DNA of 64,000 nt, from the NCBI GenBank assembly GCA_948567375.1, contig OX419757.1, positions 22,562,732 through 22,626,731 on the forward strand, given 5' to 3'. Shown one piece after another: positions 1 through 64,000 of the stretch. Source of the stretch: Lunularia cruciata. Taxonomy: Eukaryota; Streptophyta; Marchantiopsida; Lunulariales; Lunulariaceae. Position 1 is the first letter of the stretch, and each line of letters opens with the position of its first letter. A program made the position numbers and the translations under genes. The notes below the pieces were generated by a model. It worked only from the letters and a program-made list of their open reading frames with translations, did not search any database and had not been told where the DNA came from.

Positions 1-2
1 TT

Positions 3-386
3 CCTACCTTCCAAAGCATTCATATCAGATTGAAGAAAGCACAAGGAGGTGATGCTGAGAAGTCAATGAAGGATCAACTCATGGAGTTGGTAGAGGCAAG
101 AGCAATTGCTATGGTTCGAGTGGAGCAAGCCCAAAGGAAACAAAAGGAGAGCTATGACAAGAGGCAAGGTAAGAAGAAGGTGGAGACTTTCAAAGAAGGT
201 GAATGGGTAATGTTGTTTGATTCCATTCGATTCAAGAGAGTGCAAAAGAAGTTTTTGCTTAAGTACTTTGGACCTTTCAAAGTGGAGAAGATGTGGGGCA
301 ATTACACCTATGATCTCAAGGAGTTGGGAGTAAGACACTTTGATAGGATTAACTATGATAAGTTGAAAATGCACCATAGAAGGTAG
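3..386 (+). pseudogene. Ty3/gypsy integrase C-terminal end (element A)
   Basis: This is the last part of a gypsy polyprotein and is open to the left edge of the window. The frame reads about 118 codons. It has a charged helical stretch (ARAIAMVRVEQAQRKQKESYDKR), shortened here to its key pattern QRKQKESYDKR. A GDWV-like motif (KEGEWVMLFDS) and a GPF motif (LKYFGPFKVE) follow, the usual small beta-barrel end of gypsy integrases that helps bind DNA. No chromodomain follows; the stop codon lies 48 bp before the LTR. The frame is uninterrupted here. The rest of the element (gag, protease, RT, RNase H, integrase core) is outside the window. Assignment to gypsy is firm; the lineage is not. Confidence 0.85.
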
Positions 387-420
387 AGAGACCTTCACTT
401 TGAGGACAAAGTGAAAACTT

Positions 421-434
421 AGTCCGGGGGCAAA
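421..434 (+). other. Polypurine tract of element A
   Basis: A G-rich purine stretch with the core CCGGGGGCAAA directly precedes the TGTAACACCC start of the LTR. This is where plus-strand DNA synthesis is primed, and it fixes 435-1122 as a 3' LTR. Confidence 0.7.
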
Positions 435-1122
435 TGTAACACCCATTTGTGCATGTGTGTGGTATTGTGATATTTAGCTTGGTATTACAAGTACTTAAGA
501 GATATTATTTATATAGAGATAAAGGATGGTTCTATATTAGTCATGGTTAGCTAAAGTTAGTCATAGCTAAGGTAGAATGGACTTTACTTTAGAGGAAGTA
601 GAAAAGATGAGCACCACTCTTTTGGATTTTAGTGTGTTGACTTGGTATTATTCCTAGGTGTTTGGCTTTGAGGAAAGAGTTGAGAACTCTTGGGCCCGCA
701 AGCCTTTTTGTTTTGGATTCTTCTTTAGTCCAAGGATAGCCCATGTGAATCCTTGACTTAGTGGTTGGGTCAAGATAAGACCACATGCTTAGGGGAATAG
801 GCCCATATGAATGGATATTCCTTTCTACTTTTTGACTTTACTTGACTTTTAGTCTAGTAACTTGAGTTACTACGGTAATTAGTAACTTTGTTACATAACT
901 ATTTCACAAGTATATAAACAAGGGGTGAGGAGGTACTCATCATCCTTTCATTTGCAACTATCTCTCTCTCATTGAGTTCTCTAGTGAGCAATGTCTTGAG
1001 TCTTGGAGTGTTAGCCTTGGAGGAGTATGATGGAGTTTGGGTTCCTTGCCTTCTTAGTCCATGGTGCGCTACCATAATAGCCATTAGAAGTTCATCCTGA
1101 GTGAGAGACAGGCCAGCTCACA
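435..1122 (+). repeat. 3' LTR of element A (LTR family A, 688 bp)
   Basis: It starts TGTAACACCC and ends GGCTCACA. The boundaries come from three other copies in the window (18543-19149 and 35091-35780 reversed; 47711-54046 interrupted). It follows a polypurine tract and gypsy integrase, so it is a 3' LTR. The sequence to its right starts GAACA. The sister LTR of element F has a single GAACA in the matching place (37001-37005), so GAACA is the expected target duplication. Element A therefore inserted into the 5' LTR of F. Confidence 0.9.
911..920 (+). promoter_or_regulatory. TATA box of LTR family A
   Basis: TATATAAACA follows TTTCACAAG and precedes a GGGGTGAGG stretch. The same sequence occurs at 48191-48200 and, reversed, in the copy at 35091-35780. 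In the copy at 18543-19149 it is mutated. It is the likely RNA start signal of this LTR. Confidence 0.6.
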
Positions 1123-2205
1123 GAACAACAACATGTCTGACACATCCAAAGTAGTGATGAGCACTATGCACAAATAGAGCAGCACATGAGGGTAGTAGTG
1201 AACATCCCAAAGACAAGGAAGAAAATTTGTCCTGAGGAGAGCATGTTGCCGGTCTAGCTAAAGAAGACAAGAATGGTGAACATGAGGCAAGACATCATGG
1301 TAATCCATGAGTCATCAAGAGCAAAAGAGTTGGAAGGCAAAGCCAAGTACAAGTCAAAAGATTTGGGCAAAGGAGAAGAACCAGAGTTGATGCTTTAGAG
1401 CAAGAAGTCAAGTAGCAGAAGTGAAAGTGAGGCATAAGTTCAACAACGAGGCAAAGATGATGCTAAGAACAAAGAATAGGATTTCCATGCAATGATCAAT
1501 CATATGGGAGGAGGTGGAATCCTATGCCCAAAATTGCCAAGTGTAGAGTTAGAAGAGACCTTGGAGGTCAAGCCAAAGTTGGAGTTTCAGAAGGGTTAAA
1601 GATCAAGGAGGGATGTTCCTACTATGGGTGCAAAAACAAGCAATGTGAGCCCCATATGGAAAAGAGGGAGAGCTCTGATGATATGCCCTTGAGAGTGCAA
1701 TGGTTAAGACTTTGGAGTAAAGCTCTAGTAGAAGAAGTGAGGAGAGAAGAATTTGAGATTTCAAGGGACTTTGATGGGGTAAAATATTTGTCGCATGACG
1801 TTTGTCCTTTTCTGCTATAGTTAAAGAAGATGAGAGAAGAGTTGAAGAGAGATCACTTAGAAGTAAAAGACGAATTTGCAGTAGTGACGTATATGAGTGA
1901 GGAAAGTTTGGAGCTAAGAAGAAAAGTAATTCATAGAGAGAAAGAATTACAGAATTTAGGACTGAAGTAGAGATCAGGAGGAAGGAGATTGAGAGCCTGA
2001 CAGAGGACTTTGTGAAGAGAGGTAAAGCCATGGCAAAGCAAGAGGAAGAAAGAAGGGAGCAGATGGAGAAGATTGAGACTTTTAGGTCAGAAGTACATGA
2101 CATGCAAGTGGAGGTCATTCACATGAAATCAATGGCAGCGGTAATAGGGAAAGAGTTGGAGAGTTTGAAGACAAGTGCAGTGGAGAAAGAGCTTGGCATA
2201 GAGAG
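1123..2205 (+). repeat. 5' LTR of element F, first fragment, with LTR-ORF remnant
   Basis: This stretch aligns through its reading frame to 37001-37754 of F's other LTR. It has the same HxxxSSDEHYA-like start, the same LELEETLE-type and VCPxLL stretches and the same coiled-coil K/E-rich region. The frame is broken by many stops and by frameshifts. It is bounded on the left by LTR A and on the right by element C. It continues at 25670, directly after C. Confidence 0.8.
2201..2205. other. Target site duplication of element C, left copy (GAGAG)
   Basis: GAGAG lies directly before the TGTGGGACCC start of C. The second copy is at 25670-25674. The undisturbed site with one GAGAG is at 37750-37754 in F's 3' LTR. 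Confidence 0.85.
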
Positions 2206-5200
2206 TGTGGGACCCATATTTTAATCTTTTTCTCAATTTGGAAGAAGAAGTGTACAAAGAAGTCAAAGTGTGCCTGTATGGCCAAAGAAGGCAAAGAAAA
2301 GTGTCCTTGGGATGTAACCCAAGGTAATGTGTCTTTGGGTCATAAGGCGAGGTACTCGGAATTGCCCTATCAGCATATAACCCAAAGTAAGGAGTCTCTG
2401 TATCGGGGTGCTCAACCCGAGGCAAGGACAATGTAACAAGATTCCTTTGGGGCGAGACCTTCAAGAAGGTACCATTCAAAAACAGCAGTCATATGCATGA
2501 AGGACACTTGATAGTGACAAGAGCGTTTAGGGTGTGTGTGATTTCTTGGTAGAAACTTGAGTTGAAGAAAGATGGAGAAGGCATGACTCTTTAAAAATCG
2601 GGCTACAGACGAAGCAATGACGCACGAAGAATAGCTACAAAGTGGAGAGCTATAAGTGTCTTGTCAAGAGAGGGATCGTGAGTGCTCAAATGGCAATCTT
2701 GAAGCCGGAGAGAACAACTTATTTGATGAAGCACCAAGCGGTGTTCTTCCATAAGATGTTTGCAGGAGAGCCAATTAACTGGGCTAAGTGTCTTCATAGG
2801 AGGACAAGACAAATGGTGTGGAATTTGTGGGACAAGTCACCTCTACATTACATTGTGCCATTTGTAGCCCATTTCTATCTGGGGCTGAACTTGCTCAATG
2901 CGGCAGAGCAAAATAAGATGGTGTCTCATTTCCATCCCAACTTAAGAAGATGTCGATGCGAAGGAGCAGCAATACATTCTTCAGATCATGAGCAATGATG
3001 AGCACTACGCACAGACGGCGCAGAGGGTGCAGTTGGAAGTGAGCACTCCGAAGTCAAAGAAGAGGAGTCAACAAGGAGAAGAAGAAGTAGAGAAAGCGAG
3101 ACCTCAGAAGGCTAGAAGGGTAAACCCAAGAAAGAGCTGGTGGAAATCGTGTTGTTGGAAGAAGAGTTGGAAGGAGAAGTCAAGTGCAAGTCCAAAGACT
3201 CGGAGAGGGAGGAAGAACCCAAGTTCATACTGCAAAGTGGAGACACAAGTAGTGACAACAACGATGGAGTGGAGATGGAATCGGTACCCAAAGAAGAGGA
3301 AGCCAAGATATAGACGGAGGAAAAAGGTAACTCAAAACTAAAAGACAAAGTTCAAGAACAAGAGGAGAAAAGAGTTATAATTCAAAGGGAAGTTTGTTCC
3401 AAACAAAAGGCAAAGTATGGAGTGGGGCCGAGTAAGGTAAGAGAAGAGGAGGATAGAAGTTTGGGGAGCAAAGAATCCATTCCTATAAGGCAACTATGGC
3501 TTAGAAGGCGAGTGGCAAGTGAGGAAGAGGTGAAGAAGGAGACAAGTACGTGAGTCAAAATCAATGCGAGTGAAGGAGTAGAGTATCTGCGGGAGGTTGT
3601 GTGCCCTTTGTTGGTTAAGTTAGAGCACAAGAAGAAGGAGATGTTGTCAAAATGTCCAGAGGTGAAGATTGTATTGTAGGTGTTAGCTCAATTAGAAGAA
3701 GAGAACTCGGAGTTAAAGAAAAGTATAATCTGAGGTGAGGAGGAAAGGGAATTACTATGAGTAGACGCAGTAGTACAGATCAAGTGATCAAGAACTTGAA
3801 GAGAGAAGCAAGGAGTAGAGAGGGACTCATAGAGTAGAGTGACATAGCAAGGGAAAGGCAAGTAGCTGAGTATGAAATCTTGAAGAAACAGTTTGCTGAT
3901 TCGAGATTAGAAATTATCCATGCTAGGCAAGAGTAGCAGAGAAGGAGCAAGAGCTCGATAGAGTGATAGAGAGTGTAGAAGAGAAGAAGCAGCTCTAGCA
4001 AAGAGAGTTGACAATGAGATATTGAGAGGAAGAAACATTGAGAGAGTAACTTTGCAATCTAGAGGAGAAGATTATGCAAAAGGAGAAGCGGAAGGAGACT
4101 ATGAAAGTAGAGTTCAAAGTGGCATTGGCAATGTACAAAGAAGATTGGCTTGCAGATCAAGAACGGGAGAGAAGAATGAGATTGGAGCCATTGAAGGAGA
4201 TTGTGATCAAGATGAGTGCAATGCTAAGTGTAGAAGCCAGCGTGTGAATTCAAGAAATGAGACTGCATGAGTTGAAGTTGTTGGTGTAGGAGACGAGGAG
4301 GAGAAATGAAAAGGATAGAGGTTTCAATGCTTTACTTATCAGTCTCAAAACTGGTGTAGATAGAAAGATATTGGAAGTAGAAGACAATATCACAATTAAA
4401 TTAGACTTAGTGAAATTAGAGAAAGATGAACTTCGGAAGGATGTAAGAGCAAAACCCAAAGTAGATAGCATAGGAGTGCAAATGACTTCAGAGTTACCAT
4501 CGGAGATGTTAGGGAAGAGTGGGTTGGGAGATAAAGGATTAGAAGAATTACCCACTAGTGGAATTGTAGATTAGGAAAGAGAAATGATAGAATTGGTAGA
4601 AGATTTAGAAGTTGTGAAACCCGAGGACAAAGTAGTAAGTAAAGTTACTTTGAGATTGAAAGCCAAAAAAGAAGTAAACATTGGATTGGATTAGTTATAG
4701 ATTTTGAGATTTGAAGAGGTAAATATGAAGAGGTGCATTGTCATTTTGGATCTGCAAGTAGGAAGAGTTGTTAGGAAACGGTATAGTTGTTCAAACTGTC
4801 GTTTGCTTCACTATTTAAGAGTGGCATTTGTAGTCATATGTTGTTCAGTGCTCATAATTTCTGAGAATGGATAAAGCAAAGTGTTGTGAAGCAGTGCTTG
4901 TCATTTGAGCTTAATTCTGAGTATCAACTCTGTGTCTATGTTTGTGAGTGTTGGGAGAATTTTGAAGTGCAAGTCAGTGTGCTTGTTGGATATTGGATTC
5001 CGCATCCTTGATCTTCATTTTGTGTGTTTGATCCTGAGTGAAGTGCAATCAGAGCAATGCCTTGACAGATCTGAGAGGAATTGTAGTGTTGGTAGTATTC
5101 TACATTTGTGAGTGATGTGTAAAGGTGATGTGAAGCAATTTTGATCGAGGAAGTTGTGCCTTCAATAGAGAGGTAGAACACAATTGTGAGGCAAAGTTGT

Positions 5201-5468
5201 TTTGCAGTGAAGTGCCGTTTTCTGGAGAGCCTGAATCATCACAATCAAGATTGTTTGGAAAGATTTGATGGAGTTGTGATTAAGAATTGTTAACTTGTGA
5301 TAAGACTCTCTTCAAGGTGTAGTTCTATCTGAGAGATTAAAGAAGCAACCAAGAAGAACTACATTGTTATTATTTGCTTTGTATTTGGACATTTCTGACT
5401 TGTATCTCTACAAAAACAAACTTTATTTACCTGATTACCACAAAAGTGATATTTGCCAAGTTGTCACA
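2206..5468 (+). repeat. 5' LTR of element C (3263 bp)
   Basis: It starts TGTGGGACCC and ends GTTGTCACA, right before the primer site. It matches 11673-12370 at its start (about 90% by eye over the first 390 bp) and 22726-25669 over the rest. Compared with the D copy it lacks about 500 bp just after the LTR-ORF start codon, so D's 3799 bp is nearer the full length. It carries the remains of the LTR-ORF. Confidence 0.88.
2589..4694 (+). pseudogene. LTR-ORF remnant in C 5' LTR
   Basis: A weak TATA (TTTAAAAA, 2589) and ATG (2617) are followed by a deletion that joins the start to the middle of the first domain (KNGYKV-equivalent at about 2630). The domain then reads KPERTTYLMKHQAVFFHKMF, INWAKCLHRRTRQMVWN and LHYIVPF. 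After this come the charged region, the VEYLREVVCPLLVKLEHKKKE motif region (key: VCPLLVKL), the coiled coil and the C-terminal acidic end with a conserved stop at 4692-4694. Several frameshifts and stops. Function unknown; see the best copy in element D. Confidence 0.7.
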
Positions 5469-5475
5469 TGATTTT

Positions 5476-5493
5476 TGGTGCTGCTGCCGGAGA
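5476..5493 (+). other. Primer binding site of element C
   Basis: TGGTGCTGCTGCCGGAGA starts 8 bases after the LTR end. It is close to the tRNA-Asp complement TGGCGCCGTTGCCGGGGA used by many Athila-type elements. Copies in D and F diverge at different bases, consistent with decay from that ancestor. Confidence 0.65.
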
Positions 5494-5556
5494 TACAAAT
5501 CTTGGAAGTGGAAGAATACAAAGCCAATTTTAAAACTGGTTGTCAAAGCAATATGA

Positions 5557-7798
5557 ATGACTGCATTGAGAGAACAACGGGAAGAGAGAGTTTGAAGATG
5601 AACGTCGTATCGTGAAGAAGATGAATGCCTGAAGATCCAATCTACTTTTGACGAAACCGAACGGGAGGCATTGGACTTTCAACTTCTTCACAAAGTGCAA
5701 GAAGCACTGCAAGAACTTGACCAAAAGAAATGTGAAGGCGGTTGGCAAGGCTTCTTTGCATCCCCATCTTCAAGAAGATGAAAGACTCAAGCGGCCAAAC
5801 ATATTCGTTATGGCCTACAAACTTCCCCTAGAGTTGTAAAGGAAGTTGCATCTCTAAAGAACTTTGTCGAAGAAAAGACAACATGGACAGTGACGGAAGA
5901 AGAGTGTCAACACCTTCTACAAACTATTTGTTGATTATCTCAAAGGAATTTTGAAGAACACTCCAAAGGTGTTGAGCCTGATTCTTCCACTCGGGTTGAA
6001 GTCGACACCCTCAGAGGAGAAACTGTTGAAGAAGACCCTACTTTGAACTTTAAAAATTGGAACCCTTGGGCTATCAACATGGCGTCAATACCAGCCAGCT
6101 CTTTGGTCCCATCAAGTTCAAATTTACCCCAGCCGATCCCACCAAGTCAAATGATGAATTTGTTACCTATCACCCGACACGCCTATCAAAAATATAAGGG
6201 GACAGAACAAGACAAAGACCCCAATGAATTCATCAAAGAATTCAAAGTCATCTCCTTTGCCAACAAGGAACATGACTCGGCGGATTGACTGCGCATTTTC
6301 CCAAGTCTGCTTTGAAAGAACGCTCGGAGCTTGTATACCCATGTAACCTAGAAGAGGTTTGTATTGGCGGACTGCACAGACTTGAGAAACAATTTCTGGG
6401 AACAATTCAAGGAAGTTGATTACAACACAAGTGTCTTTGTGGCATTCAATGATTTGGATAGAGGTAAGAAGGAGAAGTTAAGAGACTACTCTAAGCGGTT
6501 CATGGTGCTTTTGAACCGAGTTCTGAAGCAATCGGGTGTGGTGGGTTACTCCAATGCCCAAGCCATCACCTGGTTCCTAGGAGGACTCTCACCATAGATT
6601 CAAATGTTTGCAAGGGAGAGGAGTGTAACTTCCCTCGACAAGGTACTCAAACATGTCACCGGCTATGAGGTGGCTCACTCTCACTCTGCTGGCAATCAAA
6701 GAAACCAAGAGAAGAAAGGCAAGAAGTCCAAAAAGAGAGCTTCTCGTAGTACATCCCCTTCTTTGGAGGAATCCTCCACGTCTTCAAGCTCTTCTTCAAA
6801 ATCCAAAGAAGAATCAAAGCCAAGTCAAGTACAAAGACGTGGAGGTAAGAAACCAATGACTCCCATAGCAAAGAGTGTACATAAGGTTGATACTAAGCTG
6901 GACGCCCTCATCAAGGAGTTTTTGGATTTTAAGATCCAAATGATTGGGGCAAAGGACCAAAGGAAGCCCCCATCATTTGGCAGATCCAATGTATGGTGCA
7001 CCACGTGTGGCAAGTCAGGCCTTGCAAACACGGAATGCAATACTTGCAATGTATTCCCATGGCAGCAGATTGATTGGGTTCCGGGATGGAACCAGGAAGA
7101 GGAAGAGGAGGCAGTGTACCAAACCCAAGAGGTACTGCCTCAAGCAAGCACATCATATCAAGGTCCGAGGTATGGACCAAGGGAGTATAACCCAATGCTC
7201 ATCCACAAAGACCACCAATGAGCAACCAAAATCAACCTCAAAATGTTGCACCCGGGGCATGTTATAATTGTGGCTCAATGGAACATTGGTCTCCTAACTC
7301 TCCGGAGCCAAGAAGGCAAATTGGGTATGTTCCCTTGTGCGGACATTGCAAAAGATCAGGTCATACGGGCAACCAATGCCCTCACCCACCAACCCAAAGC
7401 CGCCTACAAAGTATGTAGAGACCCCGGCTGAGCGTGCAACGCTTCAGGCAAAGGGTGATACAACTATAAAATGTATAACACTTGAGGAAGAGAGACCTCA
7501 AGAAGGGAGTCCGGCCTCGGAAGGAGAATGGCCGGACCTTGAAATTGTGAAGGTTGAGACACACACAAGTAAGAAGAAGCGTGATCTCCAAGAATTGAGT
7601 ACGACCTCGTCATCTTCAAGAAAAGCAAAGAGGCTACATCCAAAGGCAATCCTTTCTGCCAAGGAGGAAAAGATCCTTGTTAAAGCCAAAGCTAAAGCCT
7701 TGCAGAAAGAACTCAAGGAAGCAATACTCAGGACCCGGGAAATGAGTTTGGAGAAGAAGACAAAGACAAAGCCTTCAGTTTTTCCGGCAGACATCTGA
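5557..7798 (+). pseudogene. gag of element C
   Basis: The start ATG (MTALREQREER) is set by alignment with the better-preserved gag of D. The order is an N-terminal charged helix, a capsid-like retrotrans-gag region (about 6160-6680; WxTHVTxKxF, VDYNTSVFxAxNDLD, LRDYSKxFMxLLN and the AQAITWFLxGL motif), a Ser/Lys-rich linker and zinc knuckles. The first knuckle-like motif is CTTCGKSGLANTEC with its His changed to Leu. The second is degraded (last Cys to Ser). The third, CGHCKRSGHTGNQC (about 7336-7377), is an intact CX2CX4HX4C. A Lys-rich tail follows. In-frame stops lie near 5600, 6286, 6316 and 6596, and a frameshift near 7200. It would have formed the particle shell and bound RNA. Confidence 0.8.
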
Positions 7799-8036
7799 TC
7801 CACAGTGAAGGGTCTGATTCAAGCCGAGGTGGACCAACCCAAGGAACCTTGGGTCAAGCCCACTAGTACTCCTATCACCATTAATATCTAGTCCTAATAC
7901 CGAAATAAAAATTCTATATTTTTATTTTTATGAAGCATCTTGAAGTCAAATTTGAACATGGAGAGACTTCAAACCCAAAGTCGAAGGCAAAGACGGTGAA
8001 ATTAGGGGAGTACTCCAATACAATATTGTAGCCAAT

Positions 8037-8663
8037 TTGGCAGCCATAAATGCAAACATCACATTTAAGCAATTGTGGCAAGACAACAAGTTGTACAAGA
8101 GGCAGCTGAATTTGGCCCTCAAGAAAGTAAGGTTGATGTCCAAGAAAGACCTGCCCGCCATATATCATATTGAACAAGAAGATCTGGGATATCTTGAGGT
8201 TGATGTAGAGATTGCAGGGTGCATGTTCACATCAACACCCATTGATTTGGATTCCGGTGTGAATGTCATGATCAAAGATTCTGCAAATTGACTAGGGTAT
8301 CATACATTTGAACCAACACCCCGAGTATTGAAATTTGCAGACCAAACCAGGAGACGGCCATTGGACATGCTGTCAAATATTACCACAATCATTGGAGGGG
8401 TGCCCTTAAAGTTGAATTACATTGTGTTGCAACCAGTGACCAAAACTGGTTACCCATTGTTGATCGGAAGACCTTGGTTGTATAGTGCCCAAGTTGTGGT
8501 GGATTGGCACCAGCAAAAGCTACGGTTCAAGGACATTTTGTCCGAAGACCAAAAGTTGGTGATTGTGAGTTGGACAAAGGTCCCCCATCTTGGGGAAACT
8601 AGTTCGTTAGAAGACAAGGATCAATCCAAAGACTCATTGTCTTTGTCCTCAGATGAATCCTAA
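8037..8663 (+). pseudogene. Aspartic protease region of element C
   Basis: One frame with a single stop at 8289. The active-site region reads PIDLDSGVNVM (about 8237-8269), which keeps an Asp-Ser-Gly, although the family usually has an alanine or hydrophobic residue after it. The second half has LKFADQTRR and the flap/ILGRP-type end as LLIGRPWLYSA. This is the pattern of retropepsins in Athila/Tat-like gypsy elements. It would release the gag and pol proteins. It lies between gag and RT, as expected. Confidence 0.7.
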
Positions 8664-8684
8664 GACAAAGTCCAAGTCAATTAC

Positions 8685-9795
8685 TTGGAATGCTATGGGG
8701 TGGATGTCAAAGACAAAGATCCATATGACCTCGCCTCGGGTGAACCTGACTTGGAGGAAGGGGGTTTGATGGCAGCTCACCACGGATTAAGCCGAGTAAG
8801 CCACGTTGAAGGAGTCATCAACCCCGATGACTATCAAGATGTTGTCTTGACTGAAGGGAAAATTTTGAAAATTTTGAAGACAGTCACTTTGGAGGAGTTG
8901 GCAGGATACACTGCCCTGTTTATAGAATTCTAGGATGTATTTTTCTGGTCTATCAATCAAATGCCGGGTATTCTACAAGAATTTGGAGAACATCTGATTG
9001 ATCTGGTTGAAGGTGCAGTTCCGGTTTGGCAAAGACAGTACCGCCTGAACCCAAAGTACTCTCTCTTGGTGAAAGACAAAATCAAGAAGTACTTAGGAGC
9101 CAAAATAATCTTTCTTGTCTTAAGCAGTGAGTGGGTCTCCCCCATTGTCATTGTCCCGGAGAAGAAAACAAGGAAGATCCAAGTGTGCCAAGATTTCCGC
9201 AAGTTGAATGCAGTCACAAGGAAGGATCATCATCCCTTGCCTTTTATTGATACAATTTTGGACCAAGTAGCTGGTCATCCTTGTTATAGTTTTCTCCATG
9301 AATTTTCAGGATACAATCAAGTGTCCATCCAAGAAGAGGACAAGGATAAGACCACATTCACGACCTATTGGGGTCACTTTTTCTTACAATCAAATGCCCT
9401 TTGGGTTGTGTAATGCTCTTGCTACTTTCCAGCGGATGATGAATTCAATCTTCAAGGATTTCTTGCAGAAATTTGTGGAAGTTTTCATTGATGATTTTTG
9501 TGTGTTTGGGCAAAGAGATGTACATTTGGATTACCTTTGCCAAACTTTTGAAAGGTGTTGTTTTGCCGGTTTGTCATTACACCCAGAGAAATGCTTCTTT
9601 TCAATGAAGGAGGGAATTCTTCTAAGGCATCGGGTGTCAAGCCAAGGTATTGAAGTTGATGTCAAGAAGGTCAAAGTAATCTCAGCTTTGGAATCCCCGA
9701 AGAACATCCGAGAGCTGAGAGCCTTCTTGGGACATGTTGGATACGCTTTGTTTCCAACTATGTGGTGCTTGTTGCACTCCTTACAAAGCTTCTGA
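8685..9795 (+). pseudogene. Reverse transcriptase of element C
   Basis: It runs in the protease frame to about 9390, with stops at 8661 and 8931, then shifts frame. Recognisable blocks are YRLNPKYSLLVKDKI, SEWVSPIVIVPEKK, CQDFRKLNAVT, PLPFIDTILDQVAGH, FSGYNQVSI (catalytic Asp region changed to Glu), QMPFGLCNALATFQ and the catalytic FIDDF (about 9487-9501), then LSLHPEKC and LRAFLGHVGY. The box order is that of Ty3/gypsy RT. One frameshift near 9390 and at least two stops inactivate it. Confidence 0.88.
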
Positions 9796-10240
9796 AGAAA
9801 TCCAAAGACTACCTATGGGAAGCAAATCAAGAAGAAGCTTTCCAAGTATTGAAGGAGAAACTGGTTGAAGCACCAATCATGAGGGCCCCAAATTAGGACA
9901 TCCCTTTTCATGTATATGTGGACACTTTGTCCATAGCAATCGGAGTTGTCTTAAGTCAGAAGGATGAGAAGAAGAAGGACTATCGGGTTTATTATGCAAG
10001 CTGACAACTTTCAATTTCCAAAAATAACTATTCAATGACTAAAAGAAAAGCACTCGGAATGGTGTATGCCTGCAAGAAATTTTGCCACTACTTGTTGGGA
10101 TACGAGTTCATCTTCTATGTTGACCATTACGCATTGCAACATTTGGTCAAGAAGGCAGATTTGTCTGGGCAAATTGCAAGATGGATCTTGTGGTAACAAG
10201 AATTCACATATACTATACAAGTACAGAAGGGGGCTTCACA
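9796..10240 (+). pseudogene. RNase H of element C
   Basis: It continues from RT. It has FHVYVDTLSIAIGVVLSQ with the first catalytic Asp, a TKRKALGMVYACKKFCHYLLGY stretch (key: ALGMVYACKKF; the catalytic Glu is Lys here) and VDHYALQHL for the third acidic site. Stops occur near 9895, 10003 and 10193. It would remove the RNA strand during DNA synthesis. Confidence 0.78.
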
Positions 10241-10241
10241 T

Positions 10242-11661
10242 TTGAATGCACACTTCCTGTCCAGTTTAGAAACTCAAGACCAGGAATGGGAAATAGACGA
10301 TTGGTTCCTTGATGAAGAGTTATATCAATTTACAGCAATGCGAAGTACAAGGTATGCAGCCAAATATCATTATCAACATACTCTCCATTGTCCTGAAAGG
10401 CTGGACTCGGAGCAGAGGGCAGTCTTTCTCAAGAAAATGGGGCCGTATAAGCTAAAACACAACATTTTATTCAAGATGGGCAAAGACAAAGTACGTCGGC
10501 AATGCTTGGAGTCATATGAAGTCGGAGGTGTAATTGAGTCTTTACACTCCAAAGCATCGGGGGGACATTATGCTTGGGGGGACACTAAAGAATAGACTCT
10601 TTCTTCTTCAGTGTACTAGTGGCCTAAAATATACAAAGACATGCATGCCCATATCTGAAGCTGTGACGCTTGTTAGAGAACAGGGAAGCCGATGGCTACT
10701 TCTCAATACCCTTTTAGACCAATTTTACCCTTCGCGCCATTTGAGAAATGAGGAATTGATTTTGTGGGTCCCATTCAACCAATGACCTGAGTCATGAAGA
10801 AGATATACATCTTGGTATGCACTAACTATGCTACCAAGATGGTTGAAGCTGAAGCAACTCATAGAGATGATGCAAAAACCGTTGTGGAATTTTTATTTCG
10901 AAACATCATCTCTCAATACGGATGTCCTTTGGAATTGGTCAGTGATAGAGGGACACATTTCTTGAAATTTGTGATGGAGGCGATAACAAAATACTTCCAG
11001 ATTAAACATCGGAAGACAACTCCTTATAACCCAAAACCAAATGGCTTAACGGAAAAGGCAAATGGGTTACCTTGCAAAATTTTGAATAAGATGACTGTCA
11101 ATTATCCTTATAACTGGCATAGAAAATTACCAGCCGCACTGTGGGTATATCAAATGATAGAAAAGATTACAACCAAAAAAACTCCATACTTCTTGATATA
11201 CGGCTTGCATCCCATACTACTAGTTGAATTTGAAGTACCCACATATCGGATTCTTTTGCAAAGAACAATTGTCAAAGGAAGAAAGCTAGGATCTTTGGAT
11301 TCATCAACTGATGTGGTTAGAAGAGAAAAGAGATGATGCATTGCAAACCACAAAAGAAGTACAAGAGCAAAGGAAAGTTAGGCATAATAAGCACATCAAG
11401 CATGTGATTGTTTGCAAAGAAGATTTGGTTTTGTTATACGAGAATTGCCAAATATTTTTTCAAGGCAAGCTACATTTGAGATGGATGGGGCCTTATCAGG
11501 TTCTTCATCTTCATGAAAATGGGTCCATTCAACTTGCAAACCTGGAAGGCAATCCTTTTGCCACTCAAGTAAACGGGTGGAGATTTTGGAGATATTGGAC
11601 CATAGACTCGAAAGTCTCTAAGACATCCAAAGTCTATGTTTGCGGGGATGCTCACATTTGA
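10242..11661 (+). pseudogene. Integrase of element C
   Basis: The zinc-binding part is damaged (ASGGHYA, CDAC remnants near 10560-10660). The catalytic core shows the first Asp in CTNYATKMVEAEATHRDD (10827-10880), the second in VSDRGTHF (10940-10965) and the Glu in PNGLTEKANG (11037-11065), so D,D,E is present. The C-terminal part shows KEDLVLLYEN and LRWMGPYQVL (about 11420-11520), then VNGW. A frameshift lies near 11320. The frame ends 11 bp before the LTR and there is no chromodomain. Confidence 0.85.
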
Positions 11662-11672
11662 GAGAAGGGGTA
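11658..11672 (+). other. Polypurine tract of element C
   Basis: TTGAGAGAAGGGGTA lies directly before TGTGGTACC. The matching site in element F is at 35067-35082. Confidence 0.7.
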
Positions 11673-12056
11673 TGTGGTACCTAAATTTTTGTTTTTTTTC
11701 TCAATTTGGAAGAAGAAGTGTACAAAGAAGTCAAATTGCACTTATATGGCCAAAGAAGGCAAAGAAAAGTGTCTTCAGGATGTAACCCAAGGTAACCTGA
11801 CTTTGGGTCATAAGGCAAGGTACTCGGAATTGCCCTATCAGCATACAACCCAAAGTAAGGAGTCTTTGTATCGAGGGTGCTCAACCCGAGGCAAGGACAT
11901 TGTAACAACTTTCCTTCGGGGCGAGACCTTCAAGAAGGTACTGTTCAAAAAAGGCGGTCATATGCATGAAGGACACTTGACAATGATAGGAGCATGTAGA
12001 AGGTGTGATTTCTTGGTAGAAACTCAAATTGAAGAAAGACAGAGAAGGTGCAACTC

Positions 12057-12064
12057 TATAAAAA
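12057..12064 (+). promoter_or_regulatory. TATA box of C 3' LTR
   Basis: TATAAAAA lies 27 bp before the LTR-ORF ATG. The same spacing is found in D (27 bp). Spacing is 33-34 bp in F (36154), J (56100) and K (57270). Confidence 0.65.
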
Positions 12065-12083
12065 TTGGGCTAAAGACAAAGTG

Positions 12084-12368
12084 ATGACAAGCAATTTCCC
12101 ATCGCTGTTAAGAAGTCATCCTATAGGAAATTGTGGGAAGGGAAGTGTAGTTGAAGACGCGCTGGTGTGTCGAGAGGAAGTCGAGAGAGTTAATCCAGGA
12201 ATTAGTAGGAAGAATCGTCCCCAACCCAGAGTGGAAGAGAGAAAGATGGGAGGTGGGAAGAAGAACTCCAAATTTGCAGTGAGAAATCATGCAATTTGGA
12301 GGTTAGATGTGATCGCAAGAATTGAGGTCTTGAGCAAGCTTTGGATCACATTCTTGGCATGGAACTAG
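12084..12368 (+). pseudogene. Start of LTR-ORF in C 3' LTR
   Basis: The best view of the N-terminus: 94 open codons from ATG, beginning MTSNFPSLLRSHP. This matches MLSNFPSPLRS in D, MSSRFPIPLSS in K, MSRKYPKPLSS in J and MSCKYPKPLSS in F. It then reads MGGGKKNSKFAVRNHAIWRL and ends at a TAG where D has Trp (LAWN then stop). That stop is a one-base TGG to TAG change, just before the nested insertion. Confidence 0.75.
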
Positions 12369-12370
12369 AA

Positions 12371-12863
12371 TGTTGTAATACTTTGAGGACAAGAGAAGAG
12401 AGAGAAACAAAAATTACGCACTCAACATTTGGTGCCTCAAAGGAGCACCTTCCTTTTATTATATAGACAAAGAGGATCTCCTCCAAGGAAGCTCCTCCAT
12501 AGGACTAGGCACACATATAGGTGACATGTCATCAAGATCCACCCTTGGATTACTAACTTGGATGGGTGACATGTTGGTCTAGGTCCTATCTGGTTGGTCA
12601 AACAAGCTTTGACCGGAGGGAATCTTTTGAAGAATCTTCTTGTAGGAGTTTCAGAATCACATGAGTAAGGTACCATTGGAAACCTCTCGATGAGACAAAG
12701 CAAGGAAGAGGGAAGGCCAGCCTTTACTCTATTGGGGTGGCTTATTCATTTTTTAGGCCTAATTCATCCGTTTAGGTCTTTGAAATTGCCTTCAAAGATT
12801 TCAGGCATATTTCGGTTCCTACTCTATTAGTAGAAGTCCCCTATTGGTAATACCTCTTTCCGC
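12371..12863 (-). repeat. Unassigned LTR-like fragment
   Basis: This 493-bp piece lies between the broken 3' LTR of C and the truncated gag of D. Read on the minus strand it has a TATA-like CTATATAATAAAAGG (about 12456-12470), a short inverted repeat around GGTGC/GCACC, and ends in ATTACAACA at the junction with C, as an LTR should. I find no matching start next to D, so the other end may have been lost. No protein match seen. It could instead be non-LTR filler DNA. Confidence 0.35.
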
Positions 12864-14654
12864 ACAAGGGAACATACCCAATTTGCCTTCTTGGCTCCGG
12901 ACAGTTTGTAGACCAATGTCCTATCAAGCCACAATTGTAACAGGCTCCGTGTGCAACATTTTAAGGATGATTCTGGTTGCTCATCGGTGGTCTTTGTGGA
13001 GGAGCATTGGGGTTATACTCCCTTGGTCCAAACCTCGGACCTTGGTACAATGTGCTAGCCTGAGGCTGTACCTCTTGTGTTTGGTACATAGCCTCTTCTT
13101 CCTCATCTTGGCTCCATCCTGGAACCCAATCAATTTGCTACACCGAGAATGCATTACAAGTATTGCATTCCGTGTTTGCATGGCCTGACTTCCCACATGC
13201 GGTGCACCATACATTTGATCTTCCAAATGTTGGGGCCTTACTTCTGTCTTTGGCCCCAATCATCTAGATTTTAAAATCTGAAAACTCCTTGATGAGGGCA
13301 ACTAGCTTGGTATCTGCCTTATTTACACTCTTTGCTGGAGGAGTCAATGGTTTCTTACCCTTATGTCTTCTTACTTGTCTTGGCTTTGATTCTTCTTTGG
13401 ATTCCAAAGAAGAGCTCAAAGACGTGGAGGGTTCTTCCAAAGAGGGGGAAGTGCTATGCAAAGCTCTCCTTCTGGGCTTCTTGCCTTTCTTCTCCCAATT
13501 TCTCTGGTTGCCAGCAGAGTGAGAGTGTGTTGCCTCATAACGAGCGACATGTTTGAGTACTTTGTCAAGGGAAGTTACATTCCTCTCCCTTGCAAAGATT
13601 TGGATCTCTAGTGAAAGTCCCTTGAGGAACCAAGTAATGGCTTGGGCATCGGAGTAACCCACCACCCCCGATTGCTTGGGAACTCGGTTCAAGAGTGCCA
13701 TGAACCACTTAGAGTAGTCTCTCAACTTCTCCTTCTTGCCTTGGTCTAATCGTTGAGTGCCGCAAAGACACTCGTGTTGTAATCAACCTCCCAAAATTGT
13801 TTTAGGAAGTTGTTTCTCAAGTCGGCCCAATCCGCTAGTACGAACCCCTTCTGTGTCACATGGGTGTACCAACGCCAAGCTTTCTTTTGGAGTAGACTTG
13901 GGAAAATTCTTAGTCGATCCGCCGAGTCATGCTCCTTGTTAGCAAAGGAGATGACTTCAAATTCTTCAATAAATTCATTGGGGTCTTCGTCTTGTTCTGT
14001 TCCCTTGTACTTTTGATAGGCATGTTGGGTGACAGGCAACAAAGTCATTGTTTGATGCATTGGAATCGGCTGAGGTAATGTTGAACTTGACGGAATTGAG
14101 AGATTGGCTGGTATTGACGTCGTGTTGTCAGCCTAGGGGTTCCAATTTGTCAAATTCAAGGTGGGGTCTTCTTTGACAATTTCTGCTATGAGGATGTTGA
14201 CTTCAACCCAAGTGGAAGATTCAGGATCAACACCTCCGATTTGTTCTTCAAAATTCCTTCGGGACAACCGAGGAATCGTTCGTAGAAAATGTTGACACTC
14301 TTCTTCCGTAAGTGTTTGTGTTGTTTTTTCTTGAACAAATTTCTTTAAGGATGCGACTTCCTTTACAACTCTAGGGGAAGTCAGTGTACTGGGCTGCAAT
14401 GCATATGTTTGGCCATTCAAGTATTTCTTCTTCTTGGACGAAGAGGGAGATGCAAAGTAGCCTTGCCAACCACCTTCTCGTTTCTTGTGGTCAAGTTCTC
14501 GCAGGGTTTCTTGCACTTCGTGAAGGAGTTGAAAATCCAACGCCTCTCGTTCGGTTTTGTCAACAGTGAATGGGATGTTCAAACGTTTGTCTTCTTCACA
14601 CTGCAATGCTTGTCTTTGAGCTCTCTCTTCACGTTGTTCTCTTGATGCAGACAT
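12864..14654 (-). pseudogene. gag of element D
   Basis: The ATG at 14654 opens 173 clean codons (MSASREQREERAQRQ), followed by a stop (TGG to TAG) and further long open runs. It has VTQHAYQKYKGTEQDEDP, AWRWYTHVTQKGF, VDYNTSVFAALND, AITWFLKGLSLEIQ and a Ser-rich linker. The first zinc knuckle CTACGKSGHANTEC (about 13207-13166) is intact. The second, CYNCGLIGHWSTNC, is also intact. It is truncated just after that. It shows a frameshift near 13745. It would be the structural particle protein. It serves as the reference for the gag copies in C and F. Confidence 0.8.
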
Positions 14655-14717
14655 TCAAATTGCGTTGATACCTAGTTTTGAATTTGGCTTCATATTTTTC
14701 CACTTCCAAGATTTGTA

Positions 14718-14735
14718 TCCCTGGCAACGGCACCA
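14718..14735 (-). other. Primer binding site of element D
   Basis: Minus strand TGGTGCCGTTGCCAGGGA, 8 bases inside the LTR end. It differs at only two bases from the tRNA-Asp complement TGGCGCCGTTGCCGGGGA and is the best of the three copies. Confidence 0.72.
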
Positions 14736-15537
14736 AAAACTCATGTGACAACCTGGCAAATATCACTTTTGCGGTAATCAGGTAAGTAAAGTTCGTTCCC
14801 ACAGAGATACTAGTTAGAAATTTCCAAATACAAAGTCAAACAGTAACAATGTAGTTCTTCTTGGTTGCGTCTTTAATCTCTCAGGTAGAAACCACACCCA
14901 GAAGAGAGTAACAAGCACTGACTCGCAGTCTTGTCACAAAGTAACACTCCTTAATCACAACTCCATCAAATCTTTCCAAACAATCTTGATTGTGATGATT
15001 CAAGCTCTCCCAAAAATAGCACTTCACTGCAAAATGACTTTGCCTCAGAATTGTGTTCCATCCTTCCACTGAAGGCACAACTTCCTTGATCAAAATTGCT
15101 TCACGTCAACTTCACACTACACTCACAAATGCAAAATACTACCAACACTACAATTCCTCTCAGATCTGTCAAGGCATTGCTTTGATTGCACTTCACTCAG
15201 GATCAAACACACAGAATGAAGATCAAGGCTGCAAAATCCAACATCCAACAAACACACTGACTTGCACTTCAAATTTCTCCAAACACTCACAAACATAGAC
15301 ACAAAGTTGATACTCGGAATCAAGCTCAAGCGACGAGCACTGCTTCACAATACTTTGCTTTATCTATTCTCAAAATTATGAGCACTGGACAACATGATAT
15401 TGCAAATGCCACTCTTAAATAGTGAAGCAATCAACAGTTCTAACAACTATACCGCTCTACAACAACTCTTCTAACCTGCAGATCCGAAATAACAATGCAC
15501 CTCTTCATATATGCCTCTTCAAATCTCAAAACTGTTA

Positions 15538-18116
15538 CTAATCCGATCCAATTTCTACTTTGTCATCGGCTTTCAAACCCAAACCCAAAGTAACTTTACT
15601 TCCTACTGCTCTGTCTTTGGGTTTCACAACTTCTAATTCTTCTACCAAATTCAACAATTCTCTTTCTTGATCTGAAATTCCACTAGTGGGTAATCTATCT
15701 AACTCCTTATCTCTTGACCCACTCTTCTCTAATGTCTCTATCGCTAAGTCCAAATTCATCTATACTCCTACTTAGTCTACTTCGGGTTTTGCTCTTACAT
15801 CCTTCCAACGTTTGTCTATCTCCAACTTTACTAAGTCTAATCTAATTGCGATATTATCTTCTACTTCTAATATGTTCCTATCTACACGAGTTCGTAGACT
15901 GATCAACAAGGCATTTAAATCTGTGTCTTTTGCCTGTCTTTGCCTTGTCTCCTGCACCAACAACTTCAACTCGTGCAGCCTCGTCTCTTCAATCCGAAAG
16001 CTGGCCTCTGTACTTAGCATTGTGTTCATCTTGAGGACAATCTCCTTCAATGGCTCCAATCACATCTTTCTTTCTCGCTCCCAATCTGCAAGCCAATCCT
16101 CTCTATACATTGCCAATTCCGCTTTGAACTCAACTTTCATCGTTTCTTTCTCCTTCTCCTTCTGTTCAATCTTCTTCTCATGATTACGAAGTAACTCTCG
16201 TAATCTATCTTCTTGCTTATATCTTACTGCCAACTCCCTTTGCCAGAGTTGCTTCTTCTCTTCTACGCTCTCCATCACTCTATCGAGCTCTTGTTCCTTT
16301 GTTGCTACCCTCACCATAGCATGGATAAGTTCTAATCTTGAATCATCAAACTGCTGCTTGAAAATCTCGTACTTTGCTACTTGTCTCTCCCTCGCTATGT
16401 CACTCTTCTTAACAAGTTCCTCTCGATACATCACTTCTCTCTTCAAGTTTTCAATTACTTGCTTCTTCACTGCTGCCTCTTCTCGTAGTACTTCCCTTTC
16501 CTCCTCACCTCGGGTTATAATCTTCTTCAACTCCGAGTTCTCTTCTTCTAATCTTGATAACACCTGCAAGACAATCTTCACCTCTAGACAAGTTGACTGC
16601 ATCTCCTTCTTCCTGTGCTCCAATTTCACCAACAATGGACACATGACCTCCCGCAGGTACTCCACTCCATCACTTGCAACTACCTCCTCCTTCATAGCAA
16701 TCTCCCTTCTCACTTCTTGTTTTCCTGATACTCGCCTTCGTCTCTGCATTCTTTGTATTGGAATCGACACCTCACTTCCCGAGCTAGCATTCACTTCTTC
16801 CTTCACCTTACTCAGACTTGCTTCACCCTTCGCCTTGTGCCTTGAACAAACTCCCCTCTGAAGTGCGACCTTCTTCTCTTTGGGCTCAGGTATCTCGTCC
16901 TCCAACTTTGTGTTGTCCTCTGGCTTGAGCTCTACCTGAACTTCTTCTTCTTCCTCCTCCACAGTAGCTGGTACCGACATCATTTCTCCACCTTCATCGT
17001 TGTCACTACTCGTATCCCCACTTTGCAGCGTTAGCTCTAGTTCTTCCTTGCGTTCCGAGTCGTTGGACTTGCACTCGGCTTCACCTTCCGAGTCTTTGTC
17101 TTCTGATGTGATCACCACCATGCCTCTCCTCGAGTTTCCTCTCTTGGTCTTCCGAGATCTTGTCTTGTCTTCAGCTTTGCCCTATCAACTTCACTTCTTT
17201 GACTTTGGAGTACTTGCTTCTATCTCTACGTTCTTCCCTATCTTTGCATAGTACTCATCCGTGCTCCGGATTTGAAGGATATACTGCTGCTCCTCTACGT
17301 CAACTTCTCTTCTCAAGTCGAGATAGAAGTGCAACACCATTTGATTTTGCTCCGCCGAGTTGAGCAAATTTAACCCGAGGTAAAAATGTGCTGCAAACGG
17401 CATGATATAATGTGGAGGCGACTTATCCCGCAGATTCCACACCATTTGTTGCATCCTTCCATGGAAGCACCTCGCCCAATTGATTGGTTCTCCTACAAAT
17501 AGTTTGTGAAAGAACACTGATTGGTGTTTCATCACATACGTTGTTCTCTCCGGCTTTAGGATTGCCATGAGAGCACTCACAATCCCTCTCTTCACTGGAT
17601 CCTTGTAACTCTTGACCTTGTATCCGTTCTTTGTTCTCTTCAAAGAAAAAGCGTCCCTCACTTCTTGAGTTTCTTCTGCTAGTTCTCCCTTACCCAAGAA
17701 GGTGGCACCCTGCTCCGTGCCTACTTCTCTCCAGAGCACAAATCTCCAATCTGACTCGGTCCAGCAAGCCAGATTTCCTCTCATCCCTTCTTCCTTGGGG
17801 CCATCGAGACACTTGCTCTTGATAATCTCAGTCATGAAACCTAGAAAACAAACATTCCAATTCCATGCCAAGAACGTAATCCAAAGTCGGCTCAAGACTT
17901 CGATTCTTGTGATTACGTCTAGCCTCCGAATCGCATGATTCCTCACTGCAAATTCGGAGTTCTTCTTTCCTCCTCCCATCTCTTCTGCTTCTCATTGTCT
18001 CTTGGTTTCACTCTCTTGACTTCTCTCTTACACACTAGCGCATCTTCAACTTTATTTCCCTTCCTATGATCACCTGCAGGACAACTTCTCAACGGCGAAG
18101 GAAAATTGCTCAACAT
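15538..18116 (-). pseudogene. LTR-ORF, best copy: globular domain plus coiled-coil protein
   Basis: About 860 codons from ATG 18116. One frameshift lies between 18116 and 17979; from 17979 to 15538 everything is one frame (814 codons) with stops only near 17191, 16060 and 15770. Residues about 45-310 form a domain I do not recognise (RLDVITRIEVL, LWITFLAWNWN, ESDWRFVLWRE, NGYKVKSY, TYVMKHQSVFFHKLF, PINWARCF, HYIMPFAAHFYLGLNLL). A charged, Ser/Glu-rich linker follows, then VEYLREVMCPLLVKL. Next comes about 250 residues of heptad-like Glu/Lys/Leu coiled coil including REDWLADWERER, then LHELKLLVQET. The C-terminus is acidic and ends DKVEIGSD. No signal peptide or membrane segment. The function is unknown; the coiled coil suggests self-assembly (inference). 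Confidence 0.75.
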
Positions 18117-18135
18117 TGCTTCGTTGTGAGCCCAA

Positions 18136-18143
18136 TTTTTATA
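18136..18143 (-). promoter_or_regulatory. TATA box of D LTR
   Basis: Minus strand TATAAAAA within CTCTATAAAAATTGGG, 27 bp before the LTR-ORF start. Transcripts starting the usual 25-35 bp downstream would begin at or beside the ATG. Confidence 0.65.
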
Positions 18144-18405
18144 GAGTCGCGCTTTCTTCGTCTCTCTTCAATTTGAGTTTCTAACAAGGAATCACACCTC
18201 TTGCATGCGCTTGTCACTGTCAATCATACTTCACGCGTATGGGCCGCCGGTTTTGAACGCTCCCTTCTTGAATTTCTCACCCTGAAAAAAGGTTGTTAGA
18301 CTATCTTTGCCTTGGGTTGAGCTCCCCCCGATATGAAGACTCCTTACTTTGGGTTGTATGCTGACAAGGCATTTTTGAGTACTTATGAAATATGTTCACC
18401 TTATG

Positions 18406-18429
18406 ACCCAAAGTCACTTTACTTTGGGT
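18406..18429. promoter_or_regulatory. Inverted repeat in U3 of D LTR
   Basis: ACCCAAAGT, six bases, then ACTTTGGGT: a perfect 9-bp inverted repeat. The ACCCAAAGTAA motif recurs one to three times in the U3 of C, F, I and J. It could be a transcription-factor site; this is inferred from repetition only. Confidence 0.45.
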
Positions 18430-18542
18430 TTCATCCCGAAGACTCTTTTCTTTGCCTTCTTGGTCATATAGGCGCAATTCGACTTCTCTATACACTTCTT
18501 CTCCTATATTTTGAACAAAAACAAAAAAATGTAGGCACCACA

Positions 18543-19149
18543 AACCCCAACTCCATCATACTCCTCCAAGGCTAACACTCCAAGACTCAAGACATTGCTC
18601 ACTAGAGAACTCAATGAGAGAGAGATAGTTGCAAATGAAAGGATGATGAATACTTCCTCACCCCTTCTTAATATACTTGTGAAATAGATACGCACCAAAA
18701 TTACTAATTATCATAGTAGCTCAAGTTACTAGACTAAAAGTCAGGTAAAGTCAAAAAGTAGAAAGGAATATCCATTCACATGGGCATATTCCACTAGCAT
18801 GTGATCTTATCTTGACCCAACCACTAAGTCAAGGATTCCTTCACATGGGCTTGGACTATAGAAGAATCCAAAACAAAAAGGCTTGCAAGCCCAAGAGTTC
18901 TCAACTCTTTCCTCAAAGCCAAACATCTAGGAATAATACCAAGTCAACACACTAGAATCCAAAATAGTGGTGCTCATCTTTTCTACTTCCTCTAAAGTAA
19001 GGTCCCCTCTATCTTAGCTATGACTAACTTTAGCTAATCATGACTAATGTAGAACCATCCTTTATCTCTATATAAATAATATCTCTTAAGTACTTGTAAT
19101 ACCAAGCTAAATATCACAATACCACACACATGCATAAATAGGTGTTATA
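18543..19149 (-). repeat. LTR of family A, truncated (3' LTR of element B)
   Basis: On the minus strand it starts TATAACACC (TGTAACACC in other copies) at 19149 and follows the family to the AGTTGGGGTT region. There it is cut by the outer edge of D, losing about 80 bp at its end. The integrase of element B abuts its start, so it is most simply the 3' LTR of B, although no polypurine tract remains between them. Confidence 0.75.
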
Positions 19150-19456
19150 GTTCCTAATGTTGGGTAGGTGTGGGGAGAGGTTGAAGGAGCCCTGCAAGAG
19201 CTTGATTAGAAGCTTTGTTCTATTGACAAAGTAGGCAGTTGCACACATAGTCCATCACATTGTTGCTCATCTTAGGCCAATAGTAATGGCGCTGGATTGC
19301 ATCCAAGGTCTTGTCCTCTCCGACATAACCTACAATAGCCGAATCATGACATTTTTCTAGAATGGTGGTGGGTAATTTTGGGACATTTAGGATCCATAAT
19401 CTGCCCTCACAAAAGGTGAGTACTTCGGTGCTAGTGACACCTTTGAATGATTGCAC
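19150..19456 (-). pseudogene. Integrase zinc-binding domain of element B
   Basis: It keeps the HHCC layout: ECHDSAIVGYVGEDKTLDA with the spacing of the H residues, HYYWPKMSNNV, then CNCLLCQ. After it come remains of AGLLQPLPTP, the normal link to the catalytic core. The core itself is missing and the LTR follows at once, so a deletion joined the link region to the LTR. Confidence 0.78.
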
Positions 19457-19599
19457 TTCTACAATCTATGGATCCATTTTTGTAGCAGCCAGAGTCTCTG
19501 GCCATAATTCAAGGTTAATCTTAACCTCTATCACCAAGTTGTTTGCCATTGGCATGCAAGTGAATGCATCTGCAAGTTGCTTCTTACCTTCCACGTAGG

Positions 19600-20100
19600 T
19601 GATTTTCATGTTGAAGTGTTGTCGCCACTTTGTCCACCAAATCTAGCAACGAGATAGATCCTTTTGCGTCTCGAGGTAGACGAGAGGTTTGTGGTCTGTC
19701 TCTACTACAAATGCCTTCTTGCCCAGATAGTGCTTCCAATGCTTGGTTGCAAAAACAATTGCTTGCTCTTCTTGTTCTGTGGTGTGGTAGTTGCACTCTA
19801 CCGGTAACAACTTTCAAGAGAAATATGCAATTAGATGCCATCCGTCATGCCACTCATGTTGCTCCTATTGCTATGCCTGATGCATCTGTAGCAAACTTGA
19901 TTGGACGTTTTGGGTCATACCACTTCAAGATTGGTGCATGTAGCCAAGGGGGTTTCAATTCTTGAAAGGCCAACTCTTGTGCAGTTCTCCATGTCCACTT
20001 CTTTCCCTTGCCAAGTTGTGCCGTTAAAGGTTGTGCAACCTTGGAGAAGTCATTCAAAAATCTACAATATAATCTTGTCAACCACAAGAAGCTCTTGAGT
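19600..20100 (-). pseudogene. RNase H and RT end of element B
   Basis: The minus-strand frame reads LYCRFLNDFSKVAQPLTAQL, the RT thumb/connection, then PIKFATDASGIAIGAT with the first RNase H Asp. A frameshift follows near 19850. The rest of RNase H can be followed in other frames to about 19600. Non-functional. Confidence 0.7.
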
Positions 20101-20720
20101 TGAGTCTAATCTTCTAGGGAACTCCATTTTTGAATGACCTCTATTTTATCCATCAATATTTGAATGCCCTCCGCACTTACTCTATGCTCCAAGTAGTCTA
20201 CTTCAGACTTGCCAAACTTGCACTTTGAGATTTTGGCATACAATCAATTCTGTCTTAGAATCTGGAGGACCTCTCGTAGATGTTGTTTGTATTCCATCAT
20301 CATGCTACTGTATCCTAAGATATCATCCAAGAAGACAATAATAGACTTATCCAAGTATGGATGAAATATGTCATTCATTAGACTCATGAAAGTGGCAGGT
20401 GCATTGGTGAGGCCAAAAGGCATTACAAGATACTCAAAGGAGCCACACCTGGTTTGAAAGGCAGTTTTGTACACATCCTCCTCTACAATTTGGATTTGAT
20501 TGTAACCACTCCGCAAGTCCAATTTGGTGAAGTATCTTGCTCCATGGAGTTGATCAAACAGGTCATCCATGTGAGGTAAGGGGTATTTGTTCTTCACTAT
20601 TTGTTGATTGAGACCTCGATAGTCAATGCACATGCACATTGTACCATCCTTCTTCACAAACAAGACAAGAGCCCCATATGGTGATATGCTAGGTAAGATG
20701 AACCCCTTCTACAACATCTT
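20100..20720 (-). pseudogene. Reverse transcriptase of element B
   Basis: A clean 139-codon run on the minus strand carries [48 protein letters not shown] with the first catalytic Asp, [12 protein letters not shown] and FLDDILGYS with the Asp-Asp pair (about 20324-20319). Both catalytic sites are intact here. Stops and frameshifts lie on each side. The boxes are typical of Ty3/gypsy. Confidence 0.88.
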
Positions 20721-21160
20721 CTCAATTTGAGTCTTACACTCCTCCAACTTATGAGGTGATAGGCAATATGGGGCCTTACAAGGAGGTGTCTTCCCCTATG
20801 ACATATAGAAGCAATTTTATGATCTACTCTCCTTTTTGGTGGTAATCTTGAGGGTAGATCATCGGGAAAGGCATCTTAAAATTCATCCACTACAGCCTTA
20901 AATTTCTCAAGAATTTGTCTATCGAGTTGTGCACTCTAGACTTCTCTTATTAGACCCATGAAACATCTATCGGTCTTATAGACAATTGCCGTCCCCATGA
21001 CATATAGAAGCAAATCCTACTTGGGTGATTTTTCCTTAACCCTAATGATTGACCATTGGTGGGTTCTCACTACTTTCTTCCTCTAATCGACCATAGGGTT
21101 GTAATGCTCCATCCATGGCATGCCTAAGATTGCATCATAACAAGCTTATTGTATCACTTA

Positions 21161-21388
21161 CTACTCAATTGCTTCCTGGCATTCTCCTACAGAGAGGTTC
21201 ACCCGTCTAGGTAATGATTCAATCTTCTCTGTTTGCCAGTTAGGCAACTCTACATCTTCACTCTCATCTCTCTTTAGATCCATTCCCAATCTTATTGCAA
21301 CAGAGCAAGATAAGAAATTCTTTGTTGCTCCCGGATCGATTAATACTCTCACTTGGTTGCCTTCTAGGACTCTATTCACGACAATCAA
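21161..21388 (-). pseudogene. Aspartic protease of element B
   Basis: It has VRVLIDPGATKNFLS (about 21348-21304), where the catalytic DSG is changed to DPG, then SVAIRLGMDL. The spacing is typical of gypsy retropepsins. The Ser to Pro change and flanking stops make it dead. Confidence 0.75.
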
Positions 21389-21579
21389 TTGTAAGGTTGC
21401 TTTTCAAGATCTTTGCACATTAGTCTTCTTCCTTCCCTTGCTTCTCTTCTGCCTTATTGAGCTAGTAAGGCCGCAAGGTACATTTATTGGCGATTTTCAT
21501 TTTTTGAAGTGTTTTCTACCACTTCCTCTTCAATGCACCTCTCCATGTTGTTCAAAGATTGCATGTATGAAGGCCGAGG

Positions 21580-22559
21580 GCCTCTAGGGAAATGAGTGCA
21601 ATTGTTGGTAGATATGTGCCCAATACGGCCACAATTGTAACAACAGCATTGTTCTCCTTGAATTCCTTCTCCATGTGAGACTCCATCTCTTTGCTCTTCT
21701 ACCCGTCCACGCTCCCTTTGAAGTGGTTGTGCTCCTCGATCTCAAAATCGGAGGTTGCCCAATTTCAGCAGTACAGGTCCACCCATGTGTGGCATTTCTG
21801 CCCAATAATGTTGAGGTGGAACTACTCCTTCACCTCCACCCAATGCTCCTGCTATTCTTTGTGCACAAGCAATGGCTTCAAATACCATGTGAGGATTTTG
21901 CACCATGACTTTTTGGCAAATCTGCTCCTTTAACGCTCATTTGAAATTGTCAAGAGCCTCTACTTGACTCATGTTTGTTATTGCGGATTTTAGATCTAGA
22001 AATGCCTCCATATACTCTTGTATGTTGTTCTTCTGTCTCAATCCCCATAGTCGGGTTCAAGCCATCTGCATAGAATCCACCGATTGGAAATTCTTCAACA
22101 ATCCTTCTTGCATTGATGTCCATTTTCTCTGCCAACATGGATCATTCCCAAGCATCATACCATATGAGGGCTTAATCGGTCAAGTACCCACATGCAAATA
22201 CGCCTATAGCATGCTCCGTGATCTCTATTGAGAACAATCAAATATCGATTCATTCTTGAGATCCAATTTTTGACTACTCCCATCATACATTGTCCCCTGT
22301 AAGCCTTGATGTTGCAGGTCTTCTTCATCCGGAGTAGCAATGTGGCTTCATCGTTGACAGGGTTCATATGCACAAGTGCCTCTCCAAGTACTTTAGTCAT
22401 AGGTACTGGGTTTTGAGACGGCTCTTCTTCTTGCATGGCTTGATCGCTCCTAAGGATCTGCATTTGACTTTGTAATGTCTCCATGGTCATCTTAATCTCT
22501 CAAAATTCATTCAACTTCCCTTGCATTCCTTGCACCAACTCTTGCAATTGCGGATCCAT
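21580..22559 (-). pseudogene. gag of element B
   Basis: The ATG at 22559 opens MDPQLQELVQGMQGKLNEF, then an in-frame TGA. It continues with MTMETLQSQMQILRSDQAMQ and a capsid-like region broken by stops. A zinc knuckle CYNCGRIGHISTNNC (about 21640-21596) has one extra residue before the last Cys. This small knuckle and the long gap to the protease fit a gypsy gag. Confidence 0.65.
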
Positions 22560-22725
22560 GGTTCCTGCAACACTCAATTGCAATGTCTACTTCAATACAG
22601 AGTCAATATGATCACTCTGGAAAGCGCATGAACTATTAGAACTACCGTTGGGACCTCAGAAGCTATCACTCCTTGATAGTACTACTTGCCAAAATTTCTA
22701 ACCACAAAATCTCTAAACATCACTT

Positions 22726-25669
22726 TTGGTGTCACGTTCTTGGAGAAGGGAGAAGTAGCTGAAGAAACCCAAGAAGTGATAGATGTCTTCTCTTCAATGC
22801 GCACAAAGAATGGCTACAAAATAGAGAGCTATAAGGATCCTATCAAGAGAGGGATTGTGAGTGCTCTAATGGAAATCTTGAAGCCGGAGAGAATGACTTA
22901 TGTGATGAAGCACCAAGCGATGTTCTTCCATAAGATGTTTGCAAGAGTGCCAATTAACTGGGCAAAGTGTCTTCATAGGAGGACAAGACAGATGGTGTGG
23001 AATATGTGGGACAATTCACCTCTACATTACATTGTACCATTTGCAGCCCATTTATATCTGGGGCTGAACTTGCTCAATGTGGCGGAGCAAAATAAGATGG
23101 TGTCCCATTTCCATCCCGACTTAAGAAGAGATGTCAATGAGGAGGAGCAGCAATACATTCTTCAGATCAAGAGTAGTGATGAGTACTATGCATAGATGGG
23201 GCAGAGTGTGCAGTTGGAAGTGAGCACTCTAAAGTCAAAGAAGAGGAATCAATGAGGAGAAGAAGAAGTAGAGAAAGAAAGACATCGGAAGGCTAGAAGG
23301 GTAAAACCGAGGAAAGAGCTGGTGGTAATCACGTCGTCGGAAGAAGAGTCGGAAGGAGAAGCCGAGTGCAAGTCCAAAGACTCGGAGAGGGAGGAAGAAC
23401 CTGAGTTCACGCTGCAAAGTGGAGACACAAGTAGTGATAGCAATGATGGAGTGGAGATGAAATCAGTACGCAAAGAAGAGGAAGCCAATATGGAGATGGG
23501 GGAGAAAGGTAAATTGAAACTAAAAGATGAAGTTCTAGAACAAGAGGAGAAAAGAGTTACAATTCAAAGGAGAGTTTGTTCTAGAAAAAAGGCAAAGTAT
23601 AGAGCGTGGCCAAGTAAGGTAAGAGAAGAGGTGCATGGAAGTTCTGGGAGCAAAGAATCCATTCCTATAAGGCGACTACGGCTTAGAAGGCAAGTGTTGA
23701 GTGAGGAAGAGGTGAAGAAGGAGACAAGTCCGTGAGTCAAAATGCATGCAAGTGAAGGAGTAGAGTATCTGCGGGAGGTTGTGTGCCCGTTGTTGGTGAA
23801 GTTAGAGCACCAGAAGAAGGAGATGCAGTCAAACTGTCCAAAGGTGAAGACTATATTGCAAGTGTTAGCTTGATTAGAAGAAGAGAACTTGGAGTTAAAG
23901 AAGAGTATAATCCAAGGTGAGGAGGAAAGGGAAGTACTACGAGTAGACACAATAGTACAAAATCAAGTGATCAAGAACTTGAAGAGCAAAGTGAGGAGAA
24001 GAGAGGAACTCATAGAGCAGAGTGACATAGGGAAAGGCAAGTAGCTGAGTATGAAATCTTGAAGCAGTAGTTTGTTGATTCGAGATTAGAAATTATCCAT
24101 GCTATGGCAAGAGAAGCAGAGAGGGAGCAATAGCTTGATAGAGTGATGGAGAGTGTAGAAGAGAAGAAGCAGCTCTAGAAAAGAGAGTTGATAGTGAGAT
24201 ATCGAGAGGAAGAAACGTTGAGAGAGTTACTTTGCAATCTGGAGGAGAAGATTATGCAAAAGGAGACGGAGAAGGAGATTGTGAAAGCTGAGTTTGAAGC
24301 AGAATTGGCAATGTACAGAGAAGATTGGCTTGCAGATCAAGAACGGGAGAGAAGAATGAGATTGGAGCAATGTAAGGAGATTGTGATCAAGATGAATGCA
24401 ATGTTGAGTACAGAAGCCAGCGTGCAAATTGAAGAAACAAGAGAGCATGAGTTGAAGTTGTTGGTGTAGGAGACAAGGAGGAGAAATGCAAAGGATAAAG
24501 GTTTGAATGCTTTACTTATCAATCTCACAACTTGTGTAGATAGAAAGATATTGGAAGTAGAAGACAATATTACAATTAGATTAGACTTAGTGAAATTAGA
24601 GATAGATAAACTTTAGAAGGATGTAAGAGCAAAACCCGAAGGAGATAACACAGGAGTGCAGATGACTTTGGAGTTACCATTGGAGATGTTAGAGAAGAGT
24701 GGGTTGGGAGATAAAGGATTAGAAGGATTACCCACTAGTGGAATTGCAGATCATGAAAGAAAATTGTTAGAATTGGTAGAAGATTTAGAAGTTGTGAAAC
24801 CCGAGGACAGAGTTGTGAGTGAAGTTACTTCAAGATTGAAAGCCGAGGAAGAAGTAGACATCGGATCGGATTAGTAATAGATTTTGAAATTTGAAGAGGC
24901 AGATATGAAGAGATGCATTGTCATTTTGGATCTACAGGTTGGAAGAGTTGTTAGGAAACGGTATAGTTGTTAGAACGGTCGTTTGCTTCACTATTTAAGA
25001 GTGGCATTCGCACTCATATGTTGTTCAGTGCTCATAATTTCTAAGAATGGATAAAGCAAAGTGTTGTGAAGCAGTGCTTGTCGTTTGAGCTTAATTCCAA
25101 GTATCAACTTTGTGTCTATGTTTGTGAGTGTTGGGAGAATTTTGAATTGCAAGTCAGTGTGCTTGTTGGATGTTGGATTCTACAGCCTTGATCTTCATTC
25201 TTTGTGTTTGATCTTGAGTGAAGTGCAATCGGAGCAATGCCTTGACAGATCTGAGAGGAATTGTAGTGTTGGTAGTATTCTGCATTTGTGAGTGTAGCAT
25301 GAAGTTGATGTGAAGCAATTTTGATTGAAGAAGTTGTGCCTTCAGTGGAGAGGTCAAACATAATTCTGAGGCAAAGTCATTTTGTAGTGAAGTGCCATTT
25401 TTGGGAGAGCTTGAATCATCACAATCAAGATTGTTTGGAAATATTTGATGGAGTTGTGATTAAGAAGTGTGAATTTGTGATAAGACTATGAGTCAGTGCT
25501 TGTTACTCTCTTCTGGGTATAGTTTCTACCTAAGAGATTAAAGACGCAACCAAGAAGAACTACATTGTTATTATTTGCTTTGTATTTGGACAATTTTGAC
25601 TCGTATCTCTTCGGGAACAAACTTTACTTATGTGATTACCACAAAAGTGATATTTGCCAGGTTGTCACA
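22726..25669 (+). repeat. 3' LTR of element C, second part, with LTR-ORF remnant
   Basis: It matches C's 5' LTR from about 2630 to 5468 and ends GTTGTCACA at 25669. GAGAG follows, which closes the target duplication of C. The LTR-ORF can be followed from about 22740 to its conserved stop at 24874. It is open for long runs (VPINWAKCLHRRTRQMVWN, HYIVPFAAHLYLGLNLL, REDWLADQERERR, LHELKLLV) between stops and frameshifts. Confidence 0.85.
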
Positions 25670-27182
25670 GAGAGTTAGCTACATAGAATTTGGAAGAAGA
25701 GAAATTGTGTGGTTTAGTCAAAGGAATAGATGTGCAACTCGGTCAGAGTGTAAAGGAGAAGGACCCTTTGAGTGCCAAGTTGGAAGATGAAGTAAAGATG
25801 TATCGTGAGGAATTGTTAGCAAAGAAAGAGAAGTTGCAAATGCCAAGGTAGGGGACAACTGACAAAGTAGTGGTGAGAGTGAAAGCAATGCTTGGAAGAA
25901 TGTCTGAGTGTCAATTGGAGGAATTGAGATTGCACAAGTTGAAGTTGTGAAGTTGTTGGTGCAAGAGACGAGGAAGAAATAAGAAAAAGACATCAAGTTG
26001 AATAAATTATTGATTTGCTTAAGAGATCAAGTAAATAGAAAGATGTTAGAAGTAGGAGACAATGTGTATCTCAAATTAGATTTAGTACATTCAGAGTTAG
26101 AGAGACTGCAGAGTAGTGTGAAGGGAGATAAGAAGTAGCAGATAAAGTAGCAAACATAGGAGTGCAAGTGTCTTTAGATCAGTTATTTGAGATAGTAGAG
26201 AGGAATGGGTCAGAAGATAAAGACATAGATAGCTTACCCATGGTATTAGTTACAAAAAGTAGTGAAGAAGTAATAGAATTGCTAGAAGGTGTAGAAGAAG
26301 AAGATAGACCCGAAGAAGGAGAAGTGATAGGAGGAACCTTGTGTTTGGAAGCCAAAGTCTAGGTAGACATCGGACCGGATTAGTAAACAATTTTGAGATT
26401 TGAAGAGGTAGATATGAAGAGGTGCATTGTCATTTTAGATCTGTAGGTTGGTAAAGTATTTGTAGAACTATATGTTAGTTAGAGCATTGTTGGAGGTGCT
26501 CAACCTATTTAAATGAGGCATTCACAATGTTCAATATTCATAATTTCTTGTTTCTTGAACATGTTGTTCAATGTTCATAATTTCTGAAGATACATAAAGC
26601 AATGTGCTGAGTTTAGTGCTTGTCACTTGAGCTTAATTCCAAGTATCAAGTTTGTGTGTGTATTTGTGAGTGTGTGGAGAATTTCAAAGTGAAAATCAGT
26701 GTGCTTGTTGGATTTTAGATTCTGTAGCCTTGATCTTCATTTTGTGTGTTTGATCTTGAGTGGAGTGCAATTGAGGCCATGCCTTGACAAATCTACAAGG
26801 AATTGTTGTGTTGGTAGTATTCTGCATTTGTGAGTGCAGGATAAGTTTGATGTGAAGCAATTTTGATCGAGAAAGTTGTGCCTTCAATGGAGGGGTGGAA
26901 CACAATTTTGAGGTGAAGTTGTTTTATAATGAAGTAGCAGTCTTTGGGAAAATCTGAATCATCACAATCAAGATTTTTTTGGATAGAATTTGATGAGATT
27001 GTGAGTCAATGCTTGTTACTCTACTTTGGGTGTAGTTTCTACCAAAGAGATTAAAGACAAAATCACAAAGAACTACACTGTTATTGTCTGTTTTGTATTT
27101 AACCATTTTTTACTCATACCTCTATGGGAACAAATTTTTAATTGCTGATTACCGCAAAAGTGATACTTGTTGGGTTGTCACA
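25670..27182 (+). repeat. 5' LTR of element F, second fragment
   Basis: It resumes F's LTR with GAGAGTTAGCT, exactly where 2205 left off. It runs through the coiled-coil end of the LTR-ORF (conserved stop at 26381-26383) and the conserved noncoding tail to GGTTGTCACA. A primer site follows at once. Confidence 0.85.
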
Positions 27183-27189
27183 TGATTTT

Positions 27190-27207
27190 TGGCACCACTG
27201 CCAGAGA
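27190..27207 (+). other. Primer binding site of element F
   Basis: TGGCACCACTGCCAGAGA, 8 bases after the LTR end. It resembles the tRNA-Asp complement TGGCGCCGTTGCCGGGGA, with changes different from those in C. Confidence 0.65.
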
Positions 27208-27261
27208 TACAAATCTCAGAAGTGGAAGAATAAAAAACTAAATCTCACACTGAGATTGCAA

Positions 27262-28382
27262 ACAATATGAATATCTGTGTTGAAAGAACAATGAGAGGAG
27301 AGAGCTCATAAAAAAATGTTGCTACGTGAAGAAGAAAACATCAGAAGAGTCCAACCACAATTGAAGCATCTAAAAAGGGGGCATTAGACCTATAGCATCT
27401 TTATGATGTTCAAGAAGCCTTGCAAGAACTCAGACAAAAGAAACATCAAAGTCAGGTAGCAAGGATACTTTACGTCTCTAACTTCCAAGAAGAAGAAAGA
27501 CTCCAATGGACAAACATATTTGTTGCGACCTAGTAAACCAAATTCTTCTAAAGCTATCAAGGAAATTGAATTTATCAAAGATTTATTCATGAGAAGACAA
27601 CACGAGTTTTAGCAGAAGAAGAATACTAACATCTATAACATACAATTCCTTGGTTGGCTCAAAGGAATCTTGTAGACAATTCAGAGGGTGTTGAACCTCT
27701 TACTCTAGCTTGGGTTGAAGTCAACATAACCAAAGAAGAAGAATTTGTCAAAAAAGACCTAACTTTGAACTTGAAAAACTAGAACTCGTGGGCTGACCAC
27801 ATGGCATCAATCCCAACCAGCTCCTTGGAGCCATCAAGTTCAATAGTATTGCAACTTGTTCCACAAAGCCAAAGAATGACTTTGTTACCCATTACCCAAC
27901 ATGCCTATCAAAAGTATAAGGAGATGGAACAAGATGAAGATCTTGACAAATTTATCAAAGAATTCAGGTCCTTTCCTTTGCCTACAAGGAACATGAATTT
28001 ATGGATTGTCTTCATATTTTCCCAAGTCTGCTCTAAAAGAAGGCTCCAAGTTGGTATACTCATGTAACCCAGAAGAGGTTCATTCTAGCTGATGGACAGA
28101 CTTGAGAAATAGCTTCTTGGAATGATTCTAAGAAGTCAATTATGACATGAGTGTCTTTGCGGCACTCAATGATTTGGACAAAGGGAGGAAGGAGAAGTTG
28201 AGAGACTACTGTGAGAGGTTCATGGCACTTTTCAATTGAGTTTCAAAGCAACCGGTGTAGTGGGTTACTCCGATGCCCAAGCCATCACTTGGTTCCTCCA
28301 AGGTTTATCACTAGAGATTTAGATCTTTTCCAAGGAGAGGAATGTAACTTTCCTAGACAAGGTACTCAAACATGTTGCCCGC
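27262..28382 (+). pseudogene. gag of element F, N-terminal part
   Basis: It aligns to gag of C and D. The start codon is changed to ATA at the aligned place. The regions LPITQHAYQKYKEMEQDEDL and AITWFLQGLSLE-type are recognisable, with several stops (key stops near 27290, 28060 and 28320). It is cut at KVLKHVAR by the 2.7-kb insertion and resumes at 31104. Confidence 0.7.
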
Positions 28383-31098
28383 TGTCATCGAGAAACTGAT
28401 TCACAGAGAGTTGGTGCCATTTGGTGAGCTCTAGAGTTTCCCTTTCTAATACTTAATATCAAGAGTTTATTTGTGTTACATGACACTCGGAACTCAACTT
28501 TGTGATACACCGACACATGACTTGTTTATGGAACTAGAATCTTGGGAATATTTATTTAGTGTCATTTGAGCAAGTAAATCTTGAGAGAGTATTTTTTCTA
28601 GTGGCATTTGAGCAAATAAGTCTCATGTGAGTATTTCAGTTAGTTTTTTGAGCAAAAGGATCTTGAGATTTTATTTGGGCCACTTTGAGCAAAAGAACAA
28701 TTTTAGCAAAAGAACACTTTTGGGAATTTCCCAAAAATGTTGGTTGGAAGTGTTTGATCTATGAAGTGAATTCTCAAAAAAGGCCTTGGAGAAGGCTGGA
28801 CAGAGAGTGGACAAAAAGGAAAATTTATCCCATAGGAGAGGAGACAAGAAAGTGATAGAGGTGTGACAGGTGGACAGGAAAATGAGAAGGAGAATTTTCA
28901 AGAGAGTTTCAGGGAAGTGGCAAGGGATTGGAAGGGAAAAGGTTTCCCAGGAGCTGAGTTTTAGACAATAAGAGTTTCCACAAGAGCAGTAGGGCTGAGA
29001 GAGACTTTTGAGAATTGGCAGGGGATTTTTGAAGGAGAAATGCTTCTCAAGACATAGGGTTTTACAGTGAGAATTTTCAAGAAGATCAGTAGGGCTGAGA
29101 GTGGAACTTTCGAGAAGTGGCAAGGGATTTGAAGGGGAAATGTTTCCCAAGAGCTGAGTTTTAGACAGCAGGAGTTTTGAGAAGATCAGTAGGACTGAGA
29201 GTGGAGTTTTGGGAATTGGCATGGGAATTTTGAAGGAGAAATGCTTCTCTGGACATGGGGTTTTATAGTGAGAATTTTGAGAAGATCAGTAGGGCTGGGA
29301 GTGAAGTTTTTGGGAAGTGGCAAGGGATTTGAAGGGAAAATGTTTCCTAGGAGCTGAGTTTTAGACAGCAGGAGTTTTTAGAAAATCAATAGGGTTGAGA
29401 GTGGAGTTTTTGGGAAGTGGCAAGGGATTTGAAGGGAAAATGTTTCCCAAGGGTGGAGTTTAGACAGTGAGGAGTTTCGGAAGATCAGTAGGGCTGGCAA
29501 GAAGTTTCTTGAATTGACATGGGTTTGAGGAGAAGTGTTTACAAGAGAACAGTGAGGGTTTCAGGGAGAAACACAAGAGGTGAGTGACACAATTTCAAGA
29601 GAAGAGAATGAAGTGGCTTGTGTTTTTCTTGGGAAAGGATGTGTGGAGTTTTGGGAGAAAACAGAAAAAGGGAGAGAGGAAGAAAAGGGAAATCAGGAGA
29701 TGTTGTTTTGGATAGAGCCCTGGACAGAGAAGATAGACAAAGGGGAAGGAAATTGGAATGGGAAAACTGGAGACTGTGGGTTGCAAAGAGATCTTTTGAG
29801 AGAAAAGGCCGAGAAAAAGAGAGAGAGAGGGTTAGAACTGTAAAGGAAGAAAGATCTGGGGAAAAACGAGGTCTGGACTGATCAGGGAGTTTGAAGGGGA
29901 GGGGAGTTTTCAAGCGTTTGTTGGCCGGGTCTGCAACAAGACATAGGAAGGAGAGAGAAATGCCTTGAGAGGCCTTTGGGCAGTGTTATGACCAGGGAGA
30001 GAAATTTTGAAATTGAAGGGCTGATGGGTGCGGATGTAGGAAGAACTTTCAAGGGGAAAAGCTGACATGTGACATGAATGACTGAGCAAATGCTGGCACA
30101 GGACTTTGAAAACGGAGAGTCAAAGATAGTTGTGCACTGAACTGCTGATAGAAGTTTTCTAAAAGGTGAGGTGCTTTGCAACAACAAAAAGAAAGCAAAG
30201 AGGGGAAGTATTTTGTGAATGGAGTCTGAAGGAAGAAGAGGACTGGTTCAAAGGAACAAGAGATTGGGGAATATATGAAGGGTTTTCTGAAAAGGGGAAA
30301 ATTGAGGAGCTAAGTGTGTAGAGACAGGGTTTTGCACAAAAAATGTGGCTGAAGTTGTTGGCAGTGATTGGAACAATTAAGAGGTCAAGAATTGATTTAT
30401 GTGAACAGGAGAGCTGAGGACGTTTCATGAAAGGATCTTTAGCTGAGAACAGAAACCTTTGCAAGGAAGCATTGATGGGAGTGCTGCTGGGAAGTGAAGG
30501 AAGAGGTCCAGAGCGTGAGTTGTCTTTACTGGTATCGGACAGAGTGTGTGTGAAAAGTGCCAACTGAAATGATTTTTTGTCATAATTTAGTGCAAACACT
30601 ATATGAACTAGAGTTGGTTGGCTTGTCCAAACTTGTGAACCTTGCAGCTGAAAATTTTATGAATGACAAATCCTAAGATGGAAGTGTGTTCAATCTGTGA
30701 CTAGCGTTGAGGAAGCTCCATTTTAGGAGCTCTCAGTCCGGCTAAATGAATGGTTTGATTCAATAGTTTGGGTGCCAGGTTGAGCTTGAATAGAATACTA
30801 TTTGTTGTTTGTTAAATTCCCAGCCATTTCTAGGAACCGTCGGGTCCAAAACCAAAGCTGAAACTGCATGAGCTAGCCAGTTCTGTGAAGGCCAAGGACA
30901 AACACAAACCCTCGAGGAATCCAACCTCAGGAAACAAAGAAAACCCCAAATTCTTATAGAGCTGAGATTTCCAACACACCAAGAATAGGAAGAGAATGTC
31001 AATCTACGAGAAACTCTAAATCAACTACAATAAAGGCAAACTGAGCACAAGCAGCCAGGTGCCTGGTGCACTCTCAAGGCCACACAAATTCCCCAACA
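28383..31098. mobile_element. 2.7-kb unclassified insertion in F gag
   Basis: It interrupts gag between CATGTTGCCCGC and ATGAGGC, which are adjacent in C and D. It starts TGTCATCGAG and ends CCCCAACA, so TG...CA ends as in an LTR. The flanks CCCGC and CCACC match at only 3 of 5 bases. It is purine-rich on the + strand, holds a roughly 100-bp tandem array and has no convincing coding frame. A solo LTR or a non-autonomous element fits best. Orientation is unknown. Confidence 0.5.
28912..29540 (+). repeat. Tandem array, period about 100 bp, two alternating variants
   Basis: Units begin GGGAAGTGGCAAGGG (type a) or GGGAATTGGCATGGG (type b) at 28912 a, 29010 b, 29112 a, 29211 b, 29312 a and 29412 a, with a partial b near 29508. 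All share AGAAGATCAGTAGGGCTGAG near their ends. The a-b alternation implies a dimer of about 200 bp as the older repeating unit. Confidence 0.8.
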
Positions 31099-31975
31099 CC
31101 ACCATGAGGCAGCCCAGTCTCATTCTTTGGGAAACCAAAGAAATAGGGAGAAGAAAAGCAAGAAGCCCAGACAAAGAACTTCTTGCAATACATCCCCTTC
31201 TTGGAAAGAATCCTCCAAATCTTCAAGTTCTTCTATGGAATCCAAAGAAGAATCAAAGCCAAGAAGAATATGAAAATTTAGGAGGAAAGAAGCCAATAAC
31301 ACCTCCGGAAAAAAGTGTAAAAAGATGGACAATAAGCTGGAGACTCTCAATAAATAGTTTGCAAGATTTCAAGATCCAGATGATTGGGGCAAAGGATCAA
31401 AGGAAGCCTCTTTCATTTGGTAGACCAAATGTCTAATGCATTGCGTGTGGCAAGTCAGGCCATGCAAATATGGAGTGCTTGACCCAAAATGCATTCTCCA
31501 TGCAACAAATTGATTGGGTCCCAGGTTGGGACCAAAGTGAGGAAGAAGAGGTAGTGTACCAAACCCAAGATGTACAGTGTCAAGCAAGCATGTTGTACCA
31601 AGGTCCAAGGTATGGACCAAGGGAGTACAACAACAATGATCCCCCACAAAGTCCACCAATGGGCGGCCAAAATAGGCCTTAAAATGTTGCACCAAGTGCT
31701 TGTTATAATTATGGCTTATGGGTCATTGGTCATCAAATTGCCCTCAACCGAGGCATCAAGTTGGGTATGTTCCACTTTGTGGAAATTGTAAAGGATCAGG
31801 CCACATTGGAAATCAGTGCTTGCAACCCCTAACCCAAAGCCACCAGTGAAGGATGTATAGACCCCAGCTGAGCGAGTTGCATTACAAGCAAAAGAGGATA
31901 CAAATGTGAATTGTATAACACTTGAGGAGGAGAGGCCTCAAGAAAGAGAGTCAGGCTTCTGAAGATGAATGACCT
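31099..31975 (+). pseudogene. gag of element F, C-terminal part
   Basis: It resumes with EAAQSHSLGNQRN and a Ser-rich linker. Zinc knuckles are partly kept: CGNCKGSGHIGNQC (about 31778-31819) is an intact CX2CX4HX4C, while the one before it lost its first Cys. Multiple frameshifts. It breaks near 31980, where the sequence jumps to the segment found after protease in C. Confidence 0.7.
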
Positions 31976-32149
31976 GACCTAGTTGGATGAGAGTTCCCCT
32001 CCTTGGGGAGACAACTTTTTCAAAAGATGAAGATAGAATCCAAAATTCATCATCTTTGTCTTCAGATGACTCTTAAGACAAAGTCCAAGTCAATTACTTG
32101 GAGTGCTATGAGGTAGAGGTCAAAGACAAAGACCCATACAACATTACCT

Positions 32150-33310
32150 TGGGTGAAATCCTTTTTGGAGGAAGGGGGTTTAACTGTAGTTTCACTTGAG
32201 TTAAGCCAAGTCATTCACGTTGAAGGAGTAATCAACCCCAATGACTGTCAAGACATTGTCTTGTCCAAAGGAAAAACTTTGAAGATTACAAAGACAATCA
32301 TTTTGGAGGAGTTTGTAGGATACACTGCCTTGTTTATAGAGTACCAAGATGTATTTGTCTGGTCTATTGATCAAATGCTAGGTATTCCGCATCAATTTGG
32401 AGAACATCGGCTTGATCTTGTTGCAGCTGCCGTTCTAGTTTGGCAAAGACAGTACCACCTAAACCCAAAGTACTCGCTTTTAGTGAAAGATGAAATTCAC
32501 AAGTACATAGGGACCAGAATAATTTTTCCCATCTTGAGCAATGAGTGGGTTTCCCTCATTGTCATTGTTCCAAAGAAGAAGATTGGGAAGATTTGAGTGT
32601 GCCAATATTTTTGCAAGCTGAATGCAATCACATGGAAGGATCATCCCTTGCCTTTCATTAATAGAATTTTGGACCAAGTAGTTGGTCATCCTTGCTATAG
32701 TTCCCTCGATGGATTTTCAAGCTATAATCAACTATCCATTTGAGAGGAGGACAAGAACATGACTACATTCACTACAAATTGGACCACTTTTGCTTAAAAT
32801 CAAATGCACTTTGGGTTTTGTAATGCTCCCACTACTTTCTAACGGATGATGAATGCAATCTTCAAAGATTTTCCATGCAAATTTGTTGAAGTCTTCATTG
32901 ATGATTTTTGTGTGTTTGGACAAAGAGAAGTACATTTGGATTACCTTTGCCAGACTTTTGAAAGGTGTCATTTTGTCTATTTGTCATTACACTTGGAGAA
33001 ATCCTTCTTTGCAATGAAGGAAGGAATTTTTTGGGGCATTGAGTGTCAAGCTGAGGTATTGAAGTTGATGTCAAGACGGGAAAAGTCATCTCAACTTTGG
33101 AATCCCCTAAAACATTTGGGAGTTGAGGAACTTCTTGGGACATGTCAGATACTACTACTCTTTGTATCAAACTACACTGTGCTTGCTGCACCATTAACAA
33201 AGCTTCTAAAGAAGTCCAAAGACTACTTGTGGGAAGCAGAACAAGAAAAAGTTTTCCAAGTATTGAAGAAGAAACTGGTTGAAGCACCAATTATGAAAGC
33301 CCTAAATTAG
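32150..33310 (+). pseudogene. Reverse transcriptase of element F
   Basis: It is open from about 32153 to 32596, then broken. Blocks: YHLNPKYSLLVKDEI, SNEWVSLIVIVPKKK, PLPFINRILDQVVGH, a damaged FSSYNQLSI, then a frame with FIDDFCVFGQ (catalytic Asp-Asp, about 32898) and LSLHLEKS. It aligns with C throughout. No protease precedes it: about 1 kb present in C (7530-8570) is absent here. Confidence 0.82.
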
Positions 33311-33680
33311 GATGCCCCTTTCCATGTGTATGTGAACACTTTGTCCATGGCAATTGGAGTCATCTTAAGTCAAAAGGATGAGAAAAAGAAGGATTACCTG
33401 ATTTACTATGCCACCCAAAAGCTTTCAGTTTCAAAAAAGAACTATTTGACAACAAAAAGAGAAGCACTTGGAATGGTGTACGCTTGCAAGAAGTTTTGCC
33501 ACTATTTGTTGGGATACAATTTTTTCTTCTATGTAGACCATCATGCTCTGCAACATTAGGTCAAGAAGGTGGATTTGTCAGGGCAAATTGCAAGATGGAT
33601 CTTGTTGTTACAAGAGTTCACATACATTGTACAAGTAAGGAGGAGAGCTTTGCATTCAAATGCAGACTTCCTATCTAGGT
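33180..33680 (+). pseudogene. RNase H of element F
   Basis: LTKLLKKSKDYLWEAEQEK leads in. It then reads FHVYVNTLSMAIGVILSQ with the first Asp changed to Asn, TKREALGMVYACKKFCHYLL with the catalytic Glu kept, and VDHHALQH. One stop lies near 33308. Confidence 0.75.
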
Positions 33681-33799
33681 TGGAAACTCAAGACCAAGAC
33701 ATGGAAGTTGATGATTGGTTTCTTGATGAAGAGTAATACCATTTTTAATTGCAATACAAAGTATAAGGTATGTGGCAAAATATTATTATTTGCATACTT

Positions 33800-35060
33800 G
33801 TCATTGGCCTTAGAGACTGGACCCGGAGCAAAGGGCACTCTTCCTCAAGAAGATGGGATTGTACCAGCTAAAACACAACATTTTGTTTAAGATGTGCAAA
33901 GACAAAGTACTTTGGAGATGCTTAGAGGCATACAAAGTCAGAGGAGTAATTGAGTCCTTACATTCAGAAGCAATTGGAGGACACTATGCCCTAAACAATA
34001 CTGTAATGAAGATTCTTTCCTCAAGGTACTGTGGCCTATAATGTATAATGATACTCACGCCTATATCCAAAGTTGTGATGCATGCGAGTGAACAAGAAAG
34101 CCAATGGCTACCACCCAATGTCCTTTGAAACCAATTTTGCTATTGGCTCCATTTGAGAAATGGAGCATTGATTTTGTGGATCCAATTCAAATGGTGACCC
34201 AATTCACAAGGAAGAGATATATCTTGGTGTGCACAGATTATGCTACCAAGATGGTTGAAGTCAAAGCAACTTCGAGAGATGATGTGGAAATAGTTGCAAA
34301 ATTTTTCTTCTGAAACATCATTTCACATTACAAATGTTCTTTGGAATTTGTCAGTGATTGGGGGACCTACTTTTTGAACTCCATGGTGGAAGCATTAACC
34401 AAGTACTTCCAAATAAAACATTGGAAGATGACTCCTTATAATCCAAAAGCAAATGGACTAACAGAGAAGGCCAATGGATTGTGATGCAAAATTTTGAATA
34501 AAGTATTAGTCAATTAAACCTATGACTGGGAAGCAAAGTTACGTGTAGCTTTGTGGGCATATAGAATGACTGAAACATTACCACCAAACAAATGCCTTAC
34601 TTCTTTACATATGAATTGAATCCTATACTACCAATTGAATTTGAAGTACCGACATATCAAATTTCCTATGAAGAATGATTATCGAAAGAAGAAAGCCAAG
34701 ATCTTTGGATCCATCAATTGATGTGGTTAGAGGAGAAAAGAGAAATTGCAACGCAAACCACAAAGGAGGTGCAAGGACAAAGGAAAGTCAAGCACAATAA
34801 GCAAACCAAGCCTGTTGCTATCTAGGAGGGTGATTTGATGTTGTTATATGACAATCACCAAATATGTTTTCCAGGCAAGTTTCATCCAAGGTGGATGGGG
34901 CCCTACCATACCATGCACATTTATGAAAATAGCTCTATTTAACTTGCAGACCTAGAGGGTAATCCTTTTGCCACTTGAGTAAATGGGTGGAGAGTTAGAA
35001 AATATTGGGCCGTGGACTCGGCCTTGTATAAAGAATCCAAAGTCAATGTTTACAAGGACA
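33800..35060 (+). pseudogene. Integrase of element F
   Basis: IESLHSEAIGGHYA marks the zinc domain region. CTDYATKMVEVKATSRDD (34230-34283) carries the first catalytic Asp. The second (SDWGTY) and the Glu (NGLTEKANG) are found in the following frames. LRP-type ends LLYDNHQICFPGKF and RWMGPY follow, then VNGWRVRKYW. Several stops and frameshifts. It ends just before the polypurine tract. Confidence 0.75.
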
Positions 35061-35066
35061 CTCACA

Positions 35067-35082
35067 TTTGAGGAAGGGAGTA
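35067..35082 (+). other. Polypurine tract of element F
   Basis: TTTGAGGAAGGGAGTA, equivalent to 11657-11672 in C, directly before the LTR start. Confidence 0.65.
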
Positions 35083-35090
35083 TATGGTAC

Positions 35091-35780
35091 TGTGAGCCGG
35101 CCTGTCTCTCACTCAAGATGAACCTTTGATGGCTATTATAGTAGCGCACCATGGACTAAGAAGGCAAAGAACCCCAACTCCATCATACTCCTCCAAGGCT
35201 AACACTTCAATACTCAAGACATTGCTCACTAGAGAACTCAATGAGAGAGAGATAGTTGCAAATGAAAGGATGATGAGTACTTTCTCACCCCTTGTTTATA
35301 TACTTGTGAAATAGTTACGCACCAAAGTTACTAATTACAGGAGCAACTCAAGTTACTAGGCTAAAAGTCAAGTCAAGTCAAAAAAGTAGAAAGGAATATC
35401 CATCCACATGGGCATATCTCACTAAGCATGTGATCTTATCTTGACCCAACCACTAAGTCAAGGATTCCTTCACATGGGCTATCCTTGGACTATAGAAGAA
35501 TCAAAAACAAAAAGGCTTGCGGGCCCAAGAGTTTTCAACTCTTTCCTCAAAGCCAAACACCTAGGAATAATACCAAGTCAACACACTAGAATCCAAATTG
35601 TGGTGCTCATCTTTTCCACTTCCTCTAAAGTAAGGTTCCCTCTATCTTAGCTATGACTAACTTTAGCTAATCATGACTAATATAGAACCATCCTTTATCT
35701 CCATATAAATAATATCTCTCAAGTACTTGTAATACCAAGCTAAATATCACAATACCACACACATGCACAAATAGGTGTTA
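35091..35780 (-). mobile_element. Solo LTR of family A in F 3' LTR
   Basis: A full-length reversed copy: TGTGAGCCGG on the left, GGTGTTA on the right. The left flank is GGTAC and the right flank GTACC, an almost perfect duplication around GTAC with one changed base at the end of the LTR. No internal sequence, so it is a solo LTR left by recombination. Its TATA (TATATAAACA, minus strand) is intact. Confidence 0.85.
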
Positions 35781-36153
35781 TTGTACCCACTTTTTTTTGT
35801 TTTATTTTGAAGAAAAAGTGTACAAAAAAAGTCATATTGAACCCAAATGGCATTGAAAGAAGAAGAATTGTGTCTTTGACTTGCAACCCAAAGTAAAGTG
35901 ACTTTGTGTCAAAACCAAAGTACTCAAATCAGACTTGGCCAGAGAAACCCAAAGTAAGAAAACTTTACCCCAAGGTGATCAACCCATGTAAAGATGACAA
36001 TACAACTTTCCTTTGGATTTTTCAATCAAGAAAGGACAGGTAAGAAAAGGCTAAGGTGCAAAAGACTAAATCTTGACAACACCATGATGAGCTCATGCAG
36101 AAGGTGTGAGCTTGAGTGAAGACTAATAGAAGATTGACCAATCAGTAAAGCAC

Positions 36154-36160
36154 TATAAAA
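36154..36160 (+). promoter_or_regulatory. TATA box of F 3' LTR
   Basis: TATAAAA, 34 bp before the LTR-ORF ATG at 36188. Confidence 0.6.
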
Positions 36161-36187
36161 TCAAAACTTCATTGAGGGGATTTTGAA

Positions 36188-38457
36188 ATGTCTTGCAAGT
36201 ATCCTAAGCCACTAAGTAGCAGACCCAAAGGAGTGCTTGTAGCAAAGCCAATTGAAAGTCTGATGTTTAACAGTTTTGAAGGAGTTAGGGTCTCAAGACC
36301 AAGAGATAATAGAATTATTTTTCAGCTACCCCGCATTAGAGATTGCACCATGCCAAAGAATGGTGAGAAGAAGATTCCGTTGCTTGCAATAAGAAGATCA
36401 AAGTGCTGAGTAGGCTTTGTATTACATTTTTTGCCTAGAACTAGAACTTGAGTTTTCTAGGGTTCATGGAAAAAGTAGTTGTGAGTGATTGTGAGGAAGG
36501 GCCTAAGACTATGGGGAAGGGAGGAACTCTAGCTCAATGGACAGAATTTGATTGGAGATTGGTGTTTGGAAGAGAGGCCGGTGAGGAAATTGTGGCTCTC
36601 CCTTCCCAAGGAGAGCCTACGGAGGAGACAGACAAAAATTTGGAATTCCTTCACTACACCGCATATGAAGAATGAGTATAAAGTTGATACCTATTGGGAC
36701 CCAGTTAGGCCAAGTATCATTGGGGTGATAATGGCTCTCTTCAAGCTGGATTGCATGATGTATGTGATGAAGCACCAAGCGGTGCTCTTTCATCAGATGT
36801 TTGTAGGATTGCCAATGAATTGGGCAAAGTGCTTTCATGCTATAGATGGTGTGGTGTTGGAGAGATCAAGTGTTGCTCCTCACTATTTGGTGCCATTTGC
36901 TGTGTATTTCTACTTTGGACTAAATCTGATGAAGGAGATTGAGCAAAAGAAGATGGTGTCTCACTTTCATCTAGACTTATACAAGGCTACAGATGAGCAG
37001 GAACAGAAACATATCCAACACATCCAAGACGATGCTGACAACAAGAACAAGAGTTCCATGCGGCAATCAATCATATGGAAGGAGGAGGAATCCTGTGCCA
37101 AGAATTGCCAAGCATGGAGTTAGAAGAGACCTTGGAGGCCAAGCTGAAGTCGGAGTTTCAGAAGGGTAGAAGACTGAGGAGTGTTCCTATTGCGGGTGCA
37201 GAAACAAGCAATGTAAGCCCAAGAGTGGAAAAGGGAGAGAGCTTGGATGATATGCTCTTGAGAGAGCAAAGGTTAAGACTTTGGAGTCAAGCTCCACTAG
37301 AAGTGAGGAGAGAAGAATTTGAGAGGTCAAGGGACTTTGATGGTGTAGAATATTTTTTGCAAGTAGTTTGTCCTTTGTTGTTGCAATTAAAGAAGAAGAG
37401 AGAAGAGTTGAAGAGAGATCACTCAAAAGTGAAATATGAATTTGCAATAGTGTAGTATATGAGTGAGGAAAGTTTGGAGCTAAGAAGAAAGTTAATCTGT
37501 GGAGAGCAAGAATTAGTAGAACTTAAGACTGAAGTAGAGCTCAAGAGGAAGAAGATTGAGAGCCTGACAGAGGACTTCATGAAGAGAGGCAAAGCCATGG
37601 CAAAGCAAGAGGAAGAAAGAAGGAATGGAGAAGATTAAGACTTTGAGGGCAGAAGTACATGACACGTGAGTGGAGGTCATTCACTTGAGATAATGGGGCA
37701 AGAGTTGGAGAGTTTGAAGACAAGTGTAGCAGAGAAAGAGCTTGGCATGGAGAGTTAGCTATGCAGAATTTAGAAGAAGAGCAATTGCAAGGTTTAGTCA
37801 AAGGAATGAAGGAGCAACTAAGTCAAAGTGTGAAGAGAAAGAAAGCTTTGAAGGCCAAGTTGGAAGGTGAAGTAAAGATGTATCATGAGGAGTTGTTAGC
37901 AAAGAGAGAGAAGTTGCAGATGCCAAAGGCAGGAGACAATTGACAAAGTAGTGGTAAGGGTGAAAGTAATGCTTGGAACAATGTCTGAGTGTCAATTGGA
38001 GAAATCAAGACTACACCATTTGAAGTTGTTGGTGTAGGGATGAGGAAGAAGAAAGCAAAAGACATCGAGTTGAATAAATTATTGATTCACTTAAGAGATC
38101 AAGTAGATAGGAAGATGTTAGAAGTAGGAGACAATGTGTGTCTCAAATTAGATTTACTACATTCAGAGGTAGAGAGACTTCAAAGTAGTGTGGAGGGAGA
38201 TTAGAAGTAGTAGACAATATAGTAGATGTAGGAGTGCAAGTGTCTTTAGATCAGTTATTTGAGATAGTAGAGAGGAATGGGTCAGAAGAAAAAGACATAG
38301 ATAGCTTACCCATGGTCTTAATTATAGAGTGTATGAAGAAGTGATAGAATCAATAGAAGGTGTAGTAGAAGAAGATAGACTTAAAGAAGGAGAAGTGATA
38401 GGAGGAACTAGAGCATGTTTGGAAGCCAAAGTCGAGGTAGACATTGGACCGGATTAG
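36188..38457 (+). pseudogene. LTR-ORF in F 3' LTR
   Basis: It starts MSCKYPKPLSSRPKG, followed by FEGVRVSRPRD and LPRIRDCTMP, then a short deletion. The domain continues LSFLGFMEKVVVSDCEEGP and EFDWRLVFGREAGEE, and after a frameshift KNEYKVDTYWDP, MYVMKHQAVLFHQMF, PMNWAKCFH and HYLVPFAVYFYFGLNL. The linker holds LPSMELEETLEAK, then FDGVEYFLQVVCPLLLQL. The coiled coil and LRDQVDRKMLEVGDNV follow, ending DIGPD. The protein differs a lot from the D copy but the same positions are conserved. Confidence 0.72.
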
Positions 38458-39439
38458 TTAACAATTTTGAGATTTGAAAAGGCAGATATGGAGAGGTGCA
38501 TTGTAATTTTGGATCTACAAGTTGGTAAAGTTGTTGTAGAATGGTATGTTAGATAGATAACTATCAAAGTGCTCAGCATGTTTAAAGGAAGCATTTGTAG
38601 TGTTTTGTTGTTCAGTATTCATAATTTTTGAAGATAGATAAAGCAAAGTGTTGAGTTTAGTGCTTGTTGCTTGAGCTTAATTCCAAGTATCAAGTTTGTG
38701 TGTGTATTTGTGAGTGTGTGGATAATTTCAAATTGCAAATCATTATTTTTTTTGGATGTTAGATTCTGCAGCCTTGATCTTCATTTTGTGTGTTTGATCC
38801 TAAGTGAAGTGCAATCGAGGCAATGCCTTGATAGATCTGCAAGGAATTGTTGTGTTGGTAGTATTCTGCATTTGCAAGTGCAGCATAAGTTTGATGTGAA
38901 GCAATTTTGATCAAGGAAGTTGTGCCTTTATTGGAGGGGTGGAACACAATTCTGAGGTGAAGTCATTTTATAATGAAGAAGCCATCTTTAGGAGAATCTG
39001 AATCATCACAATCAAGATTTGTTTGGACAGAATTTGATGGAGTTGTGATTATGTGTGTATAATTTGTGATTAGATTGCAAGTTAGTGATTGTAACTCTCT
39101 TTTGGGTGTAGTTTCTACCTGAGAGATTAAAGAAGAAATCAAGAAGAACCACATTGTTACTATTTTCTTTGTATTCAACCATTTTTGACTCATATCTCTG
39201 TGGGAACAAACTTTTACTTGCTGATTACCACAAAAGCGATACTTGTTGAGTTATCATAACAAGATCAAGCTCTATATGCAGGTGCAGGTAGAGGTCAAGG
39301 CCATGGATGTGTTTTTGGATCTGAAACTGTTAAACACAATGGTAATGGTAGAGGTGTTTGTGGACATGAGCATCACCTCCAAGGCATTACCAAATCTATG
39401 GACTGGCCCAGCCACAACAGTCAAGATTTGAATGGAGCA

Positions 39440-40520
39440 AAGGCTACATTCCCCCCTGTATTGTTACCATTGGGGTGCAAAAGGTCACTATGCTCATGAC
39501 TATCACAAGCAGTAGCAGTAGCAACAACAACAATACCATAATAATGGTTGAGGCTATGTTGCTCAACAAAATTTTATAGCCTATGTTTTGACAATTATGA
39601 TGATCTTGAAGAAGAGAGTCTATTGACAATGACTAATGTCATGAGGACTATGATGCGGCCTACTGAGGAGTGGTATGTTGATTCTAGAGCTAGAAATCAC
39701 ATGAAAGCCAATCAAGATTGGTTCAATCATCTCAAACTAGTTCAACATCCCACTGTGGTTGTTACAAGTGATGATACCCCACATCAAATCACTCATAAGG
39801 GTAAAGTGCCTATTGCTACATTGAAGTCCAAGATTTATATATTACATGATGTTCTCTTTGTACCCATCATCATTTGCAATCTTGTCTCAATTACCCAACT
39901 GGTAGAGTATGGTCATCAGAATCTTTTTTAATCTATGTGGTTGTATGATTCATAGTATCACTAAATATAGAGTGATAGTTATTGGGACTAGATGTGGTAG
40001 GTTGTTCAAACTAGACATCATAATGGCATAGATTCAGCTAGCAATGTATAGATAGTATGGACCAAAAGTGACTAATATGCAGATTTGGCATAAGCACCTT
40101 AGCCACTTGAATGTCCAAAAGCTCAAGAATGTACCAAACACTACTGTAGTTTAGGGCTTAAACCCTAACCCCCTAAACCTAAGTCTTCCAAATTTTACAT
40201 TTAGTGATCATGCAAAGATTTGCCACACTTGTCAATTTAGAAAATAGGTTAGGCAGCCCTTTACCCAATAAGGAAAACATGCCACCAAACTCCTTGAGTT
40301 GGTGCATAGTGATGTATGGCTAGCTTTGACATCCAACTTGAATAGTTCTCAATACTTTGTGTCCTTAGATGATTTCTCCACCCCAGATTTCTTGGCAAAA
40401 GGCATTGTGTTTGTATTTTACCTAATAAACAAATGTCCATCTATAGCAATCCCTTTTTTCATCCCAACAAAGGTGTTACAAGCAATAAGCCAGATCTTTT
40501 CCATCTAAAAATTATTGGTT
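39440..40520 (+). pseudogene. copia gag end, protease and integrase start
   Basis: A damaged zinc knuckle CYHWGAKGHYAHDY is followed by a clean 127-codon run holding WYVDSRARNHMKANQDWF (copia protease; active site DSG changed to DSR). Next comes the pre-integrase region WHKHLSHLNVQKLK with CHTCQFRK, then HSDVWLALTSN...YFVSLDDFS with the first integrase Asp. After DDFS the frame jumps to LAKGIVFVFYLINKCPS, the end of the core, so about 200 codons are deleted. The match continues across LTR G. Confidence 0.8.
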
Positions 40521-40526
40521 GTGTGT

Positions 40527-42421
40527 TGTGGTACCCACATTTTTTATTTTGGATGAGTTTTGAAGAAGAAGTGCCTTGTTGAAACCAAATTGAAACCAAA
40601 TGGAGAAGAAATGAGTGGAAAAGTGTGTTTTGATCAAGCTCAAGGGAGTAGACTTTTGTTATAGGAAGAAGTACTTGGACTGGATCAAACCCAAAGAAGC
40701 TTACTTCGTATCAGAGGAGGGAAAAACTCAGACCAGACGCCGAAGGAGGGTTTCTTCGTATTGAAATGAAGGTTACAAGTCAGGAATACTACGGGGACCA
40801 TATCTCAATGACCACAAGTCCAAATCAAGTGTGCTATATTTACTTGAAAGCGTCTCGTTCAGTGCTTTCCATTGCCACCAAAATTGCAAAGTTTGGAGGT
40901 GTGTAGAAGAAGTTACAAGCATTTGAAGTTTTGGGAGTAGATGTACAAAGTAGTTTGGTGTCTTTGGGTCAATGTGACTTTGGACTTCGTACTTCGGACT
41001 TCGGGTTTACATGACTTTGCCTCAAGACTAAGATGACCAACTAAATCCGAGGTAGCTAGACCTCGGAGTGCACTAAAAGTGACTTCAAGAATCTTACAGG
41101 AAACATTAGAGGAAGTTAGAGTAAGGAAAGAAGATATTTAGGATACCCATGTCTTCAATTTTAGTTTTGATTGAAGATAAGATAAAATTAGAGGAGAAAT
41201 AGCAGTAGTGAATAAACCCAAAGTGCAGGATCAGATAGTAGGTGTCTTTGGGTCAGTTACATGAGTAATTGGGTGAAAGTGGGTTACAAATTGAAGGTAT
41301 AGATAGTGTATTCATGTTTTAAATTACAATTCTTGATGATGACATAGTAGAATTAGCAAAAGAATTGATAGTAGTTAAACCCAAAGTAGATGAAGTAGGA
41401 GTGCAGATGTCTTTGGAGTTACCATTGGAGACATTAGAGAAGAATGGGTCAGCAAATAAGGAGTTAGATAGATTATCCACTAGTGAAATGTCATATCAGG
41501 AAAGAGAACTATTAGATCTGGTAGAAGATTTAGGAGTTATGAAACCCGAGGATAGAGTAGTAGGAAGTAAAGTTACTTTGGGTTTGGGTTTGAAAGATGA
41601 AGAAGAAGTAGACATCAAATCGGATTAGTAACCGATTGGAGATTTGAAGAGGCAAATATGAAGAGGTGCATTGTCATTTCAAATCTACAGGTTTGTAGAA
41701 TCATAAGGAAGAGATGCATTAGGAAGATACATGTCGATTGTTTCACTACTTAAGAGTGGCATTTGCAGTATTATGTTGTTCAATGCTCATAATACCGAGA
41801 ATAGATAAAGCAAAGTGTTGTGAAGCAGCGCTCGTTGCTTGAGGTTAATTCCGAGTATTAGCTTTGCAATTGTGTTTGTGAGTGTGTGAAGAAATTCAAA
41901 GTGCAAGTCAGTGTGTTTGTTGGATGTTGGATTCTGCAGCCTTGATCTTCATTCTATGTGTTTGATCTTAAGTGAAGTGCAATCAAAGCAATGCCTTGAT
42001 AGATCTGAGAGGAATTGTAGTGTTGGTAGTATTCTGCATTTGTGAGTGCAGTACAAAGTTGATGTGGCAATTTCGATCAAGGAAGTTGTGCTTTTAGTGG
42101 AGGAGTGGAACACAATTCTGAGGCGAATACATTTTGTAGTGAAGTGTTGTTTTTGAGAGAGCCTAAATCATCACAATCAAGATTGTTTGGAAAGATTTGA
42201 TGGAGTTGTGATTAAGGAGTGTTAATTTGTGACAAAACTGTGAATCAGTGCTTGTTACTCTCTTCTAGGTGTGGTTTCTACCAGAGAGATTAAAGACGCA
42301 ACCAAGAAGAACTACATGTTACTGTTTGACTTTCTATTTAGACATTTCTGACTCGTATCTCTGCGGGAACAAACTTTACTTACCCGATTACCGCAAAAGT
42401 GATATTTGCCGGATTGTCACA
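40527..42421 (+). mobile_element. Solo LTR G of the C/F superfamily (1895 bp)
   Basis: It starts TGTGGTACCC and ends GGATTGTCACA, flanked by perfect TGTGT on both sides (40522-40526, 42422-42426). The interrupted copia frame reads through when it is removed (IGCV joined to FVNILDKNCSKLGPKAM). It lacks the globular domain of the LTR-ORF and keeps only its acidic end (41365-41628) plus the conserved noncoding tail. A second half-length LTR type, or an internal deletion. Confidence 0.88.
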
Positions 42422-42426
42422 TGTGT

Positions 42427-43450
42427 GCTTTGTGAACATTTTGGATAAAAATTGCAGCAAGCTGGGCCCAAAGCTATGCACTATATATTCTTAGACTCTC
42501 TAGGCAAAGGGCTATAGATAATACAATCCCTCTACGCAAACATTGTATGTATCTTGGGATGTTGTATTTGATGAGGAGAAGGCTTGGTATGCACCACTTG
42601 AGCCTATTCTTGCTCCTCAATTGCTTGCCAAGAAGTAACATGTTGATAAAACAATAGAATCCAATTTTGAAGGTAGTAGAGCAATAGAAGTTTTAGATAT
42701 ACAGTACATGTGGTCTAGTAGAGAGTGCCATAGACCAAAGTCTGACTCATAACCTAGCAATAGTGCATTTTTTAATGCTTGCATTTTAGATTACCCTAGG
42801 GATGCCACAAGTGCAATGGCAGATGCACAAGAGCATGGAATTGATTATGATAAGGCATTTAGTCTTGTTGCATTTAGGCTTAGATGGCTACTATTCAAAC
42901 AATAGTAGTAGTAGCAACTAGTAAGTGCTAAAAGTTGCATTAGATGGATGTGAAGAATGCCTTCTTGAATGGAGATCTTCAAGAAGAGGTGTATATGGTG
43001 CAACTATCTATGTATGAAGACTCAAACTCTATTAGCTCAAGTGTATTGGTTGTAGAAGGCCTTATATGGACTCAAGCAAGGTCATAGAGCTTGGTATGGT
43101 AAAATCATTGGTGTTTTGCAAGAACTTGGGTTCAAAGTGTGTGATTTAAACTCCTCACTCTATGTGTTGATTACATCAACTTGTTCCATTGTCAGTACAA
43201 TCTATGTGGATAATTTGGTATTGATTAGGAGTTGTGAAAAGCAGATTCAGCAAATTAAGCATAGATTGTATATTGAGTTTGAGATGAAGGTCTTGGGGAA
43301 GTTAAGATACTTTCCTACAATAAATTTGATCAAGGATGGTGAAGCTACGTGGCTATTGTAGCAATGGTATTCTATTAACATGCTTGCTTAGTATGATATG
43401 AAAAATTGTCGTGTTGTGGTTTACATAACTAGTGAAAAAGGAGTGAGTAT
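42427..43450 (+). pseudogene. copia linker and reverse transcriptase
   Basis: FVNILDKNCSKLGPKAM and a SWDVVFDEEKAW-type segment are the link after integrase. RT has MDVKNAFLNGDLQEEVYM (catalytic Asp, about 42945), ALYGLKQGHRAWY, then a clean run with TIYVDNLVLI (YVDD changed to YVDN, 43198-43227) and EFEMKVLGKLRYF. Stops are frequent. RNase H is not seen after about 43450. Confidence 0.82.
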
Positions 43451-45778
43451 AGTTTACCTCCACATTATTGGAGTAGATTGTAGGATGGATCCCACGGTTG
43501 AGCTATTGTCATGTGAGCAATCTAATGTACAATGTATACAATTGGCCATAAGGATTATGATCTTTTCCTTTAAGAGCTCTTATGTATATAGGTGGTAGTG
43601 AGTTGATAGGCAAGGGGTGTGTTTTACATTGAAAACTCTCAAGTGGGAGGAGGAAGTGGGGAGTGAGAGTTGTAGCAAAGCATGGACGCTAAAGCATTGG
43701 AGGGAGTATTTGAGTAAGAGATTTCCTATGATCCCAATCTGCCACTCCCTAATCCATTTCTTATCAGGATTTAGATTCTACACCCTAATGAACTTTGGTG
43801 TTGGATGATAGTCCAATTTGGGCCATCGTTCATGGAGTCGGTGATGGGAACCTTGGACCCAATTGTTCTTCCTCTGCTTACTTGTGATTAGGTCTAGGAC
43901 TTGAAAATATATGTACTCTTATAGATGAAGGAAAACTTAATCTCATTCAATGGCTTCAAGTTGGAGTTGTGGGATCTATTTACAAGAAAAAGAACCAAAT
44001 GCAAAAAGAACTAAATGACAAAAAATGCAAGTGATTGGGTCCTAAGAGGAGAAGTCTGGAGTTTTTTGAGCATCAATGGAGTTAGGGGAGTGTATCCAAG
44101 GAGCCAAGACCAAAGTTAAAGAGAAGATATAACAGGCTATTATTTGGAGACAAAAAAAGAGTGATTTGACCAAAATATTTTAGGGATGTGATTGTCTAAA
44201 TTGAGAGGGCTAGAATTCATACTTAGTGCAAAAACTAGACAATTTGGAAAGCTTCATGACATATTTTGGCAATCAGTCAAAGGTATTTAAGAGCAAACAA
44301 AGCTTTTGTAGTGTTATGTGCAAGAAAATTTAGTTTTGGATCAACCTCAAATTAGATCTGGTTGCTTGAAGTTGGAGCTCTAGAAAGTAAGGTGTTGGAG
44401 ATAAGATAATGATAAGGTTTAGAATTTTGATCACTTCCCAAGTTATGGTTTGAATTAGGTTATGAAAATTTCCAGCATTGTTGGCAGTTAGGTCTTTCAC
44501 CTTTATGCAAATGTTTCATTTGAATTCCTCAAATAGAGAATTTAGGGTCTTGGACCAAGCATATCTAGGTCTATAGAGCTCACAAGTTAGCCCAACTCAA
44601 GAATTGATCCATATTTAGAGATTGGGGTTGGATAGGGATTCCAAAATTTGTAGGCACAAGAGCACAACCAACTATTATGAACATTTTTTTGGCTTTGGGT
44701 CCCTGGAGAGTGAGATTTGATACAATAAGTTCTATTGAAAATATTATTGTAAGCTCGATAGAGCATTTCTATCTTCAATCATGATTGAATGTCAATTCTC
44801 CCATTTTTGTGACCAAGATTAAAGATTTAAGGTTTCTTAAGTGTTGTGAGGACTGTGTGTACCTCTGATCCAAAGATCTGGGGAAATTTGCCAAAAACTA
44901 GGAGCAACCCTCAATTAGGGATTTCTAATTTGGGTGGGAACTACAAAAATTGGCCAAGTTTGAGAGCTTGTCAAGGGAGCTGCAATGGTCAGATTGTGGA
45001 TTGCTTTATACCATTAGAAAGATTTTTTTGCATGCCTTTTATTGAGCTCTAGATCATCTGTAACACACAAGAATTATTCTTGTCTGAGTTGCACAGAGTT
45101 TTCCCAAAAAAGACAATAAAATTCCCCAAATTGGTTTGGAAGTTGGAGTTTATCTTGGAAGAAACTTGGACTATAGATTGAAAATAGTTTGAGAATAGGG
45201 TAATTGGCTCTAAAGCTGATTTCCACCAAAGCATGGAGAGTTGTTGTGAATTCTTGTGGTTGGATCCTCTCCGTGCTTGCATGCTTGGTTGTACATCCAA
45301 TTGGCTTGGATTGGTGTATGGGCATTGCACTTAGATTTTGTCCTTCTATGAGTGAAATGTATTTCTCCTTAGTAATGCTGGGAGTGCTGACCATCAAACC
45401 AAGAGTGTGTGTTATGATGGCAGGTTATGTTGCTCATTGCTACCCTACTTGGTAGAAGGAATATTAGAAACAAGAGTGGAGGGTTCCGATGGTTGGGTAA
45501 CACACATGCTCAAACTAGTATTGACATATGTACATACAACCTTTGATCCATAACCTCCATAGCTAGGCACCTTGTGTGTTCCCAAAGAGAGAAAGGTGAA
45601 GTACAACAACGTGCATATTGGTTGGTATCATGGGTTATTGATGGCCACCAATAACTTACTAGATAGACTTTGTGGGAAGTAAGATCCCTTAAAAATTTCC
45701 CACCATATTCATTAGAAGGGCATATCTTTAAGACTACAATAATTTCTTCAAGATTGATGCAACATCAAAGCACTTGGT
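43451..45778. other. 2.3 kb with no recognised feature
   Basis: No long frame, no RT/gag motif, no LTR ends and no match to other parts of the window that I can see. Base use is similar to its surroundings. It may be old repeat DNA decayed beyond recognition or intergenic DNA. Confidence 0.5.
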
Positions 45779-46852
45779 CTACTCCCATCCAATAAAGATC
45801 TCCTTGTAGATGAAAGGAAAAGTTGACATATGAAAGCTCTTATAGTTTGTTTGGAGTAAATAAGACGGCCATTTTCTTGTAGATAAGTAATGTTTAATTT
45901 CATCCATCAAAGCTAATTGATTTTCCACCATGTCTTGTCCATAGAAGAGATGGAAAACTATAGGATCAATGTTGAGAGAACTTTCTATAGGATCTCCAAG
46001 AATGTGGGACAAGAAATATGCATTATTTTGAGACTTGCCAAGATGATATTCTACCATGAAGGACAATTTCTAGAGGAGTAACATCCATCATGCAAGTTGT
46101 CTTGCATAACACAGGATTTTAATTAGGTACTTGAGAGCTTTGTGTTCCACAAGGAACACAAAATTGTTACTCTAAAGTTTGTGTTGAAATTTTTACACAT
46201 CATGTTGAGGCACCATTTGGTAGTAGAGTAGTTTTGTTTTGTAGAGTTGAGTTGTTAGCTAGCATAATAGATGGGAGTTTCTCATTGTTGCTCATTATAT
46301 TATGCTAGGACAATAGCTATTGCCATGTTTGAGGTATCCGTGAAGATGTGAAAAGTGATTTCTTAATTGGGTGCTCTAAGAATAAGAGCAATTGCCAACT
46401 TTAGTTTCAATGTCTTGAAAGCCATGGTACATTGTTTGGTCCACAAAAATTCCACTATGGAGCTTAGTAGGGTAGTTGGATTGGTAGCTATCTTAGCATA
46501 CATATGGACATACCGGTGGTAATATCCCATATAGCCTTAGTAGCATCTAAGTACACAAATTTTTTGGGTACAAGCAATTGCAGAATGCCTTGGATTTTCT
46601 TTAGATCTACCATGATGCCATTCTCACATACCAAGTGGTCCAAGAAAGGCCTACACAACACAAAAAATAAAATTTTTTAAGGATTCAAGGAAATCTTGAC
46701 ATGCCGGTAGATAGGTAAAATTGCACATAAAGCCTAAACATGGGTAGTATGGGAACTACATATGCACAATTCATTGCGATAGAGCTGCAATTCCTTTTGT
46801 ACTTCCCCAAAGGAGTTCATCATGTATTGTTGACACATTGCAAGAGCATACT
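45779..46852 (-). pseudogene. Gypsy RT and RNase H fragment, minus strand
   Basis: Read on the minus strand from 46852: a damaged FGLxxAxxxFQxMMN-like stretch (AMCQQYMMNSFGEVQ), then PFLDHLVCENGIMVDLKKIQGIL as in the RT thumb. It ends in SFMVEYHLGKSQNNAYFLSHI, the RNase H end that precedes integrase in gypsy elements. Many stops. LTR I begins exactly where it ends, so it was probably the target of that insertion. Confidence 0.65.
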
Positions 46853-47410
46853 TATGGTACCCACAATTTTTTTTGACACATTTTTTAGAAGTGTATTGTT
46901 AAAGCTAAATTGAAGCCTAGTGAAGAAGAAAAGGGAAGAATTTTGTGGTCATTTTGACCCAAAGAAGTTGACTTTGTGTTAGAGGAAGAAGGACTTAGAT
47001 CAAACTTAATTGATGGTAGACCCAAGTAAGTTTACTTTGTATTGTGATAATGAACTCGATCCAAAGAAACTATAACAACCTTTCTTTGGGTCTCACAAAT
47101 CAAGAAGGTATATTCAACAAAAATGGCTACTTTGGGAGTAAATAAACTTGAGAGTGATAGGAATGAGTCATGCAAAATCTATGAGTTACAATTACAGTTT
47201 GACTGAAGAATGATTGAGAATCACAAAAGTATAAAATCACAACTTCATCAAGAAAATCCTACAATATTGTATTGATATCTTGTTCCTCTTAGGAGTTATC
47301 CCAAAGATGTCATACCTATGAGTCCAATAGTTGGAGTAATTTGCAAGAAACTAAGAGATAGGAAACACATGATGTAGATGAAGAGTAGTAGGCTTGTTAC
47401 TTCACTTTTG

Positions 47411-47710
47411 GTGAGGAATCTAGCAATTTGAAGGCTATATATGGTGGCAAGGATAAGGTCTTGAGTAGACTTTGGATCACATTTTTGCACTGGAATTGGA
47501 ATGTAAGTTTTCTAGGTTTCATGGCAAAAATAATTGCAAGCAATTGTGACTATGGCCACAAAGCAGTGAGGAATCTAGCAATTTGAAAGCCATGTATGAT
47601 TGCAAGGAGGGTCTTGAGTAGACTTTGGATCATGTTTTTGGCCTAGAATTGGTATGAAAGCTTTCTAGATTTCATGGCAGCAATCATTGCCAACAATTAT
47701 GAGGATGGCT
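47411..47710 (+). repeat. Tandem duplication inside LTR-ORF of LTR I
   Basis: Two units with a 155-bp period (starting GTGAGGAATCTAGCAATTTG at 47411 and 47566) each encode the same RLxVxARI...LWITFLAWNWN part of the LTR-ORF domain. They differ at many bases, so the duplication is old. Confidence 0.75.
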
Positions 47711-48302
47711 TGTAACACCCATTTGTGCATGTGTGTGGTATTGTGATATTTAGCTTGGTATTACAAGTACTTAAGAGATATTATTTATATAGAGATAAAG
47801 GATGGTTCTATATTAGTCATGGTTAGCTAAATTTAGTCATAGTTAAGATAGAGGGGACCTTACTTTAGAGGAAGTAGAAAAGATGAGCCCCACTATTTTG
47901 GATTTTAGTGTGTTGACTTGGTATTATTCCTAGGTGTTTGGCTTTGAGGAAAGAGTTGAGAACTCTTGGGCCCGCAAGCCTTTTTGTTTTGGATTCTTCT
48001 TTAGTCCCAGGATAGCCCATGTGAAGGAATCCTTGACTTAGTGGTTGGGTCAAGATAAGACCATATGCTTAGGGGAATATGCCCATGTGAATGGATATTC
48101 CTTTCTACTTTTTGACTTTACTTGACTTTTAGTCTAGTAACTTGAGTTACTACGGTAATTAGTAACTTTGGTATGTAACTATTTCACAAGTATATAAACA
48201 AGGGGTGAGGAGGTACTCATCAGCCTTCATTTGCAACTATCTCTCTCTCATTGAGTTCTCTAGTGAGCAATGTCTTGAGTCTTGGAGTGTTAGCCTTGAA
48301 GG

Positions 48303-48307
48303 AGTAT
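48303..48307. other. Target duplication of the chromovirus (AGTAT), left
   Basis: AGTAT precedes the LTR; the identical copy is at 53949-53953. The host LTR reads GGAGTATGATGG when the element is removed. Confidence 0.95.
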
Positions 48308-48561
48308 TGTAAAAGACCAAATCCGAGGAGAGAAATAGGAGAATGGAAACTCACATTGGGATACTTGAATGAGGGAAAACTCCAAATGCCTAGCATGAGC
48401 TTTGGCTTTGGTATTTATAGGTAGCATACAAGGCACTTGAGAAGCTTCTCAAGAAGCTTCCTCAAGCCGCTTTCTTAGAGTGCAAGCCAAGTTAACCAGG
48501 AAGCTTCTCAAGAAGCTTTTTTCTAGAAGCCGCCTACTTGGCGTGCAAGCTAAGCTAGTTG

Positions 48562-48588
48562 GAAGCTTCTAGAAGCTTCCTTCTAGAA
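48562..48588. promoter_or_regulatory. Heat shock element-like cluster in chromovirus U3
   Basis: GAA-gc-TTC-ta-GAA-gc-TTC (48562-48579) is four correctly spaced nGAAn units, followed by TTC-ta-GAA. It lies about 140-170 bp upstream of the TATA box in the direction of transcription. In the 5' LTR one unit is mutated (GAA to AAA). Confidence 0.6.
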
Positions 48589-48650
48589 GTTACTTACTTA
48601 AGATGCAAGCTAAGCTAACCGGGAAGCTTCCCAAGAAGCTTCCTAGATAC

Positions 48651-48663
48651 TTCCAGAATATTC
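48651..48663. promoter_or_regulatory. Heat shock element-like trimer
   Basis: TTC-ca-GAA-ta-TTC, a perfect three-unit motif. The other LTR (53866-53878) has TTC-tg-GAA-ta-TTC: both spacer bases changed while all nine consensus bases stayed. Confidence 0.6.
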
Positions 48664-48733
48664 TAGGCTAATTTGTCTTATGTGTAACTTTGTGAGCCCA
48701 ACTGACTTTGTCGCTAAACTCCATATTGTTACA

Positions 48734-48748
48734 TATTCCCCCGCCGCT
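48734..48748 (-). other. Polypurine tract of the chromovirus
   Basis: Minus strand GCGGCGGGGGAATA just before the 3' LTR. Confidence 0.75.
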
Positions 48749-48960
48749 AGTTGGTGACGTCCTTGTCGCCAATGAAAATTCAAATTCCTGGATGGTTGTC
48801 TGTGCATTTTGGAGGTAAGAAAGAGGTTCCTAGGTGGCATCATGAAGGGGGTATCCTTTCCAAAGGACCTTGTACTCCATATGGTGGCAACGGCCTCGTT
48901 GAATGTGGCGACGCGCAAGGATACAATCAACTTCTTACTCTTCATGATCATTGATAGGGA
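48742..48960 (-). pseudogene. Chromodomain at the integrase C-terminus
   Basis: The minus strand reads EVDCILARRHI, then MEYKVLWKGYPLHDAT, a stop in place of Trp, EPLSYLQNAQTTIQEFE. This is the beta-strand and helix pattern of chromodomains, with the usual Y/VKWKGY and WEP motifs (VLWKGY; TGG to TAG in WEP). A second stop lies just before EVD. In chromoviruses it guides integration to marked chromatin. Confidence 0.85.
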
Positions 48961-50056
48961 TAGGAAGAGGGGGAGGTTGGACTCGAGAGGAAAAGGAAGA
49001 GGGGTTAGGAACAAAGGGTTTCAACTTGGAAACATGAAAGATAGGATGGATACGCATGTGACAAGGCAAGGCAAGACGATAAGCAACAAGAGAGACAATT
49101 TGGGTGATATCAAAGGGTCCTATCCAATTAGGAGCAAGTTTACAAACTTGGGTATCAAGTGGGAGAGGGAGGTTACTAGAAGATAGCATGACTTTATCAC
49201 CGACTTCAAAGGTGAGATCGCGACGATGGTGGTCCGCATATTGTTTTTGGCGATTTTGAGCAACAAGGAGGTGAGACTTGGCTTGTTGGAGAGATTGGGA
49301 TATAGTGGTCAAGAATGTGGAAGTATGAGGAACCTGAGATGGAGGGGGAGCAAGAAGAGAATCTGGAACAAGCGGATCTTGGCCAAAATTGAGAAAGAAA
49401 GGAGAGAATCTGGTGCTTGCCTGTTTGGAATTGTTGTAGGCAAATTTGGCAGCGGCAAGACATTCATCCCAATTGGTATGGTGGACATTGACAAAGGCAT
49501 GCAACATATCCTCCAATGTGCAATTTGCACGTTTGGTTTGTCCATCAGTTTGAGGATGATAGGCCGTGGACAAAGCAAGCTTGGTGCCGAGTATCTGAAA
49601 GAGTGCTTGCCAAAACTTCCCAGTAAAGCGAGGATCACGGTCGGAGATGAGTACGTGTGGCATTCCATGATGCTTGAAGACATTGTCAAAGGTTGCGCTA
49701 AGGTTGGAGCATCCATGGTATCACAGGTTGGTGCCAAGTGGATTTGCTTACTAAGCTTATCCATAAACACCAAGATGGCGGTGTGTCCTGTTTTGTCTTT
49801 GGCAAGGATGTGATGAGATCCAAGCTCACATGCTCCCAACGAGCTGATGGAACGGCAAGCGGTTGAAGGAGTCTACCCGGCTTTTGGTTGTTGGCCTTGT
49901 AACGTTGGCAGCTCTCACACGATCGGACAAATTCTTGAACATCTTGTGTCATGTTGGGCCACCAGCATTGACGTTGGAGGGTATCCAAGGTCTTGCCTAC
50001 ACCCATGTGACCAGCGATGGATAAATCATGGGCTTCTTGAAGGCGCACAAGTCAAA
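48935..50056 (-). pseudogene. Integrase of the chromovirus
   Basis: Zinc domain AHDLSIAGHMGVGKTLDT...CWWPNMTQDV and CESCQRYK are intact (50030-49900). The link GRLLQPLAVPSARWEHVSLDLI carries the first core Asp. A frameshift lies near 49690. The frame then has ISDRDPRFTGKFW (second Asp), STAYHPQTDGQTKRANCTLE (Glu site region), FAYNNSKQASTRFSPF and the GDKVMLSSSNLPL and NWIGPFDI end. The E of the DDE triad reads Lys (QTKR rather than QTER), so the active site is damaged. Confidence 0.9.
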
Positions 50057-50189
50057 GATCACCTTTGGCTGGAACATAGATCCGGTCCGCATGGAATAGA
50101 AGGCCTTCCTTGAAGAAGAAGGTGTTGTACTCCTTGTCACCTGTTGTTAGCCAGCCATGTACCATTTGGAAGAAGGGATCTTGCTATAG

Positions 50190-50830
50190 AGCTAACCAAA
50201 ACTCATTATGAATCTTGGGATCAATTGACACCATCGTAATTGCTGCCGTGATGAGAGGAAGAGACTTCAAATCAGGTCGTCGTGATAGAGCATCAGGGAT
50301 GACATGGAACCAACCTGGTTTATACTCAAGTTTGATGTCAAACAATTGGAGTTGCTCTTCCCATCGATGATGTCAACTCTTCATGTGCTCTAGGTGTAAG
50401 GTCTGCAACAATGGCTTGTGATCATTTTGCATGATCACTTGTTTCCCCAAGAGATAATGCCTCCATACCTTGGTGGCATATACCATTGCAAGTTGTTCCC
50501 GATCTCGAGCAGAGTAATTTCTTTCAGCTGTATTTAGTCGGTGAGACACAAAGGCAATAGGATGTAGTCCATCTGGAAATTCTTGTTGCAACACAGTTCC
50601 AATTGCAAAGTTAGAAGCATCAAAATCAACCACACAAGGTAGTTGAGGATCATATGGTTGAAGAATAGGTCTTGAAGACACCATATGCTTTAACTTCTGG
50701 AATGCTTCTTCATGCTTGGTGGTCCATTGGAAGCTTGAGTTCTTTCCCAAGAGGTCAGTCAATGGTGCAGCCACGTGAGCATAATAGTGGATGAACCATC
50801 GGTAAAAACTGGCCAATCCATTGAATGCTC
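50190..50830 (-). pseudogene. RNase H of the chromovirus
   Basis: It shares the pol frame. FYRWFIHYYAHVAAPLTDLL precedes it. It has PCVVDFDASNFAIGTVLQQ with the first Asp, ARDREQLAMVYATKVWRHYL with the Glu and MQNDHKPLLQTL with the third acidic residue. EYKPGWFHVIPDALSRRPD marks its end. Stops occur at 50829, 50373 and near 50190. Confidence 0.9.
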
Positions 50831-50831
50831 A

Positions 50832-51830
50832 TACTTTGGTAGCATGCTTTGGGGTAGGCCAATCAGTAATGGCCTTGATCTTCTCTTCTTCCATCTTGAT
50901 CCCCTCTAATGAGATCTTATCACCCAAGAAGGTAACCTCCTTTTGCCAAAAAGCACACTTTGACTTCTTGCAGTAAAATTTCCACTGTTGTAGGACTTCT
51001 CGCACATGTTTCCTGTGTTCTCCCTCTGTCCTACTATAGATTAAGATATCATCTAAGAACACTACCACGGACTGATCCAATAGTCCCTCCAACACCCAAT
51101 GCATCTAATCCATGAAGACCGCTGGAGCATTAGTGAGTCCGAAAGGTAGAACTCTCCACTCAAAATGTCCATACCTTGTGCGAAAGGCAGTCTTTTGCAC
51201 GTCCTCTCCTTCAATAGGAATTTGCCAATAGCCGCTACGAAGATCTAGCTTGGAAAAGTAGCGTGCTCCACTTAATTGATCAAGCAAATCATCGATCCGA
51301 GGCAAGGGATATGCATTCTTCACGGTTTGCTTATTGAGCCCACGGTAATCAATATAGAAACAAAGTCCTCCATCCTTCTTTGGAACAAATAGTACCGGTG
51401 CTCCCCACAGAGAGGTACTATGTTGTATGAAATCCTTCTCCAACAACTCTGTAAGTGTTGTTTGCAACTCCTCCAACTCCTTTGGTGAGAGCCGATAGAT
51501 TGGTCTACTCACTGGAGTACTCCTTGGCAATAACTTGATCTTGAAGAGCATACCTTGATCAGAGGGTAATCCCTTTGGCAGATCATCCGGAAACACATCT
51601 GCAAACTCTTGAACTATCTGATCAACCATTGCTTGATGCGGCACTTGGCCCTCCTCAGATTGTTCTTGTGCAATCGGCTTGATCCACACCGTGAATACAG
51701 ACTTATCTTCCTCCAAAGCTTGCTCTATGGCTGCTTCATTAACAAACTTCCCTTCTAGGGACTCATCTCTCTTCCAAGCTTGCTCCATGGTTGCCTTCCT
51801 GGCAAACTTCCCATCTTGGGACTCATCTCC
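50832..51830 (-). pseudogene. Reverse transcriptase of the chromovirus
   Basis: [74 protein letters not shown] (catalytic Asp), [12 protein letters not shown], then a TAG at 51105 and VVFLDDILIYS with the catalytic Asp-Asp (about 51052). CAFWQKEVTFLG and TKVxAFNGLASFYR follow. Only two stops lie within or beside the domain. All catalytic residues are present. Confidence 0.93.
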
Positions 51831-52330
51831 CTTCCAGATTTGCTCTATGGCTACCTTCTCAACAAACTTCCTATCTTGGGACTGACTATTCTTAGGTGTC
51901 TTACTCAAAGGTGCCAGACAACCTAATCGGAAATTCCTACCTTCGTGTTGTACTTGAATTTGACGTCGGGTCCAATCAAATTGAACCTTATGACGTTCAA
52001 GCCAAGGTAGACCCAAAATGATATCATAGTGTAGAGGTGCCACTACAAACCTCATACACTCCAAATACTCCTTCCCAATCTTGAAGGTAACAGGATGCGA
52101 GGTGCGGAATGCAGAACCTTTTCTACCATCCGCCATCATCAAACTACTTCTAATCACTGGCTTGATAGCAATACCCAATTCCTTTGCTACTTGCATAGAC
52201 ATGCAATTCTCTGAACTTCTAGAATCAACCAAAATCCTACAACCCCGATTAGATATCGTACCTTGCAAGTGAAGCAAACTTGCATAGGTCAAGCCTTCAA
52301 TCCCATTGGAACTAATCAAGCTCCCAGTAG
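51831..52330 (-). pseudogene. Protease region of the chromovirus
   Basis: The minus-strand frame opens near 52319. It reads [22 protein letters not shown], where the usual DSGS is DSRS (Gly to Arg), then [11 protein letters not shown] and [21 protein letters not shown] gives the flap end of the fold. A three-fold repeat follows ([30 protein letters not shown]) between protease and RT. The Gly to Arg change likely kills activity. Confidence 0.82.
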
Positions 52331-53251
52331 GTGGCTCGAAATCTCCTACTAGGATTCTTCGTTTCCCTGATCATTCTTTTCCACAAACTCCATCTGGGCA
52401 ACTTGTCAAGATCACCCATTCCTAAGTGGACATTCAGCAATGCGATGTCCAACTTGGCAACAATAAAAGCAACCTCCATTTTATCGTAATCTTTCTCTAT
52501 CTGCTGTGCCAAGTGGTCTTCATTGGATAGCATCAATCTCCATTGGTACTGGTTCTTCCACTTGTGCGTAGTGTACTGGTAGGCTTTGTGCAGGTCGAGG
52601 TCAAGACCAATTTGTTGCAACCAAGGAATCAAAATGCTCAGCCAATTGCATAGCTTCTTCTACGTTTTGTGGCTCCCGCATGGTCACCTCCAATTTGGTT
52701 TGTGACTTCAATCCTTGCACGAATTGATCCAGAACTTCACCTTCTTGGATATCTAGAATTTGCATGATGATGTTCTGAAATTGTGTGATGTAGCTTCTCA
52801 ATGAGCCAATCTGCCTCAACTCTGCCAATTTATCTCATGCAGCTTGGGTGGCATTTATCATTTGAAATCGACCAAGTATTGCATCTTTGAATTCTGCCCA
52901 TGTCAAAATTGGTGTAACAATTTGTTGTTCAACTCTTTCTACTCAAAATTGCCACCAAAGTTTTGCCACGCCATCCAATTGGCTAGAAGCCAAGAGAATT
53001 TGTTTCCGCTTGTCTTGAAGATTGGTGGCTTCAAAGTAACATTTGCAATCAAACACAAAATTCTCCACTGTGCCTGGAAGATTCTTGCCTTCAAACACCT
53101 TGGGTTTTGGAAATTGAATGCGATCTTCTCCATCTCAAACTGGCACTCTGTCTATCTGTTCTTGTCGTTGCTGGTCTCGTTCATCCAACAATCAAGTAAG
53201 ATGCACGATTTGTTGTTGCATTGCAAGGATAACATCCGATATTGCTGCCAT
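52331..53251 (-). pseudogene. gag of the chromovirus
   Basis: ATG at 53251 (MAAISDVILAMQQQI) is followed by an early TGA. VFEGKNLPGTVENFVFDCKCYFEA-type and QLASSRKQI regions are readable. The capsid region reads MAELRQIGSLRSYITQF, GEVLDQFVQGLKSQTKLEV and NVEEAMQLAEHFD (52828-52601). It ends in an intact zinc knuckle CFYCCQVGHRIAEC (about 52475-52434). Two or three frameshifts. Confidence 0.82.
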
Positions 53252-53506
53252 TGCTACTACTCTATTCCACTACACTCAATTTATCTAGTTCATTAACACA
53301 TAGATATAACACGTCCACCGTTCTCCATAAGTTACAACTGGAAGTATCAAGGGTTCCTCTAACACGATGATCATATGTAGAAAATCCTGCCCAAAGCACG
53401 AGGTGATGACTTGTGTGAAACGATGCTTTGGTAATATCTGGACATGAAAGTCCCAATGGTTTGGTGGAAGTGGATTTGGTGGTCCATAAATTCCATCTAT
53501 CCCATT

Positions 53507-53521
53507 CCTGCTCTGATACCA
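53507..53521 (-). other. Primer binding site of the chromovirus (tRNA-iMet)
   Basis: Minus strand TGGTATCAGAGCAGG, one base inside the LTR end: the standard initiator-Met primer site of many plant retrotransposons. Confidence 0.95.
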
Positions 53522-53522
53522 A

Positions 53523-53948
53523 TGTAAAAGACCGAATCCGAGGAGAGAAATAGGAGAATGGAAACTCACATTGGGATACTTGAATGAGGGAAAACTCCGA
53601 ATGCCTAGCATGAGCTTTGGCTTTGGTATTTATAGGTAGCATACAAGGCCCTTGAGAAGCTTCTCAAGAAGCTTTTTCAAGCCGCTTTCTTAGAGTGCAA
53701 GCCAAGTTAACTAGGAAGCTTCTTAAGAAGCTTCCTTCTGGAAGCCGCCTACTTGGCATGCAAGCTAAGCTAGTTGGAAGCTTCTAAAAGCTTCCTTCTA
53801 GAAGCTACTTACTTAAGATGCAAGCTAAGCTAACCGGGAAGCTTCCCAAGAAGCTTCCTAGATACTTCTGGAATATTCTAGGCTAATTTGTCTTATGTGC
53901 TACTTCGTGAGCCCAACTGACTTCATTGCTAAACTCCATATTGTTACA
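53523..53948 (-). repeat. 5' LTR of the chromovirus
   Basis: A 426-bp partner of 48308-48733, same ends. TATA (TATAAATA) at 53634-53627. Confidence 0.95.
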
Positions 53949-56900
53949 AGTATGATGGAGTTGGGGTTCTTGCCTTCTAAGTCCATGGTGCGCTACCATA
54001 ATAGCCATCAGAGGTTCATCTTGAGTGAGAGACAGGCCGGCTCACAAGCCACAAAGCAGAGGGAGAAAGAGGAGATCAGGATTATTGGATCAAGTTGGAT
54101 TGGAGATTGGTTTTAGGGAAAGAAGTTGGAGATTCATCTAGTGTCTTTTTCTATCAAAAGTGTGATTTGTCAAAAGAAATTGCCAAGGTGAAAGATTCTT
54201 TCAGTGTTGCTTGCACAAAGAATGGATATAAGGTGGAGAGTTATAGAGACCCAATAAGGTGAGGTATTGTCAAGGCTCTCATGAAGATGTTTAAACTAGA
54301 GCAACCACCTATGTAACAAAGCAGCATGCAGTCTTTTTCCATCAAATGCTTGTAGGAGAGAAGGTGAACTAGGCAAGGTGATTTCACCTACAAACTAGAC
54401 AAATGATTGTGAATTGGAGGATGAAAATGTCTCCATAATATTTTGTACCATTTGTAGCTCATCTATACCTTAGGTTAAATCTTCTTAGCTCAAAGAAGAA
54501 GGAAGTGATGGTGTTCTTTTGCCATCCAAACCTATGTCAAGAGGCAAATACCAATGAGGAATATTATTTAAGGCAAATCCAAGGAAGCAATGAAGACTCT
54601 GCCAGGATAGGACAAGAATAAATTGTGTTAGTAACCCTTCTAAAGCCAATATCAAGGAAACTGACCCAAGAATGTAGTATCTTCAATTCAATCAAGAAAG
54701 ACAAGGAGACTCAACCCAAGGCACAAGGCAGTGGTGGATATGTTGTTGGAGGTAGAGTTTGAAGGCAAGGCCAAGACCAAGGCAAAGACTCAAAAGAAGA
54801 GGAAAATGAACTCATGCTACAAAGTCAAAAGTTGAGCAAGAGTGATGGAGAGCCTAAGGTCCAATAGTTGGTGGATAAAGGAGCTAAAAAAGAGGAGAAG
54901 GAGTTCCATGTGCAAATTGACTGCATGGAAGGAAGAGATGCCCAATATTTGGAGTTGCCCAAAGAAGATATTCTAGAGGAGAGAGAAGAGGAGCCAATGT
55001 TGACATTTCCACAAGGGGTAAGAACAAAGAGAGGTTTGTAGTCTCCACTTGCTGAGCCGAGCCAAGTGAAAGAAGATGAAGGGAGCTTGGAAGAAATCAG
55101 TTTGAAGGTGAGACAATTGAGACCTTGGGGTAAGGCACCAATAGAAGAATTGCCTACCGACACTAATGACAAAGAAGACAAAGATAAAATGGAGAAGTAC
55201 CTAGGGGTGGAATATTTGTCCAAGATTGTCTATTTGTTGCTTGGAGAGTTGTAGAAGAAGAAGAAAGAGGTGGAGCAAGATCATCCCAAAGTAAAGGATG
55301 AATTGGATATAGTGAAGAACCTTAGTACGGAAGTCTTGGAGTTGGAGGAGAAATTAACCCAAGGTGAAGAGGAAGCTGAAGTACTTTGGGTTGATGCAGC
55401 AGTTTGGAAGCAAAGTTTGAAAGGTTTGTAGGAGAGATTTGAAAAGCATGGCAATATTATTGAGCATCAAGAAGAAGAACTAAGGGAGCAGCAACTAGCA
55501 TTTGAGAAACTAACAATATAGTTCAAAGATGCACATTTGTAAGGCATGCACTCAAAGGCCATTGTAGTAGCAATGGAGCAAGAGTTGGAGTGCTTTCAAT
55601 TAAATGCAACAAAGAAGGATCAGGCCTAGCAACAAGAACAAGCAAGTAGAAATTGGGAAGACAAAAGGTTGCAAGATCTAGTAAAGCAAGTTGAAGCACA
55701 TATTGTCCATGGACTATTGTGGTACCCACATTGTTTTGGTTTTGTTATATTTTGAAGCGGAAGTGTATAGACAAAGTCATATTGAACCCGAATGGCAATA
55801 AAAGACGAAGAATCATGTCTTCAAGTTGAACCTAAAGTCAAGTTACTTAAAGTCGGGAAAGAAGAACTTGGATTGAACTTGTCATAGAAAAACCCAAAGT
55901 AAGGAAACTTTGCCTCGGGTTGATCAACCCAATGCAAAGATGATATAACAACTTTCCTTTGGGTTTATCAACCAAGAAAGTACAAGCAAGAAAACATACA
56001 AGGTGCAAATGTCTAAACTTGACCATGCTAGGAGGAACTCATGCAGAATGTGTGATTTTTAGTGAAGAGTGATAGAGGAAGGACCATGCAGCAAAGAACT
56101 ATAAAATCAAGAATTGTCAAGGGGTTTTCAAAATGTCACGCAAGTATCCTAAGCCACTGAGTAGTCAATCCAAAGGAGTGCCTATTGTGAAGCAACCCAA
56201 GAGTTTGATGTTTAACAATCTTGATGGAGTTAGGATCTTGTGTCCAGAAGATGGTATAATTATATTACAGCTACAACGAGTGAGAGATCGCACAATACTA
56301 ATGAGGGATGAGAAGAAGAATCAAGAAATCTTGTGATTTGGATGCTAGATGTGGAGCCAATCTTGATGAGTTGAGATATATCTTGGAGATGAAGACCAAT
56401 GATCATCACTTTGTCAAGACTAGATGAGAAAAGGAAATGACAATAGAGGTTTCTAAGTCAAGGAAGCTATATTGCTACTTGTGAGAACAACAAGAACATG
56501 CACTAATCCAATCTAAGCCAAAGCAATGGTGGATTTTTCTTCAAGATCAAAGGAAAAGGAAGCGAAGTCAAAAACCAACTTGGAAAAAGAAGATGAGCTC
56601 ACTCTAAAGATAAAAGATTCTACAACAGAAAGTGAAGGTGAGCTAGAGGTTTAATAGGAGGATCAAAATGCTGACATTGGGTTGAATAGAAAATTCCATG
56701 ATGAGATTGATATATTAGAAGGAGTTGATGCACACTATATCAAATTTCCTGATATAGACACTCTTGAAGAAGAAGAGGAGGAGGCTTGGGTCATTATCAA
56801 TATAGGTTTCAGGTGAAGTTGAGGGTAGAGGACAATCCAAAATAACTTGGATGCCAAGGAGTTTGGATTGTGGGGGCAAAAGCTTAAGTGTGTATGGCGC

Positions 56901-57269
56901 CCACATTTTTTGTTTTTTTCTGTTTATTAGCATTTCGGAAAAGAAGTAAACAAAGAAAGTTGAATTGCAAAAGAAGGAATGGACGGGAGTAACTTTGGAG
57001 GAAATCCAAAGAAGTCAAGATCGGATCCATTGATGGAGGTACTCAGGAGAGGAGTACAAAGAAAGAAGTCCGAAGAGCATTGTCTTTGGAGCGGGAAGCA
57101 AAGGCCGATACAAAGACCATCTAACAACCTTGGTACATTGCAAGAAAGTACACTTCAAGAAACAGCAGAGGCAGAAGAAGCATGTCTTGACAGTGCCAGG
57201 ACATCAACACATAGAAGAAGGAGAAGTGGATTTTGAAATTGACTAAAGAATGACTGCAATTTGGGGTAA

Positions 57270-57276
57270 TATAAAA
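57270..57276 (+). promoter_or_regulatory. TATA box of LTR K
   Basis: TATAAAA, 34 bp before the LTR-ORF ATG at 57304. Confidence 0.6.
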
Positions 57277-57303
57277 TTGCAATTGCACAAGGACAAGTTG
57301 AAT

Positions 57304-59840
57304 ATGTCAAGTAGATTTCCAATCCCTCTGAGTAGTTGTCTTGCAGTAATGCATGTCAAGAAGCCAATTGAGAGTGAAATTTTCCAAAATCCAGAAAGGG
57401 TTAGAGTGTCTTGTCTAGGAGAAGGAATAGTTTTCCAGTGCCAAAGAACAAGAGAGCAGATCATGGCAAAGAAGGTCACAAATGCTCTGGCAGTGCAAAG
57501 TTTTGCAATTTGTAGGTTAGATGTCGTAGCAAGAATCAAAGTCTTGAACAGACTTTGTATTACCTTTTTAGCATGGAATTGGAATTTCAGTTTCCCATGA
57601 GTCATGGTAGAGATAGCTGCCAGTAATTGTGAGGATGGCCCCAAAGTCGAGGGGAAGAGAGGAAATTTGCCTTGATGGATTGAGTCAGATTGGAGGTTGG
57701 TGTTGGGGAAGGAAGGAGGAGAACCAACAAGGATCACCTTCTATTGGAAGTGTGATGCTATAGAGGAGACGGCATAGATCCAAAATTTGTTCTTTGCTCC
57801 GCGTACAACAAATGGTTATAAGGTGGAGTCCTATCAAGACCCGATTAAACAAAGTATTATGGGGTCAATAATGGCCATGTTCAAACTAGAACAAACAACT
57901 TACGTGAACATGCAAGAGGCGGTCTTTTTCCACCAGATGTTTGCAGGAGTGAAGGTGAACTAGCAAAGTGCTTTCACCAATGAATGAGGCAGATTGTGGT
58001 CAATTGGAAAACAGGTTTGCCTACACATTACTTCACACCATTTGCAGCACATTTCTACTTCAGGTTGAACTTGCTGACAATAGAGGAGAGGCGTCGCATG
58101 GTGTCACGTTTCCATCCTGATTTGAGACAAGAGGCAGATGAAGAAGAGCAACAATATATGGCATACGTGCAAGCCAGTGATGATCACTTTTTGAGGACGG
58201 GACTATGGAAGATGGAAAAAGTCACAAGTCCAAAGAAGAAGAAGCATAGTAAACCCAAAGATGCAAGGTGTCCTCCAGCACAAAGGAAGACTTGAAGACT
58301 GGTTCTACAGAGTAAGAAGATGGTGAGAGAAGCACCATCGGAAACCAAGTCTGAAGGGGAGACAGAGTCTCAAGGAGAGGACGCAAAAGAAGATGAGCTC
58401 ACTTTATAAAGTAAGGAATCCGGAAGTAAGAGTGAGGGAGAACACAAGGTTCAGCAATCGGTCGGAGTGAGTGAAGCTTGTCATGCAATGATTGATAGTG
58501 TACCAAGAAAGAAGAATCATTGCGTAGCCTTGGTTGTGGAAGAGAAGGGGGCTGAAAGACGGAAGGAGTACCCTATGGTGCCAAGTTCAGTAGGTAAGGA
58601 AGAAGGAAGCTTGGAAGCAGTGTCTCTGAAGATACAAAGATTGCAACTTTGGCAGAAGGAGCTGATCAAAGAGGCAAAGTACAAAGATATGGCCAAAGAC
58701 AAAGAGAACTTTGATGGAATATAGTATCTATTGAAGGTTGTCACTCCATTGTTGGAACTATTGAAGGAGCATCAGAAGGTAATTCCCCAAGATCATTTGA
58801 AGGTGACAAATGAGTTGCAGGTGGTGAAGTATCTGTTTATTGAAGTGAAGGGTTTGTAGGAGAAGTAGTCTGAAGAGATGAGGAAGTTGAAGAACTTTGG
58901 GTGGATGCAGTCTTGAAGAAGAAGACTTTCAAGAAGTTGCAAGAGAGTTTTGAGTCAAGAGGTAAGGAACTGCAGAAGCAAGTCAAAGAATTGAAAGAGC
59001 AGGCAATGTTGCTGACCAAGATGAAAGAGGAGGTCATTGATATGCACATCGAGAGTATTCATGTGAAGGCAACGGCTGCAATAATGGAGCAAGAATTGGA
59101 AAGCTTGAGGAAGAGTGCAGCTGGGAAGGATCAAGCATAGCAGAGAAAGTTAGCAGTCAGGCATCAAGAAGAAGAAAGATTGCACAAGCTGGTACAAAAA
59201 GCTGAGTTACAGAGTTCACAATATGCGGAGGAGAAGAAGATGCTTGTTGTTGAGTACAAAGATGAATTGAAGATGTACCGCAAAGAGTTGAAGGCAAAGC
59301 GATCTCGAGGTTATGAGTCGGAATCAGTAGGAGAAGTTGCAAGAAAGTTGCGAGCAATCTTGAGCATAGAGGCTGAAGGGAGATTGGAAGAAGCACGTCT
59401 ACATGAGTTAAAGTTGCTTGTGCAGGAAACTCTGAATAGAAAAGCCAAAGATGTGGATATGAACACTTTGCTGATCCAATTAAGGAAGAGAGTAGGTCGA
59501 AAAGATGTTAGAAGTAGCAGACAATGTCAATCTCAGATTAGATTAAGTCAAGTTAGAGTTAGAGGGAATCAGGGGTAGTGTGACAGAGGAGAGGAATTCC
59601 GATGTTGCAAATGTAGGAATTTGGGTGTCATCCGACTTATTATTAGAGACATTAGAGAAGAGTGGGTCAGGAGATAAGGAAGTAGATAGATTACCCATGA
59701 GCTTAATTGTAGTTCCTAGTGAAGAAGTTGTAGAAATAGTGAAGGATTTGGTAGTGTTAGATATACCCAAAGAAGGAGAAGTAGTAAGAAGATCATCACA
59801 TTGGAAAGCCGATGAAGAGGTGGACATCAGATCGGGGTAA
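57304..59840 (+). pseudogene. LTR-ORF in solo LTR K
   Basis: It starts MSSRFPIPLSSCLAV, then PERVRVSCLGEGIVFQCQR, SFAICRLDVVARIKVLNRL, CITFLAWNWNFSFP, stop, SDWRLVLGKEGGE, NGYKVESYQDPIK and TYVNMQEAVFFHQMF. After a frameshift come HYFTPFAAHFYFRLNLL, MVSRFHPDLRQEAD, linker, LLKVVTPLLELL, coiled coil (LKKKTFKKLQESF, KELKAKR), RLHELKLLVQETL... and VEVD-type end DIRSG. The full domain order equals that of D although the sequences are far apart, so the protein was probably maintained by selection in both lineages (inference). Confidence 0.75.
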
Positions 59841-62681
59841 AAACAGATTTGAGATTTGAAGAGGCAGATATGAAGGGTTGCATTATCAGTTTGGATTTGC
59901 ACATAGGAAGAGATGTTGGGAAGCGGTACAATAGGAAGAATTATCATTTGCTTCACTATTTAAGAGTGGCATTTGCAGTGAGTTGGTGTTCAGTTTTCAT
60001 ATTTCTAAAGGTAGATAAAGTGAAGTGCTATTTTCAATACTCATCGCTTGAGCTTGATTCCAAGTATCAATTCTATGTCTATGTTTGTGAGTGTTGTGAG
60101 AATTTCAAAGTGCAAGTTAGTGTGATGTTGGATTCCGCAGCCTTGATCTTCATTCTGTATGTGTGATCTTAAGTGAAGTGCAATTGGAGCAATGCCTTGA
60201 CAGATCTGAGAGGAATTGTAGTGTTGGTAGTATTATGCATTTGTGAGTGCAGCACAAAGTTGATGTGAAGCAATTTAGATCAAGGAAGTTGTGCCTTCAA
60301 TAGAGGGGTAGAACATAATTTTGAGGTGAAGTCATTTTTGCATTGAAGTGCTATCTTTGGGAGAATCTGAATCATCACAATCAAGATTTGTTTGGACAAA
60401 ATTTGCTATGTTGTGATTATGGGTGTGTGTATTCATGACAAGTTGTCAAGATTGTGAGCTTGTTACTCTCTTTTGGGTGTAGTTTCTACCTGAGAGATTA
60501 AAGACGCAACCAAGAAGAACTAAATTGTTACTTTGCTTTGTATTTGGACATTTCTGACCAGTATCTCTGCGGGAACAAACTTTACTTACCTGATTACCGC
60601 AAAAGTGATATTTGTCGGGTTGTCAGGGTGTGGCTACAAACAATAGTGTCTTATGAGGAAGGAGAGAATTTGCAACTTAGGTTTCAAAGCGTCCACTACT
60701 TATCTAGTATGGTTTGTCCTTTGCTTGTGCAATGGTAGAAATATTTGTAGTATTACAAGAAGGACTACACCAAAGTACAAACAAAACTACAAGTTGTGTA
60801 GATGATGCAAATGTAGCATGGAGTGTTAGAATCAAAGCTCAGCCAAGTATAGAGTGAAGCCAAAGCACACTAGGTAGAATGTAAAGCATACAAAAGGTCA
60901 CTAGAAGATCTATCAAGAAGTTACTATCAACATGGTAAGTATTTGGAATGGAAGAAGGAGGACCTCAAAGAATAATAGGACAAGCTATTAAAGATGAAAG
61001 AAGAAATTCAAACCAATCTAGCTCAATACAGAATGAAAGATCAAGTGCATGGAGTTGAGGTCATAGAATTGAAGGCTGCTATAATGAAGAAGGTTTGAGA
61101 GTGGGCATTGAAGCTCAACTTAAGACTTAAGGAGGAGCAGAGGTTGAACAGTTGTATTCAGCATATTGAAGTCATGGTGGTAGAACATGAGGCGGATATG
61201 GCAATGCAAAGCATCACAAAGATTGTAAAACATCACGATGAAGTCAAACACCTTCAAAGTCAATTGGCAAAAGAATTGTCAAAGCGTAGCATAGCAACAA
61301 TCCAAGATAGTATTAGGAGGAGAAAAGACAAAGGTACTACAATTGGCCACTTATTGATTCAAGGCCATGCTTATTATTGAAATAGATGCAAAAGTGCAAG
61401 AAATCTATCTCCATGAACTTCAGTTGTAGGTGCAAGAAACTCAAAAGAAGAAAGCAAGAGATCTAGATATGAATAAATTGTTGATTGATCTTAGAAAAAG
61501 GAAAAACAAGAAGGTAGGAGAAGTAGTTGACAATCTCTATATCAAATTAGATTTAGTGAAATAGGAAGTAGATAGCATAGTCAATTTATATTGGTAGGTT
61601 GTGTCAAAACTTGACCCAAGGTTTTTGACTGTGGAAGATAAGAAGCCTTGTCTTCATAATGACTAAGAATTGTACATAGTAGGAGTGGAAAGTAACTTGA
61701 CTAGCCATGACTTTTATGGTAGTCCTAATTAAAGAGGAGACTGAATTAGAAGGTGTAGAATCAGGTATCAACTTCTCAAGGGCAGATTTAGCTGCAAAAC
61801 TATTACCTTCACTCATGATTTACATAGCTCTATATTTGGGAGAGGATAAGACAATAAAAGGTCCAAGTATGTAGTATTAGTAGAGTTGGATCCAAGTAGA
61901 TAGCAATTACAAATCCATAGTCCTAGTTTTATAGGAAAAGTCACTTTGGATCTATAGAATTGACTAAAGTAGTTGGAGGAGTAAGTAGTTTAGGTAGTTT
62001 TTGAGTGCTTGAGCTATTTAAGACTTGCATTCAAAGTGTTTTTTGTTCAATAGGAGCAAAAGATGTACTAAGCACATTGTTGCTAAAGTGCTTATTGTTT
62101 CTCTTAATTCCAAGTGTCAATTGAATTTTTTTGTATTTGAGTGCCTAAAGAATTTCAATGTGCAAGTGAAGGAATGTTAGATCTTGGAAATTGCATCTTG
62201 AAATTCAATTTCATGTGTTTGATCTTGAGTGGAGCACTTGTAAAGCGATGCCTTGATGGATCTTTGAGAACCATATGGTTGTCAATATTTAGGATTTGTA
62301 GGCAAAATCAAGAAGCCAATGCAAAGTAATCTTGAAGTGGAAAGTTGTACCTTCAAGGGAAGGGTGGAATATAATTCCAAGGTAGAGTTACTTTGTGACA
62401 AAGTAGACATCCTCATATTGATTAAATCATCAAAATAGAAGTTAATTGGGACTGAAGTTGAAGCATTGTGATTTTGAGTAATAATATTATTTTTGCAATA
62501 CACTTTCTGAGTTGTAATTTTGGTCTTCTTGGTGTTGTTTTTTCCCAAAAGGTTAAAGATGTAACCAATAAAACTATTAAATGACAGTTACTTTGTATTT
62601 GAAGATTCCTAACACTCATCATTGCGGGAACAAATGATTACTCACACATTACTACAAATTGATACTTTGTGGGTTGTCACA

Positions 62682-64000
62682 CCAAGTCCAAAGAAAGCGC
62701 AAGTGATAGGGAGCATTTGTGAAATATGCAACAGCATGATAGAAATTAGAAGGTTTTAGGTGCTTTTCTATTTTACAAAACTTAGATTCCTCACTTTGTG
62801 CATGTTGAGGATCCTTTGTACCAATCACTAATGAAGGGGGAGAAATTTTGGTGGGAGGAGAAGCAGGTTTCCATGCAATAGTTGATGAAACTACTAGTTT
62901 CTGAACTATTGTTGAGGAAAGCATCATATATGGAGATAAGTATGTCTTTCTTATAGCTGATATTAGTTCTATTGGTGCCGGTTATGCAGTAGCATAGGAG
63001 GATGAGGATGGCCAAAGATATGTGGTCAGATTTGGTGCTAAGGTTTTAAACCAAAGGCAACAAGATTATCATCAAGTTAAGGGGAAGTTATGGGGAAGAA
63101 TTTTTGCTCTAAAGGCAGATAAAGAGTATTTCATAGGAACACCATTATGGAACTAGATTGTTTGCCGCTGCTTGGTATGATCACAAGTTGTTCAACTTTA
63201 AATTTTTCTCTGCTCATATGGATAGCATATATCAAGATGTTGAATCTAGAGTTTAAGTCTAATCTTGGTGTGGGAAATCCAATGGCTAACATGTCATCTA
63301 GAGCAAGGTTCTATAATGAGCAAGAAATGATAGAGGAAGAACATTGTGTAGGGGATGACTTCTACACCATGACAACAATGGAAGATATTAGTGAGCACAT
63401 TGTCTTTGCTCTTGGATCTTTATTTAAGGATTTGTATGAAGGAGAATGGTTGTCAATTAGGAAGTACATGAGCACTCTCAATAGACTAAAAGGTTGGATA
63501 GATGAGTTTTTCAAAAGGATCAAAAGAAAGGCATTCAACTATTTCTTGAGAGATAGACTTTTGTGGAAGCATCCAAAGGTTTTTGGTGGAATCCCTTTGA
63601 GAGTTGTTTGTAGTCTTAATTTTTGCTCATATGGATAGCATATGAAGATGGATGGAATTTTGTTCATATGGATAGCATATGAGCATGTATGGATGTATCT
63701 ACTATGCTCATATGGATAGCATATGAGCATAGTAGATATTTTTTTATGCCTAAGGAAGTTTGGCACAAAACATACTTGATTCTTGCTTGGGAGGATCTAT
63801 AGGTGGAATAGAGGGCTTTAATGACCAATACCAAAAGTTTTTTGTTGGCTTATTTTGGAGGAGATTATTTTCTAGTATGGGTATGTGGCGAATGTTGTTG
63901 CAGCTAGAGGTGAGCTGGATGTTGTTGAGGCCAAGGAATTTTTCCAAAGGATTGGAGTACATTTATCTTTAATTGCTACTTACAATCTAGAGGGAACAAG
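62682..64000 (+). pseudogene. Gypsy RT end, RNase H and integrase of another lineage
   Basis: RT thumb remnants (IEIRRF...PHFVHVEDPLYQSLMKGEKFWWEEKQ). RNase H: KYVFLIADISSIGAGYAVA with the first Asp, QRQQDYHQVKGKLWGRIFALKADKEYFIG with the Glu changed to Lys, then a 163-codon open run (63147-63638) with LLGMITSC, NMSSRARFYNEQ and LYEGEWLSIRKYMSTL. Integrase: GGIEGFNDQYQKFF and WRRLFSSM of the zinc domain (about 63790-63880). Then VVAARGELDVVEAK joined directly to FFQRIGVHL and TYNLEG, so most of the core is deleted. It continues past the window. Confidence 0.72.
63625..63738. repeat. Three palindromic units around CTCATATGGATAGCATATGAG
   Basis: Copies near 63625, 63662 and 63704. The last is part of a perfect hairpin: 19-bp arms 63696-63714 and 63720-63738 with a five-base loop GATAG. 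A half-copy lies inside RNase H at 63214 (GCTCATATGGATAGCATAT). Absent from the rest of the window. Confidence 0.8.

Follow-up and report, generated by a model that had tools for sequence, protein, structure and literature searches.

Giant LTRs of Ty3/gypsy retrotransposons in Lunularia cruciata contain a probable accessory gene of ~860 codons shaped by purifying selection

Here we show that both LTRs of Ty3/gypsy retrotransposons in a 64-kb window of Lunularia cruciata DNA (the whole stretch analysed, 64,000 nucleotides) contain a protein-coding gene, and that strong purifying selection acted on its protein sequence during the active life of the elements. The arrangement is probably best explained by Ty3/gypsy-type elements whose U3 grew to ~3.1 kb through a sense accessory gene of ~860 codons.

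In element D (Table 1) the frame runs in the sense orientation of the LTR from an inner ATG at 17979 to a stop at 15540-15538, with no frameshift across the 813-codon block and in-frame stops at codons 263, 265, 266, 640, 736 and 740. Among 1,000 dinucleotide shuffles, none had six or fewer stops in its best frame of the six (mean 24.0, minimum 13), and none had an open stretch of more than 368 codons, against 373 in D. The motif M-[STL]-x-x-[FY]-P, named by the initial annotation as the start, lies ~46-60 codons upstream of the body in D, A3, G, C3 and F2; in D a 46-codon start and the 813-codon body together give 859 codons. The initial annotation, which had reported a frame of about 860 codons within a giant LTR, with 814 codons and only a few stops in D, therefore described a real feature. 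The motifs quoted there were recovered exactly or as variants: LWITFLAWNWN in D and LCITFLAWNWN in G, SDWRLVLG in G and SDWRFVLW in D, NGYKVESY in F and G, VCPLLV in A, B and H (MCPLLV in D, VCPLLL in C3), LHELKLLVQET in D and G, and near variants of YVMKHQAVFFHQMF. Several copies also have a DIGSD-like end. The D LTR is bounded by TGTGGTGCCTAC...CAGGTTGTCACA, i.e. TGTGG...CACA, of the TG...CA type; the LTR terminal motif proposed earlier needs amendment, as D begins with TGTGGTGCC and not TGTGGTACCC (minus strand) and the exact terminus differs among copies.

Table 1. Features of the 64-kb window, in order of position
Feature	Position	Strand	Remarks
Element A 5' LTR	2206..5468	+	frame without N-terminal part
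Element A internal region: gag, protease-like, RT, RNase H, integrase	5469..11672	+	RVT_1, rve, reading frames; PPT-like GAGAGAAGGGG at 11660-11670
Element A 3' LTR (A3)	11673..12374	+	truncated at ~codon 46 of 813-codon body; whole N-terminal extension in frame
Element D leader and part of gag, truncated	12859..14743	-	Ty3_capsid E=5e-4, below Pfam's cut-off
PBS-like site TGGTGCCGTTGCCAGGGA	14718..14735	-	variants in A and C5
LTR of element D	14744..18542	-	3,799 bp; 5' LTR of minus-strand element; termini TGTGGTGCC...TTGTCACA; followed after 8 nt by PBS-like site
Widely shared LTR end, putative R-U5	14744..15424	-	alignment positions 3128-3808
TATA-like box 3' of frame, CTTCACTATTTAAGAGTGGCATTTGC (TATTTAAG box)	15402..15427	-	conserved at 24-26 of 26 positions in five copies
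Frame body in D	15541..17979	-	813 codons, beginning at the inner ATG; six stops in frame; end GAT-TAG
Predicted long alpha helix, coiled-coil-like	16066..16686	-	207 residues (166-372 of segment 16063-17181); AlphaFold2 single-sequence model
Stop-free stretch, conserved N-terminal domain	17194..17979	-	262 codons
N-terminal extension from upstream ATG (M-L-S-N-F-P...)	17979..18116	-	out of frame with body in D, in frame in A3
TATAAAA, possible second promoter	18137..18143	-	27 nt before upstream ATG; kept in 6/7 aligned copies
LTR copy B	22728..25669	+	frame residues 79-813, one frameshift
Element C 5' LTR remnant	25659..27182	+	82.5% to C 3' LTR over 1,559 columns
Element C 3' LTR (C3)	35783..39256	+	with frame
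LTR copy E, 3' part	41377..42421	+	
LTR copy F	54041..55704	+	frame residues 58-604; interrupted by another LTR start (F2) at ~55717
LTR copy G	56891..60625	+	start approximate, by eye; frame from upstream ATG 57304 almost to frame end, with stops and frameshifts

At least nine further full or truncated copies of the frame are present in the window, among them both LTRs of element A and, in parts, both LTRs of element C. A tblastn search with the D frame recovered the same order in A, B, C3, F and G, and pieces of the frame in Z, A3, C5, E, J and H. Several diverged subfamilies carry it. The elements are Ty3/gypsy LTR retrotransposons, as seen from paired LTRs with TG...CA ends, PBS- and PPT-like sites, and RT followed by integrase. 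In element A, whose LTRs are 86.4% identical over 418 columns, RVT_1 lies at 8.9-9.8 kb and rve at 10.8-11.3 kb; pol ends at the polypurine tract, the LTR begins there, and the frame starts beyond the tract, inside the LTR. This is the usual site of additional 3' genes in plant retrotransposons, apart from being on the far side of the PPT. The aORF arrangement, an extra ORF between the LTRs, was not found in element A, where the frame comes after the PPT. D matches A at 79% over LTR, leader and gag. We take its PBS-like site to match tRNA-Asp, and the lineage may be Athila-like (OTA). The closest named matches to the RT come from Marchantia polymorpha (70%, 60% of the query), followed by angiosperms (about 50-55%). 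A purine tract before the D LTR was rejected as a PPT, being part of another repeat.

Selection was tested in a three-copy model of A, B and D. The A/B tips had an omega of 0.94, indistinguishable from 1, compared with 0.138 (~0.14) on the D side, that is, the branch joining A/B to D, where omega=1 was rejected (2dlnL ~181). A six-copy model gave an internal omega of 0.117 versus 0.40 on terminal branches (LRT 25.8); because its branches are long and partly saturated, we place the weight on the A, B, D test. The dN/dS near 1 on internal branches that the initial annotation had named as counting against its reading did not occur. Neutrality of the A/B tips after insertion implies that copies decay as any dead insertion does, and those in the window are broken. 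Of the 813 columns, 781, 720 and 651 were kept in the six-, four- and three-copy models, which left out Z, A3, C5, E, J and H; F2 entered only the alignments of the N-terminal extension and the LTR starts. Off the A/B tips the N-terminal domain (residues 1-245) had an omega of 0.09; constraint on the C-terminal 113 residues was weak (0.42). The N-terminal extension of 46-60 codons gave a weak signal, pN/pS ranging from 0.49 to 0.85 in 10/10 pairs of 45-58 codons.

Pairwise comparisons pointed the same way. With stop-bearing codon columns skipped, pN/pS was below 1 in every one of the 38 pairs (of 66 possible) that share at least 60 codons, and the bootstrap upper bound was below 1 in 33 of these; the other five all include the short copy E. 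Codons were set by protein-level matching, which may lower dN in distant pairs and affects D versus A/B, at 77-79% DNA identity, least. The signal was absent when the D side was read out of frame (omega 1.93 in +1 and 2.06 in +2) and from the non-coding LTR end (1.00, 0.54 and 1.06). Mismatches between D and A fall at 0.187/0.160/0.355 per codon position within the frame, versus 0.112/0.120/0.105 downstream of it.

The frame is placed in U3 because a TATA-like box and a shared 0.68-kb LTR end come after it. That it follows the PPT is observed; that it precedes the promoter of the genomic RNA is suggested by the box, which is poorly kept in C3 and C5, and by the shared block. Identity over the latter is 89% for D/A, 91% for A/B and 85% for D/G, and lower in element C (D/C3 82%, D/C5 81%, C5/C3 87%). 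Synonymous dS in the frame is ~1.05 for D/A and ~2.5, near saturation, for D/G. The likeness of the LTR ends despite this high dS is as expected from strand transfer between co-packaged RNAs on R-U5; strong constraint is the alternative. If transcription starts at the downstream box, 3' of the frame, a solo LTR would yield no gene transcript from that box. Inspection by eye of aligned LTR starts found a plausible splice acceptor before the frame in D, not kept in the other copies.

In the history that we favour, the ancestor would have had the gene in the interval from pol to the 3' LTR, a common site for an extra gene in plant elements. A shift of the PPT, or use of a new one, upstream of the gene would then have caused reverse transcription to copy it into U3, and hence into both LTRs. 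Genomic RNA would start in the 5' LTR, at the TATA-like box that follows the frame, so that expression would come from the 3'-terminal copy via full-length or subgenomic RNA, by analogy with MMTV sag or lentiviral nef.

Other readings differ in where transcription begins. The LTR might be a self-contained gene, with TATAAAA driving a frame mRNA from any LTR (5', 3' or solo) and the second, downstream box driving genomic RNA. In D, A3, G, C3 and F2 the distance from TATAAAA to the upstream ATG is 27-34 nt (all but D by eye), retention of TATAAAA in six of seven aligned copies fits a separate promoter, and the inner ATG follows the upstream one by ~46-60 codons in D, A3, G and C3; however, an RNA that begins ~30 nt past the box would have hardly any leader ahead of the upstream ATG, and the 5' LTR copy need not be expressed if the 3' copy is, so that we regard this reading as rather unlikely. 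Less probable again is a genomic RNA that itself begins at TATAAAA, with the frame as first gene and an R of ~3 kb. The position of the box would suit it, and in rice Retrosat2 an additional ORF, ORF0, is described upstream of gag-pol (PMC3485330), but the low-divergence block begins near the second box rather than the first, and a special device would be required for gag-pol to be translated downstream of an 860-codon frame.

The frame could also be a neutral passenger, an old open frame copied along with the LTR, as the broken copies and the near-neutral A/B tips might suggest; the D-side omega, the uniformly low pN/pS of the 38 pairs and the frame controls make this hardly credible unless the selection tests are artefactual. 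Capture of a host gene fragment by one recent ancestor, which the initial annotation had considered, is very improbable: the frame is common to C3, F and G, whose aligned stretches have about 27-52% protein identity to D, and the scored candidates from a set of 5.8 billion proteins, plants included, held no match. No evidence in favour of a host fragment was found.

In that set, where shared five-residue words were required and distant relatives may be missed, the D frame had no match at E<=1 among the 7,992 scored candidates sharing most words, nor did the N-domain alignment among 3,018. Pfam returned no family for any of the six members of that alignment at E up to 10, and for the linker and coiled-coil part a sole match, TetR_C_15 at 0.39, below the cut-off. 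A PDB sequence search found nothing for the N-domain, singly or as an alignment, NCBIfam nothing credible for four pieces of the protein, and Rfam nothing in the window; scans of viral and prokaryote contigs gave pattern matches, with no relative confirmed.

The predicted protein appears to consist of an N-terminal domain, a basic and then acidic linker, a long coiled coil and an acidic end, with no clear membrane segment. The helix was modelled with 172 residues at pLDDT >=90 (AlphaFold2, single sequence), and hydrophobicity at the helix period was significant for residues 441-640 (p=0.017) and not in four other stretches tested; an N-domain model from three sequences was unusable (pLDDT 33.4). 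Of seven copies examined, A, B, D and G have basic clusters at residues ~259-285, and a clear one is absent from the aligned part of C3, F and Z. For the membrane-spanning segment of an Env-like protein, the best 19-residue hydropathy was 0.44-1.55 in six of the seven copies and 1.81 in C3. A guess based on composition would make the protein most likely a dimerising regulator in the nucleus, one that would aid expression of the element or shield it from silencing.

MMTV sag is located in U3, and sag and lentiviral nef, in or reaching into U3, are duplicated in both LTRs. The gene described here resembles them in lying in both LTRs, and would do so in its probable U3 placement and in the expression expected from the 3' LTR; it differs in that those are vertebrate-retroviral genes for much smaller proteins, whereas this is a plant Ty3/gypsy gene of ~860 codons. 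If confirmed, this arrangement would give plants a parallel to the accessory genes that complex retroviruses carry in U3 and would account for the great length of some plant LTRs; many remnants of a selected protein would then be predicted in genomes full of "non-coding" LTRs. The contrast of a shared LTR end with heavy synonymous change in the frame would also allow retrotransposon RNA recombination to be read from genome sequence alone. More speculatively, and with the odds against it, the LTR may be a mobile unit of two modules, a selected regulatory U3 gene, perhaps with its own promoter, that moves and diversifies independently of a widely shared R-U5 exchanged by strand transfer between co-packaged RNAs, while every solo LTR could be an expressed locus of one gene that acts in trans on the family; dissimilar accessory genes would then share one packaging and promoter end across subfamilies.

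Among plant elements, those with an aORF or eORF carry an extra gene of unknown function after pol or before gag, described in the internal region (PMC7264820), whereas here the PPT precedes the gene, which thus lies in the LTR. Coding sequence runs into the 3' LTR in CRM group A centromeric elements as well, although what reaches into it there is just the terminal part of the gag-pol polyprotein, with the CR motif (PMC3059260), and not a whole separate gene as here. Retrosat2 combines LTRs of more than 3.2 kb with an extra ORF, ORF0, that is described upstream of the gag-pol ORF (PMC3485330) and is not reported to lie in the LTR. Gymny of Pinus, a gymnosperm element related to Athila of which just a portion of the putative LTR is known, is a possible relative (PMC2633040).

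The LTR of the Ty3/gypsy-type retrotransposon D spans 3,799 bp of the minus strand, from 18542 to 14744. It has the ends TGTGGTGCCTAC...CAGGTTGTCACA and is followed, starting eight bases past it, by a primer-binding-site-like stretch. It is a real LTR, at exactly the coordinates given in the initial annotation. From an inner ATG, its sense frame extends over 813 codons with six stops and zero frameshifts. The same stretch holds 81 and 39 stops in the other sense frames and 37, 15 and 27 in the antisense frames, and none of 1,000 dinucleotide shuffles contained any frame with six or fewer stops; the D frame is not a chance occurrence. D, A3, G, C3 and F2 (the numerals 3 and 5 after A or C denote 3' and 5' LTRs) also have an earlier start, M-[STL]-x-x-[FY]-P, 46 to 60 codons farther upstream. 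It is in the same frame as the body in A3 and in a different one in D, so the originally described 860 codons and start motif are right.

Full or truncated LTR copies and fragments located by comparison within the window
Feature	Position
A 5' LTR	2206-5468
A 3' LTR start	11673-12374
LTR copy B	22728-25669
C 5' LTR remnant	25659-27182
C 3' LTR	35783-39256
LTR copy E	41377-42421
LTR copy F	54041-55704
LTR copy F2	start ~55717
LTR copy G	~56891-60625
LTR fragment Z	1123-1958
LTR fragment J	47411-47709
LTR fragment H	60691-62681

The frame is located within the LTR, not beside it. In element A, with the order gag, protease-like, RT, RNase H and integrase, the last internal frame stops a few codons short of the LTR, at the polypurine tract GAGAGAAGGGG, which directly adjoins the TGTGGTACC LTR start. 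The 3' LTR of A holds the beginning of the frame and is then cut at ~12374, while its 5' LTR carries the frame from residue 115 onward (86.4% alike over 418 shared columns). Both LTRs of element C also contain parts of the frame (82.5% alike, 1,559 columns). A tandem array of ~100-bp units (28875-29534) lies inside the internal region of C.

A codon model on A, B and D gave an omega of 0.138 on the D side, the part of the tree joining D to A and B, where fixing it at 1 costs 90.6 lnL (2dlnL ~181), and of 0.94 on the terminal branches (tips) of A and B, where the cost is 0.08 lnL. With six copies, internal branches were at 0.117 versus 0.40 for terminal ones (LRT 25.8), so that the dN/dS check proposed with the initial annotation yields values far from 1 both here and on the D side. 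The very strong rejection of omega = 1 applies to the whole D side and not to the A/B stem or the D branch singly: in a four-copy model the stem had an omega of 0.16, and fixing that branch at 1 costs only 2.6 lnL, fixing the D branch alone 7.9 lnL. Pairwise dN/dS, with codon columns containing a stop skipped, was 0.20 for D/A (674 shared codon columns), 0.18 for D/B (727) and 0.64 for the closer pair A/B; all 38 pairs sharing at least 60 codons had pN/pS below 1, and in 33 of them the bootstrap upper bound was below 1 as well. Off the A/B tips, omega was 0.09 in the N-terminal domain, 0.21 in the linker, 0.15 in the coiled coil and 0.42 at the C-end; constraint on the N-terminal extension is weak (pN/pS 0.49-0.85, 10 pairs).

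The codon-model columns, when read in the +1 and +2 frames, returned 1.93 and 2.06, and the LTR end (14744-15424 in D and its counterparts), a non-coding control, gave 1.00, 0.54 (2dlnL 3.2) and 1.06 in its three frames. D/A mismatch by codon position is 0.187, 0.160 and 0.355 within the frame, and 0.112, 0.120 and 0.105 by the same three-base phase after it. The initial observation of a coding frame in the LTR is confirmed, and its core interpretation, that the LTR bears a gene selected as a protein, is well supported by the D-side omega and the frame controls. Within the frame, frame-keeping of indels is not clear between D and A, B or G (multiples of three in 9/21, 6/15 and, for the 3' part only of G, 1/11), a result consistent with a post-insertion origin of many of them.

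The TATA-like box CTTCACTATTTAAGAGTGGCATTTGC sits ~114 bases past the frame; A5, B, D, E and G contain it with two mismatches or fewer, C3 and C5 only as a TTTAAA core. From this box to the LTR end, subfamilies are 89.4% (D/A), 90.9% (D/B), 88.9% (D/E) and 84.9% (D/G) identical, and the close pair A/B 90.9%; these ends are almost equally alike despite very different frames, for which synonymous dS between D and A is ~1.05. C differs more from the others at this end (D/C3 81.6%, D/C5 80.7%; C 5' versus 3', 87.2%). Between A and D, gag is intermediate (dS 0.51 and 0.65 in two stretches). Scaled to neutral change, the branch to D is ~3.0 per codon in the frame versus 0.18-0.29 for the LTR end. 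The likeness of the LTR ends suggests exchange: R-U5 would have passed among co-packaged RNAs while the gene-bearing U3 diverged. Alternatively, the LTR end may be under strong constraint. Read as exchanged R-U5, the low-divergence end supports a placement of the frame in U3. TATAAAA (18137-18143 in D), a second TATA-like box, is kept in six of seven aligned copies. It lies at a near-constant 27 to 34 nt from the upstream ATG, on its 5' side, and could be the promoter of the LTR gene itself, though the leader would be very short, almost nil.

The predicted protein has a conserved N-terminal domain, with 23 columns invariant in six copies; this domain had zero matches to Pfam models or PDB sequences, and gave an unusable AlphaFold model from three sequences. 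It is followed by a basic cluster in four of seven copies (A, B, D and G), a charged linker modelled at low confidence without structure, and a single 207-residue helix (AlphaFold; 172 residues of the 373-residue model at pLDDT >= 90). Over 19-residue stretches, mean hydropathy exceeds 1.6 only in C3. From the basic cluster, long helix and otherwise low hydropathy, a nuclear, dimerising accessory factor seems likelier than an envelope-like protein.

MMTV sag and nef are the comparison systems for an LTR-borne gene. No description of a whole gene inside plant LTRs was recognised among the open-access papers screened, most of them by title and start of abstract, with subscription journals mostly outside this scope. 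In the parts of the sources considered, the additional ORFs reported from plant elements are placed in the internal region (PMC7264820), the CRM polyprotein reaches into the 3' LTR (PMC3059260), Retrosat2 combines LTRs of > 3.2 kb with an ORF0 upstream of gag-pol (PMC3485330), and the survey by Neumann and others reports extra ORFs and LTRs of up to ~5 kb (PMC6317226). Among the best 120 of 200 matches, the RT of A is closest, for named proteins, to Marchantia polymorpha (70%, with 60% of the query covered), followed by angiosperm proteins at ~50-55%; the searched protein set thus does contain plant elements, and no relative of the LTR frame was found in it.

Four copies of an LTR-like repeat of 0.6-0.7 kb, reading TGTAACACCCATTTGTGC... 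on its own strand, lie at 437-1126, 18543-19154, 35087-35787 and 47711-48307 and are 93-96% alike. One of them appears to harbour LTR D as an insertion, since two other copies extend ~80 bases further. A further element of the gypsy type occupies 48308-53948 on the minus strand; its 426-bp end repeats are 95% alike, and it has a long protease-RT frame at 51105-52319.
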